DNA from: Odobenus rosmarus divergens
Lineage: Eukaryota > Chordata > Mammalia > Carnivora > Odobenidae
NCBI RefSeq assembly: GCF_000321225.1
Contig: NW_004451412.1
Coordinates: 544,297-608,296, forward strand
Length of the DNA: 64,000 nucleotides
Direction: 5' to 3'
The position numbers and the translations under genes were made by a program. Below, piece after piece: positions 1 to 64,000 of this stretch. The number at the start of each line of letters is the position of its first letter. Within the stretch, counting starts at the first letter, position 1. The notes under the pieces are model-generated. The model ran no database searches. It had not been told where the DNA came from and saw only the letters and a list, made by a program, of their open reading frames with translations.

Positions 1-230
1 GAAGGCAATATGGTCATTAAGAACATTATGTTTTAAAATCAAAAAGTCTTAGAGTTTCAACTCTACCATTAACCAGCGATTTTGTGAAAATTACTTAACC
101 TCTTTAAGCCTTATTTTCCATATCTGTAAATGGGAATTATACTACCTACTCACAGGATTTTCTAGATAAAATGAGTTAATTATACAAAGCACTTAATAGA
201 GGTCTACCACAATATATGCTAATATTACTT
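1..230 (+). mobile_element. MIR in AASDH intron 9
   Basis: cttaacctctttaagcctta, atctgtaaatgggaattata and aaagcacttaatagag follow the MIR pattern. Nothing coding is seen left of exon 9. Confidence 0.75.
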
Positions 231-318
231 AGAATAATAAGGATTTAAAAGGCCTTTAAACTAGTTATGAATTAGTATTCATTTGGCACTGAAACATATC
301 TGCTTCAAATGATTTTAC

Positions 319-511
319 CATGAGATGTAAATGGTAGAGAATCAATCAACAAAAGTTCATCCGGAATTGCATGACTTGGAAGATGCTTCTGCAGTTCTTT
401 AAAGATGTATTCCTTTACTAAATCATTTTTGGACACCAAGAACAGAATTAATTTTTCCTGATTATACCAAGTAACTGCACAAGACTCCACTTGCTTAAGT
501 CCTTCAGCAAC
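319..511 (-). CDS. AASDH: AASDH exon 9, C-terminal lid subdomain
   Basis: 193 nt, acceptor tcatag|GTTGCT and donor TCTCATG|GTAAAA. It codes for VAEGLKQVESCAVTW to IDSLPFTSH. It stops just before the A10 lysine, which should open the next exon off the window. Reading through the donor would give K-I-I-stop, which is intron sequence. Confidence 0.92.
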
Positions 512-3500
512 CTATGAGAGAAATTATCCCAATTTGTCAGAGGACATTTAAAAGCAAACTTCATAAATGCTCAAACTTCTCATGTCTGAAATCAACACAG
601 TCAAATTAAAATGTAAAATAACTAGACAAAGAAAAAAAAATCGACTGCTACTACTATTACCAGCACACTGGATTCTTCATGTTTTTCAAAAATAATTGCT
701 CCCAGAGCAAAGTAAACCATTATTTTCACAGTTATCAAAATCCATTCTGTCACTTACTTAAAAAACAACTCTTTCTTCATGCTGGGAATAAGGGCACACT
801 GAATAACCCACACCTATTATTGTAATCCATCATTAATACAAAAAAATCTTAGGTTTAAATAACGTTAATAGAGAATGCTGGCACAGAAAACTGGTGGAGG
901 CTACTTCTAAAACCTACATATGTTAGTAGACACTTAGTATTTAAATAGTTTTACCTGTTGCACAAGTTCAATGTTAAGACGTTTGCCATGTCGTTTGATC
1001 TGACTGTCCTTTCGTCCCAAGAAAAACATCTGTCCATCTTTCACCATCACCAAGTCTCCTGTGGCTCGCATCATGCCAAGTGGTACTGTCATTTCATCAT
1101 CAAGAAAACATACTCTGTTTCTGCCACCTTCACAAGATATAACACCAGTGTAATAAAAAAAAAAAAATCCATGGAAAATATATTAAAAACCATCAAATCA
1201 AGAACATCTTCAAAAGTTCAGTTACTAAGTTTCACATTTTGAATATTTATAAGGAAAGGGGGCAGCACACTTTTAAATGTTACCTGGTAAAATTAAATAC
1301 AATAACCTCAGTAAAATAAAGGAATAAAACAAGATTTCTAAAAACATATGTGTGATTAAAAAAATTTAGAATACTGATTATAGAGAATTTTGGCTATAAA
1401 TATAAAGATCCAACTTGCAATTTTTACATTACTTTTATGTTTTCCCTAAGGGTATCAAACATTGTTATCTGAAATAATTATGGTAACATATTAAATGTTT
1501 CATGACTGTGAGAATGAGATTTAAAAATTATCATCATTGAAAAGAATACCAGACATAAGACAAATTGATCAAAGAATAAAATTAAACAGATTATTTTCTT
1601 GGGGGAAAAAAAAAAGATTTTCCCAATCAACAAAGGTAAAACCACCTAAAAATACTTGGCCACGGCCTTCCTGAATTGTGAAACCATTAGTATCTCTGAC
1701 TTCAACTACTGTTCCAAGCAGTGGAAATCCCAGTGGTACCGGCAATTCAGATCTATGAAAACACAACAACCCAAACCACATTTAAATTTTTCATTTGAAT
1801 AGAAGATTTTCCAATGTATTTAAATCACATTATACCAAATAAAGAAAAAAAGTTTTGGTTATGTTATAATTCAAAGACTGCCAAGAGGAAAAGGTTAGGT
1901 GGAAAGGTTATTATAGGTTATTTATTTTTGTTTAGTCACAAAAAAGTTATAACAGGATCTGTAGCACCAGTTATAAGAAAGGTTCTGGATCCCCAGCTTA
2001 AAGTTCTAGATAAAACAGGGGCGCCTGGGTTGCTCAATTAGTTAAGCGACTGACTCGATTTCGGCTCAGGTCATGATCTCAGGGTTGTGAGATTGAGCTC
2101 CGTGCTGGGCATGGAGCCTGCTTAAGATTCTCTCTCTCCCGGGGCACCTGGGTGGCTCAGGTCATGATCCTGGAGTCCTGGGACTTAGCCCCACATTGGG
2201 CTCGCTGCTCAGTGGGGAGCCTGTTTCTCTCTCTCCCTCTGCCCACCACCCCTCATGCTCTCTCTCTTGCTCCATTTCTCTCTCAAATAAATCTTTAAAA
2301 AAAAAAAAGATTCTCTCTCCCTCTCCCTGTGCCCTCCCCCACCCTCCCTCTAAAGAATTTAAAAAATAAAAATTCTAGGGGCGCCTGGGTGGCTCAGTCG
2401 TTGGGTGTCTGCCTCCGGCTCAGGTCATGATCCCAGGACCCTGGGATCGAGCCCCCCATTGGGCTCCCTGCTCCATGGGAAGCCTGCTTCTCCCTCTCCC
2501 ACTCCCCCTGCTTGTGTTCCCTCTCTCGCTGTCTCTGTCAAATAAAAACAGGGTGTTTGAGAAAAAAAAAATTCTAGGTAAAATAGTGTTTCTAAAATTA
2601 TTACTGCAGTGCCTATCAAAAACATTATTAGTGTTAATGTTAAGACACTGGAAAAATACAGTTTCTCTCTAGTCTATTTAGTAATTAAAACCCTTACTTC
2701 AAAGTAGAATTAAGAAACTGCTCTGGAATCCTGTAAAAAGTTGCCCAACTTGATACCTCTGTGATACCATAAACATTAAATATTTGTGTTTTATTGTCTA
2801 TTCCTCTCCAGCTTTTGAGAAGAGTCAATGATGGAAATGCTTCACCACCAAGGGCTAGTACTCGAAGAGAAGTACTGGCTGATAAAACGGTTGACTTGAT
2901 AAGCTGAGATCCAAATCTTCTAAGCAAAGTTGGTGTTGCCTGTGAATATATTAAAGATAATTTATTTCCCTTCACCTCTTTAAAAAAGTAAATACTGTAA
3001 TTAGTTCAAAGCTTAACACTGGGCACCCACATGGAAATTAAGGCAGTGTTTATAAAATTATAAATCATTTTGGAAATCTTCTGAAGCAGCATTACCTTCT
3101 TAATGTGTATATCAATTTTGCTTTAGCAAAAAACTTAAGAAAAATATTAGTTATGCTTCATTGGATAGTTTAGACAAGACGGTTTAAAAATAAAAAGGAC
3201 AAAATATATAAAATCAGTTCATACTTCCTTTTCCATTGCCTCTATGTAGAAAAAAGTATATAAAGGATTAAAAAAATGTTTTTAAACAATATGAAAAAAG
3301 ATCTTTAAAAACAGCTTTAGTGAGGTATAACTGACATAAAATAAACTGAACATATTTAAAGCCTACAATATAATTGAGATACAGATATACAGATGTATCA
3401 GTGAAACTATCACCATAATCCAAATAATGAATATATTCTTCAGCCCTAAAATTATCACTGTAACGCTCCCCTTCGACTGGACCCCTTTTCCAGACAACCA

Positions 3501-6500
3501 CTGATCTATTTCCTAATGATCAGCTGGCATTTTCTAGAATTATATGAAAATGGAATCACACATCATGTATTGTTTTGACGTGACTTCTTTCACTCCATAT
3601 AAATACTTTGTGATGCACCTATGTTGTATTTATCAATTCCCTTTTTGTCTCAGTTCAGGCTGACATAACAAAATACCACAGACTAGGTAGGTTACAAACA
3701 ATAGAAATTTACTCTCACAGTTCCGGAGGCTTTAAGTCCAAGATCAGGGTGCCATCATGGTCCAGTTCTGGTAAAAGCCCTCTTTCAAGGTTACAGGCTG
3801 CCAACTTGTTGTATACTCACATGGTGGAAGGGGCTAGGGAGCTCTGTAGGGTCTCTTTTCCAAGAGCACTAATCCCTTTCATGAGGGCTCCACCCTCATG
3901 ACCTAAAAACTCCCCAGGGCCACACCTCCTAATACTATTAGGTTGTTCATTAGGGTTTTAACAAATGAATGGGGGAGGCACAGGCACTCAAGACCATGGG
4001 GCTCTTTATTGTTGAGTAGTAGTCCATCGAACAGATCAGGACTAGCATTTGCATTTCCACACAAAATTTAGGAACAATTTATCAATTTCTACCCCAAAAA
4101 GCCTACTAGGATTTTGATAGGAACCATGTTTAATTTATAGATCTTGACAATATTGAGACTTCAATCCATAAACATTTAATGTCTCTTCATTTATTGAACT
4201 CTTTAACTTCTATCAGTAACGTGTTGGTTTTTTTTTTTTTCCTTTTTGCACTGCCTGGACCAACCAGAGTAATGATGAAGAGAAGTGACAAAAGCAAACA
4301 TCCTTGTCTTGTTTACAATCTTAAGGCAAAAGTGTGTAGTCTGTCTTTCACCAAACAGGATGTTAGCTGTAGTTTTTTGCAGATGCCCTTCATCACACTG
4401 GGGAAGTTCTATTCCTACTTAAGGTTTTTTCCTTCATCACACGTGTTGGATTTTGCCAAATACTTCTGCATCTATTAATATATACTAAATAATGAACAAA
4501 AAGCGTAATTATCAGTGGATTTTTGGATGTTAAACCAAATGTGTCTTCCTGGAATAAATGCCACTTGGTCACATTTTAAGTTTACTGAAACGTTCTGTGG
4601 TTGAGAATATGATCTATCCTAGAAAATGTTCAATGTGCTTGCAAAGAATGCATATTCTGCATTTACTGGATATTGTGTTCTATAAATGGAATTTGGCTGA
4701 AAATGTTGTTCAAGTCTTCTATATTATATGTTCTGATTTCTGTCCAGTTTTTCATTCAACTGTTAAAAGTGGGGTATTAAAATTTTGAACTATTGGGTTG
4801 CCTAGTTCTCATTTCAATCCTGTCCATTTTGCTTCATGTATTTGGAACCTCCATTTTTAGGTGGATATACATTTATAATTGTTACATCTTCTTGATACAA
4901 CAACATACCTCTTTATGTACTGACCATTTTATCATTATGAAATGTTCTTGTTGCTTTTTTGCTTGTTTCTTTGTTACTAACTAGCCTGGATTAAATCTGT
5001 AAAATCTGTCTTCCTGGTGATGTGTGGCCACTAATGTCATTGCTCAGTTGTTCTTTTAAATATGTTTTTTCTAAATTCATTTGAGAGAACACAAGTGGGG
5101 GGCCAGGGGGGGAGGGAAGCAGACTCCCTGATGAGCAAGAAGCCCAATGTGGGACTCGATCCCAGGACCCTGAGATCATAACCTGAGCCAACCACGTGCC
5201 CCTTAAATATTCTTTTCATTTTTAAGTCTCACTTCCTACGAGTCACCTTGTGTCTGCACAGCTCAGTAGTCGAGCAACGACTGGACAGACTGTCCATAGA
5301 GATGGATTTGTGTGTATAGATAGATGAGCTCAAAGTTTAGGTCATTTTCAAGCCCAATCCAGCTTTTATTTTCCATGGGTCCTTTTGTGTCTCTAATGTA
5401 CATGCACATACCCTCAAGGTCAGCCAGGAATGTGCTTGGGCCCTCTGGTCTGATTCACAAGTGCAGCCTTACCCAGAATGTGCTTTCCCCCTGTGACCAC
5501 AACCTCAAACCAGTGGAGTTTTTGGCCCTCCATGCCGGCCTGCTTCAACATTTCCACAGACAGTGCTTTTGGGCATGGACATAACCTAACATTCCAAACT
5601 GAATAATCGCCCTTATGAGCAAGAGGCCCTGACAGAAAAGTCTGTTTTGACTGTGCTGGGGGAAGCAGGGAGAGCAGCTTAGTCTAGAATGCCACGGATT
5701 CCATTTTTATGCAAAACACAACAATTTTTAAAAACAAACACTTTTCAGGTAGTTGTAGGCCTTTGGTTGATTTCTAAAGTGTTGACGTAGTCGCCTTTGT
5801 CAATTTTCTCCAGCTTTATAGTTGCTTTCTATCAGGGAGAGGATCTGCCAATCTCTTTACTTGACCATAGAAAATTTCCATGTGAATCAAGATTTTTAAA
5901 TGGTTTCTTTCAATAAAAGCTAGAAGCAGCCCTAATGGACAACTTGAATTTTAATTCAAAAAGATTAAAGTCTTGGTTTGTCAAAATATTTAAGTAATAG
6001 GATGGCCCTACATCCCAGTACAAACTTACTATTCCAGATTCCTGTCTAGGAATTTAGCCCCTCCATTCACTCTCAAGATTCTGGGTTTTTCTGGTAATAA
6101 ATTATAATGGCCACGCTATTTATAAGGCATCCTAAATCAAGTAAACTGTTCCACCAAGTTTTATCATAAGGAAAATCTCTTATCAAAATGAAATGTTCTA
6201 GGCATGCCTGGGTAGCTCAGTTGCTTGGTCATCTGACTCTTGGTTTCATCTCAGGTCATGACCTCAGGGTCCTGAGATAAGAGTTCTGCGTTGAGCTTAG
6301 TTATCAGCACAGAGTCTGCTTTTCCCTCTCCTTCGGCTCCTCCCCCTACGTGCACGTGATCGCTTGTTCTCGTTCTCTCTCATAAATAAAATCTTTAAAA
6401 AAAAATGTTCTGGCCTAATTTCTGGTGCTAATTATTTCAACATTGAACTCTACAAATGAATGCACAGCTATGAATATTCAGCACGATAAAGCATAGTAAC

Positions 6501-9500
6501 ACTCTTCAGATACTCATAAACTGAAATAAAATTTAGTGGCAGAATACTAGTCAATATGCTTTGTTACCAAATCATCCTAGGCACAGAAAAATAGGGCTTA
6601 GTAAATAACAGATAAAACAGGGAATGTTAAGGTTCCTTCCAAAATTTCTAAGGAAAATTTCACATAAAACTGAAAAACATTATTATGCTGACATTTTGGT
6701 AGCTAACAACCTGAGATTTCACTCTAATTAAATGGTTTCACTTTTATTTTAAAGATTTTATTTATTTGACAGACACAGTGAGAGAGGGAACACAAGCAGC
6801 GGGGGACAGAGAGAAGCAGGCTTCCCGCGGAGCAGGGAGCCCAATGCGGGGCTTGATCCCAGGACCTTGGGATCATGACCTGAGCTGAAGGCAGACGCTT
6901 AACGACTGAGCCACCCAGGCGCCCTTAAATGGCTTCACTTTTAAAGGGCATCAAGTTTAATATAACTTTGCTACCCAGAGTATTAAAAAAAAAAAAAAAA
7001 GCTCAAATATATTTTAGGTTTGTAAAAAACCAAAAAGGTCCTTATTCCTTATTCCTGAAACAAAGTCAGTCTTTAATTTCCTCAAAAGCTTAGTCCATTT
7101 CACTTTGGGGCCTTTCTCCCCCACAGTAAATCAAGATGTTCTTTTTTAATTTTTAAAACCTTAATAAAGGGGCACCTGGGTGGCTCAGTCGGTTAAGTGT
7201 CTGCCTTCAGCTCAGGTCATGATCCCAGGATCCTGGGATCTAGCCCCGCATCAGGCTCCTTGCTCAGTGGGGAGCCTGCTTCTCCCTCTGCCTGCCACTC
7301 CCCCTGCTTGTGCTCTCTGACAAAATCTTAAAAAAAAATAATAAAATAAAATAAAACCTTAATAAAGCATGTACTGTCTTTTAACCTGTTAAGATCCTTG
7401 CTTAATATCCATTTAGGGGGCACCTGGGTGGCTCAGTTGGTTAACCATCTGCCTTGGGCTCAGGTCAAGATCCCAGAGTCCCGGGATCGAGCCCTGAATC
7501 AGGCTCCCTGCTCAGTGGGGAGTCTGCTTCTCCCTCTGTCCCTCACCCATCACTCTCCCTCGCTCTCAAACACAATCTTAAAATATATCCAATTAGGTTT
7601 TTAGGTAACATTATTATTTGTAAATAAAATCTATACAGGCAACTTTCTTTTTTAAGTATAGAATATCTATTATATGGGCAAAAAGGCAAAAATCCTTGAT
7701 GACTTATATATCATTTGATAAGAAATTTAACTTTGGAAGGAAAAGATGAACCCTAACAACAAATGCCTCACTATGAGACATAAGAGACCTAACAATACTG
7801 AATCCATCTTAGCACTCCATCTTGTTCATGTGGGCAGTTTAATGAGATCTTGTTCACATCGGTGGCTAGGGTTACAAGACCTTTGGAGATTAATATACGT
7901 AGCTTAGCAATGCCCACTGAGGCCAGGATAGGGGGAGGGGGAGGCTTGCTTCGGCCCTCCGTAAATTTGTTCAAGATAACACATTCTCTCCCCTTTCTGA
8001 GGCAGGGACGGTGCCAAAAGATCTATTTAAAGATTAGCTGTCAGGTACATGTAGACCCTTTGATCTTACTATACTGCCTTCCCCTACACGTCCCTTTGGT
8101 CTATAAAATCTGTAGACTAAGGTCCAGTCTTTGCAGAGAATAGCTGCACCCCTCCACATCATCATCCATCCATCCCTCCCTGTCAGTATGTTACCATGCA
8201 TAAAACTATGTAAACTGTATGGAATTGCCCGCTTCATTTTTTTTTTAAATAAGTTTTTATTGTTATGTTAATCACCATACATTACATCATTGGTTTTTGA
8301 TGCCCGCTTCATTTTTTTCATCTCAAAGTCCCTTCTCAGTTTGGAGGATACTTTACAGTTCCTCCTCCCCAAACTTCTAAAAAGACAAGACACGCCTAAT
8401 ATAGAGGAAAGTATAGCCTGTCAGCTTGTGTACTTTTCTTCCTTCCTCAAACCCAAAATTTGGGGGTGCCTGGGTGGCACAGTCAGTTAAGTGTCCGGCT
8501 CAGTTTTGACTCAGGTTGTGATCTCACAATCATGAGCTAGAGCCCCAGGTTGGGCTCTGCGCTCAGCGAGGAGTTGGCTTCAGATTCCCTTTCCCTCTCC
8601 TTTACCCCTCCTACTCATGCTTGTGCTTCTCTCAAATAAATCAATCTTTAAAAACAAAAATAACTCAAATTTGATCTGCTGATAATACTCCAAATTAAGT
8701 ATTGTGAATTAAATAAAATCACCATGAAACTATATGCACAACTTGCTGTGTTCTGGGATCTGAGTTAGTAAATGTATATCCGTTTCACAAAGATTTAGGA
8801 CCCCAAAAAGGTTAAAACCCACTACTAGAGTAAATTTATCTGAGACTGTGCTAAAACATTAAGCAAGGGGATCGGATTTAAAGAGAAAGAACTCATTGAC
8901 TTGACACAGAAGGAAAGTCTCCTTTCCTTTAGTAACTATCTCTCAAATCTACTAAGGTACTTTGCAAATGTTTCCTGAAAATTATACTCCTTGAATTTTG
9001 TAGGAAAATAAATTATATTAAAGTCTTGTCCAGGGCGCCTGGGTGGCTCAGGTGGTTAAGCGACTGCCTTCGGCTCAGGTCATGATCCTGGAGTCCCAGG
9101 ATCGAGTCCCGCATCAGGCTTCCTGCTCAGTGAGGAACCTGCTTCTCCCTCTGGCCCTCCCCCCTCTCATGTGCTCTCTCTCTCTCTCTCATTCTCACTC
9201 TCTCAAAATAAATAAATAAATCTTTAAAAAAAAAAAAAAAAAGTCTTGTCCAGACTGATAGAATGATCACCAGAGATTGAAAATTTATATGCATTGATAT
9301 ACCCGTCAAGCCACATTACTATATTCATTGTATATATATTATATGTATAATATATATACATATATATATTTTTTAAGGACGAAAAACTTCCTAAAAACAA
9401 ATCAATATCAAATTTTGCCTTTAGGACATCCTCCAGTCTCTTACGCTAGATATAATCTGCTATTTTTAGTTTATCATGATTTGCATCTAATTTTGTTAAT

Positions 9501-12500
9501 TCTCTTTAGTATCTTTAACCACTTGCAATGTAATATCAGTCACATACTTTCAGATAAATATTGCTTAAAATCTTTAAAAATGACAAACTTAAGTTTTGTT
9601 TCCGTAAGTTAAGGTAACATATACTGATATAAAAAATCAGAAAATCTAAATTCCTAACTAATTATCATTTAACTTACTTTAACTTTGTGTTATCCACTAA
9701 AACCTAAGTTTAAGATAATAGAGGCAGTGTATCCCAAAAGATTTGAGTGAAGGTCAACTTCCTCTAGTCATTATTGTACCAAATGGACAGTAAAATAATT
9801 TTCTAAATAGAATTAACTTTTTTTTTCATTCTCAGGCAAATTAAGTGATATCATCAGGAGACAACCCATAATAATCTTACTAGATTATCATTAACCTACT
9901 GTAAAAAACTACAGGAATATAAAATATTCTCTAAAACTTTAAAAATGTTAAATAATAAAAGACAAAGCATTTCATTTGCCCCTGAAATGTACCTGCAAAA
10001 TAGTAACTCTGTGATGGGAAAAGAGAACAGCAGCTAATTTTGATGGAAGCACTTTGACAGAAGTTGGTACAATAAGCAGACAGGCACCACTTGATAGAGC
10101 AACAAATATGTCCACAACAGAAGGATCAAAGGTCAGAGGTGAAGCCAGAAACAAAACATCTTCATGTGTGATCTCGAAAAGTACCCTAAGGCAAAGCAGA
10201 ATGCAGTTATGAGAAATGTCTAACATTTGGTAATCACATATCCTAAAAAATAATGACCATTAAGTTTCTGGATGTTGGCCAGATTTTTTACTCTTTTCTC
10301 GTTCATTAACCAATATGGTGCTATTAATTCTAGAACTGTTCTTTATGAATATAAGGATTAAAAGCCATTTAAAGCAATATCTACTTCTTGGGGGCACCTG
10401 GATGGCTCAGTTGTTAAGCGTCAGCCTTTGGCTCAGGTCATGGTCCCAGGGTCCTGGGATCCAGCCCCGCATCGGGCTCCCTGCTCGGTGGGAAGCCTGC
10501 TTCTCCCTCTCCTACTCCCCCTGCTTATGTTCTCTCTCTCGCTGTCAAATAAATAAATAAAATCTTTAAAGAAAAAATAAAAATATCCACTTCTTACCAT
10601 GACATATTTTATCATCTGTGATGGTGTTCTGGTGTGTAAGTGTGGCTGGATTAAACCACAGTCCCCAGAATTTCCTTTCTAGTATGTTTTCCATTAGGGT
10701 AAAAAGAAAGGACCTTCTCTCTCAAGACGTGGAGGACAGGGCGCCTGGGTGGCCCAGTTGGACTGCCTTCGGCTCAGCTCATGATCCTGGAGTCCCTGGA
10801 TCGAGTCCCAGGGATCAGGCTCCCTGCTCGGCAGGGAGTCTGCTTCTCCCTCTGACTCTAACCCCTCTCATGTGCTCTCAAATAAATAAAATCTTAAAGG
10901 AAAAAAAAAAGACATGGAGGACAGAGGGAGGTAGCTGCCATTTAGTAGAACACACACCTCTGTTATTCCGTCAAACACTAACCTAGGCACTGCTGTGAAG
11001 GGATTTTGTAGACGGAGTCCCTAGTCAGCCGACTTTAATCAAAAGGAAGATTATCCTGGGTTAACTCAATTTACTCAACTGGAAGGCCTTTAAAGAGTGT
11101 TAGGCCTTCTCTGAAAAAGAGACACAGCATCTGGGTCTACAATTACTCTCCCTTCCCCCTAGGTCTTTCCTGACTTGCCTGTGAACAAACACATGACTGT
11201 GGGGTTCCAGTCTGCTCATGATCATCCCTTTCTATTTATACTACAGACTTTAGTCTTGCTTAGCCCCCACAAACATAAGCCAATTCCTTATAGCAAGTCC
11301 CTGATATATCCTCCTGGTTCTGCTTTACTGGTAGAAACTTGACTTCTTCTATCCTACTTACTTAATGATGCTTAATAGAGACCTCTGACTCCCTTTTCCT
11401 ACTATTTGGCCTTTTCTCAGCAGCTGAACAAAGAGCAGAATATATGTAGTTAGGATATTACGGAGTATTAGATAGGCAGTGGCAAGCCTATGGCATGGCT
11501 TCATTTTGAACACACAAAACTCACTATCTAAAAAGCAGGGATTACCTTAACTTCAAAATATCTTCAAGTATGGTATTGTGGGGACCCACTCAGAACCCCA
11601 GAGTTGATATGAAGATTACTTTGAGCTGAGGACATTTTGGATTTAACAGATGTGGAAAGAAGCCTTCTTAGAGCTTCCCCTATAGGACTACTCATAAAAA
11701 CTTCTGGGAAATGAAGTTGCCATAAATTCCTTCTTCAGAGTGGCTTTTATTCCCAGGAAGGAAACCAAGTGTGAACCTACTATAAATCCCCTCTGCAGTG
11801 ACTTTTATGGCCCTGAAAGTAAACCAAAAAGGGATTTTTAACAGGTAAGTAAATTTCATTAAATTCAAGCACAAATAGCAATCAAGAAATTCCTATACTT
11901 TAAATAAGCCTGTTGGGGTGCTTGGGTGGCTCAGTCGCTGAGCATCTGCCTTCGGCTCGCATCATGATCCCAGAGTCCTGGGATCAAGCCCCACATGGAG
12001 CTCCCTGCTCAGAGGGAAGCCTGCTTCCCCCTTTTCCACTCCCCCTGCTTGTGTTCCTTCTCTTGTGCTGTCAAATAAAAATTTTTTTAAAATAAAAAAA
12101 TAAATAAATCAGCCCCTTATCCCTCATTGGGCATATACTTGTTCCCACTTTACACATATTTCCTGCCTCTGCTGGCCCAGTGCCTCTCCCACCTCCGCTA
12201 GATTCCAAAACTGCTCCACTCTCTTCAAGTTCCCTGCATCTCCATTCCACCTCACCTCTCATACTCTTTAACACATGACTTTGCCTTCTGTTGCCCAGGA
12301 AGTTACAATCCATCAGCTTCCTCTAACCTTCCTTACCCTTCCATCTCAAAGTATCTTACTCCTTTACAACACTATTTCTTGATTTTTCAAACCAATTTTC
12401 CCTACCAATTCTCTACCATCAGCCTATTAATGTCTCCCATCTTTTTTTTTAAGATTGTATTTATTTGAGAGAGAGCGCACACGCACAAGTAAGCAGAGTA

Positions 12501-15500
12501 GCAGGCAAAAGGAGAGGGAGAAGCAGGCTCCCCACTGAGCAGAACCTGGGATCATGACCTGACCGAAGGCAGCCGCTTAACTGACTGAGCCACCCAGGTG
12601 CCCCTCCTTTTTTGGTTAAGATTTTATTTGAGGGCACCTGGGTGGCTCAGTCGTTAAGCGTCTGCCTTCAGCTCGGGTCATGATCCCGGGGTCCTGGGAT
12701 TGAGTCCCACATCGGGCTCCCCACTCAGCGGGAGGCCTGCTTCTCCCCCCGCCACTCCCCTGCTTGTGTTCCTGCTCTCACTCTCTCTCTGTCAAATTAA
12801 TAAATAAAATCTTTAAAAAAAAAAAAAAAGATTTTATTTGAGAGAGAGAGAGACAGCGTGCGTGTGTGAGAAAAGGGACAGAGGAAGAAGGAGAAAAAGA
12901 ATCTCAAGCAGATTCTATACTGACTGGAGAGCCTAATATGGGACTCGATCTCACGACCCTCAGATCACAATCTGAGGGGAAATCAAGAGTGGGACACTCA
13001 ACTGACTGAGCCACCCAGGCGCCCCAGTCTCCCGTCTTAAAGATAAACCTATACCCTCCCAGAATTCTTTCTTTCCCATTAAAACTAGCTCCTAGAAATG
13101 AACACTTTATTATCTCCATTTCCTTATTTCTCATTCCCTTATCCCCAGCCTAATGTAGTCTGTCCTCAGTGTTGGGCACTCGGAAATAAAGTCACTAAAG
13201 ACCAGATTATCAATTACAAGACTCCTCTCTTCCTCATTTCACCATTCCCTTCTTCTAGACCTGCATTGTCCAGTATGGTAGGCACTAGAAACATGTGCCT
13301 ATTGAGCACTAAAAACGTGGCTAATCGGGCGCCTGGGTGGCTCAGTTGGTTAAGCAACTGCCTTCGGCTCAGGTCATTATCCTGGAGTCCCGGGATCAAG
13401 TCCCGCATCGGGCTCCCTGCTTGGCGGGGAGTCTGCTTCTCCCTCTGACCCTCTTCCCTCTCGTGCTCTCTATCTCTCATTCTCTCTCTCTCAAATAAAA
13501 TCTTAAAAAAATAAAATAAATAAATAAAAACGTGGTTAATCCATATTGAGATGTGTAAGTGTAAAATACATGCTAAAGATAAGCATAAAAGAGTGTAAAA
13601 TACCTAATTTTCATATCGATTACATTATTGATATTTTAGATATACTGAATTAAATATGGTATTGTTAAATTTTCTTATTTTTTTTTTTCGGGTGGGCGAG
13701 AGGGAGAGAGAGAGAGAGGCAGAGGGAGAGAAAGAATCTTAAGTAGGCTCCACACCCAGCACAGAGCATGACTCGGGGCTCAATCTCATGACCCTGAGAT
13801 CATGACCTGAGCTGAAATCAAGAGTTGGATGCTTAACTGACTGAGCCACCCAGGCACCCCGCTTATTTTTTTGTACTTTTTTTTTTTTTTAAAGATTTTA
13901 TTTATTTGACAGAGAGAGACACAGCGAGAGAGGGAACACAAGCAGGGGGAGTAGGAGAGGGAGAAGCAGGCTCCCCGCTGAGCAGGGAGCCTGATGTGGG
14001 GCTCGATCCGAGGACCCTGGGACCACGACCCGAGCCGAAGGCAGACGCCCAACAACTGAGCCACCCAGGCACCCCTTTTTGTACTTTTAAAATGTGGTTG
14101 TTAGAAAGTTTTTAATTATATAAAACTTAAAATGACATAAAAATATATTTGTCACAAAGTTTCTATATTTGTTTGTTTCCCCTTTTGATTTCCTAAGACT
14201 ACGCTCCTTTGGTTCCCTTCCTCTTCTCTTTCCTTCTTCTCAATCTAAGAATCGACTTCATAGAGATTTCTCATCTCCTGATGAGCAAACCAAATTCTAC
14301 AATGCTACAGGAATGAACGTAATGAACGCAAATCTTTTTACATCTACTGGATTTAAGTGCAAAATTCTTCAACAGGGCATACCAGGCTCCTGCCCCCTCA
14401 GGTCACAGGGGGCTCCTGCCCTCCCACTCCTTCCTCAGCTCTGCCCTGCTACACTCTAGCAAGCCAAACTTCTTTCTCCCTTATGTCCACTGTACCTCTA
14501 CCAGGAATACACTTCCTCCTTATTAATAAAGAAGCAAAGCTTCAACCATCATTTGTTTGCTCCCTGTTTGGCTCCAGGTCTGGATCGGAGAGGTGAAGTC
14601 CTAGCCTGCAAAGAACTAAAGTTTAGATATAGCCAAAACAAGAGCCCCAATTACTTATGACTATCAATTTAGGAAGAAGAGTTCTAAAAAACAGGGGCAT
14701 CTTGGTGGCTCAGTCGGGTAAAGTGTCCAACTCTTGATTTTGGCTCAGGTCACAATCTCAGGGTCATGAGATTGAGCCCCACGTTGGGCTCCCCACTCAG
14801 CGGGGAGTCTGCTTGAGATTCTTTCTCCCTCTGCCCCTCCCCCCTACTCAATGTGCATGCTCTCTCAAATAAATGAATCTTTAGGAAAAAAGTTATAAAG
14901 AACAGAGATTAAAATTTTTCCCTTGGGGGTGTCTGGGTGGCTCAGTCGGTTAAGCATCTGCCTTCAGCTCAGCTCATGATCCTAGAGTCCTGGGATAAAG
15001 CCCGGTGTCAGGCTCCCTGCTCAGCAGGAAGTCTGCTTCTCCCTCTCCCTCTACTCCTCCCCGCTGCTTGTTCTCTCTCTTTCTCTCAAATAATTTAAAA
15101 ATAAATAAAAATTAAATTTTTCCCTTGGGGTGCCTGGCTAGCTCAGCTGGTAGAACATGCAATGAGTTCAAATGCCACATCGGGGGTAGTTTACTTATAA
15201 AAATGTTTTCGGGGTGCCTGGATGGCTCAGTTGGTTAAGTGTCTGCCTTTCGCTCGGGTCATGATCCCACAGACCTGCGGATCGAGCCCCACATCAGGCT
15301 CTCTGCTCAGCGGGGAGCCTGCTTCTCCCTCTCCTACTCCCCCTGCTTGTGCTCTCCCTCTCTGTCAAATAAATAAATAAAAATCCTTAAAAAATGTTTT
15401 TCCCCTTTAAAATACAAGTTTTTCTTTTTCATGTATTTAATTTTATCATGTTAATCACCAAACATTACATTATTAGTTTTTGATGTAGTGTTTCATGATT

Positions 15501-18500
15501 CATTGTTTGCATATAACACCTAGTGCTCCATTCAATACATGCCCTCTTTAATACCCATCACCAGGCTAACACATCCCCCCACCCCCCTCCCCTCTAGAAC
15601 CCTCAGTTTGTTTCTCAGAGTCCATAGTCTNNNNNNNNNNNNNNNNNNNNNNNNNNNNNNNNNNNNNNNNNNNNNNNNNNNNNNNNNNNNNNNNNNNNNN
15701 NNNNNNNNNNNNNNNNNNNNNNNNNNNNNNNNNNAATGTCTATCACCCAGCCACCCCATCCCTGCCACACCCCACCACTCCAGCAACCCTCAGTTTGTTT
15801 CCTGAGATTAAGAATTCCTCATATCAGTGAGATCATATGATAATGTCTTTCTGATTGACTTTAAAATACAAGTTTTGAAGGATTTGAAGGACAGAACTCA
15901 CCGAAAATGTTGGATGTTCGGCACTATACATGCATGAGGGACTCTGACAATCTTAGGTATCCCTGTAGTGCCTGATGTATGGAGAACATAGGCCAGGCAA
16001 TGCTTTAGCCTCACATCCATGTGTTCGTCTGACTTTTCTTCATTGCTGTTCCCAGAATTTGTGCTGTATGTCACTTTTTCTTTTTCATATTTCTGTTTTC
16101 TGTCATTTAGCATCAAGTTGCCTTCAACATTTTTCCAGTGAAGTCTGAAGAGTACTAGGTCATTATGTTCTTTAAGTGTATCATAATTCAATAATATTTC
16201 ATAGGAAGATTTGAATTTCTGTTACATGGGGAACAAAGTTCACAATTTTAATATGTTAAAAGACGTTCTTTTTTACATAGAAGTAACACAAAGTATTCAT
16301 TTACTCCTTCAACATGGTTTTGAGTACTTCTATATAACTAGGGATTAAAAAAATAAATTAGAAACCTGCAAGAATAGGGGCACCTGGGTGGCTCACTCGT
16401 TAAGCGTCTGCATTTGGCTCAGGTCATGATCCCAGGGTCCTGGGATCGAGCCCCGCGTCGGGCTCCCTGCTCCACTGGAAGCCTGCTTCTCCCTCTCCCA
16501 CTCCCCCTGCTTGTGTTCCCTCTCTTGCTGTCTCTGTCAATTAAAAAAAAAAAAAAACCTGCAAGAATATAGTGCTGTCTTTATTTTCAATGTCACCTTC
16601 AAAATAAAAAGACATAAAAACATACAACTGTAGGGCAACTATGACAATGAATATGCTTGAAATGTTAATGGGAATAGAGGAGACTGAATTTAACTGTCTG
16701 GAAGGTCTGAGATTGCTACATCATATGTAATATTTGGGTTATAAGAAGCTTTTGTCCAAATAAAGAGGAGTACTTTATTATGCAAACACCTAATGCAGAG
16801 TATCCAACCCGAGAAAGCTAATGTTGTGGAAAATGTTAACCATTCCAATAAGTTGAAGAATTGGGGGAGAGGGAGACTATAAGTAGAAGAGGAGATGCTA
16901 TCCTTAATAACTTTGTATATACTCAATACTAACGAGTTTATACCTTAACCTTATAAGCACCTTATAAGCAATGAGATCCAACTGAAGGTGGCAAGAGCAT
17001 AGGCTAGACTTTACTCCATCAAGGACAGACTGTTAAGATTTTTGATAAGTGAGGGTCTTCTAATGAAACTTTTGCAACAATTGGGATATACATATAAGGC
17101 CTGAACTAGTCTATTGTAACAAGAGTGGACAGACAGAGCCTATGAGCAAGAGTCAATAGGGTTGTGTAACTTTCTGGATACAGAGTGAGCCTAAGAAGAT
17201 TGCAGAGTTTCTGGCTCAGGTATTTGGTAGATGGAGACAGATTAATACAGATTTACTTAATTTGGATAAAAAGATGCTAAATTCAATTTTTACATGCTAA
17301 AAGTGAGGTTCCTTTGAATATACCTTTTTAGGTTGATAAAAAGCAGCTTAATGAAACATAAGTTTTCACATCAAAGAAATTACTATAAAAGACAAATGAA
17401 AGAAGAATAAGAGAAATGAGAGAAGGTCACAATGCAAAGACCCTATAGTGTTTTGTTCGTTTGTTGTTGTATATTAGGGGTCAGGTGTGGTGTGACCAGC
17501 TTCCTGTTTACATTTGTCAAAACTCATCAAAATATACACATAAAATTGGTGATTTTTATTGTATGTCCATTAACCTCAAAAACTGATTTTTTTTTTTTAA
17601 GATTTCATTTATTTATTTGACAGAGACACACACAGCGAGAGAGGGAACACAAGCAGGGGGAGTGGGAATGGGAGAAGCAGGCTTCCCGCTGGGCAGGGAG
17701 CCCGATGCGGGGCTCGATCCCAGGACCCTGAGATCATGATCTGAGCAGAAGGCAGACACTTAACCAACTAAGCCACCCAGGTGCCCCTACTGCCAGCATT
17801 ATAAAAAACTAAGAACCACTGCTCTAGTGGATGCTGAGCATATTATACATGCTCAATAAATATTTGATTGCTCATGTGTTAAAGAGAAACACTTACATCA
17901 AAGTCATGGAACAGGAAGCAAGGTACTTTCTAGGGGATTTTCTACGTGCCCAACTCCTTATAAGCAGTTAGAAAGAATACCTGATACTGACAATTCTCAT
18001 ACCCAACCACCTATTTTATAAAACTTTCACCAAGGTTAAGAAAAATGAATGTCGGGGTGCCTGGGTGGCTCAGTCGGTTAAGCGTCTGCGTCTCGAGTCA
18101 TGATCCCAAGGTCCTGGGATTGAGCCCCACATCGGGCTCCTCACTCAGTGGGGAGTCTGCTTCTCTCTCTCCCTCTGCTGCTCCCCCTGCTTGTGTCCTC
18201 TTTCTCTCTGTTGAATAAATAAAAATCTTAAAGAAAAATGTCACATCCGTTTTAGTTTTGCTTACATCAACAAAGAAATAACCAATTTGAGAAGAAAACT
18301 TTTGACTAGACACGATTAGGTTTATTTAGAGAATATTAACCCATTATATGTAGTCTATTATACCTCAGTTGTCTCTTTCTAGAGACTTTAATACCCGTGA
18401 TTCTCTAGGAAGTCCTCCATATATCTCAAGCTCTTGATATTTTTTGTTATATATACAGATAGAGATGCACACACATACAGATACATAGGTGGGATGTATT

Positions 18501-21112
18501 TAAGTTACCCTCAAATATAAATTGGTTCAGATAGGAAAAGGGTAAAAACAGGCTAAATGACATATATGTTCTATAATGTTCTATTTCTCTTTGGTAAAAA
18601 TATTTTACAAATAAAATAATAAAACATGGGATGCATTTTCCTGAACACCTAACACCAAATATTACCCATAAAGCAGTGTTCCTTGGCTAGGTATTTGGTT
18701 GGCATTTAAAAAATTAAAAAATAAACTTAGTTTTCCAGAGAAGTCTGGTCTAAGTGCTAATCTTTTTTTCAAAATTTAAGCCTGGTTATAATTTTTTAAT
18801 GTTGCTAACCACTGTAAATTGAAACATTTATCTTTTATATTTGTGGCAAGTATTATAAAATTTTCCTAGTAAAGAAACAACTTTGGATAGAGAAAGGAAA
18901 TTTGAAACAATGCAGTACCTTATTATACATCTAGAACACACATTCATGCTACAGAGCAGTGTTTCTCAACAGAATGTAGGGGGTAAAGGGTGCCTCCAGG
19001 AGACATCTGGCAATTTCTGGAGCCAATTTTGGTTGTCACAACTCAGAGGGGAGGGTGCTACTGGCATCCAGGGGGTCAAAACCAGGGATGTTGCTAAAAC
19101 AACCTATAATATACAGGACACTCCTCACAACAATTACCCAACCCAAAATGTCAACAGTGCTGACACTGAAAAACTGCAGAGTTAGAAAAGGTGGACATGG
19201 AAGGACAGACACACATCCTTCAACTGAAAAATAAACATAACACATTAAAAAACCCAATTTAAATACACACACTTACATGAATTTGCTGTTTTTCAACAAG
19301 AATATAACTTAGATTACATTTTTTCATAAAATGAGTTGATAATGCTGGTGGTGAATCTGGATCAAGAGGAGCATAAGCAGCAGGGACTTGGAGAATTCTA
19401 AAGAAACAGTACAGAGTCAGCATAGAAGATCTGTTGAAAATCATCTTTAAGTATTTCTCTATGTACTTTACTATTGACTATATCAGAAATGCCCAATATT
19501 TTTGTTGACACATCTTTGGTTATAGTTATTTTTATTTTGTCTTTAAGACCGAATATCCGTTATTAAATTTTTATCACTTAATATACAGAAATCCAAGATT
19601 TTTTAAAGCTAATGTATTACAGTAGAATATACTTGGTTAACACTACTACTAAAATACCAAATAGGTAGCAGTCTTGTTTCTTCATCTAAGATAACATAAG
19701 CTAAATATCCACACGTAACTTACTAGTATGCAGATTAATACAATCTATACTAAAAATAACATTTCACCAAATCCAGGATACTGTAAGGGGGAGGGGAACA
19801 ACTTTAAAACTGATTTTTAAGTGGCAATAAAGATCCAAAATTAGTTAGTTGTTTTAACTAAAAGTACTTTGAGGTGGGGGACCTGGCTGGCTCAGTTGGT
19901 AGAGCATAGGACTCTTGATCTTGGGGTTGTGGGTTTGAGCCCCACTTTGGATGCAGAGATTACTTCAAAATAAAATTTTAAAAAAGCACTTTCAGGTATA
20001 CTTTGGAGACAATAGATTTTTGTAGGAAATTCTCAAAATTTTGTCAATGATTGGATGAAGTAAAATTTTAACTTTTTTTGCTTTACATTTATACAATTAA
20101 TCTACTAACACACATCCCATGGGCTGAGTATCAACTTTTCTAATTCTTTAGCAGCTCTTATTTACTGCAGAACCCAAGTACAGAAATCACTGTATAAGAA
20201 TAATATTCTAGAACTTAATGAACATTTTGCAAATGATTTTTTGAATTAGTGTCTTCCTCAGTTCATAGCTCAATTTTTATGAACCATCATTCAAAACTCT
20301 CATTTATTAATTCATTCACTTACTGAATACCTGAGTACCTAGAACTTCAGTCTCAGGGGAAAAAAAGTTACAATATTTTTGAAATACTTGTTTTCTCTGA
20401 TATAACAGAATTTATGACTGTTTTCTTTTGGCAGACAAATGAAGCCCTTATATTTTGGAGATATTTAAGTGTTCTATTAGCAAAAACTTCTGGTCTCTCC
20501 TAAACTCAGAGTAACTAATTTAAATGATTAAAAATAATCTTGGGGTAGGGGCACCTGGGTGGCTCAGTTGGTTAAGTGTCTGCCTTCAGCTCAGGTCATG
20601 ATCCCAGGGTCCTGGGAACCAGCCCCAAATCGGGCTCCCTGCTCAGCAGGGAGTCTGCTTCTCCCATTCCCCTTCCTTGTGCTCTGTCAAATAAATCTTT
20701 AAGAATTTCATAAATCCTTAAGAAAAATAATAATCTTGGGATAAATATGAATTCCTTTAGCCTAAAATCTAACAAGCAATACATAAAAATAAAACAGTAA
20801 ACAGAATAGTAAGTTACAACAGATTCTATGTATTAAAGAATTATAGGTTAGAAAACTAAAAATTTAATATTAAAACAATTACCCTAAAATCCAAGAGGGT
20901 AAGTTTATCCCAGGATGGCAGTAGAGACCAACTTCCCGAATTCCATGAAAGGTACAGTGTAATTGCAGGAAATTTGATAATTCTGAAGCAGCATTAACCA
21001 CAGTCTTATAGGTGTAATAAACTGGAGGCTGGTTGTTACACTCATCAAAACATACAGCTATTTTATCTGAATAAACAGAGGCAGCCTGATGCACCAATTC
21101 TTGAAGAGTCAT
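319..21112 (-). CDS. AASDH: AASDH (acyl-CoA synthetase family member 4), N-terminal half, 8 coding exons
   Basis: Spliced on the minus strand: 21112-20883, 19397-19277, 16218-15902, 10185-9993, 2939-2698, 1752-1646, 1127-955, 511-319. All introns are GT-AG and the frame stays open for about 525 residues; the family protein is about 1100. The product is a cytosolic adenylate-forming enzyme (beta-alanine-activating type; older name aminoadipate-semialdehyde dehydrogenase homologue). It activates a carboxylate as acyl-AMP for loading on its own carrier domain. Visible adenylation motifs: A3 TSGTTGIPK (about 198-206), GGEAFP (about 318-323), A5 NVYGITE (about 342-348), A7 ATGD, A8 FLGRKDSQIKRHGKR, and the start of A10 (PFTSHG) at the last donor. 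The catalytic A10 lysine, the phosphopantetheine carrier and the PQQ-like beta-propeller must lie beyond the left edge. The start is the ATG at 21112, which matches the family N-terminus MTLQELVH. No stop or frameshift is seen. Confidence 0.96.
955..1127 (-). CDS. AASDH: AASDH exon 8, carries A7 and A8
   Basis: 173 nt, acceptor gtgaag|GTGGCA and donor CAACAG|GTAAAA. It codes for GRNRVCFLDDE, ATGDLV (A7, ribose-binding aspartate) and FLGRKDSQIKRHGKR (A8 hinge). It ends in phase 0. Confidence 0.94.
1646..1752 (-). CDS. AASDH: AASDH exon 7
   Basis: 107 nt, acceptor ttcatag|ATCTGA and donor TTTTAG|GTGGTT. It codes for SELPVPLGFPLLGTVVEVRD to GQVFLG. The donor is a weak consensus (GTGGTT), but it is the only position that joins exon 8 in frame as GQVFLG-GRNRVCF, as in the family. 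Confidence 0.9.
2018..2370 (+). mobile_element. Can-SINE, split by a younger SINE
   Basis: Starts ggggcgcctggg; interrupted at 2140. Its remaining 3' part resumes after 2308 as agattctctctcc, the duplicated target. Confidence 0.9.
2141..2308 (+). mobile_element. Can-SINE nested in an older Can-SINE
   Basis: Complete, with tail aaataaatcttt plus poly-A. The target duplication agattctctct is visible on both sides. Confidence 0.9.
2378..2570 (+). mobile_element. Can-SINE
   Basis: Target duplication aaaaattctag at both ends. Confidence 0.92.
2698..2939 (-). CDS. AASDH: AASDH exon 6, carries the A4/A5 region
   Basis: 242 nt, acceptor ttcacag|GCAACA and donor TTTGAA|GTAAGG. It codes for ATPTLLRRF, then LRVLALGGEAFP and NVYGITEVSSW (A5, adenine and carboxylate binding). 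It ends in phase 2. Confidence 0.94.
3265..3640 (-). mobile_element. Old L1 (L1M) 3' fragment
   Basis: Antisense L1 3' sequence (ttagtgaggtataactgacataa, ... tcacaccatg-type text near 3560). It continues after the LTR at 4005. Confidence 0.7.
3641..4000 (-). mobile_element. MaLR-type (MLT1/MST) solo LTR
   Basis: The minus-strand text matches the family: ggaggctttaagtccaagat, catggtggaaggggctaggg, catgagggctccaccctcatga. It interrupts the L1. No internal retroviral genes are present. Confidence 0.65.
4005..5230 (-). mobile_element. Old L1 ORF2 remnant
   Basis: Antisense ORF2 text of L1, riddled with stops, such as ggaataaatgccacttggtc and ttatcattatgaaatgttc. It is the upstream half of the element at 3265-3640. 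Confidence 0.65.
5065..5202 (-). mobile_element. Can-SINE
   Basis: Inserted in the L1 remnant; target cttttaaatat-like on both sides. Confidence 0.85.
6200..6404 (+). mobile_element. Can-SINE
   Basis: Diverged; flanked by aaatgttct repeats. Confidence 0.88.
6746..6924 (-). mobile_element. Can-SINE
   Basis: Target duplication aaatggtttcactttt / aaatggcttcactttt. Confidence 0.93.
7168..7352 (+). mobile_element. Can-SINE
   Basis: Target duplication aaaaccttaataaa. Confidence 0.93.
7416..7583 (+). mobile_element. Can-SINE
   Basis: Target duplication atatccatttag / atatccaattag. Confidence 0.93.
8238..8301 (-). mobile_element. Severely 5'-truncated L1 insertion
   Basis: About 60 bases of the carnivore L1 3' end (tgttaatcaccatacattac), flanked by tgcccgcttcatttttt on both sides, the mark of a complete insertion. 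Confidence 0.75.
8462..8660 (+). mobile_element. Can-SINE
   Basis: Diverged from its younger neighbours; flanked by caaatttg-like repeats. Confidence 0.87.
9033..9240 (+). mobile_element. Can-SINE
   Basis: Exact target duplication aaagtcttgtcc; a young copy. Confidence 0.94.
9330..9370. repeat. (TA)n-rich low-complexity tract
   Basis: Tandem tatata/catata runs in AASDH intron 5. Confidence 0.8.
9993..10185 (-). CDS. AASDH: AASDH exon 5
   Basis: 193 nt, acceptor ccttag|GGTACT and donor TTGCAG|GTACAT. It codes for residues 224-287, including LFLASPLTFDPSVVDIF, a core strand-helix segment of the adenylation fold. It ends in phase 0. Confidence 0.94.
10390..10580 (+). mobile_element. Can-SINE
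   Basis: Target duplication aatatctacttctt / aatatccacttctt. Confidence 0.93.
10739..10910 (+). mobile_element. Can-SINE
   Basis: Target duplication gacgtggaggaca / gacatggaggaca. Confidence 0.93.
11915..12098 (+). mobile_element. Can-SINE
   Basis: Head ggggtgcttgggtgg; long A/T tail. Confidence 0.9.
12442..12604 (-). mobile_element. Can-SINE in a three-copy nest
   Basis: The nest from 12442 to 13025 is bounded by gtctcccatctt / gtctcccgtctt, so the copies piled into one site. Confidence 0.88.
12616..13025 (-). mobile_element. Can-SINE interrupted by a plus-strand copy
   Basis: A minus-strand element split after its reversed tail; the body resumes at 12830. Confidence 0.88.
12632..12829 (+). 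mobile_element. Can-SINE nested in the tail of another
   Basis: Target duplication aagattttatttgag, which is itself SINE tail sequence. Confidence 0.92.
13327..13525 (+). mobile_element. Can-SINE
   Basis: Target duplication aaaaacgtggctaat / aaaaacgtggttaat. Confidence 0.94.
13679..13860 (-). mobile_element. Can-SINE
   Basis: GA-rich tail region; abuts the next copy with only 17 bases between. Confidence 0.88.
13878..14075 (-). mobile_element. Can-SINE
   Basis: Target duplication tttttgtactttt. Confidence 0.93.
14694..14891 (+). mobile_element. Can-SINE
   Basis: Diverged; target agttctaaaaaaca / agttataaagaaca. Confidence 0.88.
14925..15110 (+). mobile_element. Can-SINE
   Basis: Target duplication aaatttttcccttgg. 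Confidence 0.92.
15127..15200 (+). mobile_element. Old, shortened tRNA-type Can-SINE
   Basis: The head keeps tRNA-like agctcagctggtagaaca; the middle is deleted. Confidence 0.7.
15211..15391 (+). mobile_element. Can-SINE
   Basis: Target duplication aaaatgttttc / aaaatgttttt. Confidence 0.92.
15423..15859 (-). mobile_element. 5'-truncated carnivore L1 with assembly gap
   Basis: L1 3' text (catgttaatcaccaaacatt, tgctccattcaatacatgcc). The flanking duplication tttaaaatacaagtttt at 15405 and 15860 marks one insertion, so the gap lies wholly inside it. Confidence 0.85.
15631..15734. other. Assembly gap (104 N)
   Basis: A run of 104 undetermined bases inside an antisense L1 fragment. Similar phrases (ccctcagtttgtttc) occur on each side, so the gap may hide or result from a repeat-collapse problem. 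Confidence 0.99.
15902..16218 (-). CDS. AASDH: AASDH exon 4, carries the A3 phosphate-binding loop
   Basis: 317 nt, acceptor taacag|AAATTC and donor TTTTCG|GTGAGT. It codes for a polar, low-conservation linker rich in K, E, N and S, then YVLHTSGTTGIPK, the A3 loop that holds the ATP phosphates. It ends in phase 2, inside an arginine codon. Confidence 0.94.
16377..16557 (+). mobile_element. Can-SINE
   Basis: Target duplication aacctgcaagaata. Confidence 0.94.
17490..17587 (+). mobile_element. Old L1M 3' tail
   Basis: Sense 3' end text (aaaattggtgatttttattgt, cctcaaaaactgatttt). Confidence 0.6.
17588..17788 (-). mobile_element. Can-SINE
   Basis: Inserted at the end of the L1 tail. Confidence 0.92.
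18054..18236 (+). mobile_element. Can-SINE
   Basis: Target duplication aaaaatg(aa)tgtc-like on both sides. Confidence 0.92.
18955..19182 (+). mobile_element. MER20-like hAT DNA transposon fossil
   Basis: gtttctcaacagaatg at the start and tgacactgaaaaactg at the end, with ggttgtcacaact and gctactggcatcca between, match the family layout. It is non-autonomous with no coding capacity. Confidence 0.8.
19277..19397 (-). CDS. AASDH: AASDH exon 3
   Basis: Acceptor ctttag|AATTCTCC and donor CAT|GTAAGT. The exon is 121 nt and codes for residues 77-117, including ILQVPAAYAPLDPDSP. It completes the glycine codon split with exon 2 and ends in phase 0. Confidence 0.93.
19876..19985 (+). mobile_element. 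Old tRNA-type Can-SINE
   Basis: tRNA-like ggctcagttggtagagcat and a B-box gggtttgagccc are still readable; target aaagtactttgag-like. It is a SINE, not a tRNA gene. Confidence 0.85.
20548..20728 (+). mobile_element. Can-SINE
   Basis: Target duplication aataatcttggggta / aataatcttgggata. Confidence 0.93.
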
Positions 21113-21157
21113 TTCACTGAAGTTTCTCTAAACATCATTGGCAGCAGAGAACTCTAC
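20883..21157 (-). CDS. AASDH: AASDH exon 2 (first coding exon; CDS 20883-21112)
   Basis: The ATG is at 21112-21110 and the exon codes for residues 1-76 plus two bases of codon 77. The donor reads TTAGG|GTAATT. The acceptor is probably at 21158-21159 (tatatag), giving about 45 nt of 5'UTR; a second AG four bases downstream is possible. The peptide runs from MTLQELVH to LPSWIL. Confidence 0.93.
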
Positions 21158-23421
21158 CTATATACAGAAATATTATGGGGACAGGGAGTTTTAGGGAAAC
21201 TAGTAGGATAAGAAAGGGAGAGAGAAACTTCTGTATAATCATTCCTCACAAAAATATATCAAAAACATTAATCTCAGAACCCAGAAATGGTCTGTGGTGA
21301 GAACAATGAGGTTGAAAATTAATCTGATACCATTGACCTAATACTGGGTCAGTGCTGGAAGAAAATTTGGGAGAGGAGCGGTATACACAGGGGAGAATGA
21401 AACAGGTACATATGTAGTCTCTCTCAACTGCCCACAATGGGAAAAAACAAAAAGTTAACCAATAAAATTCAATTTAAAGCACTACATGCTTAATTTTTTC
21501 ATTTTTCTTTGGTTATCGTTCCAGATTAAGATAAAGTGGTTAAAATCCTGCACAAAAGACTAACGCAAATAAACTGTGCTTTTAGGACCTGAACTTAGGT
21601 GACAGCAAAACAAACCTTTGATAGGAAAAAGAAAACTACCTAAATCCACCCAATTTTAGTCCACTATATATAAACTATATTATTTATTATAATACTTCAG
21701 AGGTCACATGAAGTCACTTTTATAAATGTTGAATAACCTCTTTATTCTCTCTTTTTAAACTGCCAATAAATTCATTTAAACTATAGTATTACAACTCAAA
21801 GCACTGTATCAATACAATACTGTCTGGACTTCTCAATAAAAATATAGAGATTTTAAACAGTATTTCATCAAAAAAACTTTAGGGATCATCGAATTAGAAG
21901 AAATAACTGCTAGTATTTCCTTCAGAATAAAGGTGATTTTTTTTTCTCTTTTGTGAACTCTTTTCTGGATTTCAAAAGCAGGTAAGATTTACCAAGTAGC
22001 CTACTTCAGTATTTTTTACTTGTGCATACATATTAGAACTGATTTCAATGATTCAAAATAAAATTAACTTTTATCTGTATCATTTAATTTATATGAATTA
22101 GTAAACAAAATATTCCTAAAGAGAGCAAAAGGAACCAACAACCATTGAGACCCATAAGGTTTGAAAATGCCACGTTATCTAAATATAAAATTTAAAAACA
22201 ACTGTGGTACTTACAGTTTTTAATAAGCATTTCTATATTTTCTTTTGTAATGTACAAGATAAAAATTTTAAACTTTTCCTCATACACACAAATGATCATT
22301 TATAAAGACTGTCCATAGCACACATTATGCCAAATGTGTTTTTCACAGGAGGTATAGTCAGTGCAGAAGGATATCTTCTGCTACGCTCTCCTGCTAGAGA
22401 GACAAATGTCTTACACTATAAGGCATTTTCACAAAAACGGCATACTGTATGTATCCCCCCAAAATGCATTTTTAATGCAAAAACAATTATAGCCATTAAT
22501 TTTCCACATGAAGACATTCTGATTATTATACTCCAAAATACTTGACATCAAAGTGGCAAGTTTATAAAGTTAACTTTAAAAAATACCATTTTTATGACAA
22601 ATTACAACACTCACCACACATCTATGTAATTCAGATGTTTTTCTACTTTTAACTGCCAGTTTCCCAGTGGTTGCTACAGAGACTTAAGATCTATTGCATA
22701 AGGTTTTTATTTTAACAATCAAATACATTCTCTCCAATAAAAAAAATACTATACTTAAAAAAATACTTATTGGACACCTAACATTTCTGAGACCTCATTG
22801 GGGGGGAGCAAATCTGGTAAGCATATTTTATATGTAATGGAATCATTAAGATATTCGCTACTTCATTTGTAACAGTAGAGGCTATTTATGAAGTTATCAA
22901 AGGTCTTAAGAGTGTCAACAAATTCTCGCGCTCCAAGGGTTTCTCTTCCTAGGTTATCAGTTATTTTAAAGACAGTTAAATAATCTAGAAACTTTATTTT
23001 GCTGTATCCATTGGCTTCTTAATTTACATTATGCAACTACATTTAATAACAATGCACTCTGTAGTTCCCACAACGCTTTTTCATTTGCTCTTCCAAACCA
23101 TACTAGCAAATAGGTGGAGATTTATTTCCTTCAGAATGAAGGGGCCGAGGGTCTGAGGCTGGGTAACTCCGGAGAGATCACACAGGTCAGTTTAGTCTTT
23201 GCAGGACACCAACCTGCCGGACGCCACGGACACACATCCCAGGCGAGGCAGTGGCCCTGAGGCCTTACCCTACTTCACTTCCCTCACACAAGCCCCTGCT
23301 GGATGCCGCCTCCTGCGAGACTCAGAAGGCCTGACGATTGCTGCAGAGGCTTTAGCCCATCCGGACCCTCCAAAAGCCCGAACCCAGAACCTCCCCCAAG
23401 CACATTTAAAAAAACAGTTAC
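21158..23421 (-). other. AASDH intron 1
   Basis: 2.3 kb, AT-rich, free of Can-SINEs, with no supportable gene or RNA. The absence of SINEs next to the promoter may reflect regulatory content. Confidence 0.6.
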
Positions 23422-23500
23422 CCGCAAGCCGTAAAGCGTACCCACCGCACTGGCCGCCGGGATTTGAGAGGCACGGGGTCTCCCGTAATCTTCTGCGTCG
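23422..23500 (-). other. AASDH: AASDH non-coding exon 1 (approximate)
   Basis: Within the CpG-rich block a strong minus-strand donor, TTGCGG|GTAACT, occurs at 23422/23421, about 2.3 kb upstream of exon 2. The transcription start cannot be fixed from sequence; the upper boundary given is arbitrary, just below the CRE. Confidence 0.5.
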
Positions 23501-23506
23501 CTGCAT

Positions 23507-23514
23507 TGACGTCA
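23507..23514. promoter_or_regulatory. Palindromic cAMP-response element TGACGTCA
   Basis: This is a perfect 8-bp CREB/ATF consensus in the CpG island, roughly 85 bp upstream of the predicted exon 1 donor. Its position next to the likely start site of AASDH suggests it is functional. Confidence 0.6.
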
Positions 23515-24151
23515 GCTCGAGCGACCGGGGGCAGATAGTGTCTTAAAGCCCCGCCCTCTCCCAAAGGGGCTTGCGTCAACTTGGGCAAGACCTGGCTGTG
23601 TTTTCGCCTACTACTCTCAACTCAAACACCTGTTGTGGTCACGCTGGATTTTTGGACAGGGTTTGCATAGACTTTGGAGCAGCTTAGAGCTGTGCCCTTT
23701 CATACTTAAACTCAGGCGAGATACTTTAATTCGGAGCCCATAAAGTGGAAAGATACTACGTTTGATGTGAAGGAAGGTGAAATAGCTGTGAAATGCAATC
23801 GTAAGTGGTCTTAACCCATCTGACAATTTCTCAGTGTAGAAATGTAGTTTGGAAGATTGTGAGTGCCGTGATGAAGCCTGCAAAAGAGGTCCCTGTCATA
23901 ATTAGGCTGACATTTTAACTGGAAGAGACAGATTTAAACGATGAGTAAGAAATTTACAGCTTTCAGTAGGAGCAATAAATAAAATGGGGTGGAGAGTTAC
24001 CTAAGCTATACGCCTGAATAACAATTGGTTTCCAAGTTATTACAGTTGGAGACATGTAAATTATTACAGATGTCAAGGGAAATAATAGTGTTATTTATAA
24101 GCTACTCTGCAATAGCAGAGGAAGTGATCAGGTTTTTAAATTTTTTGCTGT

Positions 24152-24336
24152 GGGGCGCCTGGGTGGCTCAGTCCTTAAGCGTCTGCCTTCAGCTCGGGTC
24201 ATGTTCCCAGGGTCCTGGGATCAAGACCCACATCGTGCTCCCTGCTCCGCGGGAGGCCTGCTTCTCCCTCTCCCACTCCCCCTGCTTGTGTTCCCTCTCC
24301 GTGTCTCTATCAAATAAATAAAATCTTTAAAAATAA
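24152..24336 (+). mobile_element. Can-SINE
   Basis: Target aaattttttgct / aaatttttgct. Confidence 0.93.
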
Positions 24337-24639
24337 AATTTTTGCTTAAAGACTGAGAAGACCGCGCAGCATTGACAACTATATAGGAAAAGTCACAGGA
24401 TATCCTCCTGCCCTTAGGGGTCAGTGGCAAGAAACTAGCAGTAATCCAAGCAAGAGATAGCTCCATCTGCTCAGGATAGTTTCACCCGGATATATCACAG
24501 GCTACTCAAACAATTTGGGGGGGAGGGTGTGTCCCCCAGCGTTTCTGTATTTGAGAATGACACCATCATCCACCCAGCAAAGAAACCTAGATACCACCCC
24601 CTTTTTCTTTACCCTCCTATATCCAATTAGACCCTATGT

Positions 24640-24780
24640 CTCCACTCCTCAATCTCAAAGTCAGCTGACTACATCAGAATCACCTATGGTGATGTTAAAC
24701 ACAGATTCCAGATTCCTCTACCTCCATCCCCACAGGTTCTGAATTAGTTTTCTGAGGGGCCTACAATCTGCATTTTTTAA
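24640..24780 (-). mobile_element. MER5-like DNA transposon fossil
   Basis: catcagaatcacctatgg and ggttctgaattagt text in the family order. Confidence 0.6.
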
Positions 24781-24891
24781 AATGCTCTCATCTTCATTTC
24801 TGCTACTGCTACCTTAGTTCAGGTCTTTTCGGTCAGCTTTTCCTGAAAGCCTATTCGCCTCACTTGGCTCTAACTCTAAATCGCTGCTAGA

Positions 24892-25071
24892 GGAGTGCCT
24901 GGGTGGCTCAGTTGTTAGGCGTCTGCCCTCGGCTCAGGTCATGATCCTGGGGTTCTGGGATCTAGCCCCGCATCCGGCTCCCTGCTCAGCGGGAGGACTG
25001 CTTCTCCCTCTCCCTCACTTGTGTTCCCTCTCTCACTGTGTCTGTCAAATTAAATAAAATCTTAAAAAAAA
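24892..25071 (+). mobile_element. Can-SINE
   Basis: Target duplication aaatcgctgctagag / aaattgctgctagag. Confidence 0.93.
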
Positions 25072-25432
25072 TAAATTGCTGCTAGAGTGATGTTGGTTTT
25101 ATTATAATCTTTCAACTCGGATATTAATGACAGTTTTAGTTGTTTTCCCCCTGTACAATCTACTTTTTCTTCTGTTGGTTTTGGACTCTTTCATATTAGA
25201 GGCTTCCTGGGGTGTCTGGTAGTCATGCATTATCTGCACATATTTAAAAGTGGGACATTTAAAACTTGATTGGAAACAGTCTGTGGGACAATTTGCTGAA
25301 AATCAAGTTGAGAGAAAAGGGCCTGTGGTGTATGTTTCGGGGTGTGTGTCTCAGAATGGAGTATAAAATTTATCACTTAATTCTATTTCAAGTGCCTAAT
25401 ATCCTCCAATATGAAGACACTGTTTTTGTGGG

Positions 25433-25621
25433 GTTTTTTAAAAGATTTTATTTGACAGTGACACAGCAAGAAAGGAAACACAAGCAGGGGGAGTGGGAGA
25501 GGGAGGGAGAACCAGGCTTCCCGCTGAGCAAGAAGCCCAATGTGGGGCTTGATCCCAGGACCCTGGGACCAAGACCTGAGTGGAAGGCAGACGCTTAACG
25601 ACTGATCAACCCAGGCGCCTC
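25433..25621 (-). mobile_element. Can-SINE, first of a five-copy cluster
   Basis: Target gaagacactgtttt / caagacattgtttt. Confidence 0.92.
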
Positions 25622-25635
25622 AAGACATTGTTTTA

Positions 25636-25762
25636 GGGGCACCTGGGTGGCTCAGTCGGTTGAGTGTCCAACTCGATCTCAGCTCAGGTCTTGATCTCAG
25701 GGTCAAGAGTTTAAACCCCACATTGGGCTCCACGCTGGGTGTGGAGCCCACTTAAAATTAAG
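25636..25762 (+). mobile_element. Older Can-SINE
   Basis: Short subtype ending ggagcccacttaaaatt. Confidence 0.85.
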
Positions 25763-25773
25763 AAGAGACACCT

Positions 25774-25959
25774 GGGGCGCCTGGGTGGCTCAGTCGGTTG
25801 AGCGACTGCCTTTGGCTCAGGTCATGATCCTGGGGTCCCTGGATCGAGTCCCGCATCGGGCTCCCTTGGCAGGGAGTCTGCTTCTCCCTCTGACCCTCCC
25901 CCCTCTCATGTACACTCTCTTTCTCAAATAAATAAAATCTTAAAAAAAAAAAAAAAAAA
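25774..25959 (+). mobile_element. Can-SINE
   Basis: Target agagacacctgg / agaagacacctgg; it landed in the head of the next copy. Confidence 0.92.
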
Positions 25960-25962
25960 GAA

Positions 25963-26143
25963 GACACCTGGGTGGCTCAGTCAGTTAAGTCTACCTTCAG
26001 CTCAGGTCATGATCCCAGGGTTCTGAGGGCTCCCTGCTGGGTGGGAAGTCTGCTTCACCCTCTGCCCCTCCCCCACCAGTCATGCACGCTTTCTCAAATA
26101 AATACGATCTTTTAAAAAAGATTTTAAAAATTAAAAAAAAAAA
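25963..26143 (+). mobile_element. Can-SINE
   Basis: Head gacacctgggtgg; partly deleted body. Confidence 0.88.
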
Positions 26144-26321
26144 GGCACCTGGGTGGTGCAGTTGGTTAAGTCCAACTCCTAGTTTCAGCCCAGGTCATGA
26201 TCTCAGGGTCGTCAGATCGAGCTCTCTACCAGTGGACAGTCTGCTCAAGATTCTTTCTCTCTCTGCCCCTCCAGCTCATGCTCTCTCTCAAATCTTTAAA
26301 AAATTTTAGAAAGAAAAAAAA
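26144..26321 (+). mobile_element. Can-SINE
   Basis: Head ggcacctgggtggtgcag; closes the cluster. Confidence 0.87.
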
Positions 26322-26689
26322 ATTTTACTTTCTCCTGAACACAGCAGCCTTCAGAATTAGGCTATACAGGGGTGATGGGTAGTGGCATAAGGATAGAACT
26401 CATTCCTAAATGAACTTCCAATCCTTTTAGTTACCCTTGTCACCCCTTTCCAGAAGCCAACTTCTGTTTCTTAAGGGGTTCCGTCATATAAGTAGGATTT
26501 GTTTATTGGCTGTGCTTCCTGCTGGTTTAGAATTTAGCTTTTCCAAATCAGCTGAGCCCTTTGCTTTTGACTCCAGAATCTTTTCCTTTATGCTTGAGAG
26601 TTTAAGACTTATATCCCTTTACTATCATTTTCAGGGGGTCTTAAGAAATGCAGACTATGTTCAAAACACCATTTTTACCTGGTAACCTA

Positions 26690-27070
26690 GAGTGATCATT
26701 CTAAAACATACACCAGATTAATCATAGCATTCTCCTGCTTAAGACCTCCTTCAGAAAAAAAAAAAAAAAGACCTCCTTCAGTGGTCCCTCATTACCTACA
26801 GGATGACAGACTCTTTACCAAGGTAAACAAGATGGCTCATTATCTAACCCTATCGGTTACAGTTAACCACTGCTCTCCTACCCTCCACACTCCTCATACC
26901 TGGTCCTGGAAGCTCCAGCTATAACACCCTAATAAATCTTCTGAGCATGCCAACCCCTTATCAAATTTCCACACCTGTGTTTTGGCAGGGTTTCAGGCTG
27001 AAATACCCTTTCAACTCCCCATGTCTGCTCAATGAACATTCATCCCTTATGAAAACACAGCTTAAACATT
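26690..27070 (-). mobile_element. L2-like fossil (tentative)
   Basis: Text such as ctcctgcttaagacctccttc and tcagtggtccctcattacct resembles mammalian L2; a SINE lies at its end. Confidence 0.4.
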
Positions 27071-27079
27071 ACCTCCTTG

Positions 27080-27250
27080 GGACGCCTGGGTGGCTCGGTC
27101 AGTTAGGCGTCTGCCTTTGGCTCAGGTCATGATCCCAAAGTCCTGGGATCGAGTCCCACATCAGGCTCCTTGCTCTGCGGGGAGCCTGCTTCTCCCTCTG
27201 CTTGAGCAATCTCGTGCTCTGACAAATAAGCAAAATCTTTTTAAAAAAGT
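27080..27250 (+). mobile_element. Can-SINE
   Basis: Target attacctccttgg / tcacctccttgg. Confidence 0.9.
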
Positions 27251-28529
27251 CACCTCCTTGGTGCCTTTTTTCAAGCCTTGTATTAGAATTTACCCATCCT
27301 CCCCCCACCATCCCATAAAGCCAACATACTGTTGGGAGGGACACTGCCATGACCCTGAATGTCCTTGCAAATTCTTGCTGGGTATGTCAAAAACACAAGG
27401 TATTGATTGCTCTTTATTCAGGTCATTTGTCAGGGTTGTTTGGGGTGATGGATCTTCAAAGCTGAGGTAATGTCTTTCCTCAAGGAGCAGGTTTGCTTCC
27501 ATTTACTATAAAAGCAAATCCCCCAAACTTAGTATTCCTTTCCTGTCACACAAGCCACTGCATGTGCAGACATCCATCTCTGCCTGACTCCATCTTCCCA
27601 GTGGGACTTGGGATGCATGGGGAACTGACAAATGAAGCTCTGGCCACTGCTTTTGCCATGAGTAACAAATTTCTCTTCAACCCAGGAATCTCAGGTCTAT
27701 TGCCACGGAACAGTAACAGGCTAGCATATTAGCTTTTCAGTAGGGTATAAGCCTACACCTTTCCCAAACAGTAACTTACACTTCTTACAGAACCTATCAA
27801 CAGCTGCATTTAACTCCTTATACTAAATACTTAAGTATCTTGAGAACAGTTTCATGTCTTATGCACCTGTTTCCCCAACTATCTTTTTACTCTTCTCCCA
27901 TCCACTACATTAATCCCTGAGAAGTTTCAGTGCCTATTCCAGAACCTCGCTGATCCTTTGCATTTATTGATGCATTCGAATTTCACTTCTTTTCACCTAA
28001 TCCTCCACACCTCATCTCAGTTGCCAATGTTGTTTCTTTTAAAAATAGATGATTTCAAAAACAATTTTGAGTATCCTTGACCCTACCTCCAGTGTGTGGG
28101 TTTTCCATCCATCACGCAATTAACTCAGGAACAGCCAGTTGGAAGAAACGCAGAGGACAAGGTATGTGGAAAGGGAGCATGGAGCTACCATGCTCTCCAA
28201 ACATACCACTCACCCCCGCATCTCCATGTCACCAGCCAGGAAGTTCTCCAGACCCCGTGTCCTTCTGGGTTTTTATAGAGGCTTAATTATGAGGGCACAA
28301 TTGATTAAATCACTGGCCATTACCTGTTGATTTAACCTGCCCTCTCCCCTCCCTGAAAGTCAAGGAGGTGGGGCTGAAAGTTCAACCCTCTAATCACATG
28401 GTCAGTTCCCCTGGAAAAGAGTCCTTATTCTTAGGTGTTTTCAGAAAGTCACCTCATTAACATAAACACAGGTGTGGCTGAAAGGAATTTGTTATGAATA
28501 TTGACACCTTTATTAGAGGCAAACCAAAA

Positions 28530-28730
28530 AGCACTCAACCATAGAGAACAAACAAATGGTTACCAGAGGGGAGGTGGGTGGATGAGGGATTGGTTAAATA
28601 GTGATGGGGATTAAGAGTACACTTACCTTGATGAGCACTGAGTTATATATGGAACTGTTGAATCACTATATTGTACTCCTGAAACTAATATAGCACTGTA
28701 TGTTGACTACACTGTTATTTAAAAAAAAAT
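28530..28730 (+). mobile_element. Carnivore L1 3' end
   Basis: Sense 3'UTR text: tggttaccagaggggaggtg, gatgagcactgagttatat, tattgtactcctgaaacta, then an A-run. It is 5'-truncated. Confidence 0.8.
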
Positions 28731-29350
28731 ACCTTTATTGCTCTTATCACTTAGGAAATCTCAAGGACTTTAGGGTATCTGTGCTAGAAATAGGATAAAG
28801 ACCAAATATATATCTTATTATAAATCACAGTATCATACTACCCTGAAGACAAGGCTAGCTCCCTGTTGTGTGCTTTGCAGCATCACAGTTGGGATAATAG
28901 TGTGTTATATGATTTCATCTTAACAGTGCTCAGCTGCCCAGTTGAAGGTGGAGAATATTAGTGGTTGGGTTCACTCAGGCTCGTTTTGTCAGATGGCTAG
29001 GAAAGAATGGAGGGATGAAGAAGCTCCCATTGTTCGTAAGAGGGAGTCTGTTGTATTAAAGTTCTGCAGAGGAACAAAAACACATATAAACATACACATA
29101 CCACATAAAATATATAAAAGTATATGTTTGAAAGAAAGAGATACATGTATTTTAAGAAATTGGCTCACACAATTGTGAGGACTGTCAAATTTGAAATCTA
29201 TAGAGCAGGCCAGCAGGCTGGAAACTGTGGCAGGGTTTTGAAAATTCTATCTTCAGGAAACCTCCATCTTTATTCTTAAGACCTGCAACTGACTGGATGA
29301 GGCCCCCTCACGTTATGGAGAGTAATCTGCTTTATTCAAAGTCTACTGAT

Positions 29351-29537
29351 GGGGCACCTGGGTGGCTCAGTCTGTTAAGTGTCCGACTCTTATTTCGGCT
29401 CAGGTCATGGAATCGAGCCCCACGTGCACTGAGCCCCGCATCGCGTGGGGCTCTATGCTCAGCAGGGAGTCTGCTTGAGAGTCTCCCTCTCCCTCTGCCC
29501 CTCCCTCTACTCACGCTCTAAAATCAATTTTTTTTTA
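29351..29537 (+). mobile_element. Can-SINE
   Basis: Target duplication aagtctactgat, inside an older unnamed repeat (29160-29660). Confidence 0.93.
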
Positions 29538-30139
29538 AGTCTACTGATTTAAATGTTAATCAAATCTAGAAAATAACTTCACCACATCTAGACTGGTGTT
29601 TGAACAAACAACTGAGCACCACAGCCTAGCCAAGTTAACACAAAATTAATCATCCCACTGAAGATATCCATCAGAATGTCAATAGTGAAGCCAAACAATT
29701 TTCAATGAAGCAAATTCAAAGGCTGAGGAAGAGTACAGGACCCCTGTGGGCCTCTTTTGTGCAGTCATTTTCCATTTAGTCACAGTGCAAGGAGTTCAGT
29801 ATTATGGTAGATCTTGAGAACTTCCAAAAAAGTTAAAAGCACTGGTTCCTGCCATCTAACAACTTCTCAGCTACATAAGAAGAAAATTTATGCACACACA
29901 AAAGATGAGTTTACATTGCATACTATAGCTTAGTCTAAAATGTCTAAGGGGCATGTGGCTTTTCCTGAGAGGCTTGGATTTTCATTTTGACTTAAACAAG
30001 AAGGCAACTTTCCTTAGGAGTTGACTAAGCTCTATTTGAAATCCAAAGAAAGAAGGCATGAGATGTGATGCCCTGGGGCAAGATTTTCAGAGGCAATAAC
30101 ATATATGCATATATTATTTTATTTTTTGTTTAGAGGTGG

Positions 30140-30735
30140 GACTTGGTATGTTTATTTTTAAAATAGACTATATTTTAGAGCAGTTTTAGTTCACAGCAAA
30201 ATTGAGCAGAATACAGAGTTCTCACAAACCCCCTGTCCCTACACATGCATAGCCTCCTCCACTATCAACATCCCCCACCAGGACAGTACATTTGTTTCAA
30301 ATGATAAACCTACATGGACACATCATTATCACCCAAAGTCTATAGTTTACATTACGGTTTACTATTGGTGATGTACACTATGGGTTGGAACAAATACATA
30401 AGGACATTGTATCCACCATTATAGTATCACACAGAGTAGTTTCACTGTCCTAAAAATTCTGTGCCCCTCCTATTCATCCCTTCCTCTCCCACCGACCCCT
30501 GGCAACCACTGATGTCTCCATAGTTTTGCCTTTTCGGATTCACACAGTAGGTAGCTTTCACAGATTAGCTTCTTTCAACAGATTGGCTTCTTTCACTCAG
30601 TAATATGCATTTAAGTTCCCTCCATGTCTTTCCATGGCCTGATAGCTCATTTCTTTTTAGGACTGAATAATATTCTATTCTCTGGATGTATCACAATTTA
30701 TTGATTTACCTACTTTAATTTGATTTAAAAAAAAA
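30140..30735 (-). mobile_element. Old L1M 3' region
   Basis: Antisense text: tagagcagttttagttcaca, tcaacatcccccaccagga, ggcaaccactgatg, tcatttctttttaggactga. About 600 bases, not coding. Confidence 0.8.
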
Positions 30736-31599
30736 TTCCCCCAACCACAAACACATGCACACACACATTTTGGAAATCTAAGACACCTCTTCTGTTACAC
30801 TCCCCATTCCCACTAGTATTTCTGCAGACTTACTACTTACTACTTACAACTTACTACTCTTATAGTGCTTACTTAGCATTACATTTTAAATAACTTTATG
30901 TGTCCTTTCTACTCAGCCAGGAGTTTTTTCCTGTTCCTAAGCAATGGCCTATTTATTGCAATGTCTGGATCAGAGAAATAAGATCTGACTAGCTGGTGTG
31001 AAGAAGGGAGCCTGGATGTGACTATTCCTGTGCTATTCATCATAATGCACTAACTAAAGGTCACTGTTAAAAAAAAGCACACACACATATTTAAACATAC
31101 TTATTACATGTATTTGTCACCAATGCATCACAATGAAGTCACAAAAAAGTAGGCTTAGTTTAATTCACAACAAGATAGATCCTGTGAAAACACATTTTTC
31201 ATCTTTGTGATTTTCAATACTCTGCTTATTTTAATTTAAAGCAGTTAAACAATATTTGAGAGTATATGTATAAAACCGTAATTTAATTCAGACTTCAGAA
31301 ACTTGGGAAATAAAAGGTCATGATGGAGAAACATTAAGAAATCTGTAGAATTACCAAACTCTCACAGTACCTTAATCCTTTATAAAAGCATCTCAGTAAA
31401 ACAAAATAAAAACAATGGGAGACAAAAACTATGGAAAACACAAAAGTCAAATCAAAGATTTTGGTTTAGTACTTTCCCTGAGTCTCTTGTTTTTAAAAAT
31501 CAAATGTAACTGAGGCCAATTCAAAATTGACCCACAGGTCTTGCCTCCTCCATGCTGACATGAGGAATACATTTAAGACAAGAGGCTATATACTCAAAT

Positions 31600-33350
31600 G
31601 GTCCCAGGGCTTTATTCAAATGCCAATTTGCTTATGTCACTGCCACAAGGTTATGTGACCTGCTGATGCCTGCTGCGCATGGGCTTAAAGAGCTGTCAAG
31701 ATTTTATCTTGGCCTGCCATAATATAACATATGAGACTATATACCAAATGAAGACAGAAGATTTCAGTTATTAATAAATATTAAATTTCTAAATGGATTT
31801 GGACACTATATACATCAAATTAAGGTAACTTAACACAGAAACAAACACTTTTATGTTTTAAAAAATCTTACATAAACAGGGGTTGGGGACAGGTCAACTT
31901 AATATTTTAAATCTCAGATGTTACAAGAAAACACTTTAAAAAAATTGTTCAATCCCAATAAAATAAAGTAGAAAAAAGTGATAAGGTGATGCTTAGAATT
32001 AGATGGGCATGCTAATTCCGAAATAGTTGTCACCTTGATTCTTAAGCAAAATTGGCCCCTACAATGTTTCTACTCGATCACTTAATTGCAACTATGTATA
32101 TATATTTATACATACATATGTGTATATGTTTGCAAATGATCAAGCAGTTCATTAAAAGAAAATATAATTAATAAGGATAAAAGGGTTGTTAGAATCTAAA
32201 AATTTTTTACTTCAAATGTACTAGGTTACTTGCTGGGTTTATACTATAAGGGCACTAAGTAGTATGAATCAAATGTACTTTATAATTAAATGTAGGAAAG
32301 CACCTTCCACAGACATGTTTTTAGAATCATTTTTAAGACATCTCAAAGACAGGTGGCAAAGCACTGCTAAACCGTCTCCCTTCATCATAATGAAATCTCA
32401 ATTTCAGAATAACAGCCAACATTTCAAAAACTAATAATCATGCACTATCTTAAAATTGAGGGGTGAAATGATGGCTCTAACCACCAAAAGTATGACACTT
32501 TTTCACATTCCTATTAATTATTTAATCTTGTAATATAAGTACCCCGTTGCACAGGCGGGAAAAGTGAGGCACAAAAAGGTATGTACTTGTTGTTCTTGTT
32601 TTAAGTTTTGTTAGACAGGGAAGCCAAGGTCAAAACCACACTGAGAACTCCAGGAGCCTGACACTTTTGGGATATAATGGATTCAAGGTTTGCATGAAAT
32701 GTTATATTTAACTCATGTCCTGTTTACATCACACCACCTTAGTCTAACCTCTTGCAAACTCTTTAAAGCATGGACCTGGCAAATGCCACTTACCCCACCT
32801 TCTCTGAGGAGGTAAAAAAAGGCTAGCTGATGCTTGTGCATTAAAAAAAAAAAGAACAAAAAACAAAAGAAACACCAATGTTGTAGTATTATTTACGATT
32901 AGCAAGGCTTCAATTATGAAAATATTCCACAACTGAATTTCAATAACTTTCAAGAAACATTCCACAAAATTCTGTAAGAATCTGTGGGAAGGTATAGTGC
33001 CTGACAATCCTCACTAAAACAGAAATTTACCTATTCTTTGCATTATTGTTGCTGATGCGAAATTATATGTATATGATCTCAGAAGTGGTAGCCTCAAAGT
33101 ACTAAACTACTAAATAAAACTGAAAGGATCATCCAAATTCCTAGATAACACCAAAATATTTATCTAGGATTGTTAAGGAAAGCATAGCACTTTGGTACTC
33201 TTTTCAGAACTCTCAAAACTTATAAAGGTAAACATAAGCGTGTGGCATTTTACATCGTTTCAAGGGAGTAACAGTAAATGGATAGGATGTTAACCACCAC
33301 TAAAACTTGACCAACTTTATATCTTGAAAATTCTTATCTGTCCCTACCAG
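31600..33350 (-). other. PPAT: PPAT 3'UTR (predicted extent)
   Basis: About 1.7 kb downstream of the PPAT stop has no SINE and no recognisable L1; a small MIR-like patch sits near 32.5 kb. A canonical AATAAA on the minus strand lies at 31616-31611. The length fits the long 3'UTR I recall for mammalian PPAT. The exact cleavage site is inferred. Confidence 0.45.
31611..31616 (-). terminator. PPAT: Candidate PPAT polyadenylation signal AATAAA
   Basis: The plus-strand TTTATT reads AATAAA on the coding strand, about 1.74 kb beyond the stop. It is a candidate only: no clear GU-rich downstream element is visible. Confidence 0.35.
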
Positions 33351-33547
33351 CTACCATTCCAATTCCACAGGGTATTTTCCAGTGAGACAAGCTGTACAAT
33401 GACCATTCTTTTCAAAGCATTCCAGACCATTCCCATTCTCTTGAATCATAATATCCTGCTTTTCCACTTTCTGTTTTTTAAACTTTATCCCTTCTTGTAC
33501 AGATGAAACCAGTCCTCCCACTGACAGATATACAACACTGTTTGCTC
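33351..33547 (-). CDS. PPAT: PPAT exon 11, terminal coding exon
   Basis: The acceptor is ctttag|GAGCAA. The exon codes for [19 protein letters not shown], an acidic/basic tail, then [16 protein letters not shown] and the TAG stop. The CTAC pair supplies the last two 4Fe-4S cysteines. Confidence 0.96.
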
Positions 33548-36500
33548 CTAAAGGAGGAAAGAAAGAAAAAGGAAAAGGTCATTACACTTCCTTTGGAAAG
33601 GATGAAATGCCTCAAAAAATGACAGTTACAAACAGAAAAACTCAAGCCAAGATAAAAATTCCTCCTTTAGCTTCTTTAAAAGGGGGAGGGGGGGCGCCTG
33701 GGTGGCTCAGTTGGTTAAGCGACTGCCTTCAGCTCAGGTCATGATCCTGGAGTCCCGGGATCGAGTCCCACATCGGGCTCCCTGCTCGGCAGGGAGTCTG
33801 CTTCTCCCTCTGACCCTCTTCCCTCTCATGTGCTCTGTATCTCTCATTCTCTCTCTCAAATAAATAAATAAATCTTTAAAAAAAAAAAAATAAAAGGGGG
33901 GAGGGGGAAGGAAGAAATACGCAATAAAACTCTGGGCCTTTATTATTTTTTAAAATATGAAATTGGAATTTAAGGGAGAATATAATTTAAAATAACAGTG
34001 GAGGTTTCAAATCTAGAATGGATTCAATAAGTTTCGGGAGTAATTTTCTTGATAACGAAAATAGACTTTGAGGTCAGGAAAATCCGGGTTCAAATATAAG
34101 CTCAAGGTCACTTTGTTTCATCTATAAGATAAGGGAAACGTGGCCTAACTGTAGAGTAGCTGCGATATTATTACAATAATATACATATGTTCCTGGCAAA
34201 GAGTAAATGTTCACAATAAGATATCAATTGGGTGATACTCAAAATATTTAACTGGTAAGGCACAGGCATGTCAAAAGAAGCACCAGCCATAATCAAGCAG
34301 TGTAGAGGTACCAAGGTACACTGGCTAAACATCTGTGTGATATTTAAATACTTTATCTCACCTAATTTGAAAAACAAATGTTTTATCCAGGATAACCTAG
34401 ATCTCCAAGTCTGCTGACTTCATTATTAAAGATAACTCTACAGTAGCTTTTCACTTTTCGATTTGTACCCACATCCAAATTATTCTATTAGAATCTGTGG
34501 TAAAATTGTTTTTGTTTTTCTTGGGATCTGATCTTTGTAAGGCTTTAACTGATATGCCTGCAGTTCCCTCTACCTGGAAAGCCTTTCTTCCTTTCCACCT
34601 GATCTCACCTTGGCCTAGGTCTCCAATACAGCACTTACCAGGGTGTCTATATACACCAGGCACTCTCATTATTCAGAACAGTGTTCAATATAGGCTCAAC
34701 ATGTCATACAACATGTATTTTTAACAAATACTGGACACTGTTTTTTTTTTATTACAAGTGTAAAGACTGACAAGTTTTGGATTTTCTCTGTTAATAAATA
34801 AAGTTCATAGAAATTTTAATACCTACCCAGATATTTTGCAAGATGTTCAAATTCAGGTTTATTGGCAATAAGCTCTTCTTTTGTTGGTATGTTTATTCCC
34901 ATAAAGCATGGATATCTAATTGGTGGTGAAGCCACTCTAATGTGTACCTTGGAAAGAAATCATTTTCACATATTATTTTGACATGCATTTTAAGAATAAT
35001 CGTGTAAGGGGCGCCTGGGTGGCTCAGTCAGTTAGGAGTCCAACTCTTGATTTTGGCTCAGGTCATGACCTCAGGGTCATGAGATTGAGCCCCGATTCAG
35101 GCTCCATGCTCCCCATGGAGCCTGCCTAAGATTCTCTCTCTCTCTCCCCCTCTGCCCCAACCCCCTCACACACTCACAAACTCTTAAAAAAAAAAATCTG
35201 AAGAGATTATCATAATCATAATTACAGTCATAAAAAAGTTGGAAACTCATAATTGCAATTACTTTTTTTTTTTATTCATTTATTTACTTTTTAGAGAGAG
35301 AGAGCACACACACAATCACGCAGGGCAGAAGAGGCAGAAGGAGAGGGAGAGATCTCAAGCAGACTCTATGCTGAGCACGGAGCCCAAGGCCGAGCTTGAT
35401 CTCATGACCCTGAGATCATGACCTGAATGGAAACCAAGAGTCAGGCTCTGAAATGACCATACTGCCTAGGCGTCCATCATAATTACAATTACCTTTAAAG
35501 CTTTGTAGAAAGACTGCCACTGCTTTCCATGCCACTTTCTCCTACAAGAGACTTTATTTTTGAATCCATTCAACTATTAGTTGTAAATTACATCTCTTCT
35601 GTAATTTTTATTTTTTAAAATCACTTCTGTAATTTGAATTACTGAGATATTTAGAGTTAGAATAAGCTCTGAGATTTAAAAATATAACCCAATGTGGCAA
35701 ATTTATAATAGGATTTGTTCTGCATCTTCAAAAAGAGAAATACTCTAAAAATTTAAAAAGCACTCTATTTTGTGGTTTTAGTTTTTAAAATTACATACAT
35801 GTTTTCCAAGTTAATGCACAGTTATTACTAAACCAACTTATATGAAAGATGACAATTATATTGAACTATCCATTTTCATTCACTGTACTAAATTGCAATT
35901 TTTATGCCAGTATCCTGTCGTTAATTATCAGTACTTTAGGATATGTTTTAATATTACTTACCTCTTTTGCACCAGATTCTTTGAGCAATTTGATTATGGG
36001 TGAAATGGTATTGCCTCTTACAATTGAATCATCTACAAGAACAATTCTTTTGCCTTTAAAGTTGTCCGACAATACTCCAAATTTTTTTGCAACACCAAGT
36101 TGTCTTAACCTCATGTTTGGCTGAATGAAGGTTCTTCCTACATACCGGTTTTTACATAGCACTTCCACATATGGAAGCCCACACTGATAGACAAGAAATA
36201 AAAGGACAATGAGCAGCAATAGAGAACCCTAAGTTCCTATTTTCTCTAGGTCATGCTTCCATTATATGTATACAAACATCTGAAATTGCTATTCTGAACT
36301 CTCCATTAACAGATTACAATTTTCCTTCACTATTTAAATTGTAGGGAAAACAGGCAAAAAGAAATATCATTCAAAGTAATATACTCAGTGGGAAAACCAA
36401 TTCATTTTGCCAGGAGTTATAATGCTTTTTAAACAAATATTTCTCTGTCCTGGAAGGGAACACTAAGCGTGTGAAGACATGATAGCAATAAATCACTGTC

Positions 36501-39500
36501 AGAAAAATTCACAGCAATTAAAAATTATCAGCAAGAAATGAATTAAAACCAGTACGCAAAGGATATACTTTCTGAGGGGGCAGGCGGGGATTTATCCATC
36601 TTTCAAGGTAATACTAACCTAAAACGTATGTATATTATTTCTTTTAAAAACTAATACGCTAAACTTTTCAACCTAGTGAATGCTGAGTAGGACACCCCAG
36701 GATCACTATAGTTATATTATCTACCTGGTTATGAAAAATGCAATTAAGCATAGTACTAAAAATATTACATTAAAAAAAAGCTTAAGAAAAAAGGGGAGCC
36801 TGGGTGGCTCAGTCGGTTAAGCGACCAGCCCCTGATCTCAGCTCAGGTCTTGATCTCAGGGTCGTGAATTCGAACCCTTGCACTGGGCTCTGCGCTTGGC
36901 GTGGAGCCTGCTTAAAATAAATAAATAAATAAATTTAAAAACATTACACAAAATGAACATAAATGGCTTTATTATCACCCATACTAAATAGGGAACAAAT
37001 ATACCAGGGTACTTCAAGAAATAGGTTTGAATAAGTAAATATTACCACTAAATTCTATATATATTCATGATGTTATCTTTTTAAATGAAGAGGATCATTC
37101 TGCTAATCTTTGGGTGGACTCCACTAAAATAGTGCCATTGAATGAAAAGGCTGGAAAATAACTCTTGTAAAGGACCCAGCATTTTCTTTTTCCTTACAAT
37201 GTGTTGATAAATTTCTCTTTATATACAAGGATTTCTAATTTCAGTGCTACAAGAGCATTTCACTGCATGTCCAAAGAAAATACCTTTCCTGCGTAACCGA
37301 GAGCAGCAGGTGTAGCAGATTCCGGAACAGTGCTAACCAAATCTGCATCCACAGGGGCTTCAATTGCGAGCTGCTGACCACAGCGATATCTTACTGTGTA
37401 AACCATTTGGTCTGGAAGATTTGGAAAAGGAAATGGATTATTTTTACTTAACATGATATTATTATTCTAAGAAAATTAGCTTGTTAGAATGCCATACATG
37501 GAGTATAAAAAGTAAAGTAAAATATATAAAACAACTAAAGTGGAAATATATAAACTGGGGAATTCACTATTCAAAAAAAACCCCTGGCCTTAATACACAT
37601 CTGAACATCATAATCCTTACTCCTAAAAAGGAAAACAAAATCCAGGAGTCAAATGAAAGGGAAAAATAGTGATCATATGACTTGTAGGTTCAGTCCCATA
37701 TCCACAACATGTAAGCAATGTGCCTCTAAAGAGCCAGGTAAGCTTTCGAACCAAGAACTGCCACGTTTCAGGGGCGCCTGGCTGGCTCAGTCATTAAGCA
37801 TCTGACTTCGGCTCAGGTCATGATCCCAGAGTCCTGGAATCGAGCCCCGCATTGGGCTCCCTGCTCAGCGGGAAGCCTGCTTCTCCCTCTCCCACTTCCC
37901 CTGCTTGTGTTCCCTTTCTCACTGTGTCTCTCTCTGTCAAATAAATAAATAAAATCTTTAAAAAAAAAAAAAAAGAACTGCCACGTTTCGATGAGATAAA
38001 TACAACACTTATATAAAAAGTTAAAGATATTTTATTTACCTTCAAATATACTATCTGGTCTTGCAAAATAAACATATTCAAAGATACAAAAAGCCATCGG
38101 GTTTCCTTCAGACCTTGGTATAATGTCAAGAGTTTGGACACTACGTTTGGTTATTTCCACGATTTCTCCAGGCAAGACTTCACGGTAATATCTTGGGAAA
38201 CAATGTTGAAGAAAGAAGACTAAATAAACCGGTCCTTAAGACCAATAATAACATCTATTGTAAAGTACACACAGAGTCCCTGCCCTTATAAAGTGTGGTT
38301 CAGTTTGAGATGGCTTAAAAAATTAAAAAGTAATATTCCTCCAGCAGTAAATCTAATATGTATATCTATTACCCCTAAATTCTAATTTTGAATTTTAAAA
38401 AATAAAAGCCCTAAGTTTTACTGAGTTTTGGAAGAATAGAGGCTAAAGAGAACATTTTTATTCTGGCTTACATTTTTTGATCATAACTATCCCTTGTTGA
38501 AGAGATTCTTGATTCTTGCTTTCTAAAAATAGGTCTCATAGGACTGTGAAAACAAGATGCCAGTTTCAGAATTAGAAGGTATTACAGGAACATTAAAGTC
38601 AGTGCAACTGCTGAGCACAATGTACAAAAGAAACTGCATTTATAGATATGTCTTCTTGCAGACATCAGAAAGAAAACTTTCATTTAAAAAAATTTTTTAT
38701 GGATGTGGAAAAAGTGAACATGCTGAGTGAAACAAAACTTACCTTGCACCAATTGATAAAAAGCTACAAGATTCTGAAGATACCACCCATCCTTCTATTT
38801 CTGAAGATTTTTTCTCTGTAAATCACAAGGCAATATAGTTAATGGATTCAAGAAATTTTACAAGAGGCTACCTATTTCAAGTGAACAGTTAAACACCAAA
38901 TACATTTTAAAAATCCATTTCTACAACTTTTTTTCCCATTTCTACAACATTAAGAGCACATGAATCTAACTAGAACTTAAATAAAAATTTGAGAAGAAAA
39001 AGAAAACCACATCGATCTTCAACTTGAGCCAAAGATAAAACTAATGATACCAAAATTCTTTCAAAAACTGATTTCAATGTCTCAAATAGACATCTAATAA
39101 GTCAAAAAGAAAATCACTGAAATCATACTACAGTCAAATGAAAAAGCTGGGCAAAGGCAATTCAGACAAAACAGGAATGTCCATTAAATTCTTAAAAAAT
39201 GGTTCATCCTCAGAAATACTCAAAGAAATGTACTTTAGAAATTGCCTTTTTTTCTTCTTTTTACCTAGTTCCTTCTCACTTATAAGCTTCCTATGTCTCA
39301 AGATTTGAGGGTGTGCCAACAGTAGGACAATGACTTGGAAAAACACTATAAAATTACATTTCTTCTGAGGTGCATTACCTTTATCATTTATATCAGATAC
39401 AGGCATAAGACGTCCAATGCATAAAGGACGATTTCCATAAGGATCTCGAACTGCATAAATAACATCTCTGTGCATTATAAGCAGGGAGTATGCTGTGGGT

Positions 39501-42367
39501 GCTTCCTTCATTAAGTTTTTAATCCTGAAATTAATTAAATAATTGAATGAGTAACTTCAGTTATAAACACATGCAAGACAGAGCTCTTGTTACCAGAGCT
39601 ACGAGCTTAGCCTAGTTTTACAATTACCTTGCTACCCAATCTGGAGTGCCATCTTGTTCCTGAGGAGGGGTATATGCCAGTAACTGGGTAATCATTTCGC
39701 TATCAGAACTTGTTGACAAACCAATACCGTGCCGCAGAAGCTATTTAGAATGGAGAAAAGTGTAATCATTAGAGGGAAAGCTCCACCTGACCCTTCTTTA
39801 CCCAACAGCCCACCATTATACAAAGAAATCAGAAAATCCTGCATTCCACTATTGACATGTATACAGTAATGGAGAAGCACTGCTAGAGGCAATGGGAAGT
39901 CTCTGAAGGTTTTTAAGCAAGAAAAAAAGTGTTCTAGGAAGCATAAAGAATAGCTTTTGAAAACTAAGTTTGAAGGAATGTAGACCTGCAATAAAGGTGG
40001 GGGATAGTAGAGAAGGCACAAGACTTTGGAACTATGATGCTAACATTTTCAGCCCTTGACAATCCTGACCAAGAGGACACATTCCCTTAAGAGTGGTGCA
40101 CTACAGTGGGACCTCTCAAGCCAGGTTTGTTGGTGGTAGTGCTGGTGGCTACCCACCGTCACTGATCATCGCGGATAGAGTAGAATAAGGGAATTAACCA
40201 TATTGAACAACTAAATGTAGAAGATGTAATAAAAATTGGTTGAACACTCTCATGATGATTACGAGGCTCTGAGCAAGACTGACCGGGACAAGAACATCAC
40301 CATTGACATGTACAGGCTGAGTTTAAACTCATACTACACAACATTTTCAGTAGGCAGCTAAATGTGTAGAAGTGAAATCCAGCATCTGGGTAAGGGATTA
40401 TGTCTACAAAGAATGAGCTAGGTATTGTTCAGAATTGAACTTTTGGTGGTTATCTCTAAGTGGGTGAGCTTTTTTTTCATTAATTTTTATTTCATATTTA
40501 TACTTTTCTGATTGTATGAATTAAAAAATTATTTTTTCATTTGGGGGCAAAAAAACATTTTATTATCATTATAACACTAGAGCCCAAGAACAGGGCAGAA
40601 GAAAGCTCTGCGAAATAACTAAAGCTAGAATTGAAAATAAAAGGACAATGAGTGGTATGGAAGCATGGTTCTAGATATTTTCCACACATCAAAATTCACC
40701 ATCATTTGCCTTGTCACTAATTATCCCATGTAAAATGCCTGGTTCTAGAATGCTAAGGAGATAACTGTGTGTAGAACCATCCTGTTAATGAATACCACCT
40801 GAGGTTTTTATTTGCAACATGACCAGATCAAGATCATTAGAATCCAATGGATGGAAGAAACTTGGTATCAATAAATGAATGGCAAGAACAGATAATTAAG
40901 CTATCAGGAATATAAATATACCAAGTAATTTTAAAAAAAGGAAGATGAAATGATGATGAATAAAGGTATAGGCACAAATTAACACAGAATGCTCCAAATG
41001 ACATGCTACGAACAAAGAAGAACCTAAGTAAACTCTCTTTGCCCTTTCTCCAAGTGGTTTCCTGTAATTGTTTCCAAATCATTTTTTCTTATATTTGTTA
41101 TCTTCAAGTTTATATTCTATTTTCTTCTTATGCTTTGAACATAAGGACAAAAGCTAAAGGGATAGGAAGAGTCCATAAACCCTAACTTCTGTTTCTAACA
41201 ACAACCATATATTAACTTTTCCAAATCTCTACCCTAAAGCAGTACCTCAGAATCATCTTAGAAGCATATTAAAATGCTGACTGACCACCATCCCACCCCA
41301 GACTCTGGGGTGATATCTTAGAATCTGCAAGTATAACAGGTACTCCAGGTAATTCTAATACAGTTGTCCTCTGCAGTAAGTAACAGGTGGCAACAATTAG
41401 AAAATATCCTGCACTAAGATCCCCAATAATTTCATTTCATTCATTTATCCCAATCATGATAAGAAGCATTAAAAACACTTACCTTTTTCCTTAATTGAGC
41501 AGCATTTACCAATTCGCCATTATGTGCCACAGCTATTTTCCCATGAAGTGTTTCAACAACAAAGGGCTGACAATTTTCCAATTCACAGTTTCCTGTAGTG
41601 GCGTATCTTGTGTGTCCAATTCCAAGGTTTGAAATATATAATTTCTTCAAATTGTCTTGAGTAAAGACATGATTTACAAGACCCATTCCCTTGCAAAGTC
41701 AAAGTAAAAGCTCATCTTAGAAAAAAAAGACTTGTGGCCCTAGTCAGTAAAGGTTTTTATAAGTTTCTGCTCAGGCAATCCCAAATTAGACAATGCACTT
41801 CACTTAATTCCTCTGTGCTCCAAATTCTAATCTTAAATAAGGACTAACCTAATTGTAAGAACCATAAAACATTTTTAGAAAAAAATGTGAGGTGAAATTC
41901 ACATAACATAAAATTAACCATTTTAAGGTAAACAATTCTATGGCATTTAATACATTCACAATATTGAAGTGCTTGTTTCATGAGATTCTTTTCATTAAAA
42001 CATTGAAGAACAGATGTACTAAACAATAAAATTTGTCGAATATAATCAACTAAATCAATTGCATTTTAAAAATTCAAAGCATGTTAAAATATTTAAGTAA
42101 ATGACCTGTTTCAATGAGTCAGTCTAACAAACTACCACGCGGAAAGAAATGCACCCTCATTTGACAAATGGAAACGGCTGATCAGAGTATGACTTCTATA
42201 TGCAAATTATTTATTCAAATTTCCTTTCCCCACCAACATACGAGTTATCACCTGGCTGTTGTTATCTTTATTATCAACATTTCATTATGTTCAAATATAC
42301 CTTGTGTGTTTTGAATGTTGGTACTGAATTCCCATCGCTGGTCACAATACCAGCACTCTCCTGACCC
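33351..42367 (-). CDS. PPAT: PPAT (amidophosphoribosyltransferase), exons 2-11
   Basis: Spliced on the minus strand: 42367-42301, 41689-41483, 39740-39628, 39524-39379, 38815-38743, 38191-38040, 37411-37284, 36183-35962, 34947-34827, 33547-33351 (stop TAG at 33353-33351). The product transfers the amide nitrogen of glutamine to PRPP to make 5-phosphoribosylamine, the committed step of cytosolic de novo purine synthesis. Visible parts: the glutaminase domain ([25 protein letters not shown]), the phosphoribosyltransferase PRPP loop [12 protein letters not shown], and the cysteines expected to hold the 4Fe-4S cluster (CGLPYV, YPCFMG, HCTAC near the C-terminus). The exons cover residues 44 to the end of a 517-residue family protein. 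The first 43 residues, with the propeptide and the nucleophilic Cys, belong to exon 1, which is not in the window. No lesions are seen. Confidence 0.97.
33691..33891 (+). mobile_element. Can-SINE, 140 bases from PPAT exon 11
   Basis: Target aaaagggggaggggg. It sits in the last PPAT intron, upstream of the exon 11 acceptor. Confidence 0.93.
34827..34947 (-). CDS. PPAT: PPAT exon 10
   Basis: 121 nt, acceptor tccaag|GTACAC and donor CTGG|GTAGGT. It codes for [19 protein letters not shown] to FEHLAKYL; the cysteine is a cluster ligand in the family. Confidence 0.95.
35008..35196 (+). mobile_element. Can-SINE
   Basis: Lies 60 bases from PPAT exon 10 on its upstream side, in intron 9. Confidence 0.92.
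35263..35476 (-). mobile_element. Can-SINE
   Basis: Target ataattgcaattac / ataattacaattac. Confidence 0.9.
35962..36183 (-). CDS. PPAT: PPAT exon 9, PRPP-binding loop
   Basis: 222 nt, phase 0 at both ends, acceptor tatcag|TGTGGG and donor GAG|GTAAGT. It opens with CGLPYVEVL (cluster cysteine) and carries [13 protein letters not shown], the type I phosphoribosyltransferase PRPP motif. Confidence 0.97.
36793..36940 (+). mobile_element. Can-SINE, short subtype
   Basis: Ends ggagcctgcttaaaataaataaat. Confidence 0.9.
37284..37411 (-). CDS. PPAT: PPAT exon 8
   Basis: 128 nt, acceptor cttccag|ACCAAA and donor GGAAAG|GTATTT. It codes for [19 protein letters not shown], then [18 protein letters not shown], which binds in the phosphoribosyltransferase half. 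It ends in phase 0. Confidence 0.96.
37771..37974 (+). mobile_element. Can-SINE
   Basis: Target duplication gaactgccacgtttc; 65 bases from PPAT exon 7. Confidence 0.94.
38040..38191 (-). CDS. PPAT: PPAT exon 7
   Basis: 152 nt, acceptor cccaag|ATATTA and donor TTTGAAG|GTAAAT. It codes for [15 protein letters not shown] and later [14 protein letters not shown], a hallmark of the domain junction. It ends in phase 1. Confidence 0.95.
38743..38815 (-). CDS. PPAT: PPAT exon 6
   Basis: 73 nt, acceptor ttacag|AGAAAA and donor GCAAG|GTAAGT. It codes for [19 protein letters not shown] to SIGA. It is too short to stand out as an open reading frame and was found by splice logic and family sequence. Confidence 0.94.
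39379..39524 (-). CDS. PPAT: PPAT exon 5
   Basis: 146 nt, acceptor tttcag|GATTAA and donor GATAAAG|GTAATG. It codes for [20 protein letters not shown], then [19 protein letters not shown]. It ends in phase 1. Confidence 0.95.
39628..39740 (-). CDS. PPAT: PPAT exon 4
   Basis: 113 nt, acceptor aaatag|CTTCTG and donor GCAAG|GTAATT. It codes for [19 protein letters not shown] to PDWVA and ends in phase 2. Confidence 0.95.
40060..40450 (+). pseudogene. Possible processed-pseudogene remnant, unidentified
   Basis: One frame near 40258-40360 reads [20 protein letters not shown], which looks protein-derived, followed by stops. The parent gene was not recognised. It could be chance. Confidence 0.2.
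41230..41365 (+). mobile_element. MER5-like DNA transposon fossil
   Basis: cctcagaatcatcttagaag, then gactctggggtga and aggtaattctaatac in family order. Confidence 0.6.
41483..41689 (-). CDS. PPAT: PPAT exon 3, glutaminase core
   Basis: 207 nt, phase 0 at both ends, acceptor gcaag|GGAATG and donor AAAAAG|GTAAGT. It carries [19 protein letters not shown] and [15 protein letters not shown], which build the Ntn-type glutamine site. Confidence 0.96.
42301..42367 (-). CDS. PPAT: PPAT exon 2
   Basis: 67 nt, acceptor ttcacag|GGGTCA and donor CACAAG|GTATAT. It completes a split arginine codon and then codes for 22 residues, [12 protein letters not shown] to FKTHK. It is the most upstream PPAT exon present. 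Confidence 0.95.
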
Positions 42368-42519
42368 CTGTGAATATAAAAAGGCATTAACTGTTAAATA
42401 TAAATTTACCTCATTGATAAGCTTCTTTAAGAAGCATACTTTTCTCAAGAGCATCCAGGAACTGACAACACATTACATGCTAGTGCCACTTGACTCATGA
42501 TGATGTGACTAGCAAGCAG

Positions 42520-42740
42520 CAGATGATAGTGTCTGAGTTCCAACTGACACACCAGGCACTGTCCTAAGCATTTACATGAATAATCTAATTTATCAGGCTC
42601 TCACAACAATCCTTTGAAATAGATACTATGATTATCATTCCCATTTTACAGATAAGGACACTAAAGAAACGGAGGTTAAGTAACTTGCCCAATGTTACAC
42701 AGAGAGCAGTGGCAGAGCCAGGATGAGAACACAGTCTGAC
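42520..42740 (+). mobile_element. MIR
   Basis: ccaggcactgtcctaagcat, cattttacagataagg, taagtaacttgcccaatg and cagagccaggatgagaac are in the MIR order. Confidence 0.85.
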
Positions 42741-43938
42741 TAGAGAACTTCTGCTTCTCATCTCTGTCCTATGTGACCTCTAAATAAAGTTGAGTATGTA
42801 GATATAAATGGAAATCTCCAAATAAATTAGCAGGTAAAATGCCTAGTGGTGGGTAATAGAACCATGAACAAAATTCATTTATTTTTGAGGTTTTTGCTTT
42901 GCTTTTCTGCACTTTCCACTTTTTTCTCAACATGTATCTATCACTTTAGTTATCACCAAAAAAATAAATGCTGCTTCTAAAAATCCTAAGCTGATCGGGC
43001 ACTTTGTATTTCATTTCCTGTGTTAGTATTTTTAGGTGACGATATAAAGAAAGCCAAAAGCTAGGCCAGAGGTAGCATAACACACGGTAAGACTTAAGAG
43101 GATCTGTACTACTGTGGAGTATCAAATGATAAAATAAAGGTTCTAAATGCTCCACAATTTTTAATAGTTCTGAACAAATGCTATAAATATTAACAAATTT
43201 TTGTTCAAAAGAATATATATCACGGTAGAAATAAAAAGTAAATCTCTAATATATGTATGTATACATTAATAATTAATATATTGACTTATTTGGTAAAATG
43301 GATCTTTTTCTAAACTACATGCTGTAGTTGTTTAGGTATTTTAATAACAAGAAAAACTACAACATTAAGTATACCCACAAAGCAAAAACCTAAAAAAATT
43401 AAATTTGAAATTTTATTAAATCATCAATACATTAAATAGACATGCATAATACTATACACCCTATAAGACTGGGTCATTTGTGACATAGGATTTCTTTAGT
43501 GAAATGATGTGGTCTTTAATGTTAACCTATGCTAGAAGACTAAGTGATTCATATCAGAGGGGAAAAAAACGTTAGCCATAAATCTTAAGGCAGAAAGAAC
43601 CTCTGCCAACCACTTCTAAAATAATTTTTCTAAAATCAACAATCATTTAATAAACCAGAGTAAATTATGTAAGAAAAGAAATAAAAAAATGGTTTTCCTT
43701 CCCTTTCATCTCAAGGGTAATTTTCCCTTAAGGCTGAAATGAAAAACGTTAGTAATCATTTAGGTTCAGGCTTCTTTAATCACAAAGCCTGCTTATTTGG
43801 CAGTTTCTCAAGTTACTCCCCTCAGGCAGCTTGAACCAGTTAAACTAGATCTTTTCAGCTCTTTGGAGCTTATTGACAACCAGCCGTCTGGTTTCCTAGG
43901 AAACAAAACCTTGGCTAGAAATAGTGAATCATTTCCAG

Positions 43939-44338
43939 GTCACTTTCAACATGGAGAGTGGAGCAGGAAAGCACTGGACTGAAGAAGAGGTTAAAGCTTT
44001 GCTTAGTGTCTGGGCAGAAAAAAATATACGAGAACAACTTTATGGAACCCTGAGAAATAAAGGAATATTCATTTACATTGCTAAAAGGCTGCAAGCACTA
44101 GGAGTATACAGAGATTGGAAACAGTGCCGGGCAAAGTACAAAAATCTCAAATATGAATACAGAACAGTTAAATATGCTCATAACTCTGGAGACAGCTCTA
44201 AAACTATGAAGTTCTTTCATGATTTGGATGCGATCCTGCAGTATGAACCTGCCACACAATTAACAGAGGAAGATGCAAATGGCAGGTGCCTGGCAACGCT
44301 GAGGCTGAGCGAAAGTGCAGCTCCAGGGACCACTGAAG
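43939..44338 (+). CDS. SANT-array gene, exon with domain 1 (CDS from 43951)
   Basis: The domain spans GKHWTEEEVKALLSVWAEKN to FFHDLDAILQYE. The donor is ACTGAAG|GTAAAA at 44339. A possible 3' splice site, tttccag at 43932-43938, would put a 12-nt UTR before the ATG; otherwise this is the first exon. Reading through the donor adds only KRKK and a stop at 44353-44355. Confidence 0.83.
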
Positions 44339-45634
44339 GTAAAAGGAAAAAGTAGCATTCTTTTGTTTTTACCTAACAAACTGTAAGAGTAGGGACTTCT
44401 GAGTCCATATGATAAACGTAGCCTGGAATATCATGGTTGAGAAAAACAACTGACCTGTTATGCTATTTCGCACAAGGTAAAAATTTTAAAAAAGATTAAA
44501 TACCTCCACTTTTTAAATCCATGAAATACTGAAAAAACACACTAAAATAACATTAACCGCTTAAAAAAAAGGTAACATTAACCACTAATACCAACTCTCC
44601 TTAAGCATGCCTGATACGTTTTTTGGAAAATGGATTGGGTTTCTGAAAATATTTTAGGTTTTAATTTTTTAAGAGTGGCAAAAGAAAAAAAAATCTAATA
44701 TATTGCTCCACTGTTGTTTCTCCACAGCTCCAAACAAGACAGAACTTTCTGCTCTGTATTTACGTTCACATTTTCCTAAATTTATCAATAAAAGCACTAA
44801 AATACTAGGAATTAATAACTTCTTCATTCCTCGTTTGGAAGAACAGTTCCATTTAAACAATCAGTGAAATAAAAATAGATTTGATAGATTAAATGATTTA
44901 TGATTAAATGATTTAGATATTAAAACAAGGTTCTTGACTTGCTGTGTTAAGCCCAACTGTATTTACGTAGAATTTGTTCAGTCTGCAGAAGCTGAATGTA
45001 TCACCAGGGAAAGCGGGGAAATCAGTGGCAGTGATGAGATTTCTCCCATAGCCAAAATCTTACAGATGTTATTTTTAAGAGCAGAGTTGTTCAATTCAAA
45101 ATCTCGAATACCTACTGTCTGCAAAGCAATGAGCTACTTGCACATGAATTCAGTGATGTGTAACCTCAGAAAGTAGGGCACCATGAATAAATGTTACATC
45201 TCAAAGAAAATGGTTTAAGTGGTAGAATATAAGATATCAAATGAGAAAGGGGGTAGGGTAAAATGACAGAAGTTGAAGTTAGGTTAATTTGGTTAATTAG
45301 GTTAATCTGAACTTCGTGTTTAAAGCTCAATAATAAATTAGTAAAAAATCCACTCCACTTAACATACTTCCTTTATGTTTCTGATAACTATACCAAATTC
45401 TGAGAAAGCTTTGCAGTCACTGTCAAGTAAACAGCAATAACATTATTTTATTCAATTAATCATCCTGCACTCTTCATCATTTAAATGCTTTAAATATTGA
45501 TTAATGATAAGTAAACCATTCAGCTTCTGAAAAAGCTTTGAATTTAACCAGAGGTTGGTGTTGCTGTAATTAAGATGTGGGTGCCAATATCTCCACTTTT
45601 TTTGCCCCTCTCTTGTGTCTCTGTGTCTCCTCCT

Positions 45635-45674
<40 letters not shown>

Positions 45675-48600
45675 TGTGTGTGTGTTTAATCTCCACTAAA
45701 CCAGATCTCCTTCTAACCCATTTAAGTACCCCCATGGCTCCAAATTCCCCATTTTCACCTACAAGCAGACGGCCCATAATTACAACTTAACCTTGTATGT
45801 TTAAGGTATCTCAAACCCCAAATTCTAAAACTACACACTCTTCCCTCATTCAAAACTGATCCTCCTACAAATTGCTTCCACCTTACTATCGTTGTATGTC
45901 CAATCACTTAAATGGAAACATTTGAGATACCCTTGACCTTTGGTCAATCACTAAGTCCTTAAAAAAAAAAATCTGACATGTTTCATAAATTTTTTCTCTG
46001 TTCCATTCTCATTACCACCATGCAGAACTTCATCCGTCACATGGAATATTAAGATAACCTCTTAAATGGTGTCCCTACTTTCTAGTCCCTTCCCACATAT
46101 CCACAATGCCACTGGTTGTTATTCTTTAAACTTTTCAAATTATAAAATTGCAAGCATATTAGCATTTTGTTTGCTTTAATAATAATCTTTAAATTATACC
46201 CAGAACTAATTATAATTCAGGATTAAACGTTACTTAATGATTCCATAATATTTGAGTGCATATACCAGAGTTTATATTTGCCCCCTTAGAGAAAGGTGCT
46301 ACAATCAATAACTTTTGTCCATATTTAACATTATTACTTTAGGAGAGACTATCAGAAGTTCAATTATTGGTCAGAAAGGGTATGATTACTTTGAAACAGT
46401 GTTTAAAAAAAACTGCTTTCTAAAAGAATTGTACTTTACTAACAATGAGACTGTCCCTTTTTATAGAGAACTGTGTCATATCAGATCAGAGGATGGGGTT
46501 GAAGTAGGGGAGAGACTTTGCTAATTTAACAAATAATGAAGTATGCCAATTTAATAAACAAATAACTATCTATAATGGTATATGCAATAAATAACTTATT
46601 TTGCATTTGTTTAATTGCTAGCGATATGGAACAGTTTTCTATATGTTTATTTTTACAAATTAACTGTTTGTGTCAACTGTAATTAAGAAATTGCATGATC
46701 TCTTTTGCCTTACAATTCTGGCTGACTTTTATTTGACCTACAGAATTCAAAAGTTTTTAATGTAATCAAATAGTCTTTGATTTAAAAAACAAAGTTTTTG
46801 ATTAAAGTTTTTAATGCAAACAGTCTTTTCTAAGGCTTAGAAAGCCCTCCTTTCTCCAGGTCTGATTCATTTATAATGTCTTCTGGTTTTTCTATGGCGG
46901 AACCAGCAGGATTTTTATTGGTGTATGGTTAACCTTTGAAGAAGGGAAGAAAATGAATGTGCCTTTTCCACTGTTGGGATCAACCTCATGCAAGTGGTAA
47001 GGACAGAGGATCTGGTTCCCTCTGTTAGGCAGCAGGTAGCCTGACTGAGCCTTGGCAAAAGACTCAAATACAAACTCTTAAGAGGCTTCGGGTTCTGGAA
47101 ATTGTAATCATCCTCAACCTCAGAATACCTTTGACCTACTACTGCCACCAAATCACATTCCTTCAGTGACCAAATTTCCACCCTATTTCCCTCCTCTTAC
47201 TTGATACAAATGCATCAGGAGTAATGACTTAAGAGTTTCAGTTTATGGGCGCCTGGGTGCCTCAGTCGTTAAGCGTCTGCCTTCAGCTCAGGTCATGATC
47301 CCAGAGTCGCGCGGGAAGCCTGCTTCTCCCTTTCCCACTGCCCCTGCTTGTGCTCCCTCTCGCGCTGTCTCTCTCAAAAAAAAAAAAAAAAAAATCTAAA
47401 AAAAAAAAAAAGTTTCAGTTTAAAATCTCCAGAGCATAGGACCCTGGCATACAATTTTGGGACTGATGCTAGGAATGATCAACCTAAGAAAAAAAATACC
47501 CCTGAAGAAGTTGGGAAGAGAGCTTTTCTTTTTCACTCTGGACTATATGTTTAGCTCCAGGCTGTTTTCAACAAACATAAAACTAGGCCCTAAGTCAGAT
47601 AACAGAATAGCAAACCATTACCTTTCCTTGCTGTTCTCATGACGCTCACATGTTACATTAACTAGGTATATCATCTTCTTCTCTTAAAGAGAATTCTTAT
47701 GTAACTACAGATTTTTACTTTTCATATTCCCAACTATATGCCATGTGAAAACAGTAATGCTTCCCATATTTTTCACTTGTTATTCTAATTTAAAATAGGA
47801 ATCCCTAATATAATCTTTAAGATGACAAACATTCCTTTTCTTATTCTTTAATGGAATGCCTCTAAATAGTGAATTGTGATTTTAAACGTTCATGCCATTA
47901 AAATCATGCCTAATATTTGATCTCCTAATGTAAAGTTAAATCGAATGCTATTTGTTACTCAGTAAAACAAAATTGAAAAAAACATATGGAAATGATATAA
48001 GATGAATAATAAATCTTTGATTCAGAAAATTACAAAGAGTAATCAAAACGTACTTAACTACCTCCTGATCAGTCTTCAGCCTCACTGTAATTAAGATTCA
48101 TCTTCATGTGCCAACTGAATCCAAAATTCTATGTTGGATTCCTCTGAAAGATGTATTTTAGTTTTTCCTCACTATTACCCTCCTCTTTTGATTACTCTAA
48201 AAAGTAGTCTGTGCCTCATTTTATGGAAAACATTCAAGTCATAAAACCAGGAGATCAAGAGGGGACCGATTTCATTTTTCAAGGTTGGCATGGTTCTTTT
48301 AAATGACACATTCCTTGGTCCATTTAAACATAACTTAGATTAATTTCTGGAAAGTTTAGTATTTACCAATCAGCTAATTATAAAAGATACATTTAAATTT
48401 TAGCTATTTGACCAAATATGCCAATTAAACAAGATTTTCTGATTATCTCATTACAAGACCTGTTTTACACTGCTACTATCATTTACCAAGTGCCTATTAT
48501 GTTAAAGTACCTAAATAACAGAAATAAAGTTTTAAAAATTTTATTTTTAAAAATAATAAATTTTTTTTTCAGAGAGAACACGAGCGTTAAGGGGGGGGTT

Positions 48601-51600
48601 GGGGCAGAGAGAGAGAGAGGGAGAGAGAGAGAAAAGAGAGAGAATCTTAAGCAGGCTTCATGCTCAGTGCAGAGCCTGGTCCAGGACTCCAGGATCTCAC
48701 GACCCTGAGATCGTGACCTGAGCCGAAATCAAGAGTCAGATACTTAACTGACTAGGCCACCAAGGCCACCCCAAGAAAACATCTCATTTGAACATTTCAA
48801 ATCATTCATCTGATTTGAAAACGAACCACAATCATCTCTAGAAACATAAAATCAGCAAACAAATCTAGTGGAAGTTCAAAATAAACCATGTCAATGGATG
48901 GAAGAAATTAAATTTTCTTTATATAGAGAAGTATTAAACCATATTATACTGCTTTATTACAAAATGTGTCTCACGAATCTATAATCCTTCAAGAACATGA
49001 ACAAATTCAGCTCAAGCTCTAGCATTCTGTCATTATTAATTCAATTTTTATTCTCTTTAGAACTTACTCTAAAAGGAATTCTGTTCTCTTTCCAGGCAAA
49101 ATGTCAGTTACATTACAAGATAAGGAAGACCTCTCAGGAAATCCTTTACTTTTGGTTTCTCATATCAGACCAATGGAACTAGGTACAGTATTGTGGGTCA
49201 AAAATACAATGAAACTGATCAAATTCCAAATGAAAAGTAAGATTGGTTTCTAAGAAAAATGCATGATTTTTCCTGATAGAAATGTTGTTTCCCTTTTTTT
49301 ACCAACGTATACTAAAAAAAAATCATTTCTAAAATAAATGATTAACAAAATATAAATTGCCTAGTAATATTAGCCTTCAAATTCACAACCTTTATTCTTT
49401 AAACATAATAGAGAATATAATGGTCAAAATTATACATAGTAGGTGCTTAATATTTAATGAACATGTCACTTTAGCACTCCTGAGGTCTAAGACAAACAGA
49501 ACTCTACATCTGAAAGTAAGTAATATCAAATCAATGAGGTCAAGGATGGTTTTATTCACCCAATTAAAGTTCACCCAATATATATATTATATTCACCCAA
49601 TATAAATCCCCATTTTGCTTCTAAATTTTTACTGAAGGTTGTTAATTCAAGTAAGGAAAAATACTGAAAAGCATTTCAAAACAAAGACATTAAACACACC
49701 ACAAAATAAAAACAGCTCCCTACACTTCAGGTAAATGCTAAAAAGTGTTTTTTAATGACTTACATTATAGATACTGCAGTACCTTTTTATTAAACAAACA
49801 TGAAATCTGAGAAAAACACAAAATAATGTGGTTGTTTAAAAAACCGATATAACTTCAAGTAAAGTCGTTACCATAAAATGAGTTGCAAAACTGTGCTAGA
49901 GATGTAACATAAAGGTACCATGCTAGGATTTCTAAGTGGGGACATTCTGCTGAAGGCATTATGGGATTTCTGACACATTTCCTTGCATTAAAAAAATCTA
50001 ATACTTCACTTAAAATGACATTTGGTCTTTGACCAATGGGACATCTTTTATTTTCATAAGGAGTAAGAAGCACCAGTTGTTATAATGTGACTCTTCCAAC
50101 CCTTTATTCATGAATTGTCTTGGTTCTCAGACCTGACTGCACACTAGAATCATAATCTGGGGATGAGGGGTAGGAGTAACAGCAAAGTAGTCATTTACAA
50201 AAGTTCCCCAGGAGATACTAATATGTAGCCGATGGATCATTAGATTAAAAGAGGAGATAAATTGCTCCCACCGATCCTATCACAAAACAAAAAACAAACA
50301 AAAATTGCCCTCAGTGAGCCACTTTCTGTGTTGCTTTCTACAAGTACTACAAAATTATATATTCAACATTCAATAGATACTGACATACATACCACATACC
50401 AAAGGTGCGGGATGAAGAGTAAGAAATTATAGAAAAAAAAGATGATCAAACGTGACTAATTAAAAACAACTCTTTTAAAGCCAGTTGCTGTCATGGTAAG
50501 AAATAGATTCGGGTTCTGTATTTCATTTCCCCATTAGTTTTAGAGAAAAGCTAAGCTATAATTTGTACTCCATCTCCTATGGAGAAAATTTCTTTGTTTA
50601 CTAAGGTTGCATCCAATTACTTTACTTATCTTGTCTTATGTATGTAACCTATGTACATATCTCTTTCCCTCCCCACCCAATACAGGTAACTCTACATCAA
50701 TTATGGAACCCTCTATTAATCCAACCTTTATTCCAACTATAGCAAATGAAGGAGGAAAACACTGGACTGTGCCAGAAGTCAGGGCTCTAATTGGCATCTG
50801 GTCTGATATAAGTATACAACAACAACTAGAAGGAACAGTGAGAAATAAAAGGATATTTGAACAAATTGCTGCCAAGCTTCAGAAATCTGGAATAGAGAGA
50901 GACTGGAAGCAGTGCAGAACGAAGTACAAAAACTTAAAACATGAATACAAGATTGTAAGAATGGCTCAAGACCAAGGCATAACTAAGAGTATGAAATTTT
51001 TTACTGAGTTGGATGCTATTCTGGGACATAATAAAACAGAAAAATCACAACAATGGGAATTCCAAGATGAAGAACAAGCCACTAGATGTGCCAATGTAAA
51101 AACAGAAGAGGATCAGACAGGTAGGAAGGCAAAGAAAAGTAATCTAAACATCAGGTCACGTCATATGAAAATGTTAGTAGCATGATAACTTGAATACCAT
51201 CTAAGTTAAACAGGCTTCACTATATTCCAAAGCTAAAGGCTGAATTTATCATGAAACAGATTTAATGTATATGCAATCTCCTCCAGAACAAAGAGAATAG
51301 TGCAAAGTTATACATAAGGATGAAATAATATTGATTTCCACAAGTTTAAAAATAGACCAATTTTATTAAAGTAAAACTGCAACTCTAAATGGCAGAAGTT
51401 AAAGCAAGTTTTCATATTAACTGTAGTAAAATTGAGTGAACAGAAAAAGAGCATTAAAGAACTTAGAAAAATAAAAAACCCATGAGAATGTCTTTGAAGT
51501 GTAAGTTCTTCTGGGACACATCATAAAGTTCTTTAAAATGATTTTAACCCAAAGGATTGAGAAACAATACACACAGAGATATGACAGCATGAAATAAACT

Positions 51601-54600
51601 AGATGAGTTCTACACCAAGAGTCAGGAAATCGAAGTTCTAGCTCAGTCTTTGTGGAATCTTGAACCACGTGTCTCCTCTAGACTTGACAAGATGTTCTTA
51701 AAGACCTCTACTAACCATAAAGTTTCTAGATCTTAATATCTGCCTTAAACAATGCAGTCCTAATTCTCAAAGTATGAATGTGTATCTAGGGGAAACGGAG
51801 GCAATGACAGAGAGTTAGGATTGAGAAATGGTGGCAAGAAGTCCTGAAATCTTTCGCTGGTGGAGAAGAAACTGGTCTGCTAGAGAACTATACATCTGTC
51901 CCATTAAAATTAAGATGACTAGTGGTAAAGTCGCCCAACAGCAGCAGCATGATTATGTTCAGACAGTAATTGCTAGAGATACAGCTGACGGTGATTCTAT
52001 CAGTTATGTCAGAAGACCTCGTTAGAGACAACACCAGATAGCTATAGGAATCTAAGACTAAAGATGTTTAAGGGTGGGGAATGTAAGCTAGAGAAAAGCA
52101 AACAACCACAGTATTTAGCATTCAGTATTTTTTTATTTATGTTTAATTTTAAGATTTATTTATTTGACAGAGAGAGAGAGACAGCGAGAGAGGGATCACA
52201 AGCAGGGGGAGTGGGAGAGGGAGAAGCAGGCCCCCTGCTGAACAGGGAGCCCGAAGCGGGGCTCAATCCCCAGACCCTGGGATCATGACCTGAGCCAAAG
52301 GCAGACGGCTTAACTGACTGAGCCACCCAGGTGCCCCCCGGTTTGTTTGTTTGTTTGTTTGTTTAAAGATTTTATTTGAGAGAAAGAGAGAGAGAGAAAA
52401 CAAGAGTGGGGGAGGGGCAGAGGGAGAGAAAGAAGCAGACTACCTACTGAGCAGGGAGCCTGACACAGAGCTTGATCCCAGGATTCTGGAATCATGACCT
52501 GAGCTGAAGGCAGACGCTTCACCGACTGAGCCATTCAGACACCCCCATGAGGTTCACTTTAAAAGGGATAATAACATATTAGAGTTTAAAACACTACCCT
52601 GAAAGTGAATAAAACCAAACCACCATATATCCCACTATATTCACACAGTCATTGCTGGAGATGCAGCTGAAGATGACTTTGTCAGTAATATGTCAGAAGA
52701 CCTAAGACAGGGAGATGTAAAACAAAGTCCTGGTACAGGTAAAACAGTATTTTTTGTTTTTGTGTGTGTGAAAAAATACCTAAGATGTTATTATATGATG
52801 TTGCTATGGACTGAACAGTGTCACCTCTAAAGTCATATCAACATATGTAAGAGCATTTGGAGATGGGGCCTTCGGGAGATAATTAGGTTTAGAGGTCATG
52901 AGGGTGGGAACCTTATTATGGGTTTTATGATTCTATTACATTTGATGTATAATATATAATATAATAAGATGCTATAATAACTAATCTTATAAGGACATAT
53001 ACAAGCTTATGACATTATATGAAGAGTAATACTCATATTTACAAAATACAGAAATGGAAGGTGAAAACTGTTAATGACAGTAACGTTCCCTATAGCTGTG
53101 GTTTTCAGAGTATAGCAGCATCAGCATCATCTGGGAACTCAGGCATGCTCAAGCTTGAGAAACACGGTCCTATGGTTCAGGATACTAAAGGGGTGAAGGA
53201 GAGTTAAGTGCTTTCTATATGATGGTTTGCCTTTTACACAAACCAAAATGAGCAATAGGGGGATCCCCCCAAGCAAAAGCCTAGCTAGCCAACACAGACC
53301 TCGTACATAGTCTTTTAGTTTAAAGCTTCATATAGCCTTGGAAAATGTAAAGATCATATTGATTAACAAACCAGGTAATCAAATTCTCCACACTCTTGGC
53401 AAACTTCTTTGACTTATCAGATACAACAGATTAAAAGCTCAGTGGGAGAAAGGAAAGCTGCTAGAACGGTGAAAGGCAAAAACAGGGAGAAATTAAGGAG
53501 ACTAATTCAATAGGAACATGCAGCTGACTAGGGGTATGATAACAAAGGTCAACAAAACTCTGGGCTCCTAAGGTTTCTCAGGGCATCACAGTAACGACCC
53601 TGACGTTAAAAGTAAGAGTTAAAATCAGATTGTGTTTAATAAGTCAGGATGATTTCAAAGGAAATAATTAAGAACTTTAGCGTTCAGAAGATTTTACCTT
53701 GTTAGTCTTCTGGACTCACTTAAGTACAATACCTCAAGATAATTTTTTATATGTGAAAGGAAAACATTAAGTCAGATATAAACTGACAGGGTTTTTAAAA
53801 ATTGTCTGGTATGTTTATATGTTAATTTGGAATATGTTTAAAAATATGAAACAGGAAATATTTAGTCATTCTAGAAATTAAGCTATTTTAAACTTTCACG
53901 GAAAATAAAAGCAAAGGTATAAACCCACGAGAAGAAATTGATTTTTTAAATTATTTATTTATTAGAAGATTTTACTTTTATGTAATCTTTACACCCAATG
54001 TGGGGCTTGAACTCACAACCCTGAGATCAAGAGTTACATGCTCCACAAACTTAGCCAGCCAGGCACCCCAGGAAAAAAATTAAAATAGGAAAGGACTTTT
54101 GGCACACCTGCAATATACAACTATTGAGGCATAAATCGCCACTCCACTATTAGAAGATTGTTGTATTGAGAAATAAAGATATGGCTATTTATCTTCAGGG
54201 AAAAAATTCACATCAAATATTCTTTCTTTAAAAACAAAACAGGGGCACCTGGGTAAGCTCACTAGGTTAAGTGTCCAACTCTCGATCTCAGCTCAGGTCT
54301 TGATCTCAGGGTCATGAGTTCAAGCCCTGCACTGGGCTCCACGCTGGGCATGGCGCCTACTAAACAAACAAACAAACAAATAAATAAATATAAAAACAAC
54401 ATAATAAACTGATGAACATTCATGTAAAAATAGGTAGAGGTTACTTCATTTTGATTTTATATTTTTACTAATGAAATATTGGAATCTGAGTTGCTATTGC
54501 CCCATATTGTTAACATTGACACTTGGTCATAAAACTGATCTCCCAAAAGTAATTTTTTTTAAAGATTTTATTTATTTATTTGAGAGAGAGAGAGAGAATA

Positions 54601-57600
54601 AGAGATAGCATGAGAGGGAAGAGGGTCAGAGGGAGAAGCAGACTCCCTGCCAAGCAGGGAGCCCGATGTGGGACTCGATCCCGGGACTCCAGGATCATGA
54701 CCTGAGCCAAAGGCAGTCGCCCAACCAACTAAGCCACCCAGATGCCCCAAAAGTAATTTTTTAACCATCTTAAATGTATGCTGTAAGATTCTTACTTTGG
54801 GCACCTGGGTGGCTCAGTCGCTTAAGCGTCTGCCTTTGGCTCAGATCATGATCCCAGGGTCCCGGGATCAAGTTCCGTATTGGGCTCCCTGCTCGGGGCG
54901 GGGGGCGGGGGGGCGGCTTGCTTCTCCCTCTCCGTTCCACTCTGCCTCCTTGTGTTCTCTATCTCTCCGTCAAATAAATAAAATCTTAAAAAAAAAAGAT
55001 TCTTACTTCAAATAAAAATCTAACTGGAGCTGTGGACCCCCTGATTCTAGATAACTAATTAGTTCCCAATTTAGAACTCCTGGAGATTCTGGTCTAGCCT
55101 GTTACAGGATGGGTTCAGGCACCTATATTTTTATAGAAGATCATCAAGCATAGCCAGGATTGAAAACCACAGCTAGGTTGTCAAATTTAGACAGTAAGGC
55201 CAGCAGAGGGCTGAAGAAAATAAAACATAAAATCCGATTTGATTCCCATTTAGGGAAGAAAAATTAGGCAATTCCAATTATCACTTTAAAAAATGCATAA
55301 CTAAGGGCGCCTGGGTGGCTCAGTCGCTTAAGCATCTGCCTTTAAGCTCAGGTCATGATCCAGCCCCGCATCGGGCTCCCTGCTCGCCGGGAAGCCTGCT
55401 TCTCCCTCTCCCACTCCCCCCGCTTGTGTTCCTTCTCTCGCTGTGTCTCTCTCTGTCAAAGAAATAAAAGATTTTATTTATTTCTTTGACAGAGAACACA
55501 AGCAGGGGGAGTGGCAGGCAGAGGGAGAGGGAGCGGCAGACTCCCCACCAAGCAAGGAGCCCAAAGTGGGGCTCGATCCCAGGACCCTGGGATCATGACC
55601 TGAACTGAAGGCAGATGCCCAACCAACTGAGCCACCCAGGCATCCCAGAAATAAATAAAACTTAAAAAAAAAAAATGCATGACTAATGCAATATGAAAGT
55701 AGTTAATCACTGGGAAGAATTACAGAACTCCTGGGCTATGCCTACCTGTTACAATAAGTAAAAAGAAATGGCCCATGAAAATTGAATAACGACTTCTTTA
55801 GATCTAAAATAAATTTATTTTTCTCCCTGCCTGAGGCATAGGCAAGAGATGATAAAAGGAATCAGAAAGTTAGCAGAAAAAGGACTGTCTAAAGAGGAAA
55901 TCTGTGTTTGACAGTCTTGTCAGTTACCTGTCTCTTCTGAGTAAACCTAAAATTGACTTAATTCATTTCTAGTATCAGTTGCTATTTATATGAGATGGAA
56001 TACTTCAGTATCTTCGTATTCTCACAAGTCACTGCTTCCTAGTAGAGGCAGTCAAAGGTAGATCAATTTTGGCTCTGAGGGTTGGAGACAGGCATATATA
56101 TATCCTCTTGGAGGTTACTCTTATCAGCCTAAAAATCGCAAGTGAAAGACTACACTGTTCTTTTAAGAATAATCTTAAAGGGGGGCGCCTGGGTGGCTCA
56201 GTCGTTAGGCGTCTGCCTTCGGCTCAGGTCACGATCCCCCAGGGTCCTGGGATCGAGCCCCGCGTCGGACTCCCTGCTCGGCGGGAAGCCTGCTTCTCCC
56301 TCTCCCACTGTCCCTGCTTGTGTTCCCTCTCTCACTTTGTCTCTCTGTCAAATAAATAAATAGAATCTTAAAAAAAAAAAAAAAAAGAAACCTTAAAGGG
56401 CGCCTGGGTGGCTCAGATGGTTAAGTGACTGCCTTCAGCTCAGGTCATGATCCTGGAGTCCTGGGATCGAGCCCCACGTCGGGCTCCCTGCTCAGTGGGG
56501 AGTCTGCTTCTCCCTCTGACCCTCCCCCCTCTCATGCTCTCTATCTCATTCTCTCTCTCAAATAAATAAATAAAATCTTTAAAAAAAAAAAAGAATAATC
56601 TTAAAACTGTCTTTTCTTTTTGGCTGTGGTAAAATGTATTTCCAAAATTAAAATATTCACTATCCCCACAATTTCACAAAAATTAACAATGTGATGGCCA
56701 GCAGAAAGCATTAAATTATCTATTGTTAGTACCTCAGAGGCTATGCCAAGTTTTTTTTTGTTTTCTCCAATTCATGTATTTCTCCATTTATTTTGGTTTA
56801 TTTGTAACCAAAAATTGGAAATAATTTTCTTTAAAATGAAATATTTAAACAGTTTTCTACATTTTGAATACAATTGGATAATCTTAGCAGTAAAATTATT
56901 ATAAACTAATGCACTTTCATCACATGAACCATAATATTGAGAACCTTTAAATTTTTAACCCAACAGAAGATCCAAGACATTATTGTTAAAATTTCAGAAA
57001 ACTCAAAAATTATAAATGTAAAAAAAAGTTGAGACTTAGGTAAGCTGATAAATTTAAATACAGGCAACTTGGTAATTATAAAGGTATGACTTTTCTAATT
57101 CTTCCTGTTTATATTTTCAGAAACTCTTTAAGAAGCTGTGACATAATAAAGAATACAGAAGCGCCTGGCTGACTTAAGTCAGTAGAGCATGTGGCTCTTG
57201 ATCTCAGGGTTCTAAGTTCGAGCCCCCCATTGGGTGCAGAGATTGCTTAAAAATAAAATCGCAAAAAAAAAATTAAAATTAAAAAAGAATACATATATCT
57301 GGTTTTGTGCCCTGTTCCTGACACAGAGCTTCAAAAACCTTTGGAATTTCCAAAGTGGGTTTCTAGAGCTTCAGGATAGGACTGGTCACCATAAAGACCA
57401 ACCTTGTGATTAAGAGGCTTAGAATTTTAGGCCAGCCTGACCTCTAGCAGGGAAGTAAGTCTGGAGACTGAATTCAGTCATGCGGCCAGCGATTTAATTA
57501 ATCATGCCATAATCAATCATGTCAACAAAAACTTTGGCTTAGAAGAGCTTCCTAGTTGGTGAACACACTGATGAGCTGGGAGAATGACAGGCTCTAATTC

Positions 57601-60600
57601 CACAGAGACCTGGAGGTTCTGTATCTAGGACCCTCTCAGACCTTACCCCATGTGGATTTCCATTTGGTTGTTTCTGAGTTCTATCTTTTTTTTAAGATTT
57701 TATTTTTTTGAGAGAAAGAGAGAGCACAAGAGGAGGGAGGGTCAGAAGGCAAAGAAGACTCCCCACTGAGCAGGGAGCCCAATGCAGGACTCTATCCCGG
57801 GACTCCAGGATCATGACCTGAGCCGAAGGCAGACGCTTAACCAACTGAGCCACCCAGGCACCCTGAGTTCTATTTTTCATAATAAAACTGTCTCCTAGGG
57901 GCGCCTGGGTGGCTCAGTTGTTAAGCGTCTGCCTTCAGCTCAGGTCATGATCCCAGGGTCCTGGGATCTCCCTCCCCCACTCCCCCTGCTTGTGTTCCCT
58001 TTCTCACTGTGTCTCTGTCAAATAAATAAATAAAATCTTAAAAAAAAAAAAAACTGCCTCCTAAGTATAGGGTTTTCCTAAGTTCTATGAGTTGTTCTAG
58101 CAAATGATCAAACCCGAGAGGGTCATGACACCTCCTGAAGTTGTAGCCAGTCAGCTGGAAGGAGGCTAGCATCTGAATAAGGGCAGTGTTGTTGTTTTTT
58201 TTTAAGATTTTTATTTATTTATTTGACAGAGAGAGAGAGAGCAAGAGAGAGAACAGAAGCAGGAGGAGTGGGAGAGGGAGAAGCAGGCTTCCCGCAGAGC
58301 AGGGAGCCCGATGTGGGGCTCGATCCCAGGACCCTGGAATCATGACCTGAGCCGAAGGCAGACGCGTAACGACTGAGCCACCCAGGCGCCCCTGAATAAG
58401 GGCAGTGTTATGGAAGATTGAGCCCTTATAGCTGCAGAGTCTAATGCTAGCTAACTCCAGGTATGAGTGTCAGAAATGAATTGCAGTATACCAGTTGGGA
58501 TAGAAAGAAACATAACAGAAACTAAATGCTTCTCTTTCCTTAAAATATGCTAAATTTAGGGATTTCCACACTGCCACCCTCCAATACGCTATCTTATTGT
58601 CTAGCACTAACTACTCAAAATTTCCACAGAACATCTAATCCCTAAATATTTCTATTTCCCAGAAGTAGGACATGTGCCTGAACCTAGAAGTGATGGTTTT
58701 AGTCACTTAGATAAAATGTTATAAATTCAGATTCTGCTGAAATAAGGTTTGCCAAAGTTTACCTTCGACTTGTGCTCTCCACTGGGGTGAGGGTGGGGGA
58801 AGGGCTTGGGCACGGAAGGAGGTAAGTCTAGTTACAAAAGGGCAACCAGAGGGATCCTTATGGTGTTGGAACTGTGGAGTATCTTGACCTTGATGGTGGA
58901 GACATGAACTTACAAGGTGATAAAATTATTAGAGAACCTAATAAACACATATACACACTCACAGTGAGTACAAGTATAACAGGAACTCTGAATCAGAGGA
59001 GTGAACTGTATCAATGTAATATCCTTGATTATTAAGGTATATTATTAACAAAACGTTACCATTGGAGAAAACTGGACCAAGTGTGAAATGGAACTCTAGT
59101 ATTTCTAAAAACTGCACGTGAATCTACATTTATCTCAATAAAAATTTCAATTTTATAAAACATAACTTATAGGTAGCCTTATGTGGCTCCAAAGTACAAC
59201 CTGTCATTTAAGGTATTGATATTTCTAAAAGCTAAACTTCATTCTAGTCTCACTGTGCAAACATGTCCTTAAAATAAGATCTAGTCCTATCCTAATGTAA
59301 ATCTCCACATACCTATTGCTGCATAGGCTCATGGGCCCCCTAACCACCTCACCTCTTGCCTCACTGGTCTATTAATAATAACCAATGTGTAGTTGTATCT
59401 AGTTTTACAATAATCATTACAAGCAACTGTACAGACAACAGTAACACACACACACAAAAAAATTTTTTTTAAATAATGTCCCAGGCCACCTGGGTGGCAC
59501 AGTCGGTTGTGTCCAACTGTTGGTTTCAGCTGGGGTCTGATCTCATGGTCGTGACATTGAGCTCCTCACGGGGCTCCATGCTCTGCTTCAGTTTCTCTCC
59601 CTCTGGCCCTCCACCTCTCAAATAAATAAATAAATCTTAAAAAAAAAAAAATGTCCCAGTGTATAGGAAAGTACAGCAGGAGTGAAAGAATACTATCATA
59701 GCATTGTGATACTTCAACACCGCAATCCAACATGTGCATGAGGAAGAGCTTTCCCCAAACTACAAACAGCTAACTTGTAAACATTCTATACAATACTACA
59801 CTATGATAAATGCATGTTACATTTACCACACTAAGCACCATCAGTTCCTTTAAATGTTTATTATCTGTCTGCTGTTAACAACTCAACATGAAAATTGCTA
59901 AGACCACTTAATCTTAAGGTCTTTTATCTATTTATGTATACTGCAATAAGGATCATTCTCAGTTACAATGAGGATCAAATGAAAAAGAGATGTAAGAGCT
60001 CTTTGTCAAGCATTAAAATTAAGAAAGACATTATAAAATTGAGTCTAAAAATGCTATCATATTCATGCTCCCAAACAGAGAATACTGTGCCTTGGGACTT
60101 TTAAGGCAGAATACTTCTAAGATTTTGAAAGTGAATCCTACAAAGGCATTTTAAAATTTGGTTAGAGATGACAAATGTTCTTGGCTAAGAGGTTACAGTT
60201 GTTTTTTTTTTTCTAAAGATTGTTTAGAGGGGGAGGAGGGGCTGAGGGAGAGGGAAAGAGAGTCTCAAGCAGACTCCATACTGAGCACAGAGCCCCATGT
60301 GGGACTCGATCTCACAACCCTGAGATCACAACCTGAGCTAAAACCAAAAGAGTCAAATGCTCAACCGACTGTGCCACCCAGGTGCCCCTAGGCTACAGTT
60401 TTGATGCTGGAATCCAACCTTACTAGTTTTTCAGTATAATCTTCAACTGCAAAAGTAAATTTGAGGGCGCCTGGGTGGCTCAGATGGTTATGTGTCTGCC
60501 TTCGGCTCAGGTCATGATCCCAGAGTGCTGGGATCGAGTCCCGCATCGGGCTCCCTGCTCCTTGGGAGCCTCCTTCTCCCTCTGCCTCTCTCTCTCTCTC

Positions 60601-62022
60601 TCTGTGTCTCTCATGAATAAATAAATAAAATCTTTAAAAAAAAAAAAGTAAATTTGAGTTCTGTGAACAGCAAATTTAAGCTGCTATTCTCTTTGTTTTC
60701 TGACAGAGATACCATACCAAGATACCATAAGTACAGCCTCAGAAGAAGTGGGCGGCTCCAAAGCACCACAAAGTATCACTGTGTCAGGTACAGGGTGTAA
60801 ATTGTCTAAAAAATGTTTTAGGGGCAACTGGGTGGCTCAGTCAGTTGAGCATTGGACTCCTGATCTCAGCTCAGGTCTTGATCTCAGGGTGGTGAGTTCA
60901 AGTCCTGCGTAGGGTTCCACACTGGGAGTGGAGCCTACTTAAAAAAGAAAAAAAAATTTTAGGCTAATATACACCAGTTTAAGTAGATACACCAAGATTC
61001 TGCACATTTGTAAATATCCAATGAAGATACCTATTGATGAAAAGCAGCTAAATTATCTCACCAATACTGGAGATTAGTCTGCCTTTAATTTTTTTAATAT
61101 CTTATCTGAATATGAACATAAGAAGAAATTTTGACCCTCATATTGAAATTATTGTAATCTCAGTGCGTTATGTCAATCCAGGTTGTTTTAAATGAATGAT
61201 ATTTAATAAGATTTATCTGTAAGTTTGTATAACTGTAAATCAAATTGATTTATAGGTAATCATATTCCTTTTGAAGATGCTAAAAATCATTTACAGATTG
61301 TAACAGTGAGCGACACAGAGGCTGGAAAACACTGGTGTGACAATGAGGTCAGAGCGCTTATACACATATGGTCTGATGAAAAAATTAAGCAAATGCTTGA
61401 AAGGGCCACAAGAAACAAAGAAATATTTGAGGAAATTGCCAGAAGACTAATGCAGTTTGGAATAGACAGAGACTGGAAACAATGTCGTACCAAATACAAA
61501 AATTTAAAATATGAATACAGAGTTTTACAAAAGAAAAATGGCAACCCTCAAAGAAAAATGAGATTTTATGAAGAAGTTGACTGCATCCTAAGAGGACCAA
61601 CTCTCAGAACTGCCAAATGGAAACATGGTAACCTTGAAATTGACTTTTTAAAATAAAAATTCTATTAAGTTTTTTCTTTGCATTGTAATGTAGCAAGAGA
61701 TTCCTCAAAAATAAAATCCTTACACTATTGTATGTTCAAATGACCCAAAAAATTATTATGAAGCACATACCTAATTTAAGAATTTCAATCTTTCCAAACC
61801 TTGTACCAAAACATTCTTAATTCTTAAACTCATTCTTCTTTATCTGCCCAACCACCACTTTAATGTTTTTACTTCAATGTACTTGAATGCTTGAAGATGA
61901 ATATATTTTAAATGATGTCATATAATGATTCTTTTCCTGTGTTCTTTTGTTTTAAGAATTATTTGAAGGTCATACCAAAAACCCAAGAACTTTGAGCGTC
62001 AAAAGAAAAGCACACGAAGATG
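43951..62022 (+). CDS. Multi-domain Myb/SANT-like (trihelix-type) DNA-binding protein, antisense to PPAT; continues past the right edge
   Basis: Six exons join in one open frame of about 477 codons: 43951-44338, 50686-51120, 52649-52738, 60707-60787, 61256-61627, 61957-62022. All internal junctions are phase 1 with GT-AG borders, and every joined codon is sense. Exons 1, 2 and 5 each encode a domain of about 90 residues beginning GKHW and containing an RDWKQCR.KYKNLK.EY block, then an aromatic-rich end (KFF..LDAIL or RFYEEVDCIL). This matches the Myb/SANT-like DNA-binding domain found in trihelix-like proteins and in ZSCAN20/29. The linkers are acidic with Lys-rich patches (KRKAHED), which suggests nuclear action. 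The start ATG has a strong Kozak context (A at -3, G at +4), with an in-frame TAG 54 bases upstream. No zinc finger, SCAN or transposase domain is visible inside the window. I do not recognise a named gene. Confidence 0.82.
44971..45159 (+). other. Possible additional phase 1-1 exon of the SANT-array gene
   Basis: After atttacgtag an open frame reads EFVQSAEAECITRESGEIS, then GSDEISPIAKILQ, an acidic linker-like peptide. A weak donor (GATGT|GTAACC) at 45160 would make it 189 nt and phase 1-1 like its neighbours. The later half looks less protein-like. It is optional: exon 1 joins exon 2 in frame without it. Confidence 0.25.
45628..45687. repeat. (TC)n/(TG)n microsatellite
   Basis: A long CT run of about 20 dinucleotides followed by cgtgtgtgtgtgtg. 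It makes spurious open frames of alternating residues on both strands. Confidence 0.95.
46100..46910 (-). mobile_element. Old L1ME-like remnant
   Basis: Antisense text such as ttattggtcagaaagggtat and ttttaatgtaatcaaatagt. Open frames here are chance. Confidence 0.55.
47247..47410 (+). mobile_element. Can-SINE with internal deletion
   Basis: Target agagtttcagttta / aaagtttcagttta. It is the first SINE after about 9.3 kb with none. Confidence 0.92.
48560..48772 (-). mobile_element. Can-SINE
   Basis: Diverged; GA-rich centre. Confidence 0.85.
50100..50235 (+). mobile_element. MER5-like fossil
   Basis: ttggttctcagacctgactg at the start, ccccaggagatactaat further on. Confidence 0.5.
50686..51120 (+). 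CDS. SANT-array gene, exon with domain 2
   Basis: 435 nt (a multiple of 3). A strong pyrimidine-rich acceptor, cccaatacag|GTAACT, precedes it, and the donor is GACAG|GTAGGA. A short linker (NSTSIMEPSINPTFIP) leads into GKHWTVPEVRALIGIWSD and ERDWKQCRTKYKNLKHEY, followed by an acidic, Gln/Glu-rich linker. Confidence 0.83.
51967..52030 (+). pseudogene. Probable decayed duplicate of SANT-gene linker exon 3
   Basis: After an AG (ttcagacag) the sequence TAATTGCTAGAGATACAGCTG parallels the exon at 52649 (TCATTGCTGGAGATGCAGCTG), and further on both contain GTCAGAAGACCT. Read in phase 1 it gives VIARDTADGDSISYV, RRPR and then a stop; a 2-base loss relative to the intact exon shifts the frame. No good donor follows. 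Confidence 0.55.
52147..52339 (-). mobile_element. Can-SINE
   Basis: Together with the next copy it separates the decayed from the intact linker exon. Confidence 0.93.
52340..52364. repeat. (GTTT)n simple repeat between two SINEs
   Basis: Five to six GTTT units. It is the expanded A-rich tail (minus orientation) of the SINE at 52364-52546. Confidence 0.85.
52365..52546 (-). mobile_element. Can-SINE
   Basis: Same orientation as its neighbour, with a GTTT-expanded tail; ends 103 bases before linker exon 3. Confidence 0.92.
52649..52738 (+). CDS. SANT-array gene, small linker exon 3
   Basis: 90 nt, acceptor attcacacag|TCATTG and donor GGTACAG|GTAAAA. With the split base it reads VIAGDAAEDDFVSNMSEDL, then RQGDVKQSPGT. 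It is acidic and low in complexity, like an inter-domain spacer. A decayed look-alike lies about 680 bases upstream. Confidence 0.7.
52795..52930 (+). mobile_element. MaLR-type (MLT1) LTR fragment
   Basis: ttgctatggactgaacagtg, tggggccttcgggaga and gtcatgagggtgggaacc. LTR only. Confidence 0.7.
53942..54070 (-). mobile_element. Old tRNA-type Can-SINE
   Basis: Reverse of the old subtype: cccaatgtggggcttgaact ... agccagccaggcacccc. Confidence 0.82.
54242..54395 (+). mobile_element. Can-SINE, short subtype
   Basis: Tail of (AAAC)n and (AAAT)n. Confidence 0.88.
54553..54748 (-). mobile_element. Can-SINE
   Basis: Target caaaagtaatttttt. Confidence 0.93.
54799..54998 (+). mobile_element. Can-SINE with G-rich insertion
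   Basis: Target aagattcttactt. An unusual ggggcggggggcggggggg run lies near 54896-54914. Confidence 0.92.
55305..55672 (+). mobile_element. Can-SINE split by an opposite-strand copy
   Basis: Outer target aaaaatgcataacta / aaaaatgcatgacta. Confidence 0.92.
55469..55646 (-). mobile_element. Can-SINE nested in reverse orientation
   Basis: Target agaaataaa. With the outer copy it makes a near-perfect inverted repeat. Confidence 0.92.
56179..56387 (+). mobile_element. Can-SINE, first of a tandem pair
   Basis: The pair is bounded by aagaataatcttaaa at both outer ends. Confidence 0.93.
56398..56592 (+). mobile_element. Can-SINE, second of a tandem pair
   Basis: Same strand as the first and 10 bases away. 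Confidence 0.93.
57161..57286 (+). mobile_element. Old tRNA-type Can-SINE
   Basis: Readable agtagagcatgtggctct and B-box-like aagttcgagcccc; target aaagaata. Confidence 0.85.
57686..57873 (-). mobile_element. Can-SINE
   Basis: Target ctgagttctat. Confidence 0.92.
57898..58051 (+). mobile_element. Can-SINE with central deletion
   Basis: Lacks the usual agccccgcatcgggctccctg segment; target ataaaactgtctccta / aaaaactgcctccta. Confidence 0.92.
58194..58392 (-). mobile_element. Can-SINE
   Basis: Target duplication gaataagggcagtgtt. Confidence 0.94.
58830..59160 (+). mobile_element. Old L1M 3' end
   Basis: Sense text: gttaccattggagaaaactg, cacgtgaatctacatttatc, tcaataaaaatttcaa. Confidence 0.7.
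59484..59651 (+). mobile_element. Can-SINE
   Basis: Target aataatgtcccag / aaaaatgtcccag. Confidence 0.9.
60200..60388 (-). mobile_element. Can-SINE
   Basis: Target ggttacagttgtttt / ggctacagtttt. Confidence 0.9.
60465..60647 (+). mobile_element. Can-SINE, 59 bases upstream of linker exon 4
   Basis: Exact target aaaagtaaatttgag. Confidence 0.94.
60707..60787 (+). CDS. SANT-array gene, small linker exon 4
   Basis: 81 nt, acceptor tttctgacag|AGATAC and donor GTGTCAG|GTACAG. It reads EIPYQDTISTASEEVGG, then SKAPQSITVS. It is flanked by SINEs on both sides but contains none. Confidence 0.7.
60821..60957 (+). mobile_element. Can-SINE, short subtype, just after linker exon 4
   Basis: Target aaaaaatgtttta / aaaaaattttag-like. 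Confidence 0.87.
61256..61627 (+). CDS. SANT-array gene, exon with domain 3
   Basis: 372 nt, acceptor gatttatag|GTAATC and donor AACATG|GTAACC. A 20-residue lead (NHIPFEDAKNHLQIVTVSD) precedes GKHWCDNEVRALIHIWSD, DRDWKQCRTKYKNLKYEY and FYEEVDCIL. The frame is open from the acceptor, so the GTG at 61306 is not the start. Reading through the donor ends at TAA 61654-61656. Confidence 0.83.
61652..61657 (+). terminator. Possible intronic polyadenylation signal overlapping a read-through stop
   Basis: AATAAA overlaps the TAA that ends read-through of domain-3 exon 5. A transcript ending here would give a shorter three-domain protein with tail NLEIDFLK. This is sequence-based only. Confidence 0.3.
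61957..62022 (+). CDS. SANT-array gene, small basic exon 6 (last in window)
   Basis: 66 nt, acceptor tgttttaag|AATTAT and a near-perfect donor GAAGATG|GTAAGA. It reads ELFEGHTKNPRTLSVKRKAHED; KRK could be part of a nuclear localisation signal. The phase 1 donor implies at least one more exon beyond 64 kb or unseen in the last 2 kb. Confidence 0.7.
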
Positions 62023-62669
62023 GTAAGAGCCTGAGAAATGCCACCTTTTGGCACTGAAAAAAACTTGTTGCTTTTTCCTGATAAGAGATGTTTATTCCTG
62101 TCCTTGACAAATTAGACTAAATATATTGTTTATAAGCCGTGAGAGCAAAAAATGCTGAGCAGTGACTTCTTTCATAGCTTATTAAAAGTAACAGAGTAAA
62201 TGGAAACTTTCCCAGAGTCAGAAATTTCTCCACAACTGTCCATTCATCATGAGCCTTTAAATTACAATTTACAGTGATTGCTATCAGAAGACTGGGATGG
62301 AAAAGGAAAAAAACCCACAGAGTAATCAGTTCTGAATTTTAGTTTTCTCCAAAGGTAGTTAGTAATGAGTACAGCATTTTAGCAATCCTACAAATAAGTC
62401 AACTAATTATGTAAGCCATAATTCCAAATTGACTCATTACAGATATCAGAAAAGGTAATACAACATAGTAGAGCAAATAAAAGAATAAAAATGCAGAACA
62501 GAAGAAAAAGCACTGAACTGAAACTCAGAAAACCTGAGTTCCAGTCTCTCTCTCTAACCCCAATAACTCAACGCAGAGCAAATCACTACATCTCTCTGGA
62601 TCTTTAGGATAATTCAATTTAAGCATTTTATGATTTATAATCTGTCCAATTATTTTGAGTATACACAAG

Positions 62670-63160
62670 TAGTTGAAGAGCTTAATTTTTACAAAATGAA
62701 CACACCCATGAAACTACCACTCAAATCAAGACATAAAACATTACACCAGCACCCTTCAGGCCTCCCAGTCATAATCATCTTCCTAACCTCTATAAAGGTT
62801 ATGATTATTTTGACTTCTATCACCACAAATTTGGAATCATATAAGATGTTCTTACATTTTTGGTATGTGTTCTTTAATGTCATGCTTCTTTCACTGAACA
62901 CTGAGATTCAACCATGCTATTACTTGTAGTAGGAGCTTGCTCTTTTTCACTGTAGAATATTCCATTATATGAATATACATACCACTACTTTCTTTAACCA
63001 TTCCACTGTTGGACATTTCCATTATTTCCAGATGGGGCTATTATAAATAACGCTATAAAAATTCTTGTGCATGTCTTCCAGTAAACATATGTATGCATTT
63101 CTGTAGAGTATACACCCAAGAGTGGGATGGAGGGTCATGGGGTATGCATATATCCAGGTA
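62670..63160 (-). mobile_element. Old L1M remnant
   Basis: Antisense text: tagaatattccattatatga, attataaataacgctataaa, aacatatgtatgcatttctg. The frames here are chance. Confidence 0.7.
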
Positions 63161-63290
63161 CAGTTCTAAGCACTTTACATATACTAATGCATTTACTTCC
63201 TATCACAACTCTATGATGTGGGTGCTATCATTATATCCAATTTTTAGAGGAGGAAATGGAGGCATAGAGAAGTCTGTGCTCTTGAGCCAG
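63150..63290 (+). mobile_element. MIR
   Basis: cagttctaagcactttacat, caactctatgatgtgggtgc and aggaggaaatggaggca follow the MIR pattern. Confidence 0.75.
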
Positions 63291-64000
63291 CTGGCTAATG
63301 TTGCCTCTCTGTGAGGTCCAGGGACCGTATCTGCCCTGGGCAGTACAGTATTCCTAGTACTGACCACAGTGTCTTATGTAAACGTAATAGGAGCTAAACA
63401 AATATTTTTTGAATAAACTATTAGATAATAACAGGAACATCCCTATCCTCAACAAGCCTTATTGTATCTCAAGTGAACTGAAAATTTTATTTTCCATTTT
63501 TGGACCTAAAGTGCAAGTCAGATGAGTTATCTCGACTTTTGCCATCTCTTAATGCTCTATAGTGTATATGCTATTGAAAAGGAAAATTGCTAAATTGCTA
63601 ACCACACAAAAGTATCATTCCCAACCCCCTGGATTTTGCCCATTGAACCTTTAAATACATAAGTCTAGTCCAACAGATGAGAAAACAGACTCAAAAGTTA
63701 GGAGACTTGCCCAAGATCAAACTGATGTTGGAAAACTGGCACTAGGTTTCAAGTCTTATGTTAAGGAGCTATTTCCAATTTTGACCAGAATGACAAAGCA
63801 GTAGTACTCTGAAACTCTACTGGGGATAGATAAGTCCTGCTTCAAACTAATGCAAAAAGCAAAGTTATAGATAATAGCGTAACTTGGAAGAATTGAAAAC
63901 ACTTATGATTTAAAATTGAGAACCATTAAATTACAAAAGTAACTGAATTAAAAAGTCTTTCAAAGCCCAAGACTGGTACAATTAGCAAGGACAGTTTTAA

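Follow-up and report, generated by a model that had tools for sequence, protein, structure and literature searches.

A probable gene encoding three trihelix modules on the strand opposite PPAT

Between the coding exons of PPAT and the right-hand end of the 64-kb stretch of Odobenus rosmarus divergens DNA analysed here (the window), six plus-strand segments can be joined into one long open frame with three related domains. The question raised by this locus is whether they form a working gene, and if so what its product would do. The probable answer is considered to be a genuine protein-coding gene under selection, which lies antisense within PPAT intron 1 and encodes a nuclear, DNA-binding trihelix protein. 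The features on which this reading is built are as follows, in positions of the window.

42301..42372, minus strand: PPAT exon 2 (residues 42-65), which marks the left edge of the host intron; from tblastn.
43951..44338, plus strand: exon 1, the proposed start of the coding sequence, with domain D1 at 43969-44235 (Pfam).
50686..51120, plus strand: exon 2, with domain D2 at 50757-51020; acceptor 5.79 and donor 5.2, both good.
52649..52738, plus strand: exon 3, a putative linker of 90 nt proposed on its splice grammar and reading frame, with a weak acceptor.
60707..60787, plus strand: exon 4, a putative linker of 81 nt; acceptor 7.8 (best of five), donor 1.66, modest.
61256..61627, plus strand: exon 5, with domain D3 at 61327-61581; acceptor and donor both weak.
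61957..62022, plus strand: exon 6, putative, 66 nt, with the basic stretch VKRKAHED.
61628..61656, plus strand: rival 3' end by read-through of exon 5, stop TAA at 61654-61656, giving 464 aa.

The setting was established by tblastn of the 64-kb window with a PPAT protein sequence. PPAT residues 42-517 were found as ten minus-strand pieces from 42372 down to 33354, exon 2 (42372-42301) being followed by nine further pieces that reach 33354 on the same strand. Relative to PPAT, the six-exon gene (43951-62022, plus) thus occupies the other strand and a position upstream of exon 2, which bounds the intron on the left at about 42.3 kb, as the preliminary description had it. That description had also seen no PPAT exon 1 up to 64 kb, and residues 1-41 indeed gave no credible tblastn match in the 64 kb, a hit to residues 21-40 (E 7.9) being of chance level; exon 1 of PPAT is accordingly expected past the 64-kb end, which would place the locus antisense within PPAT intron 1. 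Of the nested antisense arrangement claimed earlier, the strand and the position upstream of exon 2 are observed, whereas the far side of the intron is deduced from this missing match, and the six-exon locus is thus probably, rather than certainly, inside intron 1. PPAT and PAICS diverge from a common promoter, and the minus-strand frames to the left of PPAT read like AASDH. Beside these AASDH-like frames, positions 23001-23500 have a G+C content of 0.53 and a CpG ratio of 0.64 and are perhaps the AASDH promoter. The window holds a single run of unread bases, 104 N in a row at 15631-15734.

The six exons, of 388, 435, 90, 81, 372 and 66 nt, add up to 1432 nt and read as 477 codons plus one base with no stop, the remaining two frames of the joined sequence containing many stops. 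All five introns are GT-AG and of phase 1, and the donor after exon 6 is likewise of phase 1. The exon structure proposed earlier, i.e. six exons, GT-AG introns and an open frame of about 477 codons, is therefore present in full. Exons 3, 4 and 6 are without any domain, and splice grammar and frame are what supports them. On a crude matrix of splice-site frequencies, the exon 3 acceptor (-0.66) and the exon 5 acceptor (-4.22) are weak, standing at the 85th and 61st percentiles when every AG of the window is scored, the exon 5 donor (1.0) is poor at the 93rd percentile, and the exon 6 donor at 62022 is good (4.31); on the same matrix, ten PPAT acceptors score from -4.42 to 8.76, each being the highest-scoring AG close to the end of a tblastn match and not all of them certain. 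A scan of 18.5 kb for additional phase-1 exons (acceptor at least 2.0, donor at least 1.5), at thresholds that exon 4 would pass and exons 3 and 6 would fail, returned 49096-49236 and 63082-63141, which have no known likeness and were not adopted; with stricter thresholds, neither the introns nor the 3' flank yielded an extra exon, and nor did two control stretches. Intron 2 carries a decayed partial copy of exon 3 on the plus strand at 51969-52019 (83% over 53 alignment columns with a 2-nt gap, blastn), whose likeness seems to start near 51960, where a weak tblastn match covers 51960-52004. This copy serves as a contrast, displaying the look of an unselected exon at this locus.

Either end of the gene may differ from the proposal. 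The proposed start ATG at 43951 has the context AAC ATG G, and the frame is open upstream of it (43900-43950), where it reads NHFQV against NHLQI at the start of exon 5. Since the likeness of exons 1 and 5 extends 5' of the proposed ATG, the gene may have another 5' end, either because it starts further left or because exon 1 is derived from what was once an internal exon. No CpG-rich window occurs near exon 1. At the other end the joined frame is still open at 62022. It could close by read-through of exon 5, where AATAAA occurs at 61652 and 61710 by the stop, or by read-through past exon 6 with its donor unused, which gives 488 aa.

Pfam places one PF13837 (Myb_DNA-bind_4) domain each in exons 1, 2 and 5, and D1, D2 and D3 all qualify as members of this family by Pfam's own criterion, with scores of 68.5, 73.6 and 70.6 bits against a curated cut-off of 27, E-values on single exons of 7e-19, 1.8e-20 and 1.5e-19, and coverage of profile positions 2-89, 2-89 and 2-87 of 89, respectively. 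Scores so far above the cut-off exclude chance for exons 1, 2 and 5, and the profile search with Myb_DNA-bind_4 thus bears out the three intact Myb/SANT-like domains described beforehand as three whole-domain matches. The joined protein reaches 191.3 bits (E 3.4e-57) against the same profile. Besides PF13837, the 477 aa score above the Pfam cut-off only for PF10545 and PF12776, which are also Myb/SANT-like and match more weakly. A fourth, decayed domain was not seen elsewhere in the window by blastn of the six exons or tblastn of the joined protein, the remaining weak matches (blastn E at least 0.004, tblastn E at least 0.25) being taken as chance.

Evidence for selection comes from comparison of the domains with one another, over 88-90 aligned codons per pair. 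Identical residues number 53/90 for D1-D2, 44/89 for D1-D3 and 52/88 for D2-D3, and third codon positions differ most in every pair. The dN/dS ratio is 0.25 for D1-D2 (bootstrap 0.09-0.48), 0.23 for D1-D3 (0.11-0.47) and 0.10 for D2-D3 with dS capped (0.08-0.30). To judge from these values, the domains diverged under purifying selection, and the earlier impression that they look selected rather than neutral is upheld with a dN/dS of about 0.10-0.25, a ratio which, being measured between paralogues, reports past selection. The constraint can be followed into the longest helix, which holds the stretch from RDWKQCR to EY in each module.

44110..44160, plus strand: RDWKQCRAKYKNLKYEY, the conserved helix stretch in D1, located by aligning this domain with the D2 model.
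50898..50948, plus strand: conserved helix stretch of D2, RDWKQCRTKYKNLKHEY, residues 71-87; the modelled helix spans residues 73-95.
61468..61518, plus strand: RDWKQCRTKYKNLKYEY, the conserved helix stretch in D3, likewise located by aligning this domain with the D2 model.

Within this stretch 15 of 17 columns are invariant in D1-D3, compared with 26 of the 71 columns elsewhere in the domain. Synonymous differences in the stretch nevertheless amount to 0.70-0.76 per site; in each pair about 7 of 9-10 synonymous sites differ and nonsynonymous differences number 2-3. Recent gene conversion, considered as a source of the common RDWKQCR.KYKNLK.EY, was rejected because the synonymous sites mostly differ, and the invariant residues are instead attributed to selection at the protein level.

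An alternative is a gene that has recently died or is dying, having been selected until lately and being no longer expressed, with its frames intact for lack of time. This reading is unlikely; in its favour, exons 3 and 5 have weak splice sites, a decayed exon 3 copy lies in intron 2 and exon 1 has no CpG-rich window nearby. How long intact frames would persist was estimated by simulating neutral decay at assumed rates, with indels set at one-eighth of the number of substitutions and 90% of the indels breaking the frame. Six-exon loci remained intact in 9% of 2000 runs at 1% divergence, 0.9% at 2%, 0.2% at 3% and 0 at 5%, and sets of the three domain exons in 15%, 2.1%, 0.15% and 0, respectively; the figures at 1% leave room for a recent death. 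With indels left out, the six exons were intact in 1.75% of runs at 5% divergence and the domain exons open in 3% at 6.8%. The age of the surrounding DNA can be gauged from its short repeats, which look like the tRNA-derived SINEs of those carnivores that include bears, seals and weasels. Of 36 SINE matches with a query coverage of 130 bases or more, 13 fall within the gene, at 47247-60595, all intronic and none inside an exon. They differ from the consensus of these 36 by 3-17%, with a mean of 9.9%, or 6.8% outside CpG-like sites. The absence of SINEs from the exons is itself uninformative, as 13 copies would miss them by chance about one time in three. The open frame across 1432 nt is nevertheless intact, with at most 0.2% of simulated loci surviving at 3% divergence and intronic SINEs averaging 6.8%; since simulated frames are mostly broken by 2-3%, a long neutral past is unlikely and a short one possible.

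A further possibility, to which we give still less weight, is that the locus produces two or three transcripts rather than one, encoding single-domain proteins by way of intron retention or separate promoters. Read-through of exon 1 would end at a stop at 44353-44355 and that of exon 2 at 51183-51185, ATTAAA or AATAAA occurs within 300 nt of those stops, though these are common in AT-rich DNA, and the ATG at 43951 and one inside exon 2 both have A at -3 and G at +4. The equal phase of the domain exons is a consequence of duplication and so does not prove that they are joined. Exon 5, however, has no ATG before D3 and so needs an upstream exon, and the good acceptor and donor of exon 2 would be superfluous in a single-exon gene, which speaks for one joined mRNA as the likelier product. 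It is very improbable that the segments are upstream alternative exons of PAICS, transcribed in the PAICS direction by a distant promoter: the strand matches that expected for PAICS from its divergence from PPAT, and the frame is open at 62022 with a good donor, but two in-frame ends with downstream AATAAA or ATTAAA lie in the window and every Pfam family above cut-off in the 477 aa is Myb/SANT-like.

If a single selected gene is accepted, its three PF13837 trihelix modules would have arisen by duplication of phase-1 exons, each module retaining nearly the same basic predicted recognition helix. With recognition helices so nearly identical, the protein would most likely bind DNA in which a single short motif is clustered or repeated, acting as a transcription or chromatin factor. 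A more specific prediction, in which we place little confidence, is that this is an undescribed mammalian protein that reads three motif copies at once and is tied to the control of PPAT and PAICS by overlapping transcription or by binding. If expressed, the gene would give mammals a further DNA-binding protein that has apparently not been studied, unusual in carrying the same presumed recognition helix three times and encoded within an intron of a gene of central metabolism.

This gene may already be present in automatic annotation, since a goat gene table runs 'PPAT, LOC102176867, PAICS' with the middle locus annotated without a name and given as a bare entry (PMC5348779). A cattle table gives AASDH, PPAT and PAICS with nothing between them (PMC7764440), and a sheep table includes the unnamed ENSOARG00020029379 in the region, in a list that is not in positional order (PMC12267044). 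A literature search for the three-domain layout led to plant, fungal and fly subjects and to the goat paper.

Several known proteins invite comparison with the predicted product. MSANTD7 (human, A0A1W2PQ72), compared by name only, carries a symbol that points to a Myb/SANT domain. Its enrichment at lesions of damaged DNA has been reported (PMC12632626), and it is tabulated as an alias of HSPA14 (PMC11242833), which makes it a locus other than the nested gene. Two short peptide patterns searched in viral and prokaryote contigs gave 48 matches in IMG/VR and 38 in GTDB genomes, none of them confirmed by tblastn; being confined to such contigs, these scans say nothing on vertebrates. The Myb-like protein of Harbinger transposons shares the tri-helix Myb/SANT-like type with the predicted modules and is a possible ancestral source of them. 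It is characterised as tri-helix Myb/SANT-like and DNA-binding in PMC9179366, the abstract of which states that Harbinger-like elements are absent from mammalian genomes.

ZSCAN20, ZSCAN29 and UTF1, compared by description only, are vertebrate proteins with SANT domains like the predicted protein. The ZSCAN20/29 group is defined by a SCAN domain and C2H2 zinc fingers together with SANT domains, and no SCAN or zinc-finger family exceeds its Pfam cut-off in the 477 aa, no SCAN being listed and the zinc-finger model PF21816 reaching 12.8 bits against a cut-off of 27.2; the frame is open at the 3' end, however, and further exons are possible. ZSCAN20-like proteins are credited with at least two SANT domains in PMC3706607. 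The best solved match by sequence and by structure is the plant trihelix protein GT-1, which is alike in its helical fold and its long basic C-terminal helix and appears, with D2 modelled, to be the closest solved fold. The solved GT-1 domain matches one module at 28% identity, whereas the predicted protein is mammalian and has three. We know of no named mammalian protein with three such domains, and the predicted protein probably adds to an established domain family a member in which the domain is, uncommonly, present three times.
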